Positions 1-64,000 of a DNA stretch of 64,000 bases are shown one piece after another (the first letter of the stretch is position 1; every line of letters starts with the position of its first letter). A program made the translations under genes and the position numbers. Below the pieces are notes generated by a model that was not told where the DNA came from, made no database searches, and saw only the letters and a program-made list of their open reading frames with translations. The stretch spans positions 119,062 to 183,061 of the forward strand of contig NZ_CP021649.1 in NCBI RefSeq assembly GCF_002176815.1, written 5' to 3'. This stretch comes from Acidovorax sp. T1 (GTDB lineage Bacteria > Pseudomonadota > Gammaproteobacteria > Burkholderiales > Burkholderiaceae_C).

Positions 1-753
1 TTCGAATCTGGCAGCGGTATTGGCGTGCGCGGCATGGTCGATGGGAAGCATCTGGTGCTGGGCAACACCGCATTGATGCAGCAGGAGGGCGTGGCCACTG
101 ATGCGCTCAAGATCGATGGCGAGCGTCTGCGCAGTGAAGGCGCCAGCGTGATGCATCTGGCCGTGGACAGACAACTGGCTGGCATCCTGGCTGTGACCGA
201 TCCCATCAAGGCCACCACGCTGGAAGCCATTAGGACTTTGCACGCCAGCGGCTTGCGCATCGTGATGGCAACTGGCGATGGTCTGACCACCGCCAAGGCA
301 GTGGGTGCAAAACTTGGCATCGACGAGGTGCATGGCGAAGTCAAGCCCGCAGACAAGCTGGCGCTCGTGGAACGGCTCCAGAAAGAGGGCCACATTGTCG
401 CCATGGCCGGCGATGGCATCAACGATGCGCCTGCGTTGGCAAAGGCCGATGTCGGCGTGGCCATGGGCACGGGGACCGATGTGGCCATGAACAGCGGCCA
501 GATCACGCTGGTCAAAGGCGATTTGCGCGGCATCACCGCCGCACGCGACATCTCTATCGACACCGTCCGAAACATGCGCCAGAACCTCCTGTTCGCATTC
601 GTTTACAACGGCATTGGGGTGCCGATTGCCGCTGGCGTGCTGTATCCGTTCACCGGGTGGCTTCTGTCCCCTCTGATCGCGGCGCTGGCCATGAGCCTCA
701 GTTCGGCGTCGGTGATTCTCAATGCTCTGCGTTTACGGCGCGGAAAAAAATGA
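1..753 (+). CDS. copA: Cu(I)/Ag(I)-exporting P1B-type ATPase, C-terminal part
   Basis: The frame is open from base 1, so the gene begins before the window; only the last 251 residues are present. They hold the end of the nucleotide-binding and phosphorylation domain, with the hinge motif GDGINDAPAL, and the last two membrane helices. The YN pair in FVYNGIG and the M-SS pattern in AMSLSSASV are the metal-site signatures of the P1B-1 (monovalent copper or silver) class. The role is ATP-driven export of Cu(I)/Ag(I) from the cytoplasm, which fits the Cus-type RND operon downstream. CopA and SilP cannot be told apart from this half. The family is clear; the exact symbol is inferred. Confidence 0.9.
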   Translation, partial: FESGSGIGVRGMVDGKHLVLGNTALMQQEGVATDALKIDGERLRSEGASVMHLAVDRQLAGILAVTDPIKATTLEAIRTLHASGLRIVMATGDGLTTAKAVGAKLGIDEVHGEVKPADKLALVERLQKEGHIVAMAGDGINDAPALAKADVGVAMGTGTDVAMNSGQITLVKGDLRGITAARDISIDTVRNMRQNLLFAFVYNGIGVPIAAGVLYPFTGWLLSPLIAALAMSLSSASVILNALRLRRGKK

Positions 754-770
754 CCCCGTGGTTCGGAGGA

Positions 771-2612
771 ATGATGAAAATCCCCACGTCACCACAAAAG
801 CCTCGGACCTCTCAACGCACCACGGCGGTGGGTAAGGAAGCAGCGGTGCAATGGACGCACCGCCAGACAAAGGATCTACCACCGACCGTCTTGGATCATT
901 CCGAGGAGTTGTTGAAGCCTGCGCCACAGGATGCGTCTAGTGGCATGAAAAGAGCAGCTGAAGCACCTTCGGCGCAGGACTATTTCGATTACCAGCGCGA
1001 CTTCTTCGAACGCACCATTCTGTTCTGGGACACGCTTCGCCAGCGCGCGAACAACATGCTGGAGCACGAGCGAGCCGGATTGCCGCCGCTTCTGGACTTC
1101 AAGTATGAAACGCTGTTGGACGCGCGCAGCTTCGAACGGTCCGTCAACTATGCACTGCTGCGCATCACGGAAATCGACGGGCATTGCTGGGACGACTGCG
1201 TCGACTCTGACAAACCGCCAGTCATCATCGTCGATCCACGCGCTGGCCACGGCCCCGGCATTGGCGGCTTCAAGCGCGACTCCGAAGTCGGGATGGCCAT
1301 GCGCGAGGGCCATCCGGTTTATTTCGTGATCTTCTTTCCCGAGCCGACTCTGGGGCAGACCCTGGCAGACGTGTTGCATGTGCTGCGGCGTTTCGCCGAA
1401 GAAGTTGCGCAACGCCATCCTGGCAATCCTCCTGTGCTTTATGGCAACTGCCAGGCCGGGTGGGCGCTGACGCTGCTGTCCGCAGACTGCGCCGGTCTGG
1501 TCGGACCGGTGGTGCTCAATGGCTCACCCTTGTCATATTGGGCTGGCGAGTCCGGTGTCAATCCGATGCGTCTTTCCGGAGGGCTCCTTGGCGGCAGCTG
1601 GTTGGCGCATCTGACGGCCGACCTGGGCAATGGCCGCTTCGATGGAGCCTGGCTGGCGCAGAATTTCGAGAACCTCAAGCCCGAAAAGGCTGTTTGGGAG
1701 AAGTACGCCCAACTCTTCACCAACGTCGACAGTGAGCAGGCGCGTTTTCTGGAGTTCGAGCGTTGGTGGAACGGTTTTTATTTCCTGAGTCGGGAAGAGA
1801 TCCTTGCGATTGTTGAAAACCTGTTCATCGGCAACCAGCTTGAACAGGGTCTTTTCCAGATTTGCCAGGGTTGCACTGCTGACCTCAGGCGGATCAGGAA
1901 TCCAATCGTCATCTTTGCGTCCTACGGCGACAACATTACGCCACCACACCAGGCGCTCGGATGGATTCCGGCAGTCTACAAAGACACCGAGGATCTCAAG
2001 CAGGCCGGACAGCGCATCGTCTACCTCACGAACCCGCACGTCGGCCATCTCGGCATTTTTGTCTCCGCCGGGGTGGCGCGTCTAGAGCACCGGGCGATCC
2101 TGGAGAGCCTGGCTGAGATTGAGGCGCTGGCCCCGGGCCTCTATGAAATGAAGATCGACAACCCGTCGGGTGACCCGGACTGCCATAAGCCTTCCTTCAG
2201 CATCCGCTACGAACCCCGTGAGGTGGAAGACCTGAAAACGGATTACCCGCAGGAAGCTTTTGAGCGGGTGAAACAGGTCTCGACATTCAACGAGGCGCTT
2301 TACCGGGCATTCGTCAGTCCCTGGGCGCAAGCGCTGTCCACGCCGGGGACAGCCGAAGTGCTCAAGTGGCTCCATCCAATGCGCAGCAGCAGGTATTTGT
2401 TTTCAGAAGCATTTAGTCCGTGGATGAAAGGGGTCAGTCTGTTGGCCGAACCCCTCGCTAGGAGCCGACAGCCGCTTGCGCAGCATCACCCAATGATCGA
2501 GCGTGAGCGTGAAGCCGCAGAACAAGTAAGTCATGCGCTGGGACGACTGCGTGAAGGCCGCGACGCTGCGGTTGAGCAAGCGTTTCGTCTGATTTTTCAA
2601 CGCCCTGACTAG
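771..2612 (+). CDS. DUF3141 family protein (PHA-synthase-like alpha/beta hydrolase)
   Basis: A protein of about 613 residues. GGAGGA at 765-770 abuts the ATG ATG pair at 771/774, so the start is one of these, most likely 774. The central part contains VLYGNCQAGW, which resembles the nucleophile elbow of polyhydroxyalkanoate synthases with Cys in the nucleophile position, followed by IVIFASYGDNITPP and NPHVGHLGIF, which could hold the acid and His. This matches my memory of the DUF3141 family. The C-terminus at about residue 610 is shorter than I would expect for the family, so a truncated tail is possible. The gene starts 17 bases after the P-type ATPase and may share its transcript. The biochemical role is unknown. 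Confidence 0.75.
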   Translation: MMKIPTSPQKPRTSQRTTAVGKEAAVQWTHRQTKDLPPTVLDHSEELLKPAPQDASSGMKRAAEAPSAQDYFDYQRDFFERTILFWDTLRQRANNMLEHERAGLPPLLDFKYETLLDARSFERSVNYALLRITEIDGHCWDDCVDSDKPPVIIVDPRAGHGPGIGGFKRDSEVGMAMREGHPVYFVIFFPEPTLGQTLADVLHVLRRFAEEVAQRHPGNPPVLYGNCQAGWALTLLSADCAGLVGPVVLNGSPLSYWAGESGVNPMRLSGGLLGGSWLAHLTADLGNGRFDGAWLAQNFENLKPEKAVWEKYAQLFTNVDSEQARFLEFERWWNGFYFLSREEILAIVENLFIGNQLEQGLFQICQGCTADLRRIRNPIVIFASYGDNITPPHQALGWIPAVYKDTEDLKQAGQRIVYLTNPHVGHLGIFVSAGVARLEHRAILESLAEIEALAPGLYEMKIDNPSGDPDCHKPSFSIRYEPREVEDLKTDYPQEAFERVKQVSTFNEALYRAFVSPWAQALSTPGTAEVLKWLHPMRSSRYLFSEAFSPWMKGVSLLAEPLARSRQPLAQHHPMIEREREAAEQVSHALGRLREGRDAAVEQAFRLIFQRPD

Positions 2613-2716
2613 TTTTTATGCGTCCTGGACATGATGGAAAAAACGGTGACGGCTATACCGGACCACAAAGTGGACATAGCCCTGATCTAGGGGCCGTTTC
2701 TCAACAAGGATTGATC

Positions 2717-3763
2717 ATGATGAGAAGAAAAATCAACTGGCTTTCGACAGCGGTCCAGATCGGCCTGCTGGCCTGGTCTGGAACCACGTTGGCCGCCGAC
2801 CAAGTGTATGTGGCCAATGAAAACGCTGACACGGTCAGCGTCCTCGATGCGGAATCGTTGAATACGCTGACGAACGTGCGCGTCGGCAAGATGCCCCACA
2901 ACGTGCAAGTGTCGCCCGACGGCAAGCTCGTATGGGTGACCAACAACGGCGAGCCTGACCAGGTAGCAGACGTTTCTGCGCACAAGGGCATGGCCCAAGG
3001 CGACCACGATGCGATGGGAAAAGCGGGCGCGATCTGGGCCATCGACACCGCGACCAACGTAGTCGTCGCCAAGGTGCCGGTGGGTATGCACCCAGCCCAT
3101 GTGGTGGTGTCACCAGACGGCCGCTTTGCCTATGTCACCAATGGCGGCGACAACACGGTCACTGTGATCGACACAGCGGCGCGGAGCCACGTGGCGACGA
3201 TTCCGGTCGGTCAGTTTCCCCATGGTCTTCGGTTCAGCCCGGATGGCAAGGAGGTCTACGTCGCCAATCTCAAGGGTGGCACGGTATCGGTCATCGACAC
3301 CGCCAGCCAGAAGGAGATTGCGCAGGTGCCGACCGGCAAAGGTCCGGCCCAGACTGGCTTCACGCCAGACGGCCGTTTGGCCTTTGCCTCGTTGTCGGGC
3401 GAAAACGCCATAGCCGTGATAGACCCAGAAACGCGCAAGGTAATTCGCAAGGTTGAGGTAGGAACGGTGCCGATTCAGTTGTATGCCACGCCTGACTCGC
3501 GCACGCTCCTGGTGGCCAACCAGGGTACGCGCAAGATGCCGGGCAAGACCGTCAGCATGATTGACCTGGAGACTTTCAAGGTCGTCAAGACAGTCGTAAC
3601 TGGCGCTGGTGCTCATGGCGTGGTTGTTGATCGTGACGGGCGGTACGCCTATGTGACGAACATCTACGCCAATTCGGTTTCCGTGCTTGATGTGAAAGAC
3701 CGCAAGGTAACGAAGACCGTTCCTGTCGGTAAGGCACCCAACGGCATCAGCGTAACGCCTTGA
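2717..3763 (+). CDS. Periplasmic YVTN/YncE-type beta-propeller protein
   Basis: A 348-residue protein starting at ATG 2717, with AAGGA at 2706-2710. Residues 1-26 form a signal peptide ending near TLAAD. The rest is a run of about seven 40-residue repeats with the pattern P-x-G-x-x-P-H, SPDG and YVTN-x-x-x-x-x-VSVID, typical of YVTN beta-propellers such as YncE. Such proteins are secreted scaffolds, often beside metal or redox genes; the substrate is not predictable. The frame runs open upstream to 2618, but that part lacks a signal-like start. It is followed after about 80 bases by an unrelated hypothetical gene. Confidence 0.85.
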   Translation: MMRRKINWLSTAVQIGLLAWSGTTLAADQVYVANENADTVSVLDAESLNTLTNVRVGKMPHNVQVSPDGKLVWVTNNGEPDQVADVSAHKGMAQGDHDAMGKAGAIWAIDTATNVVVAKVPVGMHPAHVVVSPDGRFAYVTNGGDNTVTVIDTAARSHVATIPVGQFPHGLRFSPDGKEVYVANLKGGTVSVIDTASQKEIAQVPTGKGPAQTGFTPDGRLAFASLSGENAIAVIDPETRKVIRKVEVGTVPIQLYATPDSRTLLVANQGTRKMPGKTVSMIDLETFKVVKTVVTGAGAHGVVVDRDGRYAYVTNIYANSVSVLDVKDRKVTKTVPVGKAPNGISVTP

Positions 3764-3843
3764 GTGGGGCCCGTCGCCTACACCGGTACGTACGGTACAC
3801 AAAAAAGTAGAACCAGCCAGCGCCAGCCTTGCCGTATGTCCAA

Positions 3844-4428
3844 ATGACGGTCATCGATATTCGAATTCAACGAATCACGCAGCTTTACGATTCTCTGGAC
3901 CCTTCACCGCTCCATGAGAAAACACTGAGCCATGCCGTTAAAAACTATATTGTCGACTGTGCGGGTGAATATGGTCTAGATGAACCGCTTCGGCTTGTGC
4001 TCCATGTCCCGGCGCCGATCAGAGAGTACGAGGCGGAGATCACGCGAGCGATCCACGCGCACTTTCAGGCGCAGCATGCACAGTGCAGGCGCCGGTATCG
4101 CCGAAGGGTGCGACAGGGCATGCGCTTACTGTTCACGGGACTTGCCGTTCTGGCGACGACGCTGCTTGCACGAGCCTTATTGGTTAATCCTGGCAACAGC
4201 AAAGTGCTTATTGCCATTAGCGAAGGCTTGTTGATTATTGGCTGGGTGGCAATGTGGCGCCCGATCGAGGTCCTCTTGTTCGAGCGTGCAGAGAACCACC
4301 AAAACATGGCACTTTTTGAGCGTCTTTCCCAAATCGGCGTGGAGTTCGCCCCTGAAGAGACCGCGGTGGACCCGGGGGATAAAAGTGGCGAGACCAGTGA
4401 CCTACGGGCACCGGGTTTACTGCCTTGA
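3844..4428 (+). CDS. Hypothetical inner-membrane protein
   Basis: A 194-residue reading frame from ATG 3844 (a TTG 15 bases earlier is also possible). No family is recognised. The N-terminal about 85 residues look soluble, with a basic stretch near RRRYRRRVRQ, followed by two predicted membrane helices (LLFTGLAVLATTLLARALL and VLIAISEGLLIIGWVAMW), the second ending in WRPIEVLLFERAE. The C-terminal tail is acidic. No strong ribosome-binding site is visible. Codon use is ordinary for the region, so I believe it is a gene, but its function is unknown. Confidence 0.55.
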   Translation: MTVIDIRIQRITQLYDSLDPSPLHEKTLSHAVKNYIVDCAGEYGLDEPLRLVLHVPAPIREYEAEITRAIHAHFQAQHAQCRRRYRRRVRQGMRLLFTGLAVLATTLLARALLVNPGNSKVLIAISEGLLIIGWVAMWRPIEVLLFERAENHQNMALFERLSQIGVEFAPEETAVDPGDKSGETSDLRAPGLLP

Positions 4429-4670
4429 CGGCGGGAATACTTGGAGAACCCAACAAGAGGTAGCGTTGTTATACAAGCCAGCACCGTAAGTTCTCTTTTT
4501 CATTGAGAGTCTGAACTCTGGGCGGCCGGAGCAACGGAAATACGGATCCTCTGTTGGCGTCTTGACCGTGCAAGGGCAGAAGTCCGCTGTTTTCGCGAGT
4601 TGGAGGGCAGACGGTTGCGTTTTTCATCTGGATTAGCGGAGACGACCGAGAACGGAGAGCTCCGGGAACG

Positions 4671-5006
4671 TCAAGTATCCGTCGCAGGTTGCAGGGCGAT
4701 CACCGACATGCCGGCCAGCGCGATGGCCGCTCCCACGAAGTCCCAACGGGTCAAGGCAACACCGTCGACGACGTGCAACCAGACCAGCGCCACGGCGATG
4801 TACATCCCGCCGTAAGCCGCATAGGTTCGCCCGGCAGCTGTCGGGTGCAAGGTCAGCAGCCAAGCGAACAACGTCAAGGAAACGGCAGCCGGCAAGAGCA
4901 GCCATGCCGACTTGCCCTGCTTTACGACCAGCCAGGGCAAGTAGCAGCCAACGATTTCAGCTACTGCCGTCACCGCAAACAGAATGGCAACTTTCAAGAG
5001 TTCCAT
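4671..5006 (-). CDS. YnfA/UPF0060 family small membrane protein
   Basis: A 111-residue protein with four membrane helices in the order typical of UPF0060 (YnfA): [20 protein letters not shown], a second helix with LPWLVV, then [22 protein letters not shown] and the final helix with [13 protein letters not shown]. The family resembles half-size small multidrug-resistance transporters, but its substrate is unsettled. The start is two bases after the merR stop on the same strand, so the two are very likely cotranscribed from the mer control region. This placement suggests, without proving, a role in metal or cation stress. Confidence 0.85.
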
Positions 5007-5008
5007 CG

Positions 5009-5416
5009 TCACGCTTCCTGCAGCGCCTGGATCATCGGGCAACGCACCTGTCCCCTTGCGGCGCAGCAGCGCTGCACCAGTGCTTCCAGGACTGCCTCAA
5101 TGCGGTGGAGATCGGCGAGCTTGGCGCGCACATCCCTGAGCTTGCGTTCGGCTTGTTCGCGGGCCTCGGGGCAATGCGACCCGTCCTCGAGCTTCAGCAA
5201 GTCCCCGACTTCGTCAAGGCTGAAACCCAGCCGTTGCGCCGATTTAATAAAGCGTACCCGGGCCAGATTTGCCTCGCCGTAGCGGCGGATGCCGCCCAGG
5301 GGGCGGTCGGGCTCTTGCACTAAGCCCTTGCGCTGGTAGAAGCGGATCGTCTCAACATTGACCCCAGCGGCCTCGGCTAAGCCACCGATGGTCAGGGTTT
5401 CGGTTAGTTCATTCAT
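5009..5416 (-). CDS. merR: MerR, mercury-responsive transcriptional regulator
   Basis: A 135-residue MerR-family regulator. Residues 8-75 are the winged-helix DNA-binding domain ([20 protein letters not shown], then GGIRRYGEA and [16 protein letters not shown]). The three Hg(II)-binding cysteines of Tn501/Tn21 MerR are present: one in the GSHC segment, one in VQRCCAARG and one in VRCPMI. A dimer would bind the dyad between the divergent -35 and -10 boxes at 5422-5452, repress and bend DNA without Hg(II), and activate merT with it. The gene is read divergently from merT with only 42 bases between the start codons. Confidence 0.95.
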
Positions 5417-5421
5417 GGCAC

Positions 5422-5452
5422 TTGACTCCGTACTTAACTACGGAAGTAAGCT
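5422..5452 (+). promoter_or_regulatory. mer operator/promoter (MerR-controlled, 19-bp spacer)
   Basis: The -35 box TTGACT (5422-5427) and -10 box TAAGCT (5447-5452) are 19 bases apart, the long spacer characteristic of MerR-activated promoters. Between them lies the dyad TCCGTA-cttaac-TACGGA, nearly identical to the Tn501/Tn21 mer operator. The merT ATG at 5459 lies only six bases after the -10 box, so transcription would start at or beside the start codon. Confidence 0.93.
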
Positions 5453-5458
5453 TAAACG

Positions 5459-5830
5459 ATGAAACCCGATTCCCCAACTGAAACTCGAAGCGGCGGCGGG
5501 CGTGGTGCGCTGTTAACCGGCGGTCTGGCGGCCATCCTCGCCTCCACTTGCTGCCTCGGGCCTTTGGTGTTGATTACGCTTGGCGTCTCCGGGGCATGGA
5601 TTAGCAATTTGACCCTGCTCGAACCCTATCGGCCCATGTTCATCGGTGCCGCGCTTGTGGCACTGTTTTTTGCGTACAGGCGGATATGGCGAGCGCCAGC
5701 AGCCTGTGAGGCTGGGCAGGCTTGCGCGCTACAGCAAGTCAACCGAAGCCACAAGTCGTTGTTCTGGACCGTGGTGGCGCTAGTCATCGTCGCGCTCGGA
5801 TTCCCGCTGATCGCTCCCTGGTTTTACTGA
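5459..5830 (+). CDS. merT: MerT, mercuric ion transport protein
   Basis: A 123-residue inner-membrane protein with three helices. The first carries the vicinal cysteine pair (ASTCCLGPLV) that accepts Hg(II) from MerP; a second pair lies in the cytoplasmic loop (AACEAGQACALQ). The segments GAWISNLT, LEPYRP and FIGAALVALFFAYRRIW match MerT closely. It moves Hg(II) into the cytoplasm, normally for reduction by MerA, which is not present here. The ATG is so near the -10 box that the mRNA would be leaderless or almost so; no ribosome-binding site fits between. Confidence 0.95.
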   Translation: MKPDSPTETRSGGGRGALLTGGLAAILASTCCLGPLVLITLGVSGAWISNLTLLEPYRPMFIGAALVALFFAYRRIWRAPAACEAGQACALQQVNRSHKSLFWTVVALVIVALGFPLIAPWFY

Positions 5831-5842
5831 ATGGAGATTGCT

Positions 5843-6127
5843 ATGAAAAAACTCGTTGCTCTGGCCATGGTGGCCGCTTCTGCTTCGCCCCTCTGGGCTA
5901 CCACGCAGAGTGTCACGCTGTCCGTGCCCGATATGAACTGCGCCACCTGCCCGATCACAGTCAAGAAGGCGCTTACCAAGGTATCCGGCGTCAGCAAGAT
6001 CGACGTGAATCTGGATCGGCGCGAGGCCAAGGTGACGTTCGATGATACGAAGGCGAATGTCGAGGTCCTCACACGCGCCACTAGGAACGCAGGGTATCCC
6101 GCGACCGTGTTGGGAGACGCCAAGTGA
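5843..6127 (+). CDS. merP: MerP, periplasmic mercury-binding protein
   Basis: A 94-residue protein with a signal peptide (MKKLVALAMVAASASPLWA) and one heavy-metal-associated domain whose metal motif is DMNCATCPITVKKAL. The start at 5843 is chosen over the in-frame ATG at 5831 because GGAG lies seven bases upstream and the signal peptide then begins with MKK. It carries Hg(II) across the periplasm to MerT. The stop overlaps the next gene's GTG in a GTGA junction, so translation is probably coupled. Confidence 0.94.
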   Translation: MKKLVALAMVAASASPLWATTQSVTLSVPDMNCATCPITVKKALTKVSGVSKIDVNLDRREAKVTFDDTKANVEVLTRATRNAGYPATVLGDAK

Positions 6128-6345
6128 CTGCGGTGATACTGGAATCGACGCTGACCTGCCCCGAGTGCGGCCACGCCAAGACAGAGACGATGCCCACGGA
6201 CGCCTGCCAGTGGTTCTACGAGTGCGAGCAATGTCACACCGTGCTAAAGCCCAAGTCGGGTGACTGCTGTGCGTACTGTTCTTACGGCTCAGTGCCTTGT
6301 CCGCCGATCCAGGAACGTGGCAAGGGTGGCTGCTGCAGCGGCTGA
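6124..6345 (+). CDS. GDCCVxC-type cysteine-rich protein of mer clusters
   Basis: A 73-residue protein starting with GTG in a GTGA overlap with merP. It contains CPECGHAKTETMPTDACQWFYECEQC, and then GDCCAYCSYGSVPCPPIQ, the signature of a small cysteine-rich family found next to merT/merP. It ends in a GGCCSG tail. Eleven cysteines in 73 residues suggest metal binding, presumably Hg(II) transfer in the cytoplasm, but no activity is established to my knowledge. Some family members are called selenoproteins; here all Cys positions use TGC or TGT. Confidence 0.85.
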   Translation: MTAVILESTLTCPECGHAKTETMPTDACQWFYECEQCHTVLKPKSGDCCAYCSYGSVPCPPIQERGKGGCCSG

Positions 6346-6759
6346 CGCTTTCCAATGACACGCTCACTGCCGCACCGTTTGTGCAGACTCCAATGAAGCT
6401 GGGGGCCAACTGTGCCGATCGGGCGATCCGGCCGGCGCGAACCCAAGATTGGCTGCGTGCCCCAAACTCTTAACGAATGAGTCAAGCGTCACGAGATCAA
6501 TTCGGGCGCCAGGGACGCCATCACCACATCCAAGTTGAACTTCCGCAACACTGTTGTGCGGGCCCATGTGGCCATCAAACGCGCCAACGTTCATCGGTGG
6601 CTGATATGCCACGCTCCAAGAAGTGCATGACAAAGATGTAATCTTTGAAACATATTCCGGTCAGCCTTGGTCTCGCAAAATGCATAACGTGCATTCACAC
6701 AAGGTAGGTGGATACCAATGCGAAGTACAACAACCTGAAAATCAGTGACCGAGGGTGCG
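6346..6759. other. Intergenic stretch after the mer genes, no gene recognised
   Basis: No merA, merB, merC, merD or merE reading frame is present here. An 89-codon frame on the minus strand (6364-6633) does not resemble any family I know. The segment may be scar sequence left by recombination where the rest of a mer operon would have been. Confidence 0.5.
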
Positions 6760-6915
6760 ATGCTGCGTGAGGAACTTATGCTGAGCCTGGATTGGACCGA
6801 TGAGGTGGCGCTGTTCAATGGAGACTCGCGTTATACCGGTAGTGCGGTCCTGGTGCCTGGCATGCGCAAGATCGTGCATGCGGCTACGCAGGCCATCAAC
6901 GTAGAGCACCGATGA
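6760..6915 (+). CDS. Small hypothetical ORF coupled to the MgtC/DUF4010 gene
   Basis: A 51-codon frame (starting MLREELMLSL, ending ATQAINVEHR) whose TGA overlaps the ATG of the next gene (ATGA, 6912-6915). The overlap argues that it is, or was, translated. GAGGG at 6751-6755 lies at a usable distance upstream. The product is not recognised; it may be the C-terminal remnant of a longer gene whose front was lost. Confidence 0.4.
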   Translation: MLREELMLSLDWTDEVALFNGDSRYTGSAVLVPGMRKIVHAATQAINVEHR

Positions 6916-8192
6916 ACAGCTACGAACTCCCCCCGGGCGCCCCGGGCTTGGTTGCCGCGCTTGCTGTCGGTCTGGTGATTGGCCTGGAGCGCGGCTGGCA
7001 CGATCGCGAATTGCCGGAGGGTGGACGTGTTGCAGGCCTGCGCACCTTTGCGCTGACCGGACTGCTCGGTGGCGTGCTTGGGCATCTGCAGCCAGATTTC
7101 GGCGCCTGGCCTTTGCTGGGTGCGCTGCTCGGACTCGCTCTGCTGCTGACAGTGTCCTACGTCCGAAATGCCGAACTGTCGGGCAACCTGAGTGCCACAA
7201 CCCCTGTGGCGATGCTACTGACTTTGGTCCTGGGTGCCTTTGCGGCGCACGGCAACATCACCCTGGCTTTGTCGGCTGCGGTGATTGGCGCTGTGTTGCT
7301 CGACCTCAAGCCGACCTTGCACGGTTGGCTGCGCTTGATCGATCACCGCGAGCTGACGGCATCGCTTCAGCTGCTGGTTTTGTCCATGGTCATCCTCCCC
7401 TACCTGCCCAATACCGGCCTGGGGCCCTACGCCGCGCTCAATCCATACCAGCTGTGGTGGGCAGTCATTTTGATTGCGGGCCTGTCGCTGACGGGGCACT
7501 TCGCCATGCGGATCACGGGCGCGCAAAGGGGGGTGCTGTGGACCGGGATCCTGGGAGGGCTGGCCTCTTCCACGGCCGCCACATTGGCTTTGGCTCGCTA
7601 TGCACGCGAGCAGCCTTCGCTGGCCGGCGCCGCGGTAGCCGGCACTCTGGCCGCTTGTGGTGTCATGTTCTTTCGCATGGTCGTTCTGCTGGGCGTCATC
7701 CGGCCGACGCTGTTGTCCACCTTCGGCAGCGCTCTGGTGGTCACTGGCGTGGTGCTGCTGTGTATGGCGCTATGGCGGTGGCGCAAGTTGGACCGCACGG
7801 TCGTGGGGGAGGGCGCTGTCGGCGCGATGGCGCCATTCGACCTGGGTACCGCGCTTGGCTTTGGTGTGCTGCTCGCTGTCATGAGCGTCCTGGTGCCCGC
7901 GGCAAAGCAATGGCTGGACACCAGTGGCCTCTACGTGCTGTCGGCGGTTTCTGGCCTGGCGGACGTGGATGCGATCTTGATCTCGCTCGCTCGGCTGCAC
8001 GGTGCCGGGGGATTGTCCACGGTCGCCACCGTCACGGCGCTCGGTCTCGCGACGCTGGCAAACATGGTGGCCAAGGTCGGCATCGCCTGGACGACGGGTG
8101 GAGCGCAGGTCGGTAAATCGGTTGTTTTCGGCTACCTGGGCGCGATGGCGTCGGGAGTGGTCGTATTGGTGTTGAGCTTGACGTTTTCGTGA
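6912..8192 (+). CDS. MgtC/SapB-DUF4010 family membrane protein
   Basis: A 426-residue integral membrane protein with about twelve hydrophobic helices. The N-terminal part has the MgtC-like signature ALAVGLVIGLERGW and RVAGLRTFALTGLLGG; the C-terminal part (VSGLADVDAILISLARL, then VATVTALGLATLANMVAKVG) is DUF4010. Proteins of this make-up sit in metal and Mg(II) homeostasis loci of proteobacteria, but transport has not been pinned down. Its start overlaps the preceding small ORF. Family certain, role inferred. Confidence 0.85.
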   Translation: MNSYELPPGAPGLVAALAVGLVIGLERGWHDRELPEGGRVAGLRTFALTGLLGGVLGHLQPDFGAWPLLGALLGLALLLTVSYVRNAELSGNLSATTPVAMLLTLVLGAFAAHGNITLALSAAVIGAVLLDLKPTLHGWLRLIDHRELTASLQLLVLSMVILPYLPNTGLGPYAALNPYQLWWAVILIAGLSLTGHFAMRITGAQRGVLWTGILGGLASSTAATLALARYAREQPSLAGAAVAGTLAACGVMFFRMVVLLGVIRPTLLSTFGSALVVTGVVLLCMALWRWRKLDRTVVGEGAVGAMAPFDLGTALGFGVLLAVMSVLVPAAKQWLDTSGLYVLSAVSGLADVDAILISLARLHGAGGLSTVATVTALGLATLANMVAKVGIAWTTGGAQVGKSVVFGYLGAMASGVVVLVLSLTFS

Positions 8193-8248
8193 GCGTCCAC
8201 CGGCCACGTCTTCAGAATTTTTGTATTTAAACAATAGGGACCACCGCT

Positions 8249-8506
8249 ATGGAAAAGTCATTTCATCGCTTCTCTGAACTATTTGCCCAACTCGGCCTGC
8301 GCATGGACGCGGCAGGCATTAGGGAGTTCTTGGAGGAGCACGCTCCACTGCCGCCCGATGTGCTGCTGGCCGATGCGCCATTCTGGACGCCTGCTCAGGC
8401 GACTCTGTTGCGCGAAGAGCTTCTGGAGGATGCGGACTGGGCCGAAGTGGTTGACCAGTTGAATGTTGCCTTGCGTGCCGCCAAGGGAGGTCCTGATGCC
8501 GAATAG
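8249..8506 (+). CDS. DUF2789 family protein
   Basis: An 85-residue soluble protein that follows the DUF2789 pattern: FSELFAQLGLRMDAAGIREFLEEH, then LLADAPFWTPAQATLLREEL and DADWAEVVDQLN. The function of the family is unknown. Its stop codon overlaps the start of the downstream outer-membrane efflux gene by 11 bases, so it heads the cus-type operon and is probably expressed with it. Confidence 0.85.
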   Translation: MEKSFHRFSELFAQLGLRMDAAGIREFLEEHAPLPPDVLLADAPFWTPAQATLLREELLEDADWAEVVDQLNVALRAAKGGPDAE

Positions 8507-9767
8507 GTTTCGCCTGTCGTTGGGTGTGGTGCTGGTCGCTCTCGCCTTGAGCCCGATGGTTCGGGCCCAGGAGGCCAAGCTGGGATCGAGTGTCGAAGGG
8601 TTGCTGCAAGCGGCCAGGGATAGAAACCCAGAAATCGCCAGCATGCGTTTTGATGCGGATGCGGCAGCAGAGCGCGTCGCGCCTGCGGGCGCCTTGCCGG
8701 ATCCTAAATTCCGAACCGAATTGCGTGACATCACGCGCATGGGAGAACAAAACCCCACGCTATTGCCAGGGCGCGTCGGAAGCACCCGCTACGTGCTGAT
8801 GCAGGATTTTCCCTGGATGGGCAAACGCGGTCTGAAGCGTGAGGTGGCTGAGTCACAAGCACAAGCTGCGAGAAGCCGTGCAGCAGGCGCCTGGGTTGAA
8901 CTGGCTGGCAAGATCAAGACGACTTATGCCGAGCTCTATTACCTGGACCAGAACGATCGCTTGTCGCGGGAAATTCTCGACCTGATGGCGCGATTGGAAA
9001 AAGTCGCGCAGGTCCGCTATGCGGGCGGGCTTGCTGCGCAACAGGATGTGATCCGTGCGCAGGTGGAGCAGTCCACAATGCGCAACGAACTGATTGCACT
9101 GGACGCTGAGCGTCGCCAACTCCAGTCCAAGTTGAATGCGCTCGTGGGGCGTCCGACCTCGGAGATTTTGGCTGCACCCGAGCAGATCCGCGCCTTGCCG
9201 TCGCCGGAGCAAGTCAGCTTCGCAGCGCTGGAAGGGCGCGCCCGGATGAACAATCCGCTGCTGCGCACGGAAGAGTCCCAGATCAGGGCGGCCGAGAAGA
9301 ACCGCGAGCTGACCTACAAGAACCGCTATCCCGACTTCAACGTCGGTATCTCTCCGATTCAGTACCGAGGCTCGATCAAAGAGTGGGAGCTGATGGTCGA
9401 GTTGAATATTCCCCTGCAGCAAGATTCGCGGCGCGCCCAGGAGCGGGAGTCCGAGGCCATGTTGGCCGCTGCACGCTCACGCCAGGAAGTCGTCACGAAT
9501 CAAGTCCTGGCAGACCTTTACGCCAACGTGGCAGGTTTTGAGTCCGCCCGGCGCTCTCTGGCGTTAACGACCGAAAGTCTCTTGCCGCAGTCGGAGTTGA
9601 CCTTCCGCTCTGCGCTGGCTGGGTACCAGACGGGCAAGGTGGATTTTGCGACCTTGCTGGACGCGCAGCGCCAGATTCGTCAGTCCAAACTGAATCAGAT
9701 CAAAGCCGGCGTGGAAGCGCAGAAGCGGCTTACCGAAATTGAACGCATCGTGGGAGAAGAACAATGA
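8496..9767 (+). CDS. cusC: CusC-like outer-membrane efflux protein (TolC family)
   Basis: A 423-residue protein beginning at ATG 8496 with GGAGG just upstream. The signal peptide (MPNRFRLSLGVVLVALALSPMVRA) is followed by two outer-membrane efflux repeats, with the long helical segments (RYAGGLAAQQDVIRAQVEQS; LAGYQTGKVDFATLLDAQRQ) typical of TolC/CusC/CzcC trimers. It forms the outer-membrane channel of the tripartite pump. The stop overlaps cusB in an ATGA junction. The copper or silver assignment is inherited from the CusA signature downstream. Confidence 0.88.
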   Translation: MPNRFRLSLGVVLVALALSPMVRAQEAKLGSSVEGLLQAARDRNPEIASMRFDADAAAERVAPAGALPDPKFRTELRDITRMGEQNPTLLPGRVGSTRYVLMQDFPWMGKRGLKREVAESQAQAARSRAAGAWVELAGKIKTTYAELYYLDQNDRLSREILDLMARLEKVAQVRYAGGLAAQQDVIRAQVEQSTMRNELIALDAERRQLQSKLNALVGRPTSEILAAPEQIRALPSPEQVSFAALEGRARMNNPLLRTEESQIRAAEKNRELTYKNRYPDFNVGISPIQYRGSIKEWELMVELNIPLQQDSRRAQERESEAMLAAARSRQEVVTNQVLADLYANVAGFESARRSLALTTESLLPQSELTFRSALAGYQTGKVDFATLLDAQRQIRQSKLNQIKAGVEAQKRLTEIERIVGEEQ

Positions 9768-11377
9768 CAACAGGTTTCAAGGCCGGCGTATTCCTGGCTA
9801 TCGTCGCCGCAGGGTTGGCGGCGGGTGGTGGCTATTGGATGGGACAGCGCCAATCAGAAGCCCGCAGTGGTGACCAGACTGCGTCGCAGGGCGCCTCTGC
9901 CGGTCCTACCAAGAAGGAGCGCAAGGTACTTTTTTACCGTAACCCGATGGGGTTGCCCGACACATCTCCCACACCGAAAAAAGATCCAATGGGGATGGAC
10001 TACATCGCGGTCTACGAGGGAGAGCAGGAAGAAGCAGAAACCAACTCCAATCAAATTCGCATCAGCACCGAAAAGATTCAGAAACTTGGCGTTCGCACCG
10101 AGGCGGTGAGTCTTCGCTCTCTGGACAAGGTAGTGCGTGCCGCCGGACGCATTGAACCAGACGAGCGCCAGACCTTCACCATTGCTGCCAAATTTGAGGG
10201 CTATGTTGAGCGTCTGCATGCCAACGTTACCGGGCAGACGGTGAACAAGGGGCAGCCACTCTTCGAGGTATATAGCCCCGAACTGGTGTCTGCTCAGCGC
10301 GAGTACGCCATCGCGGCACAGGGTGTTGACGCGTTGAAGGATGCCTCTGGTGAGGCACAGCGTGGCATGCGTGAGCTGGCCGACTCCAGCCTGGCGCGGC
10401 TTCGCAATTGGGATATCTCGGACGAGCAGGTCAAGACCTTGGCCAAATCCGGCGACGCACGCCGCACGCTGACATTTCGCTCACCAGTGGCAGGGATCAT
10501 CACCGACAAGAAGGCCATCCAAGGTATGCGATTCATGCCGGGCGAAATGCTCTACCAAGTCGCCAACCTGTCCTCGGTCTGGGTCATCGCCGATGTCTTC
10601 GAGCAAGACATCGGCTTGGTCAAGTCGGGGGGCAAGGCCAAGGTGCAAATCAATGCCTACCCAGACAAGGTGTTCCAGGGGACAGTCAGCTATGTGTATC
10701 CCACCCTGAAGCCTGAAACCCGAACGGTGCAGGTGCGCGTGGACTTGTCGAACACGGGTGGCTTGCTCAAGCCTGGCATGTTTGCCCAGGTGGAACTTCC
10801 GACCGCCAGCAAGGGGGCGGTTTTGACGGTGCCGACTTCGGCCGTGATTGACAGCGGCACGCGCCAGATCGTCCTGGTGCAGCTCAAGGAGGGACGATTC
10901 GAACCCCGCGATGTCAAAGTGGGCGCACGCAGCGACGACCGCATTGAAGTCACCGAGGGCGTTCGCGAGGGTGAGCAGGTGGTCATCGCTGCCAATTTCC
11001 TGATCGATGCAGAAGCCAACCTCAAGGCGGCCGTGGGCGGCTTTGGGCACTCCTCACATGGAGCTAAGTCGGAAGCACAAGGCACCCCTGATGCGAGCAA
11101 GCCCGCTGCCGCCGTCGGGCACCAAGGTGAGGGCAGGGTGGAGGAGTCTGATGCGAAGGCCGGCACGGTGACCATTGCCCATGGTCCCATACCCTCCCTC
11201 AAATGGCCCGCAATGTCCATGGAGTTCAAGGTCTCCAACAACGGGCTGATGACGGGCTTGCAACCTGGCACAGCGGTGGTCTTCGAGTTCGTTGAGCGTG
11301 GACAGGGTGAATGGGTGGTCACCTCCGTGAAACCCGTGGGCAAAGCGGCGGCCACTCCGCACGCCGGCCATAACTGA
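9764..11377 (+). CDS. cusB: CusB-like periplasmic adaptor with metal-binding and CusF domains
   Basis: A 537-residue membrane-fusion protein. Residues 1-25 are the membrane anchor. Residues 54-85 form a heavy-metal-binding domain with YRNPMGLPD and KDPMGMDYIAVY. Barrel-sandwich and beta-barrel regions follow (AAGRIEPDERQ, GYVERLHANVTGQTVNKGQPLF, FRSPVAGIITDK). A CusF-like fold occupies residues of about 455-527, with the metal site in SLKWPAMSMEF (W and two Met). CusB and CusF are separate in E. coli; here they are fused, so metal delivery is tethered. It bridges CusC and CusA in the periplasm. Confidence 0.92.
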   Translation: MTTGFKAGVFLAIVAAGLAAGGGYWMGQRQSEARSGDQTASQGASAGPTKKERKVLFYRNPMGLPDTSPTPKKDPMGMDYIAVYEGEQEEAETNSNQIRISTEKIQKLGVRTEAVSLRSLDKVVRAAGRIEPDERQTFTIAAKFEGYVERLHANVTGQTVNKGQPLFEVYSPELVSAQREYAIAAQGVDALKDASGEAQRGMRELADSSLARLRNWDISDEQVKTLAKSGDARRTLTFRSPVAGIITDKKAIQGMRFMPGEMLYQVANLSSVWVIADVFEQDIGLVKSGGKAKVQINAYPDKVFQGTVSYVYPTLKPETRTVQVRVDLSNTGGLLKPGMFAQVELPTASKGAVLTVPTSAVIDSGTRQIVLVQLKEGRFEPRDVKVGARSDDRIEVTEGVREGEQVVIAANFLIDAEANLKAAVGGFGHSSHGAKSEAQGTPDASKPAAAVGHQGEGRVEESDAKAGTVTIAHGPIPSLKWPAMSMEFKVSNNGLMTGLQPGTAVVFEFVERGQGEWVVTSVKPVGKAAATPHAGHN

Positions 11378-11392
11378 TCTTCAGGGAACAAC

Positions 11393-14300
11393 ATGCTCGC
11401 GAAGATCATTGACTGGTCAGGAAGAAACAGCTTCCTGGTGCTGCTTGCCACGCTGTTTGTCATTGTCGCAGGGGTGTTCGCTGTGTTGCGAACGCCTCTG
11501 GACGCGCTGCCGGACTTGTCCGACGTTCAGGTCATCGTCTACACCGAATACCCTGGACAAGCGCCCCAGGTGGTTGAGGATCAGGTCACCTATCCCTTGA
11601 CCACCGCCATGCTGTCGGTACCCAAGTCCAAGGTGGTGCGCGGCTTTTCCTTCTTTGGAGCGTCCTTCGTCTACATCATCTTTGAGGATGACACAGACAT
11701 CTATTGGGCGCGTTCGCGCGTGCTGGAATACCTCAATTTCGCATCCAGTCGAATGCCCAAGGGGGTCACGCCGCAAATTGGCCCTGATGCCACCGGTGTG
11801 GGTTGGGTCTACCAGTACGCTTTGATCGCCAAGGACCGGACGCTGGCCGAGTTGAGAACTTTGCAGGATTGGTACCTGCGCTACCAGCTGACCAAGGCGC
11901 ATGGCGTCGCTGAGGTGGCATCCGTCGGTGGCTTTGTCCAGACCTACCAGATCACCGTCGACCCGGTGAAGCTGCGGGCCTACGGCATTCCTTTGGCCAA
12001 GGTGTCACAGGTCGTGCGCGACTCCAATCGTGACGTCGGCGGCCGTGTGGTGGAGATGGCCGAGACAGAGTACATGGTGCGCGGAAAGGGCTATCTGCGC
12101 GGCGCGGCGGACATTGAGAACCTGGTCGTCAAGGCCGAAAAAGGAACACCAGTATTGATTCGAGACATCGCTCGCGTTGAACTCGCTCCCGATGAACGGC
12201 GCGGCCTGACCGAACTCAACGGGGAGGGGGAGGTGGTCTCGGGCATCGCCATGGCCCGCTATGGCCAAAACGCCCTGGAAGTCATCCATAACCTGAAGGA
12301 GAAAATTACCGAAGTTTCGGCAGGGCTGCCGCAGGGCGTCAGCATCCAGGCTGTTTACGACCGATCTGACCTGATTCATCGGGCCATCGATACGCTCAAG
12401 CGAACGCTGATTGAGGAGAGCCTGATCGTTGCCTTGGTCTGCATGGTCTTTCTCATGCACGTCCGTTCAGCCCTCGTGGCTATCTTGATGTTACCCGTAG
12501 GGGTGCTGATCTCATTCATCGCGATGCGCTTGCTGGGCATGAATTCCAACCTGATGAGTCTGGGTGGTATCGCCATTGCGATCGGTGCCATGGTGGATGC
12601 GGCCATCGTCATGATCGAGAACGCCCATAAACACCTGGAGCGGCTCCCACCCGAGCACAACAGCAAGCAGCGGGTCGAGGCCATGATCGCCGCGTGCAAG
12701 GAGGTTGGCCCGGCACTGTTCTTCTCGCTACTGATCATCACCGTGTCGTTTCTGCCCGTGTTCACGCTCGAATCACAGGAGGGGCGCATGTTCTCACCGC
12801 TGGCGTTCACCAAGACGTTTTCTATGGCAGGAGCGGCGCTGTTGTCGGTGACGCTGGTGCCGGTGCTCATGATGATTTTCATTCGCGGACGCATCATGCC
12901 GGAGTCCCGTAACCCGGTGAACCGGTTCCTGATCTGGGTCTACCGACCCATCATCGCTGGAGTGATGCGCTGGAAGAAGGTGACCATTGCCATTGCCCTG
13001 GTCGTGCTTGGGGTGTCGTTCTATCCGGCCAGCAAGCTGGGGTCCGAGTTCATGCCGACGCTCAATGAAGGCACTTTGCTCTACATGCCTGCTTCGCTGC
13101 CGGGCATGTCGATCACTAAGGCCGCCGAGTTGCTTCAGACGCAAAACAAGATCATCAAGAGTTTTCCAGAGGTTGAATCGGTCTACGGTAAGGCAGGACG
13201 GGCCAACACGGCCACCGACCCAGCACCGACCGAGATGTTCGAGACGGTCATCAACCTCAAGCCGGAGTCAGCGTGGCGATCTGGCATGACCATCGACAAA
13301 TTGATCGCCGAGATGGACAAGGCGCTGCAGTTTCCTGGCGTCTCCAATGCCTGGACCATGCCCATCAAGGCGCGCATCGACATGCTGTCCACCGGTATCC
13401 GCACACCCATTGGTATCAAAGTCTTCGGCAAGGACTTGAACGAAATGGAACGCCTGGCGCGGGAGATCGAGACCGTAGTGAAATCTGTGCCCGGCACCAC
13501 CTCGGCATTCGCGGAGCGGATCACAGGCGGCTTCTACCTGAACATCGAGCCCGACCGCGCCCAACTGGCACGCTACGGTCTGGCGGTGGGTGATCTCCAG
13601 GAGGTCATTGGTACGGCGCTCGGCGGTGACATGGTGACCACCACGGTGGAAGGGCGAGAGCGTTTTGGCGTTACGGTTCGCTACCCACGCGAATTGCGGT
13701 CTGACCCGCAGCAGATCGCCCGCGAAGTGCTGGTGCCGACCATGGATGGAGCCATGATTCCGCTGGGCCAGGTTGCCCGCGTGGAGGTGGCCAAGGGCGC
13801 CCCTGGCATCCGTACCGAAAATGCGTTGCTATCTGCCTACATTTTTGTGGACATCCGTGAGCGTGACATCGGTGGCTACGTCGCCGAGGCGCGCAAAGCA
13901 GTGAATGACCAGGTCAAGTTCCCGCCCGGCTACTACGCCACATGGAGCGGTCAGTTTGAGTCTATGGAGCGTGCCATCGAGAAAATGAAATTCGTTGTGC
14001 CAGTAACGCTGTTGCTCATTTTCCTGCTGCTGTACCTGAACTTCAGGCGACTGACGGAGACTTTGATCGTCATGCTGTCGGTGCCGTTCGCGTTGGTTGG
14101 CGGCGTCTGGCTGATGTGGTGGCTTGGCTACAACCTCTCTGTCGCAGTTGCTGTGGGCTTCATTGCCCTGGCTGGTGTGGCCGCTGAAACCGGGGTCGTC
14201 ATGCTGATCTACCTGGACCACGCCTGGGAAGAGATCAAGGAAAAACGCCGCTCTGAAGGGAAAGAGCCAGGAGTTGGTGACCTTTACGAGGCAGTCATGG

Positions 14301-14572
14301 AGGGCGCCGTAGAGCGTGTTCGTCCCAAAATGATGACGGTCGTTGCCATCATGGCGGGCCTGCTGCCCATCATGTGGGGGACCGGCACCGGCTCGGAAGT
14401 GATGAGTCGCATTGCCGCGCCGATGGTCGGTGGCATGATTTCTTCGACCGTGCTCACGCTGGCTGTGATTCCGGCGCTTTACGCACTGGTCAAACAGTTT
14501 GAACTTCGAAGACAGCGCGCTTCGGGAACGGATTCACAACCCATCCGACCCACTCTGGGGCTTGATGCATGA
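11393..14572 (+). CDS. cusA: CusA-like HME-RND copper/silver efflux pump
   Basis: A 1059-residue inner-membrane RND transporter with twelve helices and two large periplasmic loops. The proton-relay helix reads GAMVDAAIVMIENAHKHLE as in CusA. The loop motif GRANTATDPAPTEMFET and the Met-rich LYMPASLPGMSI belong to the monovalent-cation (Cu(I)/Ag(I)) subgroup. It takes Cu(I) or Ag(I) from the periplasm or cytoplasm and expels it through CusBC using the proton gradient. It lies 15 bases after cusB. Full length for the family. Confidence 0.95.
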   Translation: MLAKIIDWSGRNSFLVLLATLFVIVAGVFAVLRTPLDALPDLSDVQVIVYTEYPGQAPQVVEDQVTYPLTTAMLSVPKSKVVRGFSFFGASFVYIIFEDDTDIYWARSRVLEYLNFASSRMPKGVTPQIGPDATGVGWVYQYALIAKDRTLAELRTLQDWYLRYQLTKAHGVAEVASVGGFVQTYQITVDPVKLRAYGIPLAKVSQVVRDSNRDVGGRVVEMAETEYMVRGKGYLRGAADIENLVVKAEKGTPVLIRDIARVELAPDERRGLTELNGEGEVVSGIAMARYGQNALEVIHNLKEKITEVSAGLPQGVSIQAVYDRSDLIHRAIDTLKRTLIEESLIVALVCMVFLMHVRSALVAILMLPVGVLISFIAMRLLGMNSNLMSLGGIAIAIGAMVDAAIVMIENAHKHLERLPPEHNSKQRVEAMIAACKEVGPALFFSLLIITVSFLPVFTLESQEGRMFSPLAFTKTFSMAGAALLSVTLVPVLMMIFIRGRIMPESRNPVNRFLIWVYRPIIAGVMRWKKVTIAIALVVLGVSFYPASKLGSEFMPTLNEGTLLYMPASLPGMSITKAAELLQTQNKIIKSFPEVESVYGKAGRANTATDPAPTEMFETVINLKPESAWRSGMTIDKLIAEMDKALQFPGVSNAWTMPIKARIDMLSTGIRTPIGIKVFGKDLNEMERLAREIETVVKSVPGTTSAFAERITGGFYLNIEPDRAQLARYGLAVGDLQEVIGTALGGDMVTTTVEGRERFGVTVRYPRELRSDPQQIAREVLVPTMDGAMIPLGQVARVEVAKGAPGIRTENALLSAYIFVDIRERDIGGYVAEARKAVNDQVKFPPGYYATWSGQFESMERAIEKMKFVVPVTLLLIFLLLYLNFRRLTETLIVMLSVPFALVGGVWLMWWLGYNLSVAVAVGFIALAGVAAETGVVMLIYLDHAWEEIKEKRRSEGKEPGVGDLYEAVMEGAVERVRPKMMTVVAIMAGLLPIMWGTGTGSEVMSRIAAPMVGGMISSTVLTLAVIPALYALVKQFELRRQRASGTDSQPIRPTLGLDA

Positions 14573-14719
14573 GCCATGAGCGCTTCCTTGATGTGCACCA
14601 GAAATACGTGCAATGGGCAGAGAAAATCACGCTGCCCCCTGGCGCCGACGCGGGGCGTGGGACAGGCTCTAAAAGGAGGCGCTCTACTTGTTTCACCAAC
14701 TGCTCTGACTCCTCTCTCA

Positions 14720-16369
14720 ATGCACAACACACCAAACTGCGAGTTGACCTCCTTTGAGAAGCTCAACCGCGACTGCTTCTGTCTGAGCCTGGATCCTGCG
14801 GCGCTGGCGGCTGCGCTCGATGCCGAGTTGGGCTCTCCGAGCTTGTCGCAGCTAGTGCGCGACCGATGCCCCTACCTTTTTGCTGCGCAGCCTGTCTTCG
14901 TGGCGCGGCCTCCTCTCGAACGAATGGCCCGCGTCGTGCAAGCCATCGAGGCAGTGGTGGCACTCCCGGCCTACCGGGAGCAGGTCTTGGCGGATGCCCC
15001 CGCCATTGCGCGGGCCGGCACCGGTGGCTCCCAGGGCGTGTTCTTCGGCTATGACTTCCATCTGGACCAAGACCGTCTCGGTTTGATCGAAATCAACACA
15101 AACGCTGGTGGTGCGATGCTGAATGCGGTGCTGGCCCGTGCTCAGCGCAGCTGCTGTCAGGCTGTGCAGGCAATGGTGCCAAGCCGCGGCGCCGTCGCAA
15201 CGTTCGAGCAGCGGCTGGTGGACATGTTCCGCCGTGAGTGGCGGCTGGCCGGTCACTCACGGCCGTTGGTCTCGATCGCTATCGTGGACGAAGCGCCGCA
15301 GCAGCAATACCTGTATCCAGAGTTCCTGCTGTTCCGGCAGCTGTTTGAGCGCCATGGACTGCAGGCCATCATTGTCGATCCCTCCGAGCTGGCGTGCCGT
15401 CACGGCAGGCTCTGGCACGGCGAACTCGCCATCGACGTGGTTTACAACCGTGTCACAGATTTCTATCTGGATCTGCCTGCCAACGCCGTGCTGCGGCAGG
15501 CTTGGCTGGAACAGGCAGTGGTTCTCACGCCTCATCCGAGGGCGCACGCGCTATACGCCGACAAGCGGCGACTGGCCTTGTTCAGTAACGATGGTGCGCT
15601 GCGGGCGCTGGGCGTTGCTGACGACGACAGGCAGGTGCTGCTGGCGAACGTGCCGCGCACCGAAGTGGTCGATGAGGCACATGGTGACCGGCTGTGGGCG
15701 ACTCGTCGTAGCCTGTTCTTCAAACCCGCAGCGGGCTTCGGCAGCCGCGCCGCGTACCGGGGTGACAAGCTCACGCGCCGGGTCTGGCAGGAGATCATGA
15801 CAGGAGCCTATGTGGCACAGGCTTTCGTGCCTCCGGGCGAGCGCGTCATTGCGAATGAGGAGGGACAACAGCCCATGAAATTCGATTTGCGCGCCTACGC
15901 TTATGCGGGCGACGTTCAGTGGGTTGCTGCACGCGTGTATCAGGGACAAACCACGAACTTCCGCCAGCCGGGCAGTGGCTTTGCCCCCGTCTACACCACC
16001 GTGGATGGCTCCGGCCGCGGAATGTGCGACTCGGATGGTGAACACGCGTCCTATGTGTTCCTGCTCGACGAGGCGGGTGAAGTGCACGCCTTGCCGCATG
16101 TGCTGTATGTGGCGCTTGCCAGGGGGCAGGCCTTGGCACCGATGTTGGCGGATCAAATTCTGCGCCTGGCGGACTGGTATGTACGGCTTCGGGCCGATGG
16201 GGTGCCGGGTGCTGTGGTCAACGAGACCTATGGGTTTGTCCGCTTCGACCGAGAGGGGCGGTTCAAATTGGAGGCTGCGCCAGGAGATGCCGCATGGCCT
16301 ACTCCTGAGGAGCGCCGACGGATGCAGGAGCTGCTGTTCTCCATAGACCTGGAGCCCAACGGCGCCTGA
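14720..16369 (+). CDS. Hypothetical ATP-grasp-like protein at the end of the cus operon
   Basis: Starting at ATG 14720 gives 549 residues; the frame is open back to 14576, but that part reads like untranslated sequence. The segments GYDFHLDQDRLGLIEINTNAGG, ALYADKRRLALFSN and LFFKPAAGFGSRAAYRGDKL resemble ATP-grasp or glutathionylspermidine-synthase-like ligases, with possible ATP-binding Lys in FFKP and acidic metal ligands in LIEIN. This is a fold guess from pattern, not a firm family call. The position directly after cusA suggests synthesis of a peptide or ligand used in metal stress. No membrane segment or signal peptide is seen. Confidence 0.6.
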   Translation: MHNTPNCELTSFEKLNRDCFCLSLDPAALAAALDAELGSPSLSQLVRDRCPYLFAAQPVFVARPPLERMARVVQAIEAVVALPAYREQVLADAPAIARAGTGGSQGVFFGYDFHLDQDRLGLIEINTNAGGAMLNAVLARAQRSCCQAVQAMVPSRGAVATFEQRLVDMFRREWRLAGHSRPLVSIAIVDEAPQQQYLYPEFLLFRQLFERHGLQAIIVDPSELACRHGRLWHGELAIDVVYNRVTDFYLDLPANAVLRQAWLEQAVVLTPHPRAHALYADKRRLALFSNDGALRALGVADDDRQVLLANVPRTEVVDEAHGDRLWATRRSLFFKPAAGFGSRAAYRGDKLTRRVWQEIMTGAYVAQAFVPPGERVIANEEGQQPMKFDLRAYAYAGDVQWVAARVYQGQTTNFRQPGSGFAPVYTTVDGSGRGMCDSDGEHASYVFLLDEAGEVHALPHVLYVALARGQALAPMLADQILRLADWYVRLRADGVPGAVVNETYGFVRFDREGRFKLEAAPGDAAWPTPEERRRMQELLFSIDLEPNGA

Positions 16370-16544
16370 TCATAGGAGCCGGGAGGAGGGTGGGCCGCCC
16401 AACGAAGTGAATCATTTGGGTTGCTGCAAGAATGGTCAGACGATGATGCGTGGCTTCTGGCCTGGCACCATGCAGATGGTCACGTCGCATGGGCGAGGAC
16501 CAACTCCCACCAGATGCACGCAGCGACCAATCCCATCTCAAAAG

Positions 16545-16784
16545 TTACGGGGCACAGGTTTCTTTGGCGGCTTTTGCGCCATCTTTGCAGGCCTTGACTT
16601 CGGCCTCATAACGCGCCTTGCGCAATTGGTTCAGGTATGGCGTCGTCTGTGCGCGCGGGCCATGGTCGAGCTGCAATACGAGTTTCTTGGGAGGGCAGAC
16701 CTTTTCTTGGTCTGGAGCGGCACTGGCCGAGAGACTGAAGCCAAGGGTCGTGGCGCCAACGAGAGCGATGAGCAAGTATTTCAT
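16545..16784 (-). CDS. Small secreted hypothetical protein
   Basis: A 79-residue protein with a clear signal peptide (MKYLLIALVGATTLGFSLSASA) cut before APDQ. The mature part has two cysteines (KVCPPKK and EVKACKDG) and a third in the tail (KETCAP). GGAG lies upstream of the start on the minus strand. No family is recognised. The IS1071 composite transposon begins only 39 bases upstream, so the native promoter has probably been separated from this gene. Confidence 0.65.
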   Translation of the reverse strand: MKYLLIALVGATTLGFSLSASAAPDQEKVCPPKKLVLQLDHGPRAQTTPYLNQLRKARYEAEVKACKDGAKAAKETCAP

Positions 16785-16817
16785 GATGAACTCCTTGGAT
16801 AGGAAAACCGAACGTAT

Positions 16818-16822
16818 GAATC
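16818..16822. repeat. Outer target-site duplication GAATC, left
   Basis: GAATC immediately precedes the left IS1071 end. The same five bases directly follow the right end of the second IS1071 copy at 63455-63459. The inner flanks of the two IS copies differ (GATCA at 51319, GAGCA at 60246), so the duplication belongs to the composite as a whole. Confidence 0.9.
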
Positions 16823-18414
16823 GGGGTCTCCTCGTTTTCAGTGCAATAAGTGACGGTACGAAAAGCTAGCACTGGCGCGGAGGTGGTGTTGGTAGATCGT
16901 TGATTTCATTGACTTTCCTGTTCACTTTCAAATCTGCGATTCGTGGCGTCAAACCGTGGTCGGTTTCATCCATTGGTGCCAGTTATCGATGCATTTGGCC
17001 GCGAAGGCAGGATTTGGTCAGCATAGCGGTCAACCGGGAAGCGAAACACACCCCGCAAGTTGATGCTCTCCAGCCTGGTGGGCGCAATCTTCCCGATCAG
17101 TTCCGGTGGAATGACCTGGCGGCGGTTCGACCAGCGATCCAGGACCGCCTGCATCTGTGAGGTATTCCACGCCATCACGATGTTGGCCATCAGGCTCAAC
17201 GCATCGGCCACAGCCTGCATTTCATCGACACGTTTGGCCTGCGCCGGGCTGATCCGGCCGGTATAAATGGCGCGCTTGAGGGCGTTAACAGCCTCGCCCC
17301 GATTGAGCACCCGGCGCAACTCGTTCCTGAAAGCGTCCTTGACAAAGTAGTCAGCCAAAAACGCCGTACGCAGCAACCGCCCCAATTGCACGCCAGCCTC
17401 ATAGATTGGATCGCCCTGGGCGGCAGAACCGAACCGCGCAAGAGCTGCCACCGCACTGGCATGTCCGCTCATGACCGAGGCTGCCAGGTGCACCAGACTA
17501 TCCCAATGCTTTTCGATCAAAGCGACGTCGACATTGGCTTCGCACACCGCAGCGATTTCTGCGGGCACTTTGGTGCCGCGTGGCACAAAGAGGTGGCGCT
17601 GTTTGAGTTCCTTCAACCGCGGGCAAAGATCAAAACCAAGCAAACGGGCATGTGACATGGCAAAGTCGGTGTAGCCATGGGTATCCACAGCAAGCTGGCT
17701 GGTCTCCAGCTTTTCTTGGCGGATGACACCTTCAATGGCCACGCTCGCCTGGCGCTCATTGAGCACAAAGGGCTGCGCATGGAAGATGCCCCACCGGTCT
17801 TTTACATGGGAGTAGATTCCAATGGAAGGTGTGTTGCGCCGAGGATCAAGCCGGGCTTGCCACACCCGTTTGGTGGTCTCCATGCTCATCATGTCAGAAG
17901 ATGCCAAATCGGACCGCCCCCAGGTGGCGGCAATCGGGTGTCGCTGCATGAATTCCAGCACAGCCTGGCAGGCCTGGCTCAGACGCCGTTCGTCCCGCGC
18001 CCAGCGCATGGCCTGGCGAATGCTGGTGGCAGACAATTGCGGAATCATGCGCGCGCATTCGACCGCAGTCAGACTGGTGCCGTGGGCCATGATGCCGGCA
18101 TAGACCATCAGCAGCTCGTCGGTAGAGCGCGGCTCACGTCCGAGCATGATCCAGCTAAAGCGCACCTGGGCGTCAACGGCCAGAATCACTTCCGGCAATT
18201 GAACCTCACCGATGCGGTGATCCAAAGCCGCGCGCAGCTTGGTCACTTCTGGGTCTTCGTCCTCTGCGGGCAATGGCGACAAATGGAGTTCATCATCCAC
18301 GCGCAGTACGCCACTGCGGGCTGCAGCGGCCACCGCATCGACACCGGCAGTTACTCTGGCCAGCAAAGGCTTCAAGAAAGTGGCAGCCTTGCTGGGTAAC
18401 GATAGACGGGCATA
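16823..18414 (-). mobile_element. IS1071 copy 1, left piece (tnpA 3' side)
   Basis: It starts with the IS1071 end GGGGTCTCCTCGTTTTCAGT and includes the about 110-base terminal repeat (16823-16932). It matches copy 2 up to base 18414, where the Tn4651-type element begins. With the right piece 49707-51318 it sums to 3,204 bases, the same length as the intact copy 2. Confidence 0.95.
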
Positions 18415-18438
18415 GGGGTAATCTCGGTTTTTGAGCAA
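16966..18438 (-). pseudogene. tnpA: IS1071 transposase, C-terminal fragment
   Basis: This frame reads the last 482 residues of the IS1071 transposase, identical to those of copy 2, preceded by eight codons that come from the inverted repeat of the inserted transposon. It retains the catalytic region (SSDMMSMETT, VDTHGYTDF and NRGEAVN) but lacks the N-terminal DNA-binding half, which lies 31 kb away at 49695-51173. It is unlikely to be functional, although copy 2 could supply transposase in trans. Confidence 0.95.
18410..18414. repeat. Target-site duplication GCATA, left
   Basis: GCATA here directly abuts the left inverted repeat of the 31-kb transposon, and GCATA at 49702-49706 abuts the right one. 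The intact IS1071 copy 2 has a single GCATA at the corresponding position, which proves a 5-bp duplication. Confidence 0.97.
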
Positions 18439-18452
18439 AACCTGAAATCACC
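18415..18452 (+). repeat. Left terminal inverted repeat of the 31-kb transposon
   Basis: It begins GGGGTAATCTCGGTTTTTGA. The reverse complement of 49664-49701 begins GGGGTAGTCTCGGTTTCCGT. Fifteen of the first sixteen bases agree, and agreement continues weakly to about 33 bases. Confidence 0.92.
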
Positions 18453-18475
18453 CGCAAAAAATCAAGTGATATCAA

Positions 18476-18820
18476 TCACTTAGCTCGACTCACGCGTTTG
18501 CTCGGAACCTTGAAGTTCTCTAGGGTGTGCCCTCGTTCAAGCGCTTCGTTCAGCCACGTTGGCCGTCGCCCGCGCCCCGCCCAGGTGTTGCCATTGCCGT
18601 CTTGGTAGACCGCCTGTAACTGTGGCTCCGTACTTCGCGTCTTAGCGTTTTCTTGAGCTGCTAACTTTGGCGCTTGATAGGGCTGATCAAACAGATCGCC
18701 GGGCATCAACTCGTATTGAGCAATGACCTTCTTCAAAAGAGGAATGATCTCCTCCGCGTCGTTGGCCTGGCTCATCGCCTCTTCCAGGCGTTTCCTCATT
18801 TGACTCAACGTCTTTGGCAC
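18476..18820 (-). CDS. H-NS family nucleoid protein
   Basis: The GTG at 18820 is preceded by AGAGAGG at a spacing of six, giving 114 residues; the frame is open further upstream. The N-terminal half is helical and would form the oligomerisation coiled coil (MRKRLEEAMSQANDAEEIIP). The C-terminal DNA-binding motif is YQDGNGNTWAGRGRRPTWL, the beta-proteobacterial version of the H-NS AT-hook-like loop. Such proteins silence horizontally acquired DNA. The gene lies about 60 bases from the left end of the transposon, downstream of the HNH gene on the same strand, and could silence the element's own cargo. Confidence 0.85.
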   Translation of the reverse strand: MPKTLSQMRKRLEEAMSQANDAEEIIPLLKKVIAQYELMPGDLFDQPYQAPKLAAQENAKTRSTEPQLQAVYQDGNGNTWAGRGRRPTWLNEALERGHTLENFKVPSKRVSRAK

Positions 18821-18934
18821 CGAACACCTCTCTTGGAGCGATTGGACCGCATCATAGAGGGCTAACCCACTGAGCGGCCTCGTAGCTGGCTGATCACGAT
18901 CTAGCGGCAACCGAGCTTCAAAAGCGAACTCCTA

Positions 18935-20482
18935 TCAATGCTGTACATCGAAAACCGTTTGGCTTGTGAAGTTGTCTGCCATTTCGATTCGCAGACGAAA
19001 GTCAATGCACTCCTTCTTTTTCTTCTTGCTCAGGATATGCAGTTTCACAGGCGAGTAATAGCTTGTGGTCGGAGGGACTTCGTATTGCTTCCCATAGATG
19101 GTGACCATGGATGCGGGTTCTTTCTGCTGCAGAACTGAAAACTCTCCGTTGCGCACGACCTCCATCAGTGACTTACCCCCGTCAGTACACGCGACAGTCA
19201 TCGTCGGTGAACCGGTGATCTGAGAGCGCTGGTAGGAGAGCTTGCCCTCAACGATATCGCTGACTCGCGCCAGGGCCAGATGATCGTCAGTGGAAATGCT
19301 CTCGAAAATATCGATCGGCGCACTTTTCCTGAGGTATCTAAGCACATTTCTGGCTCGTCTTGCGTAGTGAGCAAATGCGAGGGTCTCGTTCATCGCCTCT
19401 ATATGCTTTGGTATATGAAACTTCCCCGCTGCAGCTTGATTTCCATCGACTTCCAAGACGAACGTAACAGACGCGGATGGATCAAGAATTGCGTCAAGCA
19501 GGTTGATAAGGACGTCCAAGTAGGGAGGGTTGGCAGCCTCTTTTCCTTGCCACGCTTTTAAGTTGGTAGTCAGAGTCGATACCGAGTGAACATCATTGCG
19601 ATTCGTTGGGGTGAAAGCTAATTCCACGTCCAGAAGACCGCCACATCCAGCGCCTGCAAATCGGATTTGCTTGCGCCCAGCTGTTAGTTGACCACCAATG
19701 GTTTCAAAAATTGCCGGTTCGATCTGGGGCGCAAGTATCTTCAACACGGCTGGACGTGCCATCGGCATGATCGTTATCGATGCTAGGTCGGCATCTTTGT
19801 GCAGCACATCGAAGAGTTTTGATCCTTCAAACACGACCCCATCGAGGGGCAGCGTCGCTTCACGGCCCTCGTCAATGGACGCCTGAAGGCCCTTGCGCCA
19901 GAGATCAGCCGATTCTTGTGCAATCTTGATGGAAAAAGACACGGTCTCTTTCGCGCCCACGGTAATCGTTGTGTTGCCGCCCGAGTACGCTGTTGAAACA
20001 GTGAACCTCGGATCCACCGCTTCCAATTGATCGACCAAGGCTTTGTGCACGTTGCCTATGGCTTCTGGATAAAACCCAGGCGTTCGGGTGCCCATGGCCA
20101 TGGCCGCCATGCGATAGATATCCTTTTCATCGGGAAGCCGCTTGCCTTGCTCCATCAGAGCCCTTGCCTCAGCCGATGTTTTCCATGCTTTGAGCGTTTC
20201 TGCAGGGTACGAGTCGGGATCTCGGTCGATGATCGTCGAGCAGGTCTGGCATAGCCAGATGATGTTGCCAAAGCCGCGCCGGTCCTCTGCAGTCATTGCA
20301 GCGAGATAACGCGGCCCCCCAGGCGATGCCGCATGAATATGCGCGCCGACCCCCACATTGGAGAAGTCAACTTCGCCCACTGGCGCGGAGGTGGTGGCGC
20401 GGCAATCGGGATTGGAGCAACGACCTGCCGCCCGCTGGTAAGCCTGATTCTTGGTCGGTTTCGTGAAGTCGTCGCGTGCCAT
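18935..20482 (-). CDS. HNH-nuclease-domain protein of unknown function
   Basis: Starting at ATG 20482 gives 515 residues. Residues 1-100 hold an HNH-like zinc fold: CSNPDC, AHIHAASPGGPR, a GNIIWLC segment and CQTCSTIID. The remaining 400 residues match nothing I recognise and contain no membrane helix. The DNA between this start and tnpT is short, so the gene could be read from the tnpT side, although the IS21 insertion now lies in between. Being next to IetAS and Shedu in the same transposon, it is a candidate defence effector; this is inference from context. Confidence 0.7.
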   Translation of the reverse strand: MARDDFTKPTKNQAYQRAAGRCSNPDCRATTSAPVGEVDFSNVGVGAHIHAASPGGPRYLAAMTAEDRRGFGNIIWLCQTCSTIIDRDPDSYPAETLKAWKTSAEARALMEQGKRLPDEKDIYRMAAMAMGTRTPGFYPEAIGNVHKALVDQLEAVDPRFTVSTAYSGGNTTITVGAKETVSFSIKIAQESADLWRKGLQASIDEGREATLPLDGVVFEGSKLFDVLHKDADLASITIMPMARPAVLKILAPQIEPAIFETIGGQLTAGRKQIRFAGAGCGGLLDVELAFTPTNRNDVHSVSTLTTNLKAWQGKEAANPPYLDVLINLLDAILDPSASVTFVLEVDGNQAAAGKFHIPKHIEAMNETLAFAHYARRARNVLRYLRKSAPIDIFESISTDDHLALARVSDIVEGKLSYQRSQITGSPTMTVACTDGGKSLMEVVRNGEFSVLQQKEPASMVTIYGKQYEVPPTTSYYSPVKLHILSKKKKKECIDFRLRIEMADNFTSQTVFDVQH

Positions 20483-20626
20483 TAGATCGTCGCTAGTTTG
20501 TATGCAGATACTGTGTGGAGCTTTTTCGCCGACTGACGGCCGACGTGCAAGCAATCAATCCCCGATGGCCAGGTCAAATTCCCCCACCCTTGGCCACCCC
20601 AAATTCCCCCAGGCAGGACGGTCGGA

Positions 20627-21391
20627 TTATGACGACTCGGGTGTGATGGCGATGCGTGCAGCGGCCTCCTTGAGGCGGTAGCTCTTGCCCTCGAACTCCA
20701 GCATCGCGCAGCGGTGCATGAGGCGATCCAGGATGGTGCTGGCCATGGTGGCGTCGCCGAGGTATTTGCCCCAGTCCTGCACCACGCGGTTGGACGTGAT
20801 GAGAACAGCGCGGCGCAGCTTGTAGCGCTGGTGCACGATGGCCTGTAGGACTTCAGCGGCATGCTCGCTGATGCGTCTGGCCAGGAACAGGTCATCGAGG
20901 ACGAGCAGGTCCGGCGCGACCCAGTCCTTGAGCAGCTCGGTGCGCTCTGCCGTAGTGGCCAGCGCGTAACGGGCGAACTCGGTGTCGGCTTCCAGGTAAC
21001 GCACGTCATAGCCCTGCAGCGTGGCCTGGTAGGCCACGGCCTTGGCCACATGGCTCTTGCCGGTGCCCGGCTTGCCGATGATCAGCGCGTTGGCCCCCTC
21101 GCCGATGAACTTCAGGGTGTGCAACTCGAAGCAGGCGCTGCGCGGCAGCTTCGGGTTGAAACGCCAGTCGAAGTCAGCCAGCGAGGGGCGCTCATCCAGA
21201 CCCGAGCGCTTGAAGCGGCGCTCGGTCAGGCGAGAGCGCCGGCGGTCCAGCTCGTCTTGCAGCATGGCGGCGAAGGTCTCCAGGAAAGGCTGCTGGGCGG
21301 CCTGGGCCTGCATCACGCGGGTGGACAGGGTCTCGGCGATGCCGGACAGGCGCAGCTCGCGCAGCGCGCGTTCGATCTCGATCATGTTCAT
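20627..21391 (-). CDS. istB: IstB, IS21 helper ATPase (copy A)
   Basis: A 254-residue AAA+ ATPase. The Walker A motif is GKPGTGKSH at about residue 103 and the Walker B motif is LLVLDDLFLA. The N-terminal LRLSGIAETLSTR segment is typical of IstB. It activates the IstA transposase and selects target DNA. Its start overlaps the istA stop by four bases (ATGA), so the two are translationally coupled. The protein is identical to that of copy B. Confidence 0.95.
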   Translation of the reverse strand: MNMIEIERALRELRLSGIAETLSTRVMQAQAAQQPFLETFAAMLQDELDRRRSRLTERRFKRSGLDERPSLADFDWRFNPKLPRSACFELHTLKFIGEGANALIIGKPGTGKSHVAKAVAYQATLQGYDVRYLEADTEFARYALATTAERTELLKDWVAPDLLVLDDLFLARRISEHAAEVLQAIVHQRYKLRRAVLITSNRVVQDWGKYLGDATMASTILDRLMHRCAMLEFEGKSYRLKEAAARIAITPESS

Positions 21392-23007
21392 GGCTGAACT
21401 CCCGGTGCGTTGGTGGTGTTGTTGGTGGTGGTGGTGGTGGTGGTGGTGGTGTTTGCCGTGGCGGCGGCGAGCGCGAAGAGATCGCTGTACTCCTCAGCGT
21501 CTCGGATGAGCTCATGCTGCTGCGTCAGCGCGTGGGCACCGGCGGCGGGTGCTTCGCCGCAGGTAGCCTCGATGGCCGCCATCGCCTGGGCAAAGAGGGC
21601 TTCGGTCAGCGCCAGCACGCGCTTGTAGCTGTAGACCCCTTGCTCCAGGGCCTGGGCGCAGGCGGCATTGATGCAGTGCGCCGGGTAACGGCGCATGAGT
21701 CCCACAATGCCCCAGAGCTTGCGCTGCCCGACACGACCCTCGATGGCAAAGAGCAGCTCACACAGCCGGCTGGCGTGCTCACCAATCTCGCCGGCCTGAC
21801 GCAGGATCAGGCGGGTCTCGCGAGACGGATTGAACACCCGCTCCTCCATGGGCAGAATCACCGTGCCGGGACGCTCGGCCTTGGCGTGGGTGCGCAGCAA
21901 GGCACGGGTGTGCATGTCACGAATCTCGATGCGCTGGGCGTAGATGCGCACCAACACCTTGGAGCCGATGTTCGCCGGGCGAGCGGCGTAGCTGCTGTGA
22001 TCCACCCGCACACAGCTGTCGTCGCAGACGGTGCGCACCGCCTCGTCGAAATACTGCATTCCCAGCACTGGCAGGGGTTTGAGGTGGCTGCGCTCTTCCT
22101 CGAACATGGCCTGCACCTGGCGTCGCTCGGTGCCGTGGATGCGCTTGGATGCCCAGCTCTTCTCCCAGTGCGCCAGGAACTCGTTCTGGGCCTCGATGGA
22201 CTCAAAGCGCCGGCCCTTCAAGGCCGTGGCCTGGGTATGGCCGATGGCATGCTCCACCGTGCCCTTGCGGTTGGGGTCTCGCACCCGCGCCGGGTCGGCC
22301 ACCACGCCGTAGTGCGCCAGGGCGGCGGCGTACACCGGGTTGAGATCGGGCTCGTACAGGTCGGGCTTGAGGACGCCTTCCTTCAGATTGTCCAGCACCA
22401 CGTACTGGGGGCAGCCCCCGAAGTACCGCAGGGCCCGCTCGTGCAGCTCGGCCCAGATCTGCTGGCTGGACTTCCAGACCACGCACCGGAAACTGGCACG
22501 GGAATACCGCAAGGTGGCCACGAACAGGCGGGGCTTGCGGTACCGGTCGCTGCCGGGCACGCGGGTGGGCGCGCCCTCGCCGTAGTCCACCTGCATCTCC
22601 TCGCCGGGCAGGAAGGACAGGCGATCGAACTGCTCGGGCTCCTTGTGCCGCAACTTTGCACAGAAGCGTTTGACCGAGTTGTACTGGCCATCAAAGCCGT
22701 GCTGGTCGACCAGGTCCTGGTAGATGGCCGTGGCGTTTCGCTTCAGCCGCAGCTGGGCTTCGATGAACTCGCGCCAGGGTTCGCACAGGGAGGTGGCCAC
22801 CGGCCCAGGAGCCGGTGGCCAGGGTGGGGGAATTTGACCTGCCGAGCCGGTGGCCACCCCGGGGGAATTTGACTGCAGTTGCTCCAGCCAGCGCTGGTGG
22901 TAGCTCCTGACCGTCTTGCGGTCGATGCCCGTGATGCGGGCGATCTCGCGTTGCGATGTGTTGCGCTCCAGCAGTGTCTCTATGGTGGCGCGTTGGTTGG
23001 ACTTCAA
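21388..23007 (-). CDS. istA: IstA, IS21 transposase (copy A)
   Basis: The TTG at 23007 with AAGGAG eight bases upstream gives 539 residues; the frame is open to 23049. It begins with a helix-turn-helix (SQREIARITGIDRKTVRSYH) and continues with the DDE core: QVDYGEG, VVLDNLKEG and TVEHAIGH. The linker between these (about residues 45-80) is Pro/Gly-rich and is coded by copies of the terminal repeat motif. The C-terminus has nine consecutive Thr from a GGT/ACC tract at 21424-21450. Identical to copy B. Confidence 0.94.
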   Translation of the reverse strand: MKSNQRATIETLLERNTSQREIARITGIDRKTVRSYHQRWLEQLQSNSPGVATGSAGQIPPPWPPAPGPVATSLCEPWREFIEAQLRLKRNATAIYQDLVDQHGFDGQYNSVKRFCAKLRHKEPEQFDRLSFLPGEEMQVDYGEGAPTRVPGSDRYRKPRLFVATLRYSRASFRCVVWKSSQQIWAELHERALRYFGGCPQYVVLDNLKEGVLKPDLYEPDLNPVYAAALAHYGVVADPARVRDPNRKGTVEHAIGHTQATALKGRRFESIEAQNEFLAHWEKSWASKRIHGTERRQVQAMFEEERSHLKPLPVLGMQYFDEAVRTVCDDSCVRVDHSSYAARPANIGSKVLVRIYAQRIEIRDMHTRALLRTHAKAERPGTVILPMEERVFNPSRETRLILRQAGEIGEHASRLCELLFAIEGRVGQRKLWGIVGLMRRYPAHCINAACAQALEQGVYSYKRVLALTEALFAQAMAAIEATCGEAPAAGAHALTQQHELIRDAEEYSDLFALAAATANTTTTTTTTTNNTTNAPGVQP

Positions 23008-23161
23008 GACATTCACTCCTTGGCCTTCCCTCGGGGAAGACTGGATCAATGTCCTGCCAACAGGTGCCGACGACGCCGGCGTTAAACCCCTATCCCCGAT
23101 CAGTTCAGGTGGGGGAGTTTGAGGTGGCCATAGACGGGGGAATTTGGGTGGCCATCAGGGA

Positions 23162-24160
23162 TCAATGGCCGTCCATCGGTTTTTTCTTGCGAGCGGGCCT
23201 GGGCGGTGGTTGAAACTGCGCCACCATTGCGCGCAGGGTGTCAGCTTCCGCTTTGTGCTGCGCCACTGCCTGCAGTGCCTGCTGTAGCTCAACGCCTTGC
23301 AGTTGGTTCACGCGGGCGCTCTCGGTCAGCGAAGCCCGTGCGCTCTCCAGGTCTGCGGCCAATCGTGTCTGGGCTGCGTTGGCCTCCAGGACCTTGGCAT
23401 GGTGATCACGCTCCACTTCTGCGAACTTGCCCCGTAGCTGCTCCAGTTGCTTGTCAACCTGCGTTCGAGCGGTGCGCTCCCTATCAATTTCACGAAGCGC
23501 GCGGCGCTCGGCCTCGGCCGCACGGGAGGCCGCCTCATCGATGGCCGCACGCCCCTTGTCAAGTTCAGCACTGAAATGCTGCCTGCTCTTCGATTGCTCC
23601 TGCTTCAGCTCATCCACCTGCCTGGACAGAGCCTCACCTCTCGCTGTGCTCGCAGCGTGCGCACGCCGTTCTTGCTCAAGCTCTGCAGCAAGGGCCTGAG
23701 CTCGGGTCTCCAGTTCGGTGACTATGGTCTGTGCGGTCTGTATCTGGGTCTCCAGGACGGCGCTTCGCTGCAGAGCCTCCTGCAGGCCTGCCTGTGCACT
23801 CTGGGCCTCTGCGTGTGCCTCGACGCGCAGGACAGCTAGCTCCTCGCGCGCCAACTCCGTTGCCTGGGTCCACAGCACGCTGACCGCCTGGCCTGCAGCT
23901 TGTTTCAACGCGTCCGGAAGGTCCGGGTGGTCAATTTCCACCCGAGCTTTGCCGCGTAGGTCCTCCCAAAATTTGGCCAATGCTTCGGCCGGCGCGCTCA
24001 TGGAGCCTTTTCGCACGTGCTGATACAGCTTGCTCGCGGTGGGCGTGATGCCGTACCGGAAAAACAGCAACGCGCACACCTCGCGGTACAGCGCTTTCGT
24101 ATCGCTGAAACGCTCCCGCAGGGCTTCAACTTCGGCTTGGATTTCGGATTCTTCGCTCAT
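23162..24160 (-). CDS. tnpT: TnpT-like coiled-coil DNA-binding protein (KfrA-type N-terminus)
   Basis: A 332-residue protein starting at ATG 24160. Residues 1-100 resemble the KfrA/plasmid replication-region DNA-binding domain (TDTKALYREV-like segment; ITPTASKLYQHVRKGSMSAP). Residues of about 115-310 are a long Glu/Ala/Arg-rich coiled coil, and the tail is basic (RPARKKKPMDGH). This make-up and the divergent position beside a tyrosine recombinase match TnpT of Tn4651-type transposons, which assists TnpS in cointegrate resolution. The IS21 copy A insertion falls exactly on the stop codon, and the duplicated bases recreate it, so the protein is intact. Confidence 0.82.
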   Translation of the reverse strand: MSEESEIQAEVEALRERFSDTKALYREVCALLFFRYGITPTASKLYQHVRKGSMSAPAEALAKFWEDLRGKARVEIDHPDLPDALKQAAGQAVSVLWTQATELAREELAVLRVEAHAEAQSAQAGLQEALQRSAVLETQIQTAQTIVTELETRAQALAAELEQERRAHAASTARGEALSRQVDELKQEQSKSRQHFSAELDKGRAAIDEAASRAAEAERRALREIDRERTARTQVDKQLEQLRGKFAEVERDHHAKVLEANAAQTRLAADLESARASLTESARVNQLQGVELQQALQAVAQHKAEADTLRAMVAQFQPPPRPARKKKPMDGH

Positions 24161-24250
24161 TTTTAAATAATACAACGTATAACGTATGAATCAGTGATTT
24201 AATTTCCTATCTCTGGACATAATTATTCTAATGTCCATAAAATTTGGCTC
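24161..24250. promoter_or_regulatory. Putative rst resolution site with dyad core and divergent promoters
   Basis: The 90 bases between tnpT and tnpS are AT-rich. They contain the dyad TGGACAT (24214-24220), ten spacer bases and ATGTCCA (24231-24237), the layout of a tyrosine-recombinase core site. In Tn4651 the site-specific resolution site lies between tnpS and tnpT, so I infer the same here. The repeated AACGTATAACGTATGAA (24175-24190) could bind TnpT. Confidence 0.65.
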
Positions 24251-25450
24251 ATGAGCAGTTTGATCGTCGCACCAGCCGTTTTGGCGCATATTGAGCCTTT
24301 GGAGGGCTTGGTGCTACCCCTTCACCTGTCAGGCGAGCGGGGGCGCAATCGGGGGCAGGGTCTACCCCAAGTCGCAGCCAATGACGACCGTACTGCGGTT
24401 TTGGCCTGGCTCGCGCGCTACAGGGATTCCCCGGCCACGCTGGCCAGCTACCGCAAGGAGGCGGAAAGGCTGTTGCTCTGGTGCGTGCACCAGCACGGTA
24501 AGGCCCTGTCCGATCTGACCCATGAGGACTTCCTCGCATACGAGAGCTTCCTTGGAGACCCACAGCCGGCCGACCGCTGGGTCATGCAAGTCGCCCAGAA
24601 GGCACCCAGGTCCTCGCCCAACTGGCGTCCTTTCGCCAAGCCGCTGGACCGGCAGAGCCAGCGCCAAGCACTCTCGATTCTTAACGGCCTGTTCAACTGG
24701 CTGGTTCAGGCGGGGTACTTGGCGGGAAATCCCCTTGCCCTTAGGCGTCGCAAGACAGTCGTTGGGGCGACTAAGACGAGCCGCTTCCTGCCGCACGAAC
24801 ATTGGGCCCAAGTGCGTACAACGATTCAGATGCTTCCTACGGCAACACCGCGCTTAGCATCACAGGCGGCTCGCTACCGCTGGCTGTTCTCATTGCTGTA
24901 CATCGCAGGACTTCGGATTTCAGAGGTTTGCGATCACACCATGGGGGACTTTTACTGGCGAAGGGGCGCCGATGGCAAAGAGCGTTGGTGGCTTGCAGTG
25001 CGCGGCAAGGGAGAAAAAGATCGGAGCATTCCTGCCACGGATGAGTTGGTCTTGGAACTGATGAGATACCGCAGCGCGAACGGGTTACCGCCACTTCCGC
25101 GCGAGGGGGACCCGCTGCCTCTACTCTTGCCGCTGATTGGAGGAGCTAAACCTATGGGACGTAGTGCCGTCCACGAACTCATCAAGAACGTGTTTCGCGA
25201 GACCGCGACGCGCTTGCGCGCCCTCGGACCCGATCACGAGGCGACTGCGGCTCATGTGGAGAAAGCCTCTGCGCACTGGATGCGGCATACAGCAGGCACC
25301 CATCAGAGTGACAACATGGATTTGAAGGCTGTGCGCGACAACCTGGGCCATGCCAACATTGCCACTACAAGCATCTACATCCACACGGAAGACGATAAAC
25401 GGCACGACCAGACCTCTAAAGAGCACAAGCTCGGGTGGATGCACCCGTGA
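24251..25450 (+). CDS. tnpS: TnpS-like tyrosine recombinase (cointegrate resolvase)
   Basis: A 399-residue phage-integrase-family protein. The N-terminal SAM-like core-binding domain (about 50-170) is followed by the catalytic domain. Catalytic residues are visible: Arg in AGLRISEVCDH, Lys in AVRGKGEKDRSIP, the H-x-x-R box HWMRHTAGTHQ, His/Trp-box LGHANIATTS and the nucleophile Tyr in SIYIHTEDD. It would resolve transposition cointegrates at the site just upstream, together with TnpT. It is divergent from tnpT and not an integron integrase, as it lacks the extra IntI patch. Confidence 0.85.
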   Translation: MSSLIVAPAVLAHIEPLEGLVLPLHLSGERGRNRGQGLPQVAANDDRTAVLAWLARYRDSPATLASYRKEAERLLLWCVHQHGKALSDLTHEDFLAYESFLGDPQPADRWVMQVAQKAPRSSPNWRPFAKPLDRQSQRQALSILNGLFNWLVQAGYLAGNPLALRRRKTVVGATKTSRFLPHEHWAQVRTTIQMLPTATPRLASQAARYRWLFSLLYIAGLRISEVCDHTMGDFYWRRGADGKERWWLAVRGKGEKDRSIPATDELVLELMRYRSANGLPPLPREGDPLPLLLPLIGGAKPMGRSAVHELIKNVFRETATRLRALGPDHEATAAHVEKASAHWMRHTAGTHQSDNMDLKAVRDNLGHANIATTSIYIHTEDDKRHDQTSKEHKLGWMHP

Positions 25451-25578
25451 GATTCACTCGCTTACATGAATGCGGATCATTTTTTTCATATGGCGAATGA
25501 AAATGTCTCTGTGCGTAGCAGATGGCGCCCATGGTGATTCAATTTTCCACTAAACTGAATCATTAACGATGTTGACCC

Positions 25579-26742
25579 GTGGAACACCTTTCTGAAGTCC
25601 TCAAGATCCTGGATGGCGCCCTGAAGTCCAACCAAAGCATGGCTGCGAACTATGCGGGCCTTCTGGCAGACAAGCTCGAACGCAGTGGCAGCCGTCGCGA
25701 AGCGTCCGCCATCCGTGAGCGTTTAGCGCGTGTGCCCGCTGCGCTCATTTCAGCGCAGCGCGGCGCACAAGCCCCTGGGTCGTTGGGCGGACTTCCTGTG
25801 GATGGCGACAGTCGCTTGAACACGGTAGATGTCAGTCGTCCTTCCGTCGGCGAAGTCCAGTTGCTGCTGCCAAGTGGACTTCAAGCAAGACTGCAGGAAT
25901 TCCTTTCGTCGGTTTTGCACCATGACAAGCTGCAGGCGGCCGGGGTTTCGCAGCCCCATCGTTTGGTGATGCATGGCCCTCCTGGTACTGGCAAAACCCA
26001 GACAGCCAGGTGGATCGCTGCCCAACTGCATCTGCCCCTTCTGACGGTACGTTGCGATACCTTGATCAGCAGTTTACTGGGGCAGACCAGCCGCAACCTT
26101 CGACGCGTATTCGACTACGCGCAGGAGGTTCCTTGCGTCCTTTTCCTTGATGAGTTCGACGCGCTAGCGACCGCACGCGGCAACGAGCGTGATGTGGGTG
26201 AGCTTCAGCGCGTGGTGATTGCCCTGTTGCAAAACATTGATGCGCTACCTGACGAGACCATTCTCTTGGCTGCGACCAATCACGATCAGCTCCTCGACTA
26301 CGCCATCTGGAGACGCTTTACGTTCCGGCTCGCCATGCCGATGCCGGATCAGGAATTGCGAGAGCAGCTATGGGCTCAGTTCCTCGGAGCTTATGTACCT
26401 TCCCAGTTGAGCGTTGACCAACTGGCTCAGCGCTCGTCAGGACTTTCAGGCGCCGCCATTGAGCAAGTATGTTTGGATGCCAAGCGGGCGGCTATTCTTG
26501 CCGCTAAACCGCAGGTCGAGGAGACAGAGGTGTTTCGCCGGCTTGGATTGATGATGGCGATGATGGAAGGTCAGCGCCTGCATAGTTTGAAATCGGAGAT
26601 CCAATGGCTGCGCCGTTGGCATCCCAGGTTCTTTTCTCAGAGGGTACTGGCCGCTGCTTACGGGGTGTCGCAGCGACAGATAAGAAATGCAATCGAGGAG
26701 GAGGATGGCCATGGCGACCAAGGAGATGAAAGCGCCACTTAG
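25579..26742 (+). CDS. ietA: IetA-like AAA+ ATPase (IetAS defence/stability pair)
   Basis: A 387-residue protein with a GTG start. Residues 1-120 are variable; the AAA+ core has Walker A GPPGTGKT (about residue 137), Walker B VLFLDEFDAL, sensor-1 LLAATNH and the arginine finger region IWRRFTFRL. It resembles FtsH/proteasomal-type ATPases that handle proteins. It overlaps the following subtilase gene by about 30 bases. The AAA-subtilase pair matches IetA-IetS, described on Agrobacterium Ti plasmids as a stability (toxin-antitoxin) module and later reported as a phage-defence system. Function here is inferred from that match. Confidence 0.82.
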   Translation: MEHLSEVLKILDGALKSNQSMAANYAGLLADKLERSGSRREASAIRERLARVPAALISAQRGAQAPGSLGGLPVDGDSRLNTVDVSRPSVGEVQLLLPSGLQARLQEFLSSVLHHDKLQAAGVSQPHRLVMHGPPGTGKTQTARWIAAQLHLPLLTVRCDTLISSLLGQTSRNLRRVFDYAQEVPCVLFLDEFDALATARGNERDVGELQRVVIALLQNIDALPDETILLAATNHDQLLDYAIWRRFTFRLAMPMPDQELREQLWAQFLGAYVPSQLSVDQLAQRSSGLSGAAIEQVCLDAKRAAILAAKPQVEETEVFRRLGLMMAMMEGQRLHSLKSEIQWLRRWHPRFFSQRVLAAAYGVSQRQIRNAIEEEDGHGDQGDESAT

Positions 26743-28966
26743 CGCGCAAAGTACCAATCCGTTTCATCGGATTCCCTTTCAAAATGCGGATCTTTCCGCA
26801 CCAGAAAACGGCGGTGGCAGCCTCCGGGAACTGGTCCCCGTAACAGCAGAGTACCGCGAAGCGCTCGTGGGCACATTGGAAAATGCTGCCAGTGCGCTAC
26901 GCCCGGAGATTGAGCGCTATCCGCACTCGCCAGGGGTGCTGATTCTCAAGTTGCGAGACACCGCGATCGCAAAATCCCACCGACCAAATACTCTGGCAGC
27001 AGAAGCTGGTCTCCAACCTGCCGGTGTCGGACGTATCGAGGAGATGCTGGTTGCTGCAAACGCAGCTAGCGTCCAGGCACTCGCCCGGGTTATCCGTACC
27101 CGCGAGACGCAGCAGATCAAGGCCAACCTCTCCGCGATTGAGAAAATTCACGCTTGGGACAAAACGCGCCGCATGGTGGGCACGGTTGCAGCATTGCGCG
27201 CTCGTGGTCGAGTGTTGCTGAGCCTATTTCGCTACCATGCAGCGGACGCTACGGCACGCAACGTGGATGCGTTGCGCGCCGTTCTGCTGCAACACAACAT
27301 ACATTCAGTGGAGATCCCTCAGCGTTGGGGCCCTCCTGTCATGCGCGTTGACCTGGCTGCAATCGGTGATCAGGCGATGGAAGCGCTGAGCATGTTTCCG
27401 GGTCTGAGATCCATCTTTCCCGAACCGAGAATACATACCAGTGCGGCTGCCTTCGGCATTGGTCCTGGTCCGCTGCCGCAGCCGCCAGCCGGTGTCGAGC
27501 ATCCTGTCGTGGGCGTCTTCGATACCGGGACTGCCGCCAGCGCGACGAGTCTGAGGCCGTGGATCGCTTCCACGACTTCGTACGTGCTCCCTCCGGACAC
27601 AGACTATGTACATGGAACGGCTGTCGCGTCACTGGTAGCTGGCGCCAAGATCCTCAACGGGGACCATGCATGGCTTCCAACCACAAGGTGCCAAGTGCAC
27701 GACACATGCGGATTGGAGGCGGCTGGAGGCAACACGACGGATCTGATAGTTCGCCTTGCGGAAGCGGTTCGCAATGCGCCTCATGTGAAGGTATGGAACC
27801 TCTCCCTGGGAGGTGCTCAGATTGGGGACCATGAGTTCAGCTACTTTGCGCAACAATTGGATGCGCTGAGCGATGAACATCAGGTCCTCTTCGTGGTCGC
27901 AGCTGGGAACTATACAGGCTTGCCTCGCCGAGGCTGGCCAGTCGCCGACCTGCATCTTGAGGACCGGCTGAGCAGTCCGGGCGACTCCGTGCGCGCCCTC
28001 ACGGTCGGTGCCGTTGCGCATCTCGATTCGCCCGGTGCGATGGTGGCAGCAGGCCATCCTGCGCCTTACTCCCGTCGGGGCCCGGGGCCTGTATTTACAC
28101 CCAAACCGGATTTAGTCCACGCTGGAGGTGGTGTGCATGAACAGTGGGACGCTGGACCGAGCAGCTTGCAAATGCTCCACCCTTTTGACGCGCTGTACGG
28201 CAGTTTCGGAACAAGCTTCGCCACGCCGATTGTGAGTTCGGTGGCCGGTCACGTGTGGCAAAGCCTCGATGGAAATCCCGACGTAGCAGTCGCTCCTCAC
28301 ATGGTGAAGGCACTGCTGATCCATGCTGCGCGCTTGGCTTCTCCAGACTATGGCGCTCTAGAAAGGCGCTACTATGGGTGCGGTATTCCGCAAGACGCGT
28401 TGTCCGCCCTTTATGACAGCGATGACTGCTTCACGATGATGTTTGAAGCGTTGGTGGTGCCTGGCTTCAAATGGCGCAAAACTCCTTATCCCATCCCCGC
28501 CTCGTTGATGCACAACGGAAAGCTCAGGGCCGAGGTGATCATCACTGCTGCCTACTCGCCACCGTTGGACCCCAATGCCGGGGCCGAGTACGTACGTGCC
28601 AATGTCAACGTGAGTTTTGGTGTGCTGGATGGCTCGCGGATTTCCGGAAAGGTTCCCATGGAGGGTGAAGCGGGGACCACTGGTTACGAAGCCGCTCAAA
28701 TCGAGCACGGCGGCAAATGGTCTCCGGTCAAACTGCACCGCAAGAAATTCCCGCAAGGGGTGGCAGGTGATCAGTGGGCCATCCAACTAGACGCGTTACT
28801 GCGGGCTAACGAGCCACCTTTGGCCGAACCCTTGAATGTCGCCCTTGTCGTAAGCCTACGTTCACTCGACGCCAACCGCCAAGTTCATGCCGACGGGGTG
28901 CGTGCTCTGGTTCAATCCAATTGGGTCCGCCAGCATTTGCCTGTCAGAGTTCCCGTTCAGGTGTGA
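26711..28966 (+). CDS. ietS: IetS-like S8 subtilisin-family protease
   Basis: ATG 26711 follows GAGGAGGAGG at a good distance, giving 751 residues; ATGs at 26687 and 26705 are also in frame. There is no signal peptide, so it acts in the cytoplasm. The catalytic triad is complete: Asp in VVGVFDTG, His in YVHGTAVASLVAG and Ser in FGTSFATPIVSS, with the oxyanion Asn in VVAAGNYTG. The N-terminal 250 residues and the C-terminal 200 are family-specific. In the IetAS pair this is the toxic protease controlled by the ATPase. The triad argues it is active. Confidence 0.85.
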   Translation: MATKEMKAPLSAQSTNPFHRIPFQNADLSAPENGGGSLRELVPVTAEYREALVGTLENAASALRPEIERYPHSPGVLILKLRDTAIAKSHRPNTLAAEAGLQPAGVGRIEEMLVAANAASVQALARVIRTRETQQIKANLSAIEKIHAWDKTRRMVGTVAALRARGRVLLSLFRYHAADATARNVDALRAVLLQHNIHSVEIPQRWGPPVMRVDLAAIGDQAMEALSMFPGLRSIFPEPRIHTSAAAFGIGPGPLPQPPAGVEHPVVGVFDTGTAASATSLRPWIASTTSYVLPPDTDYVHGTAVASLVAGAKILNGDHAWLPTTRCQVHDTCGLEAAGGNTTDLIVRLAEAVRNAPHVKVWNLSLGGAQIGDHEFSYFAQQLDALSDEHQVLFVVAAGNYTGLPRRGWPVADLHLEDRLSSPGDSVRALTVGAVAHLDSPGAMVAAGHPAPYSRRGPGPVFTPKPDLVHAGGGVHEQWDAGPSSLQMLHPFDALYGSFGTSFATPIVSSVAGHVWQSLDGNPDVAVAPHMVKALLIHAARLASPDYGALERRYYGCGIPQDALSALYDSDDCFTMMFEALVVPGFKWRKTPYPIPASLMHNGKLRAEVIITAAYSPPLDPNAGAEYVRANVNVSFGVLDGSRISGKVPMEGEAGTTGYEAAQIEHGGKWSPVKLHRKKFPQGVAGDQWAIQLDALLRANEPPLAEPLNVALVVSLRSLDANRQVHADGVRALVQSNWVRQHLPVRVPVQV

Positions 28967-29053
28967 CCAGTCGGCTGCGCATTGAGGGCATGGTGTATTC
29001 GGGCGGCTTTGTACCGCGATCACTCGCCAGGATCGAGCACTGAACGCGAAGCC

Positions 29054-30166
29054 CTAAAACGGTACGTCGTCCAGAGTTGGCTGCAGATGCTGCTGCAGGT
29101 ATTCAAGCTTGACCAGCAGTTCGTCAAAGGTGATCACCTCCACATCCTTACAGGCGTTGCGGAACACCTCAAAGCAACGCAGTTCTTTCTCTTCTACTGG
29201 CCGGCGTCCAGCGAGCACTATGCATCTGACGACATCTGCTCGGGAGGAACGCAAGGTCGGATTGTCAAAGGCGTGTTCCTTCCATCGCATGCGCAACTCG
29301 CTTTGCTGATGCAACACTTGCGTGATAGCGCCGCTCAGCTCCGAGTCTGGTCCAAATACATTCGGTGGCCTATAGGCTCGGGAACGCATCAAGGGAGCAT
29401 CTGGAGTTTTGATTTCCACAATGGCGAGCGCCAGGCCTTGCTCTCTGAATAGAAAGTCACCAATCTGTGCTCCCGTTCCCGCAAGCGTAGATCCTTGGGC
29501 GTGAAACTGGGTGTGAGACAGCTCGACGGGCCGAGCGAAAGCCAGGCTCAGGACGAACTTGTGTTTCTCAAAGAAGCGTTGCCACTGTGCTTCCTTGAGG
29601 CTCTTGTTGAGCATTTCCCGGTACTGCCCAATCATGGCGGTCAGCGTAGCTCTTTCGATTTCCGCGTGCAGTCTCAGTAACTCAGAAGGCGCCTCGGCAG
29701 CCAGCACATCGACCTGCGTTTGTACGGATTGAATGCTAGCGCGCCGCTCCGCGCGCTCGCGATACGCGGTCTGAACTGCGTTCTCTCTTCGTACCTGCAC
29801 CAATGGCGGTGCTTTGCGCTCAATCCGCTGGAACCTGTCAGGGGCGATCTCTGCGAGCACCTGGTCATGTACCAAGCTGTGCTTGGAATGCTGAATGAGT
29901 TGCCGTCCCCTAGTTTTAGTCCGGTTGAAGGCCCTGCGCAGGCTATCCACTTTGTTCTGGTCGATGAACACCGTCCGTCCGTCCAAGCGTAGTCGGATCT
30001 TTTTGCCGATCACAAGGACGTCAGCCTGCGGTATCAACGATAACGACTGCCAAACCGAATCAAGATCCTTGATGAGGCCAAGCCCTTCACTGGGTTGATC
30101 AAAAATGTTGGATGCCAGTCTCAACGCCACGTGCGCCGCCACGTCTTGTGGATCGTTTGGCAACGT
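29054..30166 (-). pseudogene. sduA: Shedu (DUF4263) nuclease, C-terminal part, split by IS21
   Basis: These 370 residues follow directly, in frame, from the 107-residue piece at 32772-33092 once IS21 copy B and one GTCA are removed. The C-terminal domain has the Shedu PD-(D/E)xK-like core: WQRFFEKHKFVLSLAF, then GDFLFREQGLALAIVEIKTP with the acidic and E-x-K residues, and SELSGAITQVLHQ. Shedu proteins are single-gene phage-defence nucleases. This half keeps the nuclease domain but lacks the native start; an IS-borne codon could start a shortened product (the frame runs open to 30187 inside the IS end). Convergent with ietS. Confidence 0.85.
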
Positions 30167-30323
30167 GTCACCCTGATGGCCACCCAAATTCCCCCGTCTA
30201 TGGCCACCTCAAACTCCCCCACCTGAACTGATCGGGGATAGGGGTTTAACGCCGGCGTCGTCGGCACCTGTTGGCAGGACATTGATCCAGTCTTCCCCGA
30301 GGGAAGGCCAAGGAGTGAATGTC

Positions 30324-31943
30324 TTGAAGTCCAACCAACGCGCCACCATAGAGACACTGCTGGAGCGCAACACATCGCAACGCGAGATCGCCCGCATCAC
30401 GGGCATCGACCGCAAGACGGTCAGGAGCTACCACCAGCGCTGGCTGGAGCAACTGCAGTCAAATTCCCCCGGGGTGGCCACCGGCTCGGCAGGTCAAATT
30501 CCCCCACCCTGGCCACCGGCTCCTGGGCCGGTGGCCACCTCCCTGTGCGAACCCTGGCGCGAGTTCATCGAAGCCCAGCTGCGGCTGAAGCGAAACGCCA
30601 CGGCCATCTACCAGGACCTGGTCGACCAGCACGGCTTTGATGGCCAGTACAACTCGGTCAAACGCTTCTGTGCAAAGTTGCGGCACAAGGAGCCCGAGCA
30701 GTTCGATCGCCTGTCCTTCCTGCCCGGCGAGGAGATGCAGGTGGACTACGGCGAGGGCGCGCCCACCCGCGTGCCCGGCAGCGACCGGTACCGCAAGCCC
30801 CGCCTGTTCGTGGCCACCTTGCGGTATTCCCGTGCCAGTTTCCGGTGCGTGGTCTGGAAGTCCAGCCAGCAGATCTGGGCCGAGCTGCACGAGCGGGCCC
30901 TGCGGTACTTCGGGGGCTGCCCCCAGTACGTGGTGCTGGACAATCTGAAGGAAGGCGTCCTCAAGCCCGACCTGTACGAGCCCGATCTCAACCCGGTGTA
31001 CGCCGCCGCCCTGGCGCACTACGGCGTGGTGGCCGACCCGGCGCGGGTGCGAGACCCCAACCGCAAGGGCACGGTGGAGCATGCCATCGGCCATACCCAG
31101 GCCACGGCCTTGAAGGGCCGGCGCTTTGAGTCCATCGAGGCCCAGAACGAGTTCCTGGCGCACTGGGAGAAGAGCTGGGCATCCAAGCGCATCCACGGCA
31201 CCGAGCGACGCCAGGTGCAGGCCATGTTCGAGGAAGAGCGCAGCCACCTCAAACCCCTGCCAGTGCTGGGAATGCAGTATTTCGACGAGGCGGTGCGCAC
31301 CGTCTGCGACGACAGCTGTGTGCGGGTGGATCACAGCAGCTACGCCGCTCGCCCGGCGAACATCGGCTCCAAGGTGTTGGTGCGCATCTACGCCCAGCGC
31401 ATCGAGATTCGTGACATGCACACCCGTGCCTTGCTGCGCACCCACGCCAAGGCCGAGCGTCCCGGCACGGTGATTCTGCCCATGGAGGAGCGGGTGTTCA
31501 ATCCGTCTCGCGAGACCCGCCTGATCCTGCGTCAGGCCGGCGAGATTGGTGAGCACGCCAGCCGGCTGTGTGAGCTGCTCTTTGCCATCGAGGGTCGTGT
31601 CGGGCAGCGCAAGCTCTGGGGCATTGTGGGACTCATGCGCCGTTACCCGGCGCACTGCATCAATGCCGCCTGCGCCCAGGCCCTGGAGCAAGGGGTCTAC
31701 AGCTACAAGCGCGTGCTGGCGCTGACCGAAGCCCTCTTTGCCCAGGCGATGGCGGCCATCGAGGCTACCTGCGGCGAAGCACCCGCCGCCGGTGCCCACG
31801 CGCTGACGCAGCAGCATGAGCTCATCCGAGACGCTGAGGAGTACAGCGATCTCTTCGCGCTCGCCGCCGCCACGGCAAACACCACCACCACCACCACCAC
31901 CACCACCAACAACACCACCAACGCACCGGGAGTTCAGCCATGA
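30324..31943 (+). CDS. istA: IstA, IS21 transposase (copy B)
   Basis: Same protein as at 21388-23007. The TTG start with AAGGAG eight bases upstream is preferred; the frame is open back to 30282. DDE residues lie in QVDYGEG, VVLDNLKEG and TVEHAIGH. The Thr tract is coded by nine ACC codons at 31881-31907. The linker carries terminal-repeat-like DNA at 30459-30519. Confidence 0.94.
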   Translation: MKSNQRATIETLLERNTSQREIARITGIDRKTVRSYHQRWLEQLQSNSPGVATGSAGQIPPPWPPAPGPVATSLCEPWREFIEAQLRLKRNATAIYQDLVDQHGFDGQYNSVKRFCAKLRHKEPEQFDRLSFLPGEEMQVDYGEGAPTRVPGSDRYRKPRLFVATLRYSRASFRCVVWKSSQQIWAELHERALRYFGGCPQYVVLDNLKEGVLKPDLYEPDLNPVYAAALAHYGVVADPARVRDPNRKGTVEHAIGHTQATALKGRRFESIEAQNEFLAHWEKSWASKRIHGTERRQVQAMFEEERSHLKPLPVLGMQYFDEAVRTVCDDSCVRVDHSSYAARPANIGSKVLVRIYAQRIEIRDMHTRALLRTHAKAERPGTVILPMEERVFNPSRETRLILRQAGEIGEHASRLCELLFAIEGRVGQRKLWGIVGLMRRYPAHCINAACAQALEQGVYSYKRVLALTEALFAQAMAAIEATCGEAPAAGAHALTQQHELIRDAEEYSDLFALAAATANTTTTTTTTTNNTTNAPGVQP

Positions 31944-32704
31944 ACATGATCGAGATCGAACGCGCGCTGCGCGAGCTGCGCCTGTCCGGCATCGCCGAGA
32001 CCCTGTCCACCCGCGTGATGCAGGCCCAGGCCGCCCAGCAGCCTTTCCTGGAGACCTTCGCCGCCATGCTGCAAGACGAGCTGGACCGCCGGCGCTCTCG
32101 CCTGACCGAGCGCCGCTTCAAGCGCTCGGGTCTGGATGAGCGCCCCTCGCTGGCTGACTTCGACTGGCGTTTCAACCCGAAGCTGCCGCGCAGCGCCTGC
32201 TTCGAGTTGCACACCCTGAAGTTCATCGGCGAGGGGGCCAACGCGCTGATCATCGGCAAGCCGGGCACCGGCAAGAGCCATGTGGCCAAGGCCGTGGCCT
32301 ACCAGGCCACGCTGCAGGGCTATGACGTGCGTTACCTGGAAGCCGACACCGAGTTCGCCCGTTACGCGCTGGCCACTACGGCAGAGCGCACCGAGCTGCT
32401 CAAGGACTGGGTCGCGCCGGACCTGCTCGTCCTCGATGACCTGTTCCTGGCCAGACGCATCAGCGAGCATGCCGCTGAAGTCCTACAGGCCATCGTGCAC
32501 CAGCGCTACAAGCTGCGCCGCGCTGTTCTCATCACGTCCAACCGCGTGGTGCAGGACTGGGGCAAATACCTCGGCGACGCCACCATGGCCAGCACCATCC
32601 TGGATCGCCTCATGCACCGCTGCGCGATGCTGGAGTTCGAGGGCAAGAGCTACCGCCTCAAGGAGGCCGCTGCACGCATCGCCATCACACCCGAGTCGTC
32701 ATAA
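31940..32704 (+). CDS. istB: IstB, IS21 helper ATPase (copy B)
   Basis: 254 residues, identical to the copy A protein: Walker A GKPGTGKSH and Walker B LLVLDDLFLA. It overlaps istA by four bases (ATGA). Intact, so this copy should be able to support its own and the other copy's transposition. Confidence 0.95.
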   Translation: MNMIEIERALRELRLSGIAETLSTRVMQAQAAQQPFLETFAAMLQDELDRRRSRLTERRFKRSGLDERPSLADFDWRFNPKLPRSACFELHTLKFIGEGANALIIGKPGTGKSHVAKAVAYQATLQGYDVRYLEADTEFARYALATTAERTELLKDWVAPDLLVLDDLFLARRISEHAAEVLQAIVHQRYKLRRAVLITSNRVVQDWGKYLGDATMASTILDRLMHRCAMLEFEGKSYRLKEAAARIAITPESS

Positions 32705-32771
32705 TCCGACCGTCCTGCCTGGGGGAATTTGGGGTGGCCAAGGGTGGGGGAATTTGACCTGGCCATCGGGG

Positions 32772-33092
32772 GTCATCCGCGTTATCCTCGTAAATCACGG
32801 TCTTGAAACGACCATGTTTCGGTGTGAGATAGCGTTTTGTGTGCGGGTTCGCATGTATTGGATACATGACGATGCTGTTTGGAAAGATCGTTGCCAACAA
32901 GGGCCATTCAGACTCAGGGCGCTCTTGCCAAAGAAGAATATCTCGGTCGATCAGCTCGAACGTCTTGAGGTACAGCCTCTTAGCCGGCTCACCTTTTTCA
33001 GTCGCGTCTTGAACACTGAATTGAGCCTCCATGACTTCGTTACCACTCAGAATCGCAGGACCTCCAGCGTCCTCGCTCGTATCTGTATCCAT
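32772..33092 (-). pseudogene. sduA: Shedu gene, N-terminal part, split by IS21
   Basis: The ATG at 33092 has GGGAGG eight bases upstream, marking the true start of the Shedu gene. The 107 codons run to the IS21 copy B boundary and continue in frame at 30166, giving a reconstructed protein of 477 residues. The region (LYLKTFELIDRDILLW, then FPNSIVMYPIHANPHTKRYL) is the variable N-terminal sensor part of Shedu proteins. Downstream the frame runs into the IS end and would add a tail. The gene is divergent from the czcI-like gene. Confidence 0.85.
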
Positions 33093-33254
33093 ACCGTGTC
33101 CCTCCCGATCATTCCTGAATTGATCCTCATCACAAGTGTTGATGTTAGTGCTCAAAGTCCGGGAGCAAGGCCCGCGTTCCATGTGGGTTTCGGTTCCCAT
33201 CCACTCGGTGTCGCTATGATCGCGTGCTAGTTTTACCTGCAAGCTCTTTAATAC

Positions 33255-33611
33255 ATGCGCCGACTGCTCGCAGTCATTCTGTTGCTCTCCTTCTTCTGTC
33301 AGGCCTTTGCAACGGCCCGTCAGTTGGTCTTTTTCGACCACGAGGGAGCTTTCCAGGCTGCGCATGCTGAAATGCATCTGGAAGGATCCGCTCATCACCA
33401 TGATGAACACGGTGTGGCACACCAAGACGATTCCCAGGAGTCGATCCAGCACATGCTGGCGGACGCAGGCCCTGGGACTGCAGCACTTCTAAACTTCCCC
33501 CAGCTGTCGCTTCCTCTCGACCGCTCGCCCGCACCGGCTGTGACCGCCGAATCCGTCAGCCCGTCCCCTTATCTGGACGGTTTACGACGACCTCCCCGAC
33601 TGATTTCCTGA
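33255..33611 (+). CDS. CzcI-like small periplasmic metal-operon protein
   Basis: A 118-residue protein with a signal peptide (MRRLLAVILLLSFFCQAFA) and a His-rich stretch (HAEMHLEGSAHHHDEHGVAHQ) in the first half of the mature protein. The pattern and position, directly ahead of a CzcC-type gene, match CzcI, the periplasmic leader protein of czc operons. It probably binds or senses the exported cation. The tail with SPSPYLDGLRRPPR is also usual for this family. Confidence 0.75.
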   Translation: MRRLLAVILLLSFFCQAFATARQLVFFDHEGAFQAAHAEMHLEGSAHHHDEHGVAHQDDSQESIQHMLADAGPGTAALLNFPQLSLPLDRSPAPAVTAESVSPSPYLDGLRRPPRLIS

Positions 33612-33733
33612 TCCACCCTTAGCGCCGCGCTTTCCACACGAAAGCGGGGTTGTTCATCGGTGCGGTACTACTTTGATCAGGCGCTGATGCGTCAACGATC
33701 CTGGTTTGCCGCCTTTGATCGGTCAGGAATCAC

Positions 33734-35026
33734 GTGCGTTTTGTTATTTCCGGGCTTGCGGTGCGTTGTGCCGCAGGCTGTGCTTTGAGCTGCGCCCTCG
33801 TTGGCGCTGCGATTGCGCAGTCAAATACCGCCCCATCACTTTCAGCCACGGCATCGCCCGTGGCTCCAACACTGGCACTGGCCGTGGAAGCTGCATGGCA
33901 GCGCGCCACGCAGGCAAGAGAAGCCGAAGGCCAGACACACCGGGCTGCTGCCGAACGGGTGGCGATCTCCAGCCTATGGGCGGCCCCCCCAGCACTGGAG
34001 CTTTCTTACCGGGACGACCGCTGGCAAACCTCGGCGGGACGCAGGGAGGCCGAGGCCGGCCTGGCTTGGCCGCTGTGGATACCTGGACAGCGCAATGCAC
34101 GCGGCGCTGTTGTCGATGCCGACGTGGAGCTGTCCCAAGCTGCTGTTCAAGCGGGGCGCCTGCATTTCGCGGGCCTGGTGCGGGAAGCCGCCTGGGGCAT
34201 TGCCGCGCAAAAGGCCGAGTCCGACTTGGCGGACGCCCAAGTGCGATCTCTGCAGGAGATCTCCGACGACGTACGGCGCCGTTTCAAAGCGGGTGATCTG
34301 GCCCACGCGGATGCGCTTGCCGCTCAATCCGAGGCTCTGGCTGCGCAATCTGCACAGTTGGCTGCACGCCAGCGCCTAAGCGCCAGCCAGTCGCAATGGA
34401 TGACCCTGACGGGCATAGCCCTGGCGCCTGATCTCACGTCTGTCCCGGTTTCTGATGGTGCCGCAGTTTCACCAGGCGGGGCGCACTTCGCCGTTGAAAC
34501 GCACCCCGATGCGCGTGTCGCTGCACTGACGGTTGAGCGCGCTCGCAAGCGGCTGGACGTGGTGGCCGCGACGCGGAGCGACCCTCCAGAGCTTTTGCTG
34601 CGCATCCGGCAAGACACTCCCGGGCGGGGTGAGTCGGCTCAAAACAGCATCGGCGTCGGCGTGCGCATTCCCCTGGGCACAGCGAGCCGCAATCAGCCGC
34701 TGCAAGCTGCCGCACTGAGTGAGCTGGATGTAGCGCTGACCACGAAACAGCGAACTGAGGAGCGGCTGGCTGCTGACGCAGCGATGGCGCGGGCTGCGGT
34801 GCACACGGCAGAGCAGCAACTGGAAGCGGAGCGCCAGCGCTCGGCACTCCTGCGGGAGCGTGCCACGCTCATTGATCGGTCTTTCAAAGCTGGAGAAACA
34901 CCGCTACCGGAGTTGTTGCGCGCGCTCGCTGCAGCTACCCAGGCCGACACCAGCTTCGCGCGCCAGCAAGTGGCTGTAGGCCTGGCCCGCGCCCGCCTCC
35001 AGCAATCTCTCGGAATCCTTCCATGA
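33734..35026 (+). CDS. CzcC-like outer-membrane efflux protein
   Basis: A 430-residue TolC-family protein with a GTG start and AGGAA upstream. The signal peptide (VRFVISGLAVRCAAGCALSCALVGAAIA) is followed by two long helical repeats, e.g. RRRFKAGDLAHADALAAQSEA and RSFKAGETPLPELLRALAAAT, as in CzcC/CnrC. It supplies the outer-membrane channel for the pump encoded downstream. The stop overlaps the next gene by four bases. Confidence 0.85.
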   Translation: MRFVISGLAVRCAAGCALSCALVGAAIAQSNTAPSLSATASPVAPTLALAVEAAWQRATQAREAEGQTHRAAAERVAISSLWAAPPALELSYRDDRWQTSAGRREAEAGLAWPLWIPGQRNARGAVVDADVELSQAAVQAGRLHFAGLVREAAWGIAAQKAESDLADAQVRSLQEISDDVRRRFKAGDLAHADALAAQSEALAAQSAQLAARQRLSASQSQWMTLTGIALAPDLTSVPVSDGAAVSPGGAHFAVETHPDARVAALTVERARKRLDVVAATRSDPPELLLRIRQDTPGRGESAQNSIGVGVRIPLGTASRNQPLQAAALSELDVALTTKQRTEERLAADAAMARAAVHTAEQQLEAERQRSALLRERATLIDRSFKAGETPLPELLRALAAATQADTSFARQQVAVGLARARLQQSLGILP

Positions 35027-35655
35027 ATCTCTTGAATCTATTCCCCTCTCGTTCCCGCCTCTCATTGCTGGGAGCAGGCTTCGCCGTGCTGGTGCTTGCC
35101 GGTACACCTAGCTATGCCGCGCCAGGCGCGCACGGCCCCAACGGCGAGCACCTGGATGCCCCCGCTCAAGCAGGTGCCAACAGCGGCCCCGTGCCCAGTT
35201 TTGAAGCCAGCTCGGAAGCCTTCGAGTTGGTGGGCCGACTGCAGGGCGGAGAGTTGTCCATCCTGATCAACCGCTTTGCCACCAACGAACCTGTGCTCAA
35301 CGCCACGGTCGAAGTGGAGACGGGCAATCTCAAGGCGCCTGCCAAGTTCCACCCGGACATGGGCGACTACGCGATCGACGATGCAAGCATGCTCAAGGCC
35401 CTGGCGGCGCCCGGTGACCATCCCATGGTGGTCACTGTACTGGCGGGCAATGACTCCGACCTTCTGGACAGCACCCTCACGGTCGCGGGCGCCGCGCTTG
35501 ATGACCATGGCCACTCCCACGACGGCAACGGTGCCCATGGGCCCTCCCGAACAGTCTGGTTAGCTTTGGCCCTGGTCGTCCTGGCGGCGGTCGGTTGGTT
35601 CTTTGGTCGCACGCCGAAGGCTGCAGGTAAGTCCTCCAAAGGAGGTGCGCTGTGA
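35023..35655 (+). CDS. Hypothetical periplasmic protein with [11 protein letters not shown] motif and C-terminal membrane anchor
   Basis: A 210-residue protein: signal peptide (to about residue 27), then [16 protein letters not shown], a soluble beta-rich domain (about 55-145, e.g. FELVGRLQGGELSILINRFA), a His-rich linker (DDHGHSHDGNGAHGPS) and one C-terminal membrane helix (TVWLALALVVLAAVGWFFG). It sits between the CzcC- and CzcB-like genes with four-base overlaps on both sides, so it is part of the pump operon. The His motifs suggest metal binding. The family is not recognised by name. Confidence 0.7.
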   Translation: MNLLNLFPSRSRLSLLGAGFAVLVLAGTPSYAAPGAHGPNGEHLDAPAQAGANSGPVPSFEASSEAFELVGRLQGGELSILINRFATNEPVLNATVEVETGNLKAPAKFHPDMGDYAIDDASMLKALAAPGDHPMVVTVLAGNDSDLLDSTLTVAGAALDDHGHSHDGNGAHGPSRTVWLALALVVLAAVGWFFGRTPKAAGKSSKGGAL

Positions 35656-36818
35656 ACTCATCGATGCAAAAAACCAAGGCAACCAGCATGCTTCATGTTT
35701 TCGGCTTGAGTGTCATCACGTACATCTCGGCGATGTTCTCACCTATTGCCGTCGCAGCGCCGGGTGCCCATGGGCCGAACGGTGAGCATCTGGATGCCTC
35801 CACGGCGGTCAGCGCATCCGGTTTGATGCGGTTGCCAGACGGCAGTGTCAACGTTCCGATGCTCGCCCAACGGCGCCTGGGTATCCGCACACAGTTGACC
35901 CCTGAAACCCAGGCCGCCGCCACCATCGAGTTGTCAGGCCGTGTGGTCGTGGACCCCAATGCGAGTGGTCGTGTCCAGGCGATCCATGGGGGACGGATCG
36001 AAGCGGGACCACGCGGGCTACCGGTCGCTGGCCAGACCGTGCGCCAGGGGGAGGTGCTGGCCTATGTGGCTCACCACGCAGAACCCTACGCATTGGCAAA
36101 CCAGCAAGCCCAATTGGCAGAGTTGCGTAGTAGCCGAGAACTGGCTGCACAGCGTGTGCAGCGGCTGCAGTCCCTCGAAGGCACTGTGCCGCGCAAGGAG
36201 ATCGAGGCCGCACGTGCTGAGCTGCAGAGCCTCACAGCGCGCGAGAAAAGCATTGGAGCGAGCCTGGCCGCCCGAGAGCCCTTGCTGGCCCCCGTTTCAG
36301 GCGTGATTGCCAGAGCCGATGTGACCAAAGGCCAGGTGGTCGAGGCCCGCGAAGTCTTGTTCGAGGTGATTGACCCTGCACGCGTGCTGGTGGAGGCCAC
36401 CACGGCAGATTCTGGCTTGCCAGCACGCACGGGTACAGCCCACTTGCAGGGCGTGCCTGGCGTCAATTTGCAGCTGATCGGCGCTGCGCGCAGCCTGCGC
36501 GATGGCGTGCTGCCAATGACCTTCAGGGCGGTCCCGGAGCAATCGGGCAAGGCTTTGCCGCTGGCGGTCGGACAGCCCGTCACCGTCGTGGCCTCGCTGA
36601 CCGAGCAGGTCAAGGGCTTCGTCCTGCCTGCGCAGGCCGTTGTGCGCAACAGTGCCAACGAGCCGGTGGTCTGGATCAAGTCCGGTGCAGAGCGCTACAT
36701 TCCCCAGCCGGTGCAGTACCGCTCCCTGGACGCCGCCACGGTGGTCGTCACGCAGGGCCTGGGGGCTGACAACCGCGTGGTGGTGCAAGGTGCGCCGCTG
36801 ATCGCACAGATCCGCTGA
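35652..36818 (+). CDS. CzcB-like periplasmic adaptor of an RND metal pump
   Basis: A 388-residue membrane-fusion protein. After the signal peptide it repeats the motif [15 protein letters not shown] seen in the preceding protein. It then has a lipoyl/barrel-sandwich half ([30 protein letters not shown]), a helical hairpin ([19 protein letters not shown]) and the second half ([19 protein letters not shown]). It links the inner-membrane pump with the CzcC-like channel. It overlaps the upstream gene and is 14 bases before the pump gene. Confidence 0.87.
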
Positions 36819-36832
36819 ACGGAGCCCACGCA

Positions 36833-39800
36833 ATGTTCAATTGGATCGTAAGGAACAGCCTTCACAACCGTCTGTTCGTCCTGGCGGTCGCGGCGCTGCT
36901 GATGGTCTACGGGGCTATCACCGCATGGCGCACGCCAGTCGATGTGTTTCCCGACCTCAACAAACCCCTGGTCACCGTCTTGACGGAAGCAGGAGGTATG
37001 GCGCCCGAAGAAGTCGAGCAGCTGGTGACCTTCCCTCTGGAGACCGCGCTCAACGGCATGCCGGGGGTCACGCGGGTTCGCTCTACATCTGGGGTTGGCC
37101 TGTCCATTCTCTATGCCGAGTTCGATTGGGGGACGGACATCTACCGCAACCGCCAGCTCGTGGCGGAGCGCCTGGCACTGGTGCGGGAGCAACTCCCCGG
37201 GGGCATCACGCCCGTCATGGGGCCAGTGTCTTCCATCATGGGCGAAGTCATGCTCATCGCGCTGCCGTTGGCAGCAGGCGATGGTAAGGCCGCCGCAGCG
37301 ACACCCATGCAGGCCCGTGAGTACGCGGACTTCGTGCTGCGCCCAAGACTGCTGTCGATTCCAGGGGTTTCACAGGTCATCCCCATCGGCGGCGAAGTGC
37401 GCCAGTTGCGGGTGGAGCCGGACACGGCACGCATGGCACAGTTCGGGGTGACATTGACGCAGATCGAGCAGGCCCTTCGAGGCTTTGCGGGGAATGCGGG
37501 AGGTGGCTTCATCGACCTCAACAGCCGTGAATTCCTCATCCGCCACATCGGCCGTACCAGCCGTGTCGAGGACCTGCAGGGCGTGGCGGTGGCCTGGAAG
37601 GATGGCCGAGCCATCTTGCTGGAACAGGTGGCCAATGTCCGGTTCGCTGCCGCCATGAAGCGCGGTGACGCCGGATACACCGGCGTGCCTGCCGTCATCG
37701 TCAGTGTGCAAAAGCAGCCTGCGGCCGATACCGTCAAGCTCACACACGCCATCGAAGCGGCATTAGGGGATCTCAAACAGGGGCTGCCCGTGGGCTTGGC
37801 TGCTCCGAAGGTGTTGTTTCGTCAGGCGGACTTCATCGAGGCGTCCATCGGCAACGTGACCGAGGCTTTGCGGGACGGCGCCATCATGGTGGCCATCGTG
37901 TTGTTCGCCTTCCTGTTGTCCGCGCGAACCACTTTGATCTCGCTCGTGGCGATTCCCCTGTCGCTGGCCGTGACGGCCATGGTCTTCCGGCTGCTGGACC
38001 AGTCCATCAACGTCATGACTCTGGGTGGCCTGGCCATTGCCATTGGCGAGCTGGTGGACGATGCGGTGGTCGATGTGGAGAACATCCTGCGCAGGCTGAA
38101 GCAAAACCGTGCCCAGGGCAATCCACTGTCCATGCTGGAGGTCGTGCGCCGGGCGAGCGTGGAAGTCCGCTCGGGCATCGTCTACGCCACCGCCATCGTG
38201 GTGCTGGTGTTTGTGCCGCTGTTTGCGCTGCCGGGCATCGAGGGTCGCCTGTTCACGCCCCTGGGCATCGCCTACATCGTGTCGGTGCTGGCATCGATGC
38301 TGGTCTCAATGACGGTTACGCCCGTGCTGTGCCTTTACCTGTTGCCGGGGATGAAACGGTTGGACCATGGTGACAGCACCCTGGTCGCCTGGCTCAAGCG
38401 GCGGGATGCGCAAGTGCTCAGCTGGTCGTTTTCTCGCGCCAAGTCGCTGATGGCTGTCGCCGCACTGGCGGTGGCGGCAGCGGCGGCCAGTGTCCCGTTT
38501 TTCCCGCGCGCCTTTCTTCCGGCGTTCAATGAGGGCTCGCTGGTGCTTGGCATGGTGTTCAACCCAGGCACTGCGCTGGCGGAAGCCAATCGCATGGGCG
38601 CGTTGGCGGAGACGCTGATCGCAGAGGTCCCCGAGGTCACCCAGGTGGGGCGCCGGACGGGACGCGCCGAGCTGGATGAGCATGCAGAAGGCGTGCATTC
38701 GGCCGAGATCGATGTGGACCTGAAGCGGTCCGCCCGGGACCGCGAGGCCGTGATGGCAGACATCCGTGCCCGTTTGGCCGTCCTTCCAGCCCAGGTGGCC
38801 ATTGGCCAGCCTATCTCCCACCGCCTGGATCACCTCTTGTCAGGGGTGCGGGCGCAGATAGCGCTCAAGATCTTCGGCGATGACACGGACACCCTACGGG
38901 GCCTGGCCGAGCAGATGCGCCAGGGACTCTCGGGCGTTCCAGGGCTGGTGGATCTGACCGTGGAAAAGCAGGTGCTGATCCCCCAGATCACGGTACGGCT
39001 GGACCACCGCAAGGCCGCGCAGGTTGGGCTGTCTCCTGGCGAGGCGGTGCGGGTCCTACAGGCTCTTACAGATGGTGCCCATGGTGCGCAAATCGTTGAC
39101 GGCCTGCGCCGGTATGAACTGGTGCTGCGCCTGCCCGATGACAAACGCAGTCCTCAGGATCTGGCACGCACGCTGATCGACACGCCTGCGGGACAGATAC
39201 CGGTGTCCGCCATCGCCACGGTCCAGGAAACCGATGGACCCAACCAGATTGGCCGAGAGAACGGTCGTCGCCGCATCGTCGTTTATGCCAACACGGACGG
39301 CTCCGACATGGGCCGCGTCATCGGTGACATTCGGGCAGTGATGGCCAAGACGCCATTGCCGCCTGGGACCTTCCTGAGCTTGGAAGGCCAGTTCCAGGCT
39401 CAAGAGCAGGCGATGCAATTGATCGTCGGTCTGTCGTTTGTGTCCTTAGCGATGATCTTTCTCGTTTTATATGGACGCTACAAGTCGGCCGTGCTGGCCG
39501 GGATCATCATGGCCAATATTCCGCTTGCGCTGATCGGCAGCGTGGCTGCGATGTGGCTGGCGGGGGTGAGCCTGTCGGTGGCCTCCATGGTGGGTTTCAT
39601 CACGCTGGCGGGTATCGCCACGCGCAATGGGATTTTGAAGGTCAGCCACTACATCAACCTGTGCAAGTTCGAGGGAGAGGCCTTCGGCCAACCCATGATC
39701 GTGCGCGGCTCGCTGGAACGGTTGACCCCGGTGCTCATGACGGCGCTGGTGGCTGCCTTTGCGCTGACCCCGCTACTGTTGGCGGCCGACGCACCTGGTA

Positions 39801-39979
39801 AAGAAATCCTGCATCCGGTGGCGGTCGTGATTTTTGGTGGACTCGTCAGTTCGACCTTGCTGGACACGTTGCTGACGCCCGTGATGTTCTGGCTTTTTGG
39901 TGAAGGTGCCACCCGGCGCTTGATTGAAGGCGGCGGCGCTCAAACCCAAAGCGAGCCGATGGACCAAGAAGCCTATTGA
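36833..39979 (+). CDS. HME-RND heavy-metal efflux pump (CzcA/CusA family, substrate unresolved)
   Basis: A 1048-residue inner-membrane RND transporter with twelve helices. Its relay helix reads [18 protein letters not shown]: the second Asp and the Glu of the CzcA proton relay are present, but the first Asp of CzcA is replaced by Ala as in CusA. The loop motif is [25 protein letters not shown], unlike the ATDPAP signature of the CusA pump at 11.4 kb. It is therefore a different HME class from classical Zn/Co/Cd CzcA, and I do not assign a metal. Full length. Confidence 0.85.
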
Positions 39980-40081
39980 TCCCTCACTGAGACTGTATTA
40001 CTTCCATCTTTTTGAAAGAGGCCTCGGAGCGCTGCCTTTTGAAGCGCTCTATTGAAACAAACTCAACGAAAGGCAACCCAA

Positions 40082-40477
40082 ATGATCATGAAAACGAACT
40101 TCTCCCAACTGATGGCAGCCACCACCATCGTGATGGCATCCTTGGCAAGTGCGCCCGCTGCCATGGCCCATGGTGCCGCCGCCCCTGTGCATGGCGGAGT
40201 CGTGCAAACCGCTGCCGATTTGTCGTTTGAGTTAGTCGCGACACCCGATGGCGCGAATATCTACATCCAAGACCACGGCAAAGATGCGGATGTTTCACGG
40301 TTCGAGGGCAAGCTGACAGTGCTCAACGGTGCGGATAAGTCCGAAGCGCTCCTGAAACCTGCAGGTGCGAACAAGTTAGAGGCCAAGGGAGTCACCCTGT
40401 CCAAAGGGTCGAAGGCTGTCGCGGTGCTCACGACCGGCAGCAAGAAGAGCATCACGGTGCGGTTCACGGTGAAGTAA
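40082..40477 (+). CDS. Small periplasmic protein of the metal-efflux operon
   Basis: 131 residues from ATG 40082, with AAAGG eight bases upstream. A signal peptide ends near AMAHGAAAP, so the mature protein starts with a His-containing segment (HGAAAPVHGGVV). The rest is a small beta-rich domain (LSFELVATPDGANIYIQDHGKD). It resembles small copper- or metal-binding periplasmic proteins that follow RND pumps, but not CusF, since it lacks the W/Met site. About 100 bases after the pump gene; likely same operon. Confidence 0.65.
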   Translation: MIMKTNFSQLMAATTIVMASLASAPAAMAHGAAAPVHGGVVQTAADLSFELVATPDGANIYIQDHGKDADVSRFEGKLTVLNGADKSEALLKPAGANKLEAKGVTLSKGSKAVAVLTTGSKKSITVRFTVK

Positions 40478-40484
40478 GGCAGCA

Positions 40485-41540
40485 ATGGCGCTCCAATCCC
40501 TGCATCTGCCAGCTTTGCGAGGCGGCCTGCTGGCCTTGCTGGCGGCGGCCTTGTTCGGCATCAGTACCCCCATCGTCCAGCGGCTGGGTGCAGGGCTCGG
40601 AGCGTTTACTACGGCAGCGCTTCTGTACGCGGGTGCCGCTGCGGTAGGCGTCTTGTCTCTGCGGACTGCCGCCCAAGAAGCAAGATTGCAGAGTTCGGAT
40701 ACCTGGCGTCTCATCGCCATGGCCGGATTCGGAGCAGCCCTCGGCCCGGTTGCCCTGTCGTGGGGGTTGCAACACACGAGCGGTGCCAGCGCGTCGCTCA
40801 TGCTCACTCTGGAGGCTCTGTTCACTGCAACGCTTGCTTGGTGGCTATACGGTGAAACCATGGACCGCCGAGTGTGGGCGGCCATGCTACTTTTGCTGGC
40901 AGGAGGCATGGCATTGGTCATGGATCAGGGACTGCAAGGTGGTGCACAGTTGCTCGGTCTGCTAGCCGTGCTGCTCGCAACCGTGGCCTGGGGCGTGGAC
41001 AACACCCTGTCCCGAGGCTTAGCTGAACGTGATCCAAGCCAGGTGGTGATGGCCAAGGCGTCGCTGGGGTCTGCTGCAACAGCGTGTCTTGCAGTGGTAT
41101 CGGGGGAGCCTGTGCCCTCCGTGACGGCAGCTCTAGGGCTCTTTGCCGTGGGGGCCACGGGGTATGGCCTAAGTCTTCGCTTCTACCTTCTAGCGCAGCG
41201 GGCTTTTGGCGCGGCACGGACAGGCTCCGTGTTCGCCTTTGCTCCGTTCATTGGTGCAGCTGTGGCGTTCGGCTTTGGCGAACGGTCTGCCGGGTGGTTG
41301 ATGCTGGTCGGTGGTTTTCTGATGCTTGCAGGTGTACTGCTGCATTTGGCCGAGAGCCACGGGCATGAACATGTACATGAATCGATGGCGCATGAGCATG
41401 CCCACCGTCATGACGATGGACACCATTCGCACTCCCATGACGTGATGCCTACGGGAAGCCACAGCCACATGCACTTCCACGAACCGGTCACCCATTCTCA
41501 TCCTCATGCGCCAGATGTTCACCATCAGCACAGGCATTAA
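40485..41540 (+). CDS. EamA/DMT-family transporter with His-rich tail
   Basis: A 351-residue protein: ten membrane helices in two EamA repeats (residues of about 10-140 and 155-290), followed by a 60-residue cytoplasmic or periplasmic tail holding more than 20 histidines (e.g. HGHEHVHESMAHEHAHRH). EamA proteins are drug/metabolite exporters. The tail is typical of metal-handling proteins, and the gene lies seven bases after the small periplasmic protein of the pump operon, so metal export is a reasonable guess. Confidence 0.8.
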   Translation: MALQSLHLPALRGGLLALLAAALFGISTPIVQRLGAGLGAFTTAALLYAGAAAVGVLSLRTAAQEARLQSSDTWRLIAMAGFGAALGPVALSWGLQHTSGASASLMLTLEALFTATLAWWLYGETMDRRVWAAMLLLLAGGMALVMDQGLQGGAQLLGLLAVLLATVAWGVDNTLSRGLAERDPSQVVMAKASLGSAATACLAVVSGEPVPSVTAALGLFAVGATGYGLSLRFYLLAQRAFGAARTGSVFAFAPFIGAAVAFGFGERSAGWLMLVGGFLMLAGVLLHLAESHGHEHVHESMAHEHAHRHDDGHHSHSHDVMPTGSHSHMHFHEPVTHSHPHAPDVHHQHRH

Positions 41541-41580
41541 ACCCATCGCGTCTTCAAAATGCATTAGGGAAATTTGAAAG

Positions 41581-41952
41581 ATGAATAAAACGACACCTTG
41601 GCTTGCTGCTTCGCTTGCCTTACTGATGATTTCAGGCTGTAGCACTCCGGTCTACGAAAACCGATACGCCATGTCGGAAGGCTGGAGAGTCGGTAAGGTC
41701 ACCAAACTGGTTTCTGCGGACGAATACTTGAAGGAGAATGGCTCTCGCTGCGAAGGCATGGAAATTAGTCCAAATGACCGCTTCGCCTTCATCCAACAAC
41801 AAGTGACCCGAGCGCGCGGGCACTTCGCCAGAATCGACACGGGCACTGGCGTAGCGGTGGGCGACGAGGTTTACTTCAACGCGTGGAAGTGTGACCAACC
41901 TCCAATAGTGCCGAAGGTCCAGCGTGGGGCCAAGGCGGTGCAAAAGCCTTAG
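41581..41952 (+). CDS. Small lipoprotein, function unknown
   Basis: A 123-residue protein with a lipoprotein signal: LLMISGC places the lipidated Cys at about residue 20. The mature part has an SH3-like look (VGKVTKLVSADEYL, then VGDEVYFNAWKC) with two more cysteines that could form a disulfide. It follows the DMT transporter by 40 bases and converges with the chromate operon. No firm family. Confidence 0.6.
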   Translation: MNKTTPWLAASLALLMISGCSTPVYENRYAMSEGWRVGKVTKLVSADEYLKENGSRCEGMEISPNDRFAFIQQQVTRARGHFARIDTGTGVAVGDEVYFNAWKCDQPPIVPKVQRGAKAVQKP

Positions 41953-41968
41953 AGACTGACGAGGAGCT

Positions 41969-42367
41969 TCAGCGAGCCGGGCTCTTCCTGACCGTGCCTG
42001 CGTACACCACACTGCCCGCATCGCGGTACTGCAGTTCCACCCCCACGCGGACCACGTCAAAGCAGACAGGCGAGACCTTGCTGACCTCGGGCAGCAGCAG
42101 GCACAGTTGGTTGTTCTGCGCGCTCCAGCGTCCGCTGCGTATGCGGCCGTTCTCCAAACGCTCCAGGCGCCCATCCAAAAAGTAGTCATGACCCCAATGG
42201 CGCCCGTCGGAGACCTGGTGCCCGCCCAGCGTGGCGTGGATCTGAGCGGTGGTCAGTTTGGTTTCCGGGGGCGCCGCGCAGGCCAACGGAGCAAGCGTCA
42301 TGCACAGTAAATGCGCGCACAACGCACTGGTGAAGCGGTAAAGCGACCGCCCAGCACCCGCCGTCAT
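41969..42367 (-). CDS. Periplasmic hypothetical protein at the end of the chromate operon
   Basis: 132 residues from the ATG at 42367, which overlaps the stop of the upstream gene (ATGA). It has a signal peptide (about residues 1-32, ending LACAAPP) and a small beta-rich mature domain: TTAQIHATLGGHQVSDGRHW, then GRIRSGRWSAQNNQLCLLLP. Two cysteines could pair. It is coupled to chrB-type genes but I do not know a role. Confidence 0.6.
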   Translation of the reverse strand: MTAGAGRSLYRFTSALCAHLLCMTLAPLACAAPPETKLTTAQIHATLGGHQVSDGRHWGHDYFLDGRLERLENGRIRSGRWSAQNNQLCLLLPEVSKVSPVCFDVVRVGVELQYRDAGSVVYAGTVRKSPAR

Positions 42368-42822
42368 GCCGCCACACTCGGGGGCCAATTGTGGGTTTCG
42401 GCCTGGCAGGACCTACACCACGCATACAGTGCGTCGTACATCACCATGCCATGCCCGAGCATCTTGTGGTCGTCGCTGAAGGTCTTGGACAGGCCGAGAG
42501 ACAGCGCATAGAGGCCCGCAGACTGCGGCGCCAGGTCCAGTCTGGAAGTGTCCGCACCCCGCACAATCACAGCCAGTTGCAGCAAGGCGGGATCGGTGAG
42601 TTCGTACTTCTTGAGGAAGGCATCGAAGCTGCACAGCTCACCGTCGTGAGTCAATTCGACGCCGGGCACGTCGTAGGGGATTGCTCCCGTGTCCTGGGCC
42701 ACCTGAAGCACCGAGGCCGAAGGCACATAGAGGAATTCCGGCTCTTTGTCGATGAACCGAGCAATCAGCCAGGGGCAGGCAATGCGGTCGATCTTGGGCC
42801 GCTCGCGGGTGACCCATTTCAT
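42364..42822 (-). CDS. ChrB C-terminal-domain protein (chromate resistance accessory)
   Basis: 152 residues from ATG 42822 with AAGGAGG upstream. It starts MKWVTRERPKIDRIACPWLIARFID and contains the ChrB C-terminal pattern (YDVPGVELTHDGELCSFDAFL, then ILR-like ADTSRLDLAPQSAGLYALSLGL). The full-length ChrB lies upstream in the same operon. Such stand-alone domains occur in many chr operons. Its start overlaps the end of the dismutase-rhodanese gene, so the genes are coupled. Confidence 0.82.
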   Translation of the reverse strand: MKWVTRERPKIDRIACPWLIARFIDKEPEFLYVPSASVLQVAQDTGAIPYDVPGVELTHDGELCSFDAFLKKYELTDPALLQLAVIVRGADTSRLDLAPQSAGLYALSLGLSKTFSDDHKMLGHGMVMYDALYAWCRSCQAETHNWPPSVAA

Positions 42823-43739
42823 GCGGCACCTCCTTGCGTTTCCAGAGGCAGGCCAGCGGCTTGCCAGGCCTCGATGCCACCCACGAGGTAGTGCGCATCC
42901 ATGCCGCGTGCCCGCAGTGCCAGGACCGTAGAGCGGCCAATGTCCTTGCCGCGCAAGCAATAAAGCAGCACCGGCTTCGTTGGGTCCAACTCCTGGCTCC
43001 ATTCCAACACGCGCGACGGGTCGCGCCATGATGCTCCTGCAATGACCTGCGGGCTCTCCAGATAGTCCTCCTCACGTCGCACGTCAAGCGCACCTGCCGC
43101 ACCGGCCAGCGCTGCGCCTGTGTCGATGCCAAATGCCAACGCATCCGCCTCGACGGCCGCCCCGTAGCGCTTGTAGACCTTGTCCCACTGGATGTTGGCC
43201 ATGAAGGCATCCACATAGGCGCCCGCCTTGGCTCCAAAGTCCAGGTGGTACGCATGCTCGTACATGTCCAGCGCCAGCACGGGCGTGGCGCCCGCCAGAA
43301 GATGCGTGTGGTCGGCAGCCCAATGGTTGATGAGGCGGCTTTCGCGGGAAGACCAGGACAGCAGCGCCCATCCCGATCCGCCGCCCATGGCGTTGGCCAG
43401 CCCCATGAACTGGCTGCGCCAGGCATCGACGGAGCCAAAATCTCGTGTGAGCGCGACGGACAAACCGCAGGATGAAAGCACGCCGTCGCCGCCCAGGTTG
43501 TCGAAATACAGCTCGTGCAAGACGGCCGAGTTGGCGGCGATCAACTCCTCGCGCTTGAGACCGTTGATGGTGAAGGTGACTGCGGCACTCCAGTCCAGCG
43601 CTGCGAGTTCGCTCCGTATGGCGTTCAGGCGCTTGACCGCACCCGAGTAGTTGTTTTCGTGGTGGCTGGTGATCAGTCGGTTTGACAAGCCAGAGAGCTG
43701 ATCCGGGTTCATAGTCAGGGGGCAGATTTGATAGTTCAT
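42819..43739 (-). CDS. Fe/Mn superoxide dismutase fused to a rhodanese domain (ChrC-ChrE fusion)
   Basis: A 306-residue protein. Residues 1-200 are an Fe/Mn superoxide dismutase: ligands His in ITSHHENNY, His in AVLHELYFDNLGG and Asp/His in LALDMYEHAYHLDFG. The usual second His of the HH pair in the first helix is replaced. Residues of about 212-303 form a rhodanese domain with active Cys in LLYCLRGKDIGRS. In the C. metallidurans chr operon these are separate genes, chrC and chrE; here they are one polypeptide. It would detoxify superoxide formed during Cr(VI) reduction. Confidence 0.88.
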   Translation of the reverse strand: MNYQICPLTMNPDQLSGLSNRLITSHHENNYSGAVKRLNAIRSELAALDWSAAVTFTINGLKREELIAANSAVLHELYFDNLGGDGVLSSCGLSVALTRDFGSVDAWRSQFMGLANAMGGGSGWALLSWSSRESRLINHWAADHTHLLAGATPVLALDMYEHAYHLDFGAKAGAYVDAFMANIQWDKVYKRYGAAVEADALAFGIDTGAALAGAAGALDVRREEDYLESPQVIAGASWRDPSRVLEWSQELDPTKPVLLYCLRGKDIGRSTVLALRARGMDAHYLVGGIEAWQAAGLPLETQGGAA

Positions 43740-43764
43740 GAGGGTCTCCTACAGATGCTTGGGA

Positions 43765-44967
43765 TCAGGCGGTTGCAATAAACGGGTGAGCGACAAAGCC
43801 AATCAATGCGGCGGCCAAAACCACGACAGGCTCGGGCAGCTTCTTGAATCGCCACAGCACAGCGGCGGTAGCAAGGAACAACGCGGCAGTGGGCAGGTCA
43901 ACGATGGAGCGCTGCCCCAGCACCACCACGGCTCCAGCGATAGCGCCCACAGCAGCCGCAGTCACGCCATCCACGAACGCGACCACGCCGGGGTGTTTCC
44001 CGTGCTTCTTGAAGTACGGTGCTGGGATCACGGTGAGCAGGTAGCAGGGCAGAAAGGTCGCAGCCGCAGCAACAACCGCGCCCCAAAATCCACTGGTCAG
44101 GAACCCGATAAACCCGGTGGTGATGACAACTGGTCCCGGGGTGATCATGGCCACGGCCACCGCGTCCACGAACTGGCGGTCCGTCAGCCATGCGTACTCC
44201 TTGACCACGCCGCCGTAAAGGAACGGCACGATGGCCAGGCCGCTGCCGAAGACGAAGGCGCCCGCATAGGTGAAGTACGCGGCAATCTGCCCCAGCTTGT
44301 GCCAATCGAGGTTCTCCAAGCTGAGTGCCCCGGCGATAGGGGCCACCCATGCCAAGCTGTGAAGCTGGCCGCCGGTGCGCTTCAAGGGACCACGCACGGC
44401 CCATACCAACAGACCCGCGCCCAGGAAAACCCAGATCACCTCGGACTGCGTGATGATGGTCACACCAGCGCTGACCAGGTAGATGGCCCACAGCAGTTTG
44501 TCCTTGCCAACGCTCTTTGTCGTGAGCTTGTAGGCGCTCAAGGCAATGATGCCGATGACGGAGGCGCCCACGCCGTAGAAGACCGCCTGCATCCACGAGA
44601 TGCCGCCGTAGGCTTTGTAGGCAAACCCCAGGGCAACCACCATCAAAAAAGATGGAAGCACAAACGCCAGGCCAACCAGCGTTGCGCCCCACAAGCGGAA
44701 GTGGACGTACCCGAGGTAAATGGCCAACTGGGCTGCCAGTGGGCCCGGCATGAGTTGAGCCAGGGCCATCCCTTCCTTGTAGTCGGCATCCGAAATCCAG
44801 CCGTGTTGCTCCACCAGATCTCGGTACATGTAGCCGACCAGCGCCACCGGGCCGCCAAAGCCGAGCGTGCCCAAGCGCAGCATGTAGCGCACCAGTTGCC
44901 ACAGTGTGTAGCCAGGGGCGGTTTCCGCGCTGGCATCGGGCGCAGCCGTTACGTTGAGATCGTTCAT
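43765..44967 (-). CDS. chrA: ChrA, chromate efflux transporter
   Basis: A 400-residue CHR-family membrane protein made of two homologous halves, each with the family motif: LGTLGFGGPVALVGYMYRDLVE and GLAQLMPGPLAAQLAIYLGY in the first, and FGSGLAIVPFLYGGVV and ATPGPVVITTGFIGF-like sequence in the second. It exports chromate by exchange with sulfate or by the proton gradient. It lies between chrB and the dismutase fusion, 24 bases from chrB. Confidence 0.95.
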   Translation of the reverse strand: MNDLNVTAAPDASAETAPGYTLWQLVRYMLRLGTLGFGGPVALVGYMYRDLVEQHGWISDADYKEGMALAQLMPGPLAAQLAIYLGYVHFRLWGATLVGLAFVLPSFLMVVALGFAYKAYGGISWMQAVFYGVGASVIGIIALSAYKLTTKSVGKDKLLWAIYLVSAGVTIITQSEVIWVFLGAGLLVWAVRGPLKRTGGQLHSLAWVAPIAGALSLENLDWHKLGQIAAYFTYAGAFVFGSGLAIVPFLYGGVVKEYAWLTDRQFVDAVAVAMITPGPVVITTGFIGFLTSGFWGAVVAAAATFLPCYLLTVIPAPYFKKHGKHPGVVAFVDGVTAAAVGAIAGAVVVLGQRSIVDLPTAALFLATAAVLWRFKKLPEPVVVLAAALIGFVAHPFIATA

Positions 44968-44991
44968 GCTTATTCCTTAATTTGAGAGGTG

Positions 44992-45954
44992 CTACGGCTT
45001 GCGGTTGGTAGAGAAATGGGCATGGAGCGAGTCCAGTACCCCACCCACATCGGTCAACAGTGCGTCGTCGTCCGGCCAGCGCTTGCGCGCACCGGTCAGT
45101 ACGGCCTCGAAGCCGCTGGCCTCGGGCGTGGTCGTGCCACCCACGTCCAATGCATGCACCATGGATCCCAGACGCAAAAGACCACGGTCACCATCCAGGC
45201 CAAAGCTCGCCAGCAGTACCTCAAACGTCACTCGGTCGCCAACGTGCGAAAACATAGCTCCGTCGAAATCGAAACCCAGCGCATCGGAGGGGCAGTCGGC
45301 GGCGGAGTCCAGCCACAAAAAGCGCGCAGCGTGGTCAATAAAGCGTTGGATGAGCCAGGCGCTCGCCACGCGATCTACCCAGAGATGGCGACGAGTCGCC
45401 CAGAGTCGTCCCTGGTACTGCATCCGATTACGCCGGGCGATACGGCCGGCAGCGGCCTGGGGTTCACCGGGTGACTGCCTCGCTTCGACGGCATTGGTGA
45501 AGTCCCGCCATTGGGCCTCGGCACAGATGGAAGCCTCACCGGGAAAAAAGTCGATCTTGCGGATGGCTTCGTAGGTGCGCGCGCGCCGACGCTGCAGACG
45601 CTGAAGCTCGGCGGCAGGCAGCGCGGGAATAAGCTGGCGCGCTTGCGCCAACTCGTCCAGCCAGGGAGCGTAGTCGGCCGTTCGATCAAACAGCGCTTGG
45701 TAGGTGGCTTGCTCGGCCATGTCTTGGGCATGCACGCGCAGTAGCCAGGCTTGCCCGCCTTCCTGCTGGGCCTCATCGGCCAGCGTTTGCAACTGCGCAG
45801 CATGTTCCGCCTGTGCTGGCAGCAGGTAGGTGCCGTCGCGCAAGGCAGCGCAGCCTAGTGCCTTTACGGCACGCCAAATCCGCATGCGCGCCGTGGCGGC
45901 GGCAGATGGGAGGCTGACGACAAAGGCCAGCCAAGAGTCAGAGGTGAGAGACAT
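44992..45954 (-). CDS. chrB: ChrB, chromate-responsive regulator
   Basis: A 320-residue protein with the N-terminal winged-helix-like ChrB domain (WLAFVVSLPSAAATARMRIWRAVKALGCAALRDG, read in segments) and the C-terminal ChrB domain (WATRRHLWVDRVASAWLIQRFID, then FDFDGAMFSHVGD). It is the first gene of the chr operon and would control it in response to chromate. The promoter should lie in the 45955-46030 region; I see no unmistakable -35/-10 pair. Confidence 0.92.
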   Translation of the reverse strand: MSLTSDSWLAFVVSLPSAAATARMRIWRAVKALGCAALRDGTYLLPAQAEHAAQLQTLADEAQQEGGQAWLLRVHAQDMAEQATYQALFDRTADYAPWLDELAQARQLIPALPAAELQRLQRRRARTYEAIRKIDFFPGEASICAEAQWRDFTNAVEARQSPGEPQAAAGRIARRNRMQYQGRLWATRRHLWVDRVASAWLIQRFIDHAARFLWLDSAADCPSDALGFDFDGAMFSHVGDRVTFEVLLASFGLDGDRGLLRLGSMVHALDVGGTTTPEASGFEAVLTGARKRWPDDDALLTDVGGVLDSLHAHFSTNRKP

Positions 45955-46631
45955 GGCGGCAGCTTAGTGCGCCTTCACGAGTGCTGCAATAATGTAATGA
46001 TCTCTACAAGTTCATGAACTTCTTGATGTCTGTTGCATAGAAGTACAGGCAGCTCGCGTCGTTGGACGCACGGTCTGTTGAGTGGCCGCTTCTCGACGCA
46101 CGCATTCAGAGGGTGTACGAGCGGGAGGCCGGGTGCCATACCTGGCTTTGGGCCAACGATGTACCTCATCGCCGATAGGTGGCGGTGGATGATCGATCGT
46201 GGCTATATCGGTCGTTCTGCAAGTCGTTGTTTTTGGCCGATGGGCGAACGGGACTCACGCAAGCCACCGGTTCACAACTGACAGCTCGTCTCTAAACCAC
46301 ACTTTGAAAAGACTCCCAGGAGGGCAGACCACCTGACATCAGAAAACACCAATCCAGGGTTAACCCTAGTATCCTAATCGGGTAATCTGCACCGAAAGTG
46401 ACATCACCCTCAACTGGCGGATGCCGGGGCAACTCTCGAGGGGCCAACGGAATAATCTGTGCACTGAGCGCCAACTCCGCTGAGCACCCAATAGCCTACT
46501 AAATTTATCTGGTATTTCCTTTTTTGCACGAAGTGAATGAAAGGGCGAAATGCAGGGGTAAGTTAAGTTGTTGATTTATATAGTGCATCTTTCCGATTTT
46601 GCAGACGGAAATGCAAAAGCACGAAATAGGG
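45955..46631. other. Non-coding stretch between chrB and the transposase gene
   Basis: About 680 bases with no convincing gene; the two short frames inside lack family features. It is more AT-rich towards 46,500. The perfect 12-base palindrome AGGGTTAACCCT lies at 46356-46367. It must contain the chrB promoter at its left end. The sequence may be remnant DNA at a junction where chr cargo was captured. Confidence 0.5.
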
Positions 46632-49592
46632 TTACTTCTCGGCGCGTTTTGCGGGGGCGCGTTTCGAGGCCATTTCCCCCTTCAAAAGCACGCTTGCATA
46701 CCGGGCCACGCTGAAGCTCATGGTGCCCCGAAAGTTGATGTGCCCGAAGTGGACGGGGCCGATTCGGCGCAAGATGCTGTCGTCAATGCGCTGCCCGCTG
46801 GACTTCAGACGATCCACGGTTTCCTGCAGTTTCATCGTGTTCCAGCCGATCACGACGTTCGTCAAGAGCGCATGTGATCCCGAAATCGACTTGAGTTCAT
46901 CGCGGCGGCGGCCTCTTTCGGCGGTGATTCGGCCGTAGTAGATGGCCCGCTGAAGGAGGTGCACCGACTCACCGCGGTTGAGCAAAGTGTGGATTTCCCG
47001 CCGGAAGACGTCGTTGGTGAAAAAGTCGCACAGGAACACCGATCGCAGTAGGCGGCCGTACTGGTCCAGGCAGCGGCGGACGTCGTCCCCAGCAGCTGCG
47101 CTCCCGTGGCGGGTCAACGCCCAAGCGACGCTTACGCGACCAGACTTGATTGAGGCAATGAGGCGCATGGTCTGATCCCAGCCTTCCCGCATGGCTTTTT
47201 CGGTGATGGCCGGTATGGCGACTCTCTCAAGTGCCTCCGACACCTTGATCGAGCGGGGCGTCCATATCTTGCGGTCGGGCAGCCCCGCCAATTGGGGACA
47301 CAAGTCGAACTTCAGCAGCTTGGCCACGCTCATGCCGGAGTAGGTGTAGCCGTGGGTGTCCACCGCCAAAAGGTCGACCTTGATGCGGTCTTCGCTGGTC
47401 GAGTTGTAGGCTTCGATCCCATGCACTGCGGGCGCGTCCTGGCGCGTCAACAACACGATGGGTTGGTCAAAGATGACCGGGTAGCTACCCAGGATATGGG
47501 TGTAGATGCCCGCCGCCGCAGTCTTGCGACGGGGATCGGTGCGGGCAATGGACAGGTGGCGAGTTGCGTCGAGCGCCATCATGTCCGAGGAGGCCTTCTT
47601 CCCATCGCTCCACAGCTTGACGATCGGAAACCGCTGCTGGAATGACACCACGCTGTCGTTGGCTGAGCGCAGCCGGCCAGGCGCCTCCAGCATACGCATG
47701 GCGGCCGACACGCGACTGACGGGCACGCCGGGAATCATGGCTGCTGCCGCCTTGGCGTCGATCTCTGTGCCGTGCGCGAGCAATCCTGCATACAGCGCAA
47801 TGAGTTCATCGGCGTCTTCCGGCTGGCGGCCCAGCAGCATGGTGCTGATTTGGGTCCGACTGTCGATCTCCAAAATGACGTCCGGTAGCTGGGTTGCGCC
47901 AATCAAGTCGCTCAGGCGTTGGTTCGTGTGTCGAAGCTCCGGGTCCTCCTCAGCTGCGCGTATCGCCGGTATACGCACGCACCCGTGTTCATCGATCTCA
48001 AGCAGGCCTTCTTCAAGCCCGATCTCCACATCGGCAAGGCCGGCACGCAGTAGCTCGTACTGGAGGTCAAGCGCTTTGCGCGGATCCAATTCCAGACCGT
48101 AGGCTTCGCAGAGAGCGATCTTGTCGCGTTCCCACTCGTCCTGGGGGATAAGCAAGCTCGCCTTGCTCTGATAGGTTGCGCTGTGGTTCACATACAGACT
48201 TCCGCCCCGCAGACCTTTGCTGATGCGCATCAAAGCGCAACCTTCGAAGGCTCTGAGGGCGGCCTTTCGATCCGGCACCTGAAGCAGTGGGCGCCATTTT
48301 GGTTCGACCAACGAAATGTCGAAGTCAACCGGCAGTTCCTTGGCGCCTGCAGCGCGAAGTGCCTGCAATGCCGAAACCAGCTTACCGTCGGCGTGCTCGG
48401 GATCTCCCCGCAGGTCCAGGCAGTTCATGCCATCAAGGACCGTGCGAACGCGTGCGCTCTGCTCGGTCAAGGTTTCCCTGACAACCTCAGCATGGCTGAC
48501 GGGCGGACGGCCCAGCATGTCATCGGCCAGCGCCGTGATGGCTGCCAGCCGTTCATGGGCATCGCGCGCGCTGTCCGCAGCAATGTCCCGCATCGATTCA
48601 ATGGAATGGCGGTACTCGATTGCGCGCTGTGCCTGTTTGGCCTGGACGCGTTTGGTGCCTGAGCGGACGATGTCGTTGGTGTGCCGGTTGTTCCGAAAAA
48701 TCGCCTCGTCACTAAGCTCGCCGAGCAGGTGTTTGAGAAAGCACACGATCTCGATCGAGCGGGTACCCTCGATGCGGCGGGCGGTTTCGGAGGGCGGCCG
48801 ATTGACCACGGCCTGGGCGAACGCATGGATGCGCCCAATCGAGAGCCCTTGCAGGTCCCACAGGTGCACGCCCAGTGTTTTGAGAGCATCAATGCGTGAG
48901 TTCACCCCTTTGAGGCCCTTCACCCCATGTTTGCCGGCCGATTGCTTCAACCACTCCAGCAACGAGATGCCAGGAGTCGGACTCTCTTCGTGCATGACCT
49001 TGAGCACCGCGCGAAGTCGTACTGGAGTGACCGCTGCTCGAATTGTTGCCAGGGCCAGGTTCTCGACAACCTGAAACGCAGATCGGGCCAGGTCGAGCAC
49101 CACACGCTGGCCTGGCAGGACGATCCTGTTGTCGAAGAGCCATTCCTGCGCGCAGGCGAGGAGGTCATCGACGGAGGAGGCGTCGATCGCCTGCTGGGAC
49201 AAGGCTGCCTGTAAGCGTGCCTCGGCGTTGGAGTCGTAGGTAGAGAAGAGGAGTTGTTCTCGAACCCAAGCCCTATGGTTGCTGATGGTCCGGTCGGCAT
49301 TCGAGTACAGCGACTTGAGGGAGGCAATCGCGGTCGAGTGGATGCCCAGTTGCTCGCACAGCATTGTCAACATCGCACTCGGCATCTTGAGCGCGGCATC
49401 GGCATTCCTGCCAGTCAGCGCGAGGAACGACAGCTGCACGGCCAGTCCCAGGTGGTAGCGCTTCGCGTAGCCACTGTTCCTGATCTCCCTGATCAACTCG
49501 TCCGGTAGACGGCAGTGCAGCTGCACGTCATCCGCATTCATGCCAGACGGCAGCTTTTCGTAGCCTACGAATCTGTATCGGTAGCTCGACAT
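46632..49592 (-). CDS. tnpA: Tn3-family transposase of the 31-kb transposon (Tn4651 type)
   Basis: A 986-residue transposase. The N-terminal DNA-binding region (RNSGYAKRYHLGLAVQLSFL) is followed by the catalytic domain with Asp in KASSDMMALDATR, Asp in LAVDTHGYTYSG and Glu in LLNRGESVHL, plus the fold motif NTMKLQ. The basic C-terminal tail is MASKRAPAKRAEK. The gene ends 110 bases from the right terminus, and is clearly different from the IS1071 transposase. With TnpS and TnpT it marks the element as a self-mobile Tn4651-type transposon. Complete. Confidence 0.95.
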   Translation of the reverse strand: MSSYRYRFVGYEKLPSGMNADDVQLHCRLPDELIREIRNSGYAKRYHLGLAVQLSFLALTGRNADAALKMPSAMLTMLCEQLGIHSTAIASLKSLYSNADRTISNHRAWVREQLLFSTYDSNAEARLQAALSQQAIDASSVDDLLACAQEWLFDNRIVLPGQRVVLDLARSAFQVVENLALATIRAAVTPVRLRAVLKVMHEESPTPGISLLEWLKQSAGKHGVKGLKGVNSRIDALKTLGVHLWDLQGLSIGRIHAFAQAVVNRPPSETARRIEGTRSIEIVCFLKHLLGELSDEAIFRNNRHTNDIVRSGTKRVQAKQAQRAIEYRHSIESMRDIAADSARDAHERLAAITALADDMLGRPPVSHAEVVRETLTEQSARVRTVLDGMNCLDLRGDPEHADGKLVSALQALRAAGAKELPVDFDISLVEPKWRPLLQVPDRKAALRAFEGCALMRISKGLRGGSLYVNHSATYQSKASLLIPQDEWERDKIALCEAYGLELDPRKALDLQYELLRAGLADVEIGLEEGLLEIDEHGCVRIPAIRAAEEDPELRHTNQRLSDLIGATQLPDVILEIDSRTQISTMLLGRQPEDADELIALYAGLLAHGTEIDAKAAAAMIPGVPVSRVSAAMRMLEAPGRLRSANDSVVSFQQRFPIVKLWSDGKKASSDMMALDATRHLSIARTDPRRKTAAAGIYTHILGSYPVIFDQPIVLLTRQDAPAVHGIEAYNSTSEDRIKVDLLAVDTHGYTYSGMSVAKLLKFDLCPQLAGLPDRKIWTPRSIKVSEALERVAIPAITEKAMREGWDQTMRLIASIKSGRVSVAWALTRHGSAAAGDDVRRCLDQYGRLLRSVFLCDFFTNDVFRREIHTLLNRGESVHLLQRAIYYGRITAERGRRRDELKSISGSHALLTNVVIGWNTMKLQETVDRLKSSGQRIDDSILRRIGPVHFGHINFRGTMSFSVARYASVLLKGEMASKRAPAKRAEK

Positions 49593-49663
49593 CAGCGTTC
49601 TCCTTCGCTCCGGGGAACACTATAAATCGCAGCTAAGTTGTTGTCGCCAGAGGCTTATTTGGA

Positions 49664-49701
49664 GATGGATTCCGAAATTGCACGGAAACCGAGACTACCC
49701 C
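49664..49701 (-). repeat. Right terminal inverted repeat of the 31-kb transposon
   Basis: Read on the minus strand it begins GGGGTAGTCTCGGTTTCCGT, the partner of the left repeat at 18415. It is followed directly by GCATA. Confidence 0.92.
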
Positions 49702-51173
49702 GCATAGTGTTTCTTGGACTCTGCCTGCCAACGCTCGTCCGTGAAGAACAAGCGCGCACGACCCCGAAAGCTCAGGCTGTGCTCAATCCAGACCGAGCCA
49801 TTGCGCACCGCGCGGCGCAGGGCAAACAGGGTGGCCACCTCCAACGCCTGAAACGCCCGTTCCCGGTCTGGGCTGGAGATCGAAACCTGCCAGATCATTC
49901 CCAGACTTGGTGCCACCACTTCAACTGGCAGCTTTCTGGATCCTTTGAGATATAAAGCTTGCAGCTTGGCAAGGTACTCGATGGCAGGATGCTCGCCGGT
50001 GGCCTGCCAGGGCAGCTTTGCAATGGCGACGAGCAACGACCGCACGGGGCGAATTCCATCAATCAATCCCTCGCGGACCAGGGAGGCCCTGCTCGGTGGT
50101 TTGCGTTTCTGGGTTTCGGTGATCAAGGCTTCAAGACGGGCACGCAACTCAGCATCTGGCACCGCACCTTGCGCGCTCAAGGCAACAAGTTCGCCGAGCA
50201 GCGTTTTGTACATTGCGGCCCAATTGACGGTAGCGGGGACATCGGCGGCAGCCTGACGCCACAGATCGGCGATCCGGCGCTGCACCATAAGGATCAACTG
50301 GTCTGTGGTGGTGAACAGGCAATACCGAAGAAAGCATGCGACCTCCACGGTGCGCGCTGGCTCTTTGATCTTGGCTCCGGCTGAGGGCGGCCTGGAGACA
50401 AGTCGGCGCGCGTAGCGGCGCAAGATGAGATCGGGGATGTCTGCCAGGTGCTTATGAACGTCCAGCGTGTAAAGCAGGTCGATGCGCTCCAGTACCTCGC
50501 TGATTTGGCGGGTTGAGTGTTTCGCCGGTGCAGCCCATAGCCAACTCTGCTGGGTTTGTCCATCTGGGCGCAGCTCTGAAACTGAGGCTCGCCAGCGATC
50601 AAGTGTTGCTGGATCAACGCTGGCGGCGATGGCGGTGCCTGTTTCAACTTCAAGCTGGGCAAGTGCCGCCGCAATCAGTGTCCGAATTGCCCGCTCGTGC
50701 ACGATCACCAGCTTGTTCTTGTACAGCCATTGACGCGCCCGCACGAGTAGCTGATCGCGGTCGGCGCAGCGCGCCACTTCGTCGCGCAGTTCACGTACCA
50801 GTGAGCGGCGCTGGTGCTCGCTCATCCACTGGAATCCAAGGACCGTGCAGGCTACTTGTTGGTGATCGAATAGCGTGCGCCCGCGTTCATACATGGCTCT
50901 CAGCGAGGCGACTTCTGGTGCTGCAATGCCAAGCTCGTTGCCAAGGTGGCGCCACAAGGCTACTGGAATTACCCGAAAGGCACCGAGCAAACGCCCACTC
51001 ATGCGCAGGAAACCAATATGGAGCGCCAGACCAAGCTTGTGGGAATCACCTCGGCGTGCATTGATTGCGTCGCGCTCGGCACCATCGAAGGTGAAAAATG
51101 CCTTCATCTCGAAGTCGCTGATATCGCGGGGGAGCCCACGCATCCCCAAAAACGTTGTGTGCCAACCCTGCAT
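49695..51173 (-). pseudogene. tnpA: IS1071 transposase, N-terminal fragment
   Basis: From ATG 51173 it encodes the first about 490 residues of the IS1071 transposase (FLGMRGLPRDISDFEMKAFF onwards), identical to copy 2, and stops two codons into the inverted repeat of the nested transposon (KKHYAG then stop). It has the DNA-binding region without the catalytic one. If translated, it could in principle bind IS1071 ends without catalysis. Confidence 0.95.
49702..49706. repeat. Target-site duplication GCATA, right
   Basis: It is the second copy of the five bases duplicated when the 31-kb transposon entered IS1071; the first is 18410-18414. Confidence 0.97.
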
Positions 51174-51318
51174 CGTGAACCTCAAAAGTGGGAGGCCACC
51201 ATACCCGTTTACAAAGCGAACAGGAAAGTCAATGAAATCAACGGTCTACCCAGACCACCCCCGCGCCAGTGCTAGCTTTGCGTACCGTCACTTATTGCAC
51301 TGAAAACGAGGAGACCCC
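49707..51318 (-). mobile_element. IS1071 copy 1, right piece (tnpA 5' side)
   Basis: It continues IS1071 copy 1 beyond the nested transposon and ends at the terminal repeat (51209-51318), whose outermost bases read AACGAGGAGACCCC on the plus strand. Together with 16823-18414 it makes 3,204 bases. Confidence 0.95.
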
Positions 51319-52110
51319 GATCATCTCGAACGCGATCGGCACAACACCGTTCGCAGCCGCAATGCGCGACTGGCCGCGCTGCGCTCGTTCCTGAAGTTCG
51401 CGGCCCGGCGAGACGTGACGGCACTTCACGTCGTCGAGCATGCGCTCGGCGTGCCGATGAAGCGCTTCGAGCGGCCGATGTTCGAGTTCCTGACACGCGA
51501 GGAGATGCTGGCCGTGATCGGCGCGCCAGGAGCGGATTGGGTGGGCCAGCGAGACAAGCTGCTGCTGGCCCTGCTGTACAACACCGGTGCCCGCGTGTCG
51601 GAGGCAATCGGCGTAAAAGTGGGCGACGTCGTGCTGGCACCCGCCGCCTGTGTGCATCTGCATGGCAAGGGACGCAAGCAGCGGTCGGTGCCGCTCTGGC
51701 GATCGACGGTCAAGGTGATCCGCGCCTGGCTGAAGTTCAACCCGGACCTGACTTCCACGTCGGCGCTGCTGCCAAACCGTGGCGGACAGGCGATGACGCG
51801 GTCCAACGTGACGCAGCGCCTGGCATTGGCCGTCAAGACCGCGGCGCTCACGACGCCGAGCCTGGACGGGAGAACGATCTCTCCGCACTGCCTGAGGCAT
51901 TCGACGGCCATGCACCTTCTGCAGTCGGGCGTGGACGTCACCGTGATCGCACTGTGGCTTGGACACGAGAGTCCGGCGACGACACACCAGTATGTAGAGG
52001 CCGATCTCGCCATGAAGGAAAAGGCACTGGCCAGGCTTCAGGATCCCAATGTGGTCCCACAGCGGTTCCGGGCAGACGACGATCTGTTGAAGTTCCTCAA
52101 GACCTTGTGA
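51319..52110 (+). pseudogene. Tyrosine recombinase truncated at its 5' end by IS1071
   Basis: The frame is open from the IS1071 boundary at 51319, before the GTG at 51415, so the gene lost its front when IS1071 inserted. The remainder has part of the core-binding domain (NARLAALRSFLKFAARRD) and a complete catalytic domain: Arg in NTGARVSEAIGV, Lys in LHGKGRKQRSVPL, HCLRHSTAMHLLQ, LGHESPATTHQY with the Tyr. It resembles recombinases of multi-recombinase units such as RIT elements. A palindrome 95 bases downstream fits that, but the assignment is inferred. Confidence 0.8.
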
Positions 52111-52687
52111 TTACGTGCAGTTCAAAGACGCGACCGCAGCCCTCTTGCGAGGGCAGCGACGCCGCGCTGCCGGACTAACTGTGCATAACTGCGTGCTGTG
52201 CATAACGCTGCTTATGGAGAACTCTCCATAAGCAGCGGTTGCTGCCGTTCGAGTTTTCAACGTGAATGCCCTTGGCGTGCCGGATTGCGATCACTCCTAT
52301 TCATGCATCGTGGTAATGCGCAGAGACAGGTTTCAGGCGCGCAGTTGACATTGCTAGAGAGTTGACAACAGCGTGCAGAGATCTGCAAGCTCGACGAGCA
52401 AGACTGCAGCAGCATCAAGCATGGTGCGATCAATCACCTGGGCGTGTCGCCAGCGTTGATGGCTTACCGCGAGCACAAGGCCATGCTGGGCAAGACTTAG
52501 GCCGGCGAGAAGTTCCCGGCGGTTGTGATGATGGGGGCTGGCTGGATGGTGGTCCCCGACATCAAACCAGGCAAGTGATGGTGAGTGGCTGACCCGCCCT
52601 GGGTCAGCCACTCAGTCGGGATCGCTGTTTGCAGGTGATCCCGTCCTTTTTGTCAGTTGGCGCAACAGCGCTGTGGCCAACCAGCCA
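52111..52687. other. Spacer after the recombinase, with hairpin and decayed coding remnants
   Basis: Contains direct repeats of CTGTGCATAAC (52179 and 52196), the hairpin described separately, and a plus-strand frame (52366-52500) reading KLDEQDCSSIKHGAINHLG and ending at a TAG. The remnant is too short to identify. No intact gene is present. It probably marks the edge of an older element next to the sulfite-oxidation genes. Confidence 0.5.
52206..52237. repeat. Perfect 15-bp palindrome (hairpin)
   Basis: CGCTGCTTATGGAGA, two bases, then TCTCCATAAGCAGCG: a perfect inverted repeat. No T-run follows, so an intrinsic terminator is unlikely; a recombination or end site of the adjacent recombinase element is more likely. 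Confidence 0.85.
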
Positions 52688-53035
52688 TCACTTTGATCCA
52701 CCCGAAGCCTTGGCCACGTAGGCCGCCAGGGCGGCAATTTGCGCATCACTGAGTTTGCCGTTGTAGGACGGCATCTGCCCAATGCCGTTGCGCAGCGCGG
52801 TGGCCACGCGCTTGGCATCGGGCTTGAGCTCGTCCAGGCTGGGGCCCACGGCGCCTTCGGCTCCCGCGTCCTTGAGCGCATGGCACAGGGCGCAGGCAGG
52901 CACCGCGCCTTGGCCGAACAACACCTTGCCTTGTTGAAGTTGCGCGGCATCGTCGGCGGCGTGCACGGGCAGCACTGTGAATGCCAACGACCACAGGGCA
53001 GCGACCAACGCGTGTTTTTGGATTGTGCGCTTCAT
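52688..53035 (-). CDS. sorB: SorB-like c-type cytochrome
   Basis: 115 residues from ATG 53035, which overlaps the stop of the sulfite dehydrogenase gene (ATGA). A signal peptide (MKRTIQKHALVAALWSLAFTVLPVHA) precedes a single class-I cytochrome c fold: heme site CALCH and axial Met in IGQMPSYNGKLSDAQI. It would accept electrons from the molybdenum subunit in the periplasm and pass them to the respiratory chain, as SorB does for SorA. Last gene of the minus-strand run. Confidence 0.85.
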   Translation of the reverse strand: MKRTIQKHALVAALWSLAFTVLPVHAADDAAQLQQGKVLFGQGAVPACALCHALKDAGAEGAVGPSLDELKPDAKRVATALRNGIGQMPSYNGKLSDAQIAALAAYVAKASGGSK

Positions 53036-54264
53036 GCCACGCTCACTTTCACGGCGTGGTCGGCCCAGCTGGTGTTGTTGTAGCCGCCCGCGTTTTCCAT
53101 GCGTTGTTCGGGCTGCACGTTGCCTGCGGTGTCGGTGGCTCGGCTCGCCAGGGTGAACTGGCCCGCCGGCAGGCGCGCCGCAAAAACAAACTGCCGCCAC
53201 GCAAAGCGGCCGAGGTCGGGCCCCACCATGCGCGCGAGCTGCCAGGTTTTTCCGCCGTCCAGAGAAACCTCGACCTTGGCCACCGCGTTCATGCCGCCAA
53301 ACGCCACGCCATGGATCTGTGTGTCACCCGCTTTAAGCGGGGCGCCGTCCGTGCCGGGACCGTTGATCCACGACTTCACCGTCATTTCCTGCACCGATGG
53401 CTGCGACGGGTCGCCCTTCGCGCCGGGCGGTGAAATGCGGTAGCCGTGCGACATGATGCGTGCGTCGGTCTCCTGAGCGGTGAAGGCCAGGCGTTTGACG
53501 TACTTGATGTTGTTCACGCCCGTGTAACCCGGCACGATCAAGCGCAGTGGGCCGCCGTGGGCCAGCGAAATCGGCACACCGTTCATTTCCCAGGCCAGCA
53601 GGGCATCGGCGAGTGCGGCAGCAGGCACCGAGCGTTCCACGATCACGCTCTTGGGGTCCAGTCCATCGGGGAGTTTTTCGCCGCCTGTGCCGGTGAGGTA
53701 GGCCATGCCGGCCTCCACGCCGCCCAGGGCATCCACCACCCAGCGCACCGGCACACCGCTCCACACCACACAGCCTGCTGCGCCCACTTGCCAAGGCGTT
53801 CCACTGGGCTTGTTGGGGAAGTAGCCGCGTCCGTTGCCAGAGCATTGCAACACCATCGCCGTGGTCTCGATGCCTATGCGCTTGAGGTCGCCCAGCGTGA
53901 GTTTGCGCGGGTTCTTCACCCCCTCGATGTTGATCTCCCAGGCATCGCGGTTGCCCAGGATCGAGGCGTCGGGCGCGGGCAGGTTGTTGCGGATGTAGAG
54001 CTGCTCGGACGGCGTGATTACGCTGGTGCCGAACACACTGCGCTTGGTCTCAATGGTGGTGCTGCTGTGCACGATCAGGCTGGCCGGGTCCTTCCAGCCC
54101 ACGTACGCTGGCAGAGGCTTGGCAGCACCGGCCAAGGCGACGGGCGCGGTCTCACCAGCAGCGGCTGCGGTGCGGCCAAAGCTGGCCAGACCAACGGCAG
54201 CCAAAGCAGCGCCGCTGCCGGCCAGCAGGTGGCGCCGGGGGAGCGAGGTGGGTTGTTGGTTCAT
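53032..54264 (-). CDS. sorA: SorA-like periplasmic sulfite dehydrogenase (molybdopterin)
   Basis: A 410-residue protein. A Tat signal (SLPRRHLLAGSGAALAAVGL) exports it folded. The molybdopterin domain has the active Cys in VLQCSGNGRGYF, and the dimerisation domain follows from about residue 290 (VSLDGGKTWQLARM, and QPEQRMENAGGYNNTSW). This is the sulfite oxidase family, bacterial SorA/SoxC side, oxidising sulfite to sulfate. A separate cytochrome gene follows with a four-base overlap. SoxC is an alternative, but the other sox genes are absent. Confidence 0.9.
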   Translation of the reverse strand: MNQQPTSLPRRHLLAGSGAALAAVGLASFGRTAAAAGETAPVALAGAAKPLPAYVGWKDPASLIVHSSTTIETKRSVFGTSVITPSEQLYIRNNLPAPDASILGNRDAWEINIEGVKNPRKLTLGDLKRIGIETTAMVLQCSGNGRGYFPNKPSGTPWQVGAAGCVVWSGVPVRWVVDALGGVEAGMAYLTGTGGEKLPDGLDPKSVIVERSVPAAALADALLAWEMNGVPISLAHGGPLRLIVPGYTGVNNIKYVKRLAFTAQETDARIMSHGYRISPPGAKGDPSQPSVQEMTVKSWINGPGTDGAPLKAGDTQIHGVAFGGMNAVAKVEVSLDGGKTWQLARMVGPDLGRFAWRQFVFAARLPAGQFTLASRATDTAGNVQPEQRMENAGGYNNTSWADHAVKVSVA

Positions 54265-54349
54265 TTCTGGGGTCTCCGGTGGTTGGGCGTCGTGCGCCGG
54301 TTGGGGTGAAAGGGGTGAGCGGTTGATTCGTTGACAGGGACGCGGTGCC

Positions 54350-54952
54350 TCAGCCTGGCCCGGACACGGGAGGTGCCTGCAGTGCCGTCTGCGCGACCGC
54401 CAGTGCCTTCTTTTTCTGGGCCACCAGCAACAAGGGCTTGCCCTCGCGCGAGCGGATCACCTTCCAGTGCACGTTGCTCCACCAGCCGCTGGCCTCGCGC
54501 AGGTCCACAGACTGGTCAAAGGCATACACCGTCACCATGCCGCCCTTCTCGAAGAACGTGGTGAGGTGGTAAGCGAGGTGACCTTCGATATCGCATGGCC
54601 GCATGAGTTGGGGAAACCCGGGCACCACGTTGGCGTCCCGCATGCCCAGGTGCATGAGCAACTGGCGCTGCTCCATGAAACTGCCCCGCAAGCTGCGCTC
54701 GTGGTATTCGTGGTCGATCGCGTCGCGCACCATCGCTGGCGGTCGCACGGCGAGCACCCCGCCGCTGGTGCCACCGGCCAGCAAAAGCGCAGCCAGAAAA
54801 CGCTGCAAGCCGCGTCGCGCCAGCAGCGGCTGCGGCTTTCGGTACAGGTGTGCCGGTGCGTCGCTGGCCTCGAAGGCGATCGCCAACTCGGCGCGCGCGC
54901 GCAAATCGAATTCGCTGTCGGGCAGGAAAGGCGCGTCGGTATCGGGGCTCAT
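54350..54952 (-). CDS. Membrane-anchored protein, possible anti-sigma factor (DUF3379-like)
   Basis: A 200-residue protein overlapping the upstream ECF sigma gene by four bases (ATGA). Residues 1-60 are cytosolic and acidic; a single membrane helix (FLAALLLAGGTSGGVLAV) follows at about 66-85; the rest is a periplasmic domain with EGHLAYHLTTFFEKGGMVTVYAFDQ. The single-pass layout and position after a sigma-factor gene are those of an anti-sigma factor, and the periplasmic part resembles DUF3379. Function inferred. Confidence 0.65.
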   Translation of the reverse strand: MSPDTDAPFLPDSEFDLRARAELAIAFEASDAPAHLYRKPQPLLARRGLQRFLAALLLAGGTSGGVLAVRPPAMVRDAIDHEYHERSLRGSFMEQRQLLMHLGMRDANVVPGFPQLMRPCDIEGHLAYHLTTFFEKGGMVTVYAFDQSVDLREASGWWSNVHWKVIRSREGKPLLLVAQKKKALAVAQTALQAPPVSGPG

Positions 54953-55482
54953 GTCTTGGTCCTGCGAAACGGGGTAACGTTGACATCGGCCTTGGGTGTC
55001 GCAGGTACCCCCATGGCCAGCTTCAAAGCGTCGCGCGCACGGGCTAGGCGCGACAACACCGTGCCGGGCGCGATCTCCAGCGCCTCGGCCATCTGGGCGG
55101 TGGGCATGTCGTCGAAATAAAACAGCACCAGCACCTCGCGGTGGATGGGCGCCAGGCGCGCGAGCGCCTTGACGACATCGAGTTTGTCGTCCAGCCCCGC
55201 GTCGGGCGCCGCTTGCTCGGGCTGCTCTTCATCGTCCAGCGACTGCATGCTGGGTGCGGCCTGGCGAAAGGCGGCGCGGCGCATGATCTGAAAGAGCCAA
55301 GCCCGTGCCAGCGCAGCGTCGCGCAGTTGCTCCCGGTGCTTCCAGGCGTTGGCAAAACAGTCTTGCACCACGTCTTCGGCAATGGCGCGCGAACCAGTGA
55401 GCGCCCACGCACTGCGCAGCAAAAAAAGGTAGTGCTCACGCACCCATTGGTTATAGCGGGACTCGGCAGACTGGAACAGCAT
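54949..55482 (-). CDS. ECF-type RNA polymerase sigma factor
   Basis: About 177 residues from ATG 55482 (a TTG three codons earlier is possible). Region 2: EHYLFLLRSAWALTGSRAIAEDVVQDCFANAWKH. Region 4: LARLAPIHREVLVLFYFDDMPTAQMAEALEIAPGTVLSRL, a helix-turn-helix. It would direct transcription from ECF promoters in response to a signal sensed by the membrane protein encoded next. It lies upstream of the sulfite dehydrogenase genes, which it may control. Confidence 0.88.
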   Translation of the reverse strand: MLFQSAESRYNQWVREHYLFLLRSAWALTGSRAIAEDVVQDCFANAWKHREQLRDAALARAWLFQIMRRAAFRQAAPSMQSLDDEEQPEQAAPDAGLDDKLDVVKALARLAPIHREVLVLFYFDDMPTAQMAEALEIAPGTVLSRLARARDALKLAMGVPATPKADVNVTPFRRTKT

Positions 55483-55552
55483 GGTGATCAAGAGCGCTGC
55501 GTGGCTTGGTTCATTCCGTGGCGCTCATCGGTACTTTCCCTAGGGCTGTCGA

Positions 55553-55912
55553 TCAAGGCCCCCGCGTCCCACCCAGCGACGGAAATTCCGCTTCCGCACC
55601 TTTGGCTGTGCGCTGCTGCAGGGTGTGCAGTCGGCGTTGCATGCTCTGGATCTCCACCGTCTGCCCGGCAATGATTTCCTCGGCCAACTGCCGGGTGACA
55701 GGATCGCGCCCATGCTGCAACACCAGCCGCGCCATATCCACAGCGCCGGCGTGGTGCGGAATCATCATCGCCAGAAAGTCCTGGTCGGCCTGGCCTGCGT
55801 AGCCCGGGCTGTGCATGGCCTGCATCATGCGGGCCATCGATTCGTCCATATCCCGCTGGAATGCGCTGGTGTGCGCGGCGCTGGCGCCGTGGCTGGTGTG
55901 CGCGCCGCTCAT
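55553..55912 (-). CDS. DUF305 family metal-associated protein
   Basis: A 119-residue protein with a DUF305 core: MDESMARMMQAMHSPGYAGQADQDFLAMMIPHHAGAVDMA, then REIIAGQ-type EEIIAGQTVEIQSMQ. It is Met- and His-rich, as usual for DUF305 proteins that occur with copper-resistance genes. It lacks a signal peptide from this start. Its start overlaps the stop of the beta-propeller gene by four bases, so it is coupled. Confidence 0.85.
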   Translation of the reverse strand: MSGAHTSHGASAAHTSAFQRDMDESMARMMQAMHSPGYAGQADQDFLAMMIPHHAGAVDMARLVLQHGRDPVTRQLAEEIIAGQTVEIQSMQRRLHTLQQRTAKGAEAEFPSLGGTRGP

Positions 55913-57303
55913 GCCGTCTGGCCCTTCTCGCCCACACGCACGTAGACGAGGTTGATGCTCTTTTTGTTGCGCAGCGCGCCAGAGGGCAGCGTCAGATTGC
56001 CCAGGGGGATCTGCGCAATGAAGGTCGGGCGCAGCGGGTCGCTCACATCAAATGCACTGCACACGGTCTGGCCCGCGTTGGGCGTGCCGGGCAGCTCGTC
56101 CTGTTCGTGGGCCACATACAGCAGCGTGTTCTCGGGGTTGGTCCACAACCCGTGCGACTCGCGGCCACGGCTGGAGAAGGTGCCCACCACCTTGCGCTGT
56201 CCGCCCGGAGCGCTGCGGTCGATGATGGCGATCGGGCTCGACGCCACGCCGCCGGGGCCACCATCGTCGATGCGCGCCAGGCTGGCATAGACCACGCTGC
56301 CGCGCGCATTGCGCACGAACTCAACGTGGTTGGGCCGAGCGCCCATGCCGAGTGGCACGGTGTCGATCAGGTCGAAGCCACCCTGCGTCGAGCGGCAAGA
56401 CACCGCATCAGCCAGCTTGTGCGAGAACCACACCTCGGCACCGTCGGGTGTGGTCTTCATGAAGGGCGTGAAGCCGGGTTTGTCCTGTGCGCTGATGTCC
56501 AGCGTGGTCAGCCGCTGCGGTTGGCTGTGGCCATCCGCGCCGGGGTTGACGCGGAACACGTCGATCTTCGACACCTTCTGGCTGGCCACAAAGGCCAACG
56601 TACCCTCACGGTTGAACCACACCTGCGCCGGGCCGCTCAGTGTGGGCAGGTATTGGCGAACCGCGCTGGAGCCCGGGCTGTCGGCCCCCTTGAGCTGGCG
56701 AACGGCACGATCGACGCCGACGATGGCAATACGGTCTTCACCGCGCAGCGTGACCCACAGCTCGCGGCCGTTGCGCGTGAAAGTGGGCTCGTGCGGTTCG
56801 CGGCCCAGCAGCAGGCCACTACTCAGGCGCTCGGGGTTGGTGGTGGGCCCAGACGCAGGGTTGGGTGTGTTGCCGATCACGCGGCGCTGCTCGGCGTCGA
56901 TCAGATAAATGTTGCTGGAGCCGCGCCCGCTGGTGGCCAGCAGCCGGCCGTCGGGCGACGGCACCGCGCCGTGGGCGTCGATGCAGCCGTGGTACAGCGG
57001 CTTGTGGATCATCGCCGCGTGTGTCGGCGCCACGCCGGCGGTGACGTAGCGAAATGGAGGCCGCGGGTCTTCGTCGAAGCTGGTCAGGTTGATCGTGCTC
57101 TCGACGGTGTTCGTCTTCGGATCGATGACGACCAGCGTGTTGGAGTCTTCATTGGTGATGAAGACGCGGTCGCGCGGGTCGATGCCGGTGGCTGCGGCTC
57201 CCGCTGAAGCGCCGGACGGGGCCTGGGCATGTGCTGCGGGCAGCGCGCTGGCTGCCGCGGCGGCCAGGGTGTACTTGAGAATGTCGCGGCGTTGGGTGGT
57301 CAT
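55909..57303 (-). CDS. Secreted YVTN-type beta-propeller protein
   Basis: A 464-residue protein with a Tat-like signal (MTTQRRDILKYTLAAAAASALPAAHA). The mature part has repeats such as RVFITNEDSNTLVVIDPKTNTV, GRLLATSGRGSSNIYLIDAEQ and ELWVTLRGEDRIAIVGVD, typical of YVTN/lactonase-like propellers. It is unrelated in detail to the propeller at 2717. Role unknown; it could be an electron-transfer or metal-associated scaffold. Confidence 0.8.
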   Translation of the reverse strand: MTTQRRDILKYTLAAAAASALPAAHAQAPSGASAGAAATGIDPRDRVFITNEDSNTLVVIDPKTNTVESTINLTSFDEDPRPPFRYVTAGVAPTHAAMIHKPLYHGCIDAHGAVPSPDGRLLATSGRGSSNIYLIDAEQRRVIGNTPNPASGPTTNPERLSSGLLLGREPHEPTFTRNGRELWVTLRGEDRIAIVGVDRAVRQLKGADSPGSSAVRQYLPTLSGPAQVWFNREGTLAFVASQKVSKIDVFRVNPGADGHSQPQRLTTLDISAQDKPGFTPFMKTTPDGAEVWFSHKLADAVSCRSTQGGFDLIDTVPLGMGARPNHVEFVRNARGSVVYASLARIDDGGPGGVASSPIAIIDRSAPGGQRKVVGTFSSRGRESHGLWTNPENTLLYVAHEQDELPGTPNAGQTVCSAFDVSDPLRPTFIAQIPLGNLTLPSGALRNKKSINLVYVRVGEKGQTA

Positions 57304-57464
57304 GTGTGCTTTCTGAGTTGGTGTGGAGAGTGATCGCTTGGGTCGTGGGCCGGGAGCCGCCGATGAACCACTGCCCAGCGCTTGCTTCAGGTCAAGAGCG
57401 CGGCTCGGGCCGTTTCATTCCCTGGGCATGCCGACAGCGCGTCGCGCCGACGCCGCCCTGGCCT

Positions 57465-58364
57465 TCAGCGCGGGGTGCCAAGATGCCGATAGACCTCGGC
57501 CGACACCTGCGCCAGCACGCTGCGGTCGGCGTCGGACGACAGGGCGTAGCCGAAGGGACCGTCGACCCAGTAGAAGACATTGACCACACCTTCGCGTGCG
57601 AAGCGGAAGGCCGTGTCTGTGTTCTTCACGCTGGCCTGCAGTGCCTTGTCCGGCCCCGCGGCACTGCCCACGTCGGCGACATCGTTGGATACGTACAGCG
57701 TCAGTTTGCTGCCGAGCTCGTTGCGGTACATGAACTGCGCCACCGGCCCCTGGCCGCCCGGCAACAGGCGCCCGCCTTCCAGCGTATAGCCCTGGGCCTG
57801 CAGGTACGGCGGCTTCATCGGCGCGCCCATGCGCTTGGACAGCCAGGCCACGAGCTGGTCTTCGTGCGCCGCGTCCACCTCGACCGGGCGGCGCGGGTCG
57901 GGACTGTATACCGCGTGAGCCACCGCCGCGCGCTGCGCGAAGCCGCCCGCTGACGCCAGCGTCAGGCCGCGCTCGGCGGGTGCCGCGGCGGCCATGCGGC
58001 CGGCATCGTCGCCCCCCGCGGGCAGGCCGCCCCGCAAGCCCCAGCCTGTGGCGCCGCTGATGACGGCGATGGCGATCCCAGCGGCCAGGCGCTGGAGGTA
58101 CCAAGGCGTCTGCGGCACGGCGCGCGGGCGCGCCGATTTCAGCAGGCGCTGCGGCGGCTGTTCATCCAGCACGGGATCGAACAAGGCGTGCAGTTCGCGC
58201 TTATGCGCCCGGTAGGCCTCCAAGCGCTGCGCGTCTTCAGGGCGTGCGGCCAGATAAGCGGCGATCTCGACCTGGCGCTCAGCGGGCAGGCGGCCATCAA
58301 CGAACGCATGCAGGTCGGCCTCGGTGACCGGGGGAATGGACGGTGGCGGACGGTCGGTATTCAT
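57465..58364 (-). CDS. Membrane anti-sigma factor
   Basis: A 299-residue protein. The N-terminal zinc-finger-like anti-sigma domain (VTEADLHAFVDGRLPAERQVEIAAYL, then AYRAHKRELHALFD) precedes a membrane helix at about 95-115 (LAAGIAIAVISGATGWGL) and a periplasmic domain ending DADRSVLAQVSAEVYRHL. It follows the sigma gene at 58384-58887 by 19 bases. The zinc Cys residues of classical ZAS anti-sigma domains are absent. It should hold that sigma factor at the membrane. Confidence 0.8.
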   Translation of the reverse strand: MNTDRPPPSIPPVTEADLHAFVDGRLPAERQVEIAAYLAARPEDAQRLEAYRAHKRELHALFDPVLDEQPPQRLLKSARPRAVPQTPWYLQRLAAGIAIAVISGATGWGLRGGLPAGGDDAGRMAAAAPAERGLTLASAGGFAQRAAVAHAVYSPDPRRPVEVDAAHEDQLVAWLSKRMGAPMKPPYLQAQGYTLEGGRLLPGGQGPVAQFMYRNELGSKLTLYVSNDVADVGSAAGPDKALQASVKNTDTAFRFAREGVVNVFYWVDGPFGYALSSDADRSVLAQVSAEVYRHLGTPR

Positions 58365-58383
58365 GGGTTGCTTCGCAATACAT

Positions 58384-58887
58384 TCATTTGACGACTTTCA
58401 GCCGCACCGGTTCTGCGCGGCCTTCCATCAGGCCGCGCAGGCGCTCACGGCCTCGCGACAGGCGCGACATCACGGTGCCGATGGGGATACCCAGGGCCTG
58501 CGCCACATCGGCATAGGCCATGTCTTCCAGCGTCACCAGAAGAAGCACTTCCTTCTGCTCGACGGGCAGCAAGTCCAGTGCAGCCTGCAGATCCAGTACA
58601 GCCAGCCTGTCGGTTTGTGTCGGCGCCACCGGCACTTCGGGCGTGTCGTCGTCCATGGTCACGGTGTGCAGCCTGGGACGGCGCACGCCATCGACGTGCA
58701 GGTTGTGCATGATGCTGAAGAGCCAGGCGCGCATGTCGGCCACGCCGCCCCACAGGTTCGACTTGGCCCAGGCCCGCTCCAGCGTGTCCTGCACCAAATC
58801 GTCGGCGTCGTCACGGTTGTTCACCAGTGCGCGCGAATAGCGGCGCAGGCGCGGCACCCAGCTCAGCAGGCTTGCGTCGTCTTGCAT
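58384..58887 (-). CDS. ECF-type RNA polymerase sigma factor
   Basis: 167 residues from ATG 58887. Region 2 reads SWVPRLRRYSRALVNNRDDADDLVQDTLERAW; region 4 reads LDLLPVEQKEVLLLVTLEDMAYADVAQALGIPIGTVMSRL. It is different from the sigma factor at 54949 (about a third identical by eye). It pairs with the anti-sigma gene directly downstream. Two such pairs in one 6-kb run are unusual. Confidence 0.88.
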   Translation of the reverse strand: MQDDASLLSWVPRLRRYSRALVNNRDDADDLVQDTLERAWAKSNLWGGVADMRAWLFSIMHNLHVDGVRRPRLHTVTMDDDTPEVPVAPTQTDRLAVLDLQAALDLLPVEQKEVLLLVTLEDMAYADVAQALGIPIGTVMSRLSRGRERLRGLMEGRAEPVRLKVVK

Positions 58888-58933
58888 CGGGGGGTCGTGG
58901 CCTGAGGGTCTGGACGGAAGTCGACAGCAAATG

Positions 58934-59323
58934 TCATTCCTTGATGATGTGCCAGACGTCTTTGAAGTTGTCGCCGGCGCGGTCGCCGGGCTTCTGGTCG
59001 GCCTGGTAGGTGTACACCGGCTTGCCCTTGTAGGCCCACTGGCGCGCACCGTCGTCGCGCATGACGATCGTGTATGCACCGGCGGGTTGGTCGCTGGCGG
59101 CGGCCATCGCGGGCGGCCACAGCGCGGCGCAGCCGCCGTTGCAGGTGCTCTTGCCGCTGCCTGCCACGTCCTTGTCGAAGGTGTAGAGCGTCATGCCCTT
59201 GGCGTCGACCAGCGCGCCGTTGGCGAGCTTGGCCGGCGCGTCGGCAGCCATAGCGCCGGTGAGTGGTGCCGCGAAGGAAGCCGCTGTGATCAGCAGCGCG
59301 GCCAGAGTCGAAAGGTGCTTCAT
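58934..59323 (-). CDS. Secreted COG4315-type protein (Yx(F/W/Y)xxD repeats)
   Basis: 129 residues from ATG 59323. A signal peptide (MKHLSTLAALLITAASFAAPLTGAMA) precedes a COG4315 domain: two copies of the repeat TLYTFDKD and PVYTYQAD, with CNGGCAALWPP containing two cysteines. The family is often found near redox or stress genes and its function is not known. It ends 46 bases before the sigma-factor gene. Confidence 0.85.
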   Translation of the reverse strand: MKHLSTLAALLITAASFAAPLTGAMAADAPAKLANGALVDAKGMTLYTFDKDVAGSGKSTCNGGCAALWPPAMAAASDQPAGAYTIVMRDDGARQWAYKGKPVYTYQADQKPGDRAGDNFKDVWHIIKE

Positions 59324-59371
59324 GGGGTTGTCCTTTAGGGTCTGGTGGAGAGTAGCCACGCTGCGTGCCGT

Positions 59372-59803
59372 TCAGTAAGCCGCAGCCACCGCCAGCTTGG
59401 GGTCGATCTGCCAGGTTTCACTGACGATCTTGCCTTCACGGAACGTCAGCACGTAGCGCACCTTGATGGGCATCTTGCCTTCGAAGACGACGTTGGCCGA
59501 GACGGTGGCGCCCTTGGGGTTGGCCGATTCTTCAATCTGGCCGACTGTGAGCTTCAGTGGGCCGACGGCCTTGCCGAACTTCTCCCAGGTGCCGCGAATG
59601 GCATCGGTGGTGGCATAGGTGCCGTCGAGTGGGCCGCCTACCCAGTTCAGCTGGGCCTGGTCGGCATAGGCACGCATGACGATCTGGGTGTCGCCCGAGG
59701 CGATGGCCTGGAAGTGCGTGCGGGCGTCGTCGCTGGGGGCGGCGAAGGCGCTGCCGGAGGCGAGCGTCAGGGCGGTGGCGGCGAAAGCGAAAGTCTTGAA
59801 CAT
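59372..59803 (-). CDS. Secreted NTF2/SnoaL-like protein
   Basis: A 143-residue protein with a signal peptide (MFKTFAFAATALTLASGSAFA) and an NTF2-like fold: FQAIASGDTQIVMRAYADQAQLNWVG, then KVRYVLTFREGKIVSETWQID. Such small cone-shaped domains bind small ligands or act as isomerases; nothing here predicts a substrate. It may begin the present transcript, because the next gene upstream is truncated. Confidence 0.75.
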   Translation of the reverse strand: MFKTFAFAATALTLASGSAFAAPSDDARTHFQAIASGDTQIVMRAYADQAQLNWVGGPLDGTYATTDAIRGTWEKFGKAVGPLKLTVGQIEESANPKGATVSANVVFEGKMPIKVRYVLTFREGKIVSETWQIDPKLAVAAAY

Positions 59804-59964
59804 TGTGGGCTCCGATGAAGGGTTGGTGTGAAGTGAAGGGGGGTGAGTGCTGGACGAAGGGTCCGATAGGTCCCGACAAAAGAGCAGACGGCGTCGGCAT
59901 GCGGTCTATTCCAGAGCGTGCAAAGAAATTTAGGGTCAGGGCCCTGGGCCGTGAATTCGAGGCT

Positions 59965-60250
59965 TCAGCCCAGCAGGGCCGGCACCCAGCGGTTGATGAG
60001 CGCGCCTCCGACGATGAGCCAGCCGAACAAGATCAACGCCAGCAGCAGCGGCTTGGCCCCGGCCTTGCGAATGGCGCCGATGTGCGTGGCCAGGCCGAGC
60101 GCAGCCATCGCCATCGCCAGCAGCGCGGTGTCAATCTCGATCGTCACTGCCACCACCGACGCCGGCAGCCATTGCAGCGAATTGAGCAACACAACCGCGA
60201 CGAAGCCGAAGGCGAACCAGGGCACAGCGAGTTGACCCTTGGCGTGAGCA
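59965..60250 (-). pseudogene. YeiH-family (putative sulfate/sulfite exporter) C-terminal fragment
   Basis: The remaining about 94 residues cover the last helices: VPWFAFGFVAVVLLNSLQWLP, LLAMAMAALGLATHIGAIRKAG and PLLLALILFGWLIVGGALI, matching the C-terminus of the UPF0324/YeiH family. The 5' end was removed by IS1071 copy 2, whose end lies at 60251. With the sulfite dehydrogenase it suggests the original locus dealt with sulfite or sulfate. Confidence 0.8.
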
Positions 60251-63200
60251 GGGGTCTCCTCGTTTTCAGTGCAATAAGTGACGGTACGAAAAGCTAGCAC
60301 TGGCGCGGAGGTGGTGTTGGTAGATCGTTGATTTCATTGACTTTCCTGTTCACTTTCAAATCTGCGATTCGTGGCGTCAAACCGTGGTCGGTTTCATCCA
60401 TTGGTGCCAGTTATCGATGCATTTGGCCGCGAAGGCAGGATTTGGTCAGCATAGCGGTCAACCGGGAAGCGAAACACACCCCGCAAGTTGATGCTCTCCA
60501 GCCTGGTGGGCGCAATCTTCCCGATCAGTTCCGGTGGAATGACCTGGCGGCGGTTCGACCAGCGATCCAGGACCGCCTGCATCTGTGAGGTATTCCACGC
60601 CATCACGATGTTGGCCATCAGGCTCAACGCATCGGCCACAGCCTGCATTTCATCGACACGTTTGGCCTGCGCCGGGCTGATCCGGCCGGTATAAATGGCG
60701 CGCTTGAGGGCGTTAACAGCCTCGCCCCGATTGAGCACCCGGCGCAACTCGTTCCTGAAAGCGTCCTTGACAAAGTAGTCAGCCAAAAACGCCGTACGCA
60801 GCAACCGCCCCAATTGCACGCCAGCCTCATAGATTGGATCGCCCTGGGCGGCAGAACCGAACCGCGCAAGAGCTGCCACCGCACTGGCATGTCCGCTCAT
60901 GACCGAGGCTGCCAGGTGCACCAGACTATCCCAATGCTTTTCGATCAAAGCGACGTCGACATTGGCTTCGCACACCGCAGCGATTTCTGCGGGCACTTTG
61001 GTGCCGCGTGGCACAAAGAGGTGGCGCTGTTTGAGTTCCTTCAACCGCGGGCAAAGATCAAAACCAAGCAAACGGGCATGTGACATGGCAAAGTCGGTGT
61101 AGCCATGGGTATCCACAGCAAGCTGGCTGGTCTCCAGCTTTTCTTGGCGGATGACACCTTCAATGGCCACGCTCGCCTGGCGCTCATTGAGCACAAAGGG
61201 CTGCGCATGGAAGATGCCCCACCGGTCTTTTACATGGGAGTAGATTCCAATGGAAGGTGTGTTGCGCCGAGGATCAAGCCGGGCTTGCCACACCCGTTTG
61301 GTGGTCTCCATGCTCATCATGTCAGAAGATGCCAAATCGGACCGCCCCCAGGTGGCGGCAATCGGGTGTCGCTGCATGAATTCCAGCACAGCCTGGCAGG
61401 CCTGGCTCAGACGCCGTTCGTCCCGCGCCCAGCGCATGGCCTGGCGAATGCTGGTGGCAGACAATTGCGGAATCATGCGCGCGCATTCGACCGCAGTCAG
61501 ACTGGTGCCGTGGGCCATGATGCCGGCATAGACCATCAGCAGCTCGTCGGTAGAGCGCGGCTCACGTCCGAGCATGATCCAGCTAAAGCGCACCTGGGCG
61601 TCAACGGCCAGAATCACTTCCGGCAATTGAACCTCACCGATGCGGTGATCCAAAGCCGCGCGCAGCTTGGTCACTTCTGGGTCTTCGTCCTCTGCGGGCA
61701 ATGGCGACAAATGGAGTTCATCATCCACGCGCAGTACGCCACTGCGGGCTGCAGCGGCCACCGCATCGACACCGGCAGTTACTCTGGCCAGCAAAGGCTT
61801 CAAGAAAGTGGCAGCCTTGCTGGGTAACGATAGACGGGCATAGTGTTTCTTGGACTCTGCCTGCCAACGCTCGTCCGTGAAGAACAAGCGCGCACGACCC
61901 CGAAAGCTCAGGCTGTGCTCAATCCAGACCGAGCCATTGCGCACCGCGCGGCGCAGGGCAAACAGGGTGGCCACCTCCAACGCCTGAAACGCCCGTTCCC
62001 GGTCTGGGCTGGAGATCGAAACCTGCCAGATCATTCCCAGACTTGGTGCCACCACTTCAACTGGCAGCTTTCTGGATCCTTTGAGATATAAAGCTTGCAG
62101 CTTGGCAAGGTACTCGATGGCAGGATGCTCGCCGGTGGCCTGCCAGGGCAGCTTTGCAATGGCGACGAGCAACGACCGCACGGGGCGAATTCCATCAATC
62201 AATCCCTCGCGGACCAGGGAGGCCCTGCTCGGTGGTTTGCGTTTCTGGGTTTCGGTGATCAAGGCTTCAAGACGGGCACGCAACTCAGCATCTGGCACCG
62301 CACCTTGCGCGCTCAAGGCAACAAGTTCGCCGAGCAGCGTTTTGTACATTGCGGCCCAATTGACGGTAGCGGGGACATCGGCGGCAGCCTGACGCCACAG
62401 ATCGGCGATCCGGCGCTGCACCATAAGGATCAACTGGTCTGTGGTGGTGAACAGGCAATACCGAAGAAAGCATGCGACCTCCACGGTGCGCGCTGGCTCT
62501 TTGATCTTGGCTCCGGCTGAGGGCGGCCTGGAGACAAGTCGGCGCGCGTAGCGGCGCAAGATGAGATCGGGGATGTCTGCCAGGTGCTTATGAACGTCCA
62601 GCGTGTAAAGCAGGTCGATGCGCTCCAGTACCTCGCTGATTTGGCGGGTTGAGTGTTTCGCCGGTGCAGCCCATAGCCAACTCTGCTGGGTTTGTCCATC
62701 TGGGCGCAGCTCTGAAACTGAGGCTCGCCAGCGATCAAGTGTTGCTGGATCAACGCTGGCGGCGATGGCGGTGCCTGTTTCAACTTCAAGCTGGGCAAGT
62801 GCCGCCGCAATCAGTGTCCGAATTGCCCGCTCGTGCACGATCACCAGCTTGTTCTTGTACAGCCATTGACGCGCCCGCACGAGTAGCTGATCGCGGTCGG
62901 CGCAGCGCGCCACTTCGTCGCGCAGTTCACGTACCAGTGAGCGGCGCTGGTGCTCGCTCATCCACTGGAATCCAAGGACCGTGCAGGCTACTTGTTGGTG
63001 ATCGAATAGCGTGCGCCCGCGTTCATACATGGCTCTCAGCGAGGCGACTTCTGGTGCTGCAATGCCAAGCTCGTTGCCAAGGTGGCGCCACAAGGCTACT
63101 GGAATTACCCGAAAGGCACCGAGCAAACGCCCACTCATGCGCAGGAAACCAATATGGAGCGCCAGACCAAGCTTGTGGGAATCACCTCGGCGTGCATTGA

Positions 63201-63454
63201 TTGCGTCGCGCTCGGCACCATCGAAGGTGAAAAATGCCTTCATCTCGAAGTCGCTGATATCGCGGGGGAGCCCACGCATCCCCAAAAACGTTGTGTGCCA
63301 ACCCTGCATCGTGAACCTCAAAAGTGGGAGGCCACCATACCCGTTTACAAAGCGAACAGGAAAGTCAATGAAATCAACGGTCTACCCAGACCACCCCCGC
63401 GCCAGTGCTAGCTTTGCGTACCGTCACTTATTGCACTGAAAACGAGGAGACCCC
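60251..63454 (-). mobile_element. IS1071 copy 2, intact (3,204 bp)
   Basis: It has the full length known for IS1071, about 110-base terminal repeats (60251-60360 and 63345-63454) and a complete transposase gene. Its inner flank is GAGCA and its outer flank GAATC, so it has no duplication of its own. It is in the same orientation as copy 1. Confidence 0.97.
60394..63309 (-). CDS. tnpA: IS1071 transposase (Tn3 family)
   Basis: A 971-residue Tn3-family transposase starting at ATG 63309. The N-terminus (GLPRDISDFEMKAFFTFDG) is the DNA-binding part. The catalytic triad is visible in LASSDMMSMETT, AVDTHGYTDFA and VLNRGEAVNAL. IS1071 has no resolvase, as here. It could mobilise both IS1071 copies and everything between them. 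Confidence 0.97.
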   Translation of the reverse strand: MQGWHTTFLGMRGLPRDISDFEMKAFFTFDGAERDAINARRGDSHKLGLALHIGFLRMSGRLLGAFRVIPVALWRHLGNELGIAAPEVASLRAMYERGRTLFDHQQVACTVLGFQWMSEHQRRSLVRELRDEVARCADRDQLLVRARQWLYKNKLVIVHERAIRTLIAAALAQLEVETGTAIAASVDPATLDRWRASVSELRPDGQTQQSWLWAAPAKHSTRQISEVLERIDLLYTLDVHKHLADIPDLILRRYARRLVSRPPSAGAKIKEPARTVEVACFLRYCLFTTTDQLILMVQRRIADLWRQAAADVPATVNWAAMYKTLLGELVALSAQGAVPDAELRARLEALITETQKRKPPSRASLVREGLIDGIRPVRSLLVAIAKLPWQATGEHPAIEYLAKLQALYLKGSRKLPVEVVAPSLGMIWQVSISSPDRERAFQALEVATLFALRRAVRNGSVWIEHSLSFRGRARLFFTDERWQAESKKHYARLSLPSKAATFLKPLLARVTAGVDAVAAAARSGVLRVDDELHLSPLPAEDEDPEVTKLRAALDHRIGEVQLPEVILAVDAQVRFSWIMLGREPRSTDELLMVYAGIMAHGTSLTAVECARMIPQLSATSIRQAMRWARDERRLSQACQAVLEFMQRHPIAATWGRSDLASSDMMSMETTKRVWQARLDPRRNTPSIGIYSHVKDRWGIFHAQPFVLNERQASVAIEGVIRQEKLETSQLAVDTHGYTDFAMSHARLLGFDLCPRLKELKQRHLFVPRGTKVPAEIAAVCEANVDVALIEKHWDSLVHLAASVMSGHASAVAALARFGSAAQGDPIYEAGVQLGRLLRTAFLADYFVKDAFRNELRRVLNRGEAVNALKRAIYTGRISPAQAKRVDEMQAVADALSLMANIVMAWNTSQMQAVLDRWSNRRQVIPPELIGKIAPTRLESINLRGVFRFPVDRYADQILPSRPNASITGTNG

Positions 63455-63459
63455 GAATC
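63455..63459. repeat. Outer target-site duplication GAATC, right
   Basis: Partner of 16818-16822; it directly follows the right end of IS1071 copy 2. Confidence 0.9.
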
Positions 63460-63646
63460 AGCGAGGCACAGGGCTGCCGGCTGACTGCGCCAACAGCGGT
63501 ACGCGAAGCGCAAGGGCACGCTTTTTTCTGTTTTTGACAGATCCCGGGGTTTCTGTGCCAACGTCGAAGGTTTTTTCCGCAGTTGCCACGCCGCCTGTTT
63601 AGATTCCTCGGCCTCCCCGGAAACCCGCTGCAACCCCAACTGGCAA

Positions 63647-63997
63647 TCAACCCCGGTAGTAGAGACGCAGACGCGCGTCGCGTTCTTCAGGGGACTCGCT
63701 CCGCAATTCGTTGATTACTTGCTCACGCGTCTTGCCTGGACCTGCCGCATCAGGTGTGCGAAGCGGGAAGTTGCTTTGGCCGTAAGAAAGTCGTCCTTGC
63801 TGCATAGCAGCCTTAGTTTCGGCGATGACTTGCTCTCGCGTCTTCTCGCTCTTGAAATGTTCCGGGTGAACGATGAAGCCCTTTTCGTTGTTGGCGGGAT
63901 GCTCGTACGCTGCCGAAGCAATCCCTGGAAGGCCCAAGGTAACCACTGCGGCCGCGGCGGCAATCATGGAAGAAAGGGAAAGACGTTGTTTGATCAT
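63647..63997 (-). CDS. DUF4148 family secreted protein
   Basis: A 116-residue protein with a signal peptide (about residues 1-29, ending IASAAYEH) and two copies of the motif TREQVI (KTREQVIAETKAAMQ and KTREQVINELRSES), the mark of DUF4148, a beta-proteobacterial family of unknown function. It is outside the composite transposon and would originally have been followed by the small secreted gene now at 16545-16784. Confidence 0.85.
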   Translation of the reverse strand: MIKQRLSLSSMIAAAAAVVTLGLPGIASAAYEHPANNEKGFIVHPEHFKSEKTREQVIAETKAAMQQGRLSYGQSNFPLRTPDAAGPGKTREQVINELRSESPEERDARLRLYYRG

Positions 63998-64000
63998 GGT

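Follow-up and report, generated by a model that had tools for sequence, protein, structure and literature searches.

A Tn3-family transposon of Acidovorax sp. T1 combining IetAS, a disrupted Shedu gene and an HNH-nuclease protein with metal-resistance genes

Gene content and boundaries of the transposon

The window (the whole stretch of 64,000 nucleotides analyzed here) corresponds to positions 119062-183061 of C2, a contig of 183 kb. C2 is plasmid-like in that it carries a RepA-type gene (PF10134 above the cut-off, with one internal TAG); the sole relaxase match on this contig scores under the cut-off, and the genome's VirB4-type match is located on C3, not C2. The features discussed below are listed in Table 1.

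Table 1. Features of the transposon and its flanks (window coordinates)
Feature	Position	Strand	Description and evidence
IS1071-like element, first fragment	16823..18414	-	16823-18415 100% identical to 60251-61843
Tn3-family transposon	18415..49701	.	31287 bp (about 26.1 kb without the two IS21 copies); terminal repeats and 5-bp duplication
H-NS-like protein	18476..18910	-	Left transposon end; Pfam Histone_HNS, E 7e-14
hnh	18935..20482	-	HNH protein, 515 aa from an internal ATG, 539 aa from TTG 20554; Cap5-type HNH domain and C-terminal part
IS21 copy 1	20560..23160	-	Between tnpT and hnh; IstA, NCBIfam IS21 273 > 160
tnpT	23162..24175	-	Resolution accessory protein; Pfam KfrA_N domain, E 3e-16
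Putative rst site	24161..24250	.	tnpT-tnpS intergenic; palindrome GGACAT-N10-ATGTCC at 24215-24236
tnpS	24251..25450	+	Tyrosine recombinase; Pfam Phage_integrase, E 1.5e-17
ietA	25579..26742	+	AAA ATPase; NCBIfam IteA 570 bits > 510; PADLOC IetA
ietS	26687..28966	+	S8 protease; NCBIfam IteS 1058 bits > 900; PADLOC IetS
sduA, C-terminal part	29054..30170	-	Nuclease domain; Pfam SduA_C; PADLOC SduA profile positions 104-476 of 480
IS21 copy 2	30171..32771	+	Within sduA; 2601 bp; target duplication GTCA
sduA, N-terminal part	32772..33092	-	PADLOC SduA profile positions 12-104; start ATG 33092 assumed
Metal efflux operon	33734..39979	+	OEP, small protein, membrane fusion protein, CusA/CzcA-family RND pump; Pfam OEP, HlyD, ACR_tran; pump, NCBIfam TIGR00914 742 > 701
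EamA and chromate region	40485..45954	.	EamA transporter 40485-41540 (Pfam); Sod/rhodanese protein 42819-43739 (Pfam); chromate efflux ChrA 43765-44967 (NCBIfam TIGR00937 404 > 172); ChrB 44992-45954 (Pfam); also other ORFs
tnpA	46632..49592	-	Transposon's own transposase, 986 aa; NCBIfam Tn3 614 > 500
IS1071-like element, second fragment	49702..51320	-	100% identical to 61838-63456

The transposon is bounded by terminal inverted repeats (GGGGTA[A/G]TCTCGGTTT...; 27 of 38 positions identical), whose two ends start with GGGGTAATCTCGGTTT and GGGGTAGTCTCGGTTT, and is flanked by a 5-bp duplication, GCATA, at 18410-18414 and 49702-49706. The same pentanucleotide is single at the corresponding site of an intact IS1071-like element (60251-63456), and the transposon sits inserted in another such element, which it splits. 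The name IS1071 is our assumption, based on the element size and long terminal repeats. The Tn3 transposase of 490 residues encoded at 16966-18438 is not part of this transposon: as the flanks are the two fragments of the IS1071-like element, this gene belongs to the split insertion sequence. The product of the transposon's tnpA is 33% identical to the IS1071-like transposase. Its score, together with the GGGG-type repeats and the 5-bp duplications (GCATA here and GATCA around the second copy described below), places the element in the Tn3 family.

Resolution appears to be of the TnpS/TnpT (Tn4651-like) type, as tnpT and tnpS are divergently arranged, with a conserved palindromic site between them; this arrangement corresponds to the type described in PMC7157771. 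The GACAT-N10-ATGTC core is kept in all nine aligned loci and the full GGACAT-N10-ATGTCC form in seven of them, and the palindrome region probably represents the rst site.

A second copy in the chromosome

Another full copy of the transposon lies in the chromosome (G000:C1:1906958-1935652), flanked on both sides by GATCA. It has the same first and last bases as the window copy and is 100% identical to it outside IS elements; neither IS21 insertion of the window copy is present there, and both sites are empty. One genome thus harbors two independent insertions of the transposon, each with its own 5-bp duplication. Since the copies are identical outside IS elements, the genes for defense and those for metal efflux are mobilized together. 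The first-pass annotation had proposed that defense genes share a Tn3 transposon with RND efflux and chromate resistance, and the mapped ends, the duplications and the second full copy bear this out.

IetAS and its association with TnpS

The pair of AAA ATPase and subtilase genes had been matched to IetAS, and this identification holds: both proteins exceed the curated equivalog cut-offs of the NCBIfam profiles NF042959/NF042956 ("IteA/IteS") and PADLOC agrees, which puts them inside the family and not away from it. The two genes overlap at 26687-26742 and both reading frames are intact. IetA keeps the Walker A and Walker B motifs of ATPases, and in IetS the motifs for all three catalytic residues of subtilases (D, H and S) are present. 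IetS is found twice in this genome, once per transposon copy, and ietA and ietS are 99.5-100% identical across this genome, Paenacidovorax caeni and a further genome (G010), with open frames throughout. In the host, IetAS would protect by regulated proteolysis during phage infection, with the AAA+ ATPase controlling the subtilase.

Co-occurrence of IetS (E <= 1e-25) and TnpS (E <= 1e-70) was examined in 399 genomes. IetS was present in 12 and TnpS in 26 of these, and both occurred together in 6 against 0.8 expected (Fisher P 3e-5, a statistic that ignores kinship among the genomes); when the present genome and P. caeni were left out, both were still found in 4 of 10 IetS genomes (P 0.0017, kinship again ignored). 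In four of the 12 IetS genomes, the two genes are at most about 4 kb apart, namely in both copies of the present genome, in P. caeni (G270), in G362 and in G402. The gene order tnpS-ietA-ietS of the window recurs in G362, whose IetS (51% identical, interrupted near the C-terminus) and TnpS (50%) are diverged. In G402, IetA and IetS belong to a different PADLOC subfamily and are found on the side of tnpT, with a PDC-S51 match in the vicinity. Two further genomes (G295 and G302) have IetS and TnpS on separate contigs, and six of the 12 have no TnpS at E <= 1e-70, which indicates that IetAS also occurs independently of such transposons. Beyond the 399-genome sample, IetAS and TnpS are also linked in G010, and among 20 further TnpT loci checked for the window's genes alone, pieces of IetA or IetS were found in two (G362 and G214), those of G214 being IetS fragments near TnpS. 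The placement of IetAS beside TnpS therefore recurs, also in two diverged lineages, which is a new point.

Independent disruption of the Shedu gene

The DUF4263 protein belongs to the Shedu family (Pfam DUF4263/SduA_C E 2e-22, 80 bits over a cut-off of 27; PADLOC SduA 544 bits), and its C-terminal part contains a D..EIK motif of the kind found in PD-(D/E)XK nucleases. The family assignment made previously was thus correct, but the gene is not whole: IS21 splits it, leaving an N-terminal piece of about 107 codons (if ATG at 33092 is the start) and a 377-residue ORF that begins inside IS21. In the chromosomal copy, the site used in the window is uninterrupted, and another IS21 (91.7% identical) lies at the equivalent of 29746-29754. 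Neither transposon copy of this genome therefore contains one intact sduA reading frame, and the view of Shedu as travelling immunity had to be given up for this strain; in P. caeni, sduA is an uninterrupted frame. The two copies lost Shedu independently of each other, with cost, redundancy or chance as possible causes. As Shedu is broken in both copies, only IetAS is plausibly working among the known defense systems of the transposon in this genome, judging from the reading frames and motifs.

The HNH protein and its link to tnpT

A 515-residue HNH protein had been reported between the resolution genes and the metal operons. The ORF is present, but its position was not as described: hnh lies on the far side of tnpT and tnpS, not toward the metal genes. 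Fold comparison assigns its HNH domain to the Cap5-type nuclease fold, and no convincing relative of known structure was found for the C-terminal part of approximately 380 residues. The PADLOC SAVED_HNH models match within residues 18-150 only (539-aa numbering), and no SAVED domain is among the fold-search matches listed for the C-terminal model. No CD-NTase match was obtained among the PADLOC-scanned transposon proteins, a set that does not include some small ORFs or the efflux proteins, the latter having been compared with Pfam alone. With regard to the PADLOC candidate PDC-M68, M68A covers 107 of 253 profile positions, and no M68B partner was matched among the same PADLOC-scanned proteins.

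The HNH protein is 100% identical in P. caeni R-24608 (locus L028). All seven close hnh copies seen with their context are linked to tnpT, six directly and one at 7 kb. The two genes share a strand, and a gap of 75 bp lies between tnpT and the hnh that follows it in three of the copies measured that are free of IS (the chromosomal one, L025 and L028); in the window, IS21 separates the two genes. However, hnh is not obligatory, as it is missing beside tnpT in 7 of the 14 inspected loci whose TnpT is about 70% identical or more. A genome scan for the HNH family kept 80 of 409 confirmed loci, four of which (L025-L028) are close relatives; no TnpS or TnpT was found in the examined flanks of the other 76.

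Neighborhoods of distant homologues were analyzed from 179 ORFs around 19 of the longer matches, of which 132 ORFs from 14 loci were scanned, some short or overlapping ORFs being left aside. These 132 ORFs match 115 PADLOC families at E <= 1e-10, although many of these matches probably stem from a single reverse-transcriptase ORF. Among the first 25 families listed, eight groups have a best E <= 1e-50 (ThsB1, reverse transcriptases, PRTase_III-A, PD-T7-5, PDC-S60, PDC-M68B, PDC-S35 and PDC-S03), and one M68B match was found among the 132 neighbors. Some of these groups may be the same ORF. With Pfam, the same neighbors are mostly housekeeping proteins, with a few TIR, RES, AAA_15/21 and DarT-associated domains. 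As a control, 132 ORFs (of 139) from arbitrary positions in 14 relatives match 7 PADLOC families, one of them below 1e-50; because the control genomes are of Burkholderiales type whereas the HNH loci come from mixed taxa, the comparison is rough. The earlier listing of the HNH protein as a defense system was not supported: the data give a nuclease domain of the CBASS Cap5 type and, around distant family members, matches to more PADLOC families than in the rough control. The pairing of tnpT and hnh, and the combination of a nuclease with an uncharacterized part, are a new point.

Interpretation and alternative explanations

We consider it probable that the element is a Tn3-family transposon of the replicative kind, equipped with a TnpS/TnpT/rst module for resolution and bearing a joint cargo of intact IetAS, Shedu, the HNH-nuclease protein and metal efflux genes. 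This reading is well supported because of the mapped ends, the target duplications, the identical second copy, the equivalog matches with conserved motifs and the metal genes. That the defense genes instead arrived as a composite segment (tnpT-tnpS-ietAS-sduA) between IS21 elements is suggested by the two IS21 copies, which are 100% identical, 2601 bp each and in opposite orientation around 23161-30170. However, both P. caeni and the second copy in this genome show the same gene order with neither insertion present, and the target duplications differ (ATCAAT and GTCA as read), which implies that the two copies inserted separately, so that such an origin is highly improbable. It also appears unlikely that IetAS and Shedu are passive relics whose protection is gone: although sduA is broken in both copies and damaged IetS genes occur in G214 and G362, the ietAS genes of the three genomes compared have stayed nearly identical and open, with their catalytic motifs kept.

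For the double loss of Shedu we lean slightly toward chance, with IS21 active in the genome and sduA merely an expendable target: three IS21-type insertions are found across the two transposon copies, a further IS21 copy is nearby in the chromosome, and if any gene is allowed as the target, such a coincidence would be fairly common (rough estimate 0.1-0.2). For sduA by itself, the probability that at least two of three insertions distributed uniformly over 26 kb fall in it is about 0.009, without correction for the choice of gene, and selection behind the double loss is suggestive only. As for hnh, it is conceivable, though not the reading we prefer, that it belongs to a module by which the transposon maintains itself, through addiction, control of cointegrates or the exclusion of rival elements, and does not serve phage defense. 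The position of hnh after tnpT on one strand, with the 75-bp gap in three copies, its persistence while the cargo beyond tnpS changes, and the toxin-antitoxin pairs reported in PMC7157771 for 39 of 190 elements of the Tn3 family, in most cases next to the resolvase gene, all point in this direction. Against it stand the absence of TnpS/TnpT from the examined flanks of the 76 other loci and the larger number of PADLOC families near distant homologues than in the rough control; moreover, no antitoxin-like partner gene was met, without a systematic search. If the HNH protein serves defense, it would be a one-gene effector whose C-terminal part senses a trigger and licenses the Cap5-like nuclease.

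A broader scenario may be drawn, to which we attach little probability: a Tn3 lineage took up, linked to tnpT, an HNH nuclease of the Cap5 type that is joined to a novel sensor part, IetAS was repeatedly recruited beside TnpS, the element defends both its host and itself, and two copies make Shedu, the second nuclease system, intolerable, so that it was inactivated independently in each. The mapped ends and the pair of insertions within this genome show that genes for phage defense and for metal resistance are carried together by one Tn3 element, and metal pollution could thereby raise phage resistance. Metal exposure would select the whole transposon as a unit, and the linkage of the genes makes it reasonable to expect that metal selection would spread immunity. 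The tnpT-hnh pairing offers a nuclease candidate open to testing and adds to the notion that the resolution modules of Tn3 elements bring along security genes of their own. The two differently broken Shedu copies beside intact IetAS constitute a natural experiment on the cost and compatibility of stacked defense systems. The doubled and independently damaged Shedu is a new point and, with the tnpT-hnh pairing, the most interesting one.

Comparison with known systems

IetAS is here an ordinary member of its class, a two-gene system of adjacent AAA ATPase and S8 protease genes, except that the locus adjoins the TnpS/TnpT module by which a Tn3 transposon would be resolved. Both pieces of SduA together cover the PADLOC profile nearly end to end, but the gene is split by IS21 in each of two copies. 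The HNH protein resembles the CBASS effector Cap5 (HNH and SAVED; 8fmf, 7rwk) in its nuclease domain and differs from it in a C-terminus with no SAVED domain among the matches listed and in the lack of a nucleotide cyclase among the PADLOC-scanned transposon proteins.

At the level of the whole element, the Tn3 transposons with toxin-antitoxin genes at the resolution site, as presented in PMC7157771, are similar in that an extra gene stays beside the resolvase genes while other cargo varies; the present transposon instead has a nuclease protein at the tnpT end of the module and a defense pair at the tnpS end. Only one element of the TnpS/TnpT type is counted as having toxin-antitoxin genes in the discussion of that paper; a second is named earlier in its text, and the term "HNH" is absent from the main text. 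A literature search, judged from the result listings, found no paper on defense cargo in Tn3 elements. Immune systems are established cargo of Tn7-like transposons, 26% of which carry previously described innate systems according to PMC8649781; the element described here shares with them the carriage of defense as cargo but belongs to another family, Tn3.

A hybrid sequence at sduA

Compared with the Paenacidovorax caeni loci L028 and L189, the window is 99.96% identical up to the point where IS21 copy 2 interrupts sduA (window 30168 / 32773) and about 94% identical beyond it; identity is back at 100% from the bin at window 38372 onward. The intervening lower-identity stretch represents a block that has been replaced, its left edge falling at the insertion point of IS21 copy 2. 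Yet the chromosomal copy of the transposon, which lacks IS21 copy 2, has this hybrid sequence as well.

Surrounding and accessory genes

An H-NS-like gene lies right at the left edge of the transposon, and such genes also occur near tnpT in the loci L143 and L186; they perhaps silence the cargo. Features of the transposon and the plasmid-like contig that carries it are listed below.

Features within and around the transposon
Feature	Coordinates	Remark
H-NS-like gene	window 18476-18910	
Further efflux operon (by ORF appearance)	window 8463-14572	outside transposon, left of split IS1071-like element
Plasmid RepA-type gene	G000:C2:43800-44489	PF10134, 298 bits; one internal TAG

Related modules in other genomes

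On its tnpT side, the distant TnpS/TnpT pair at L191 (G402:C1:880000-899999) has IetA and IetS from a different subfamily; a PDC-S51 candidate lies nearby. In L230 (G362:C20), at positions 335-3823, approximately 1.2 kb seemingly interrupts IetS near its C-terminus. On the Acinetobacter plasmid NZ_CP125670.1 (L148), a distant HNH homologue directly follows cueR within a copper/heavy-metal resistance cluster.
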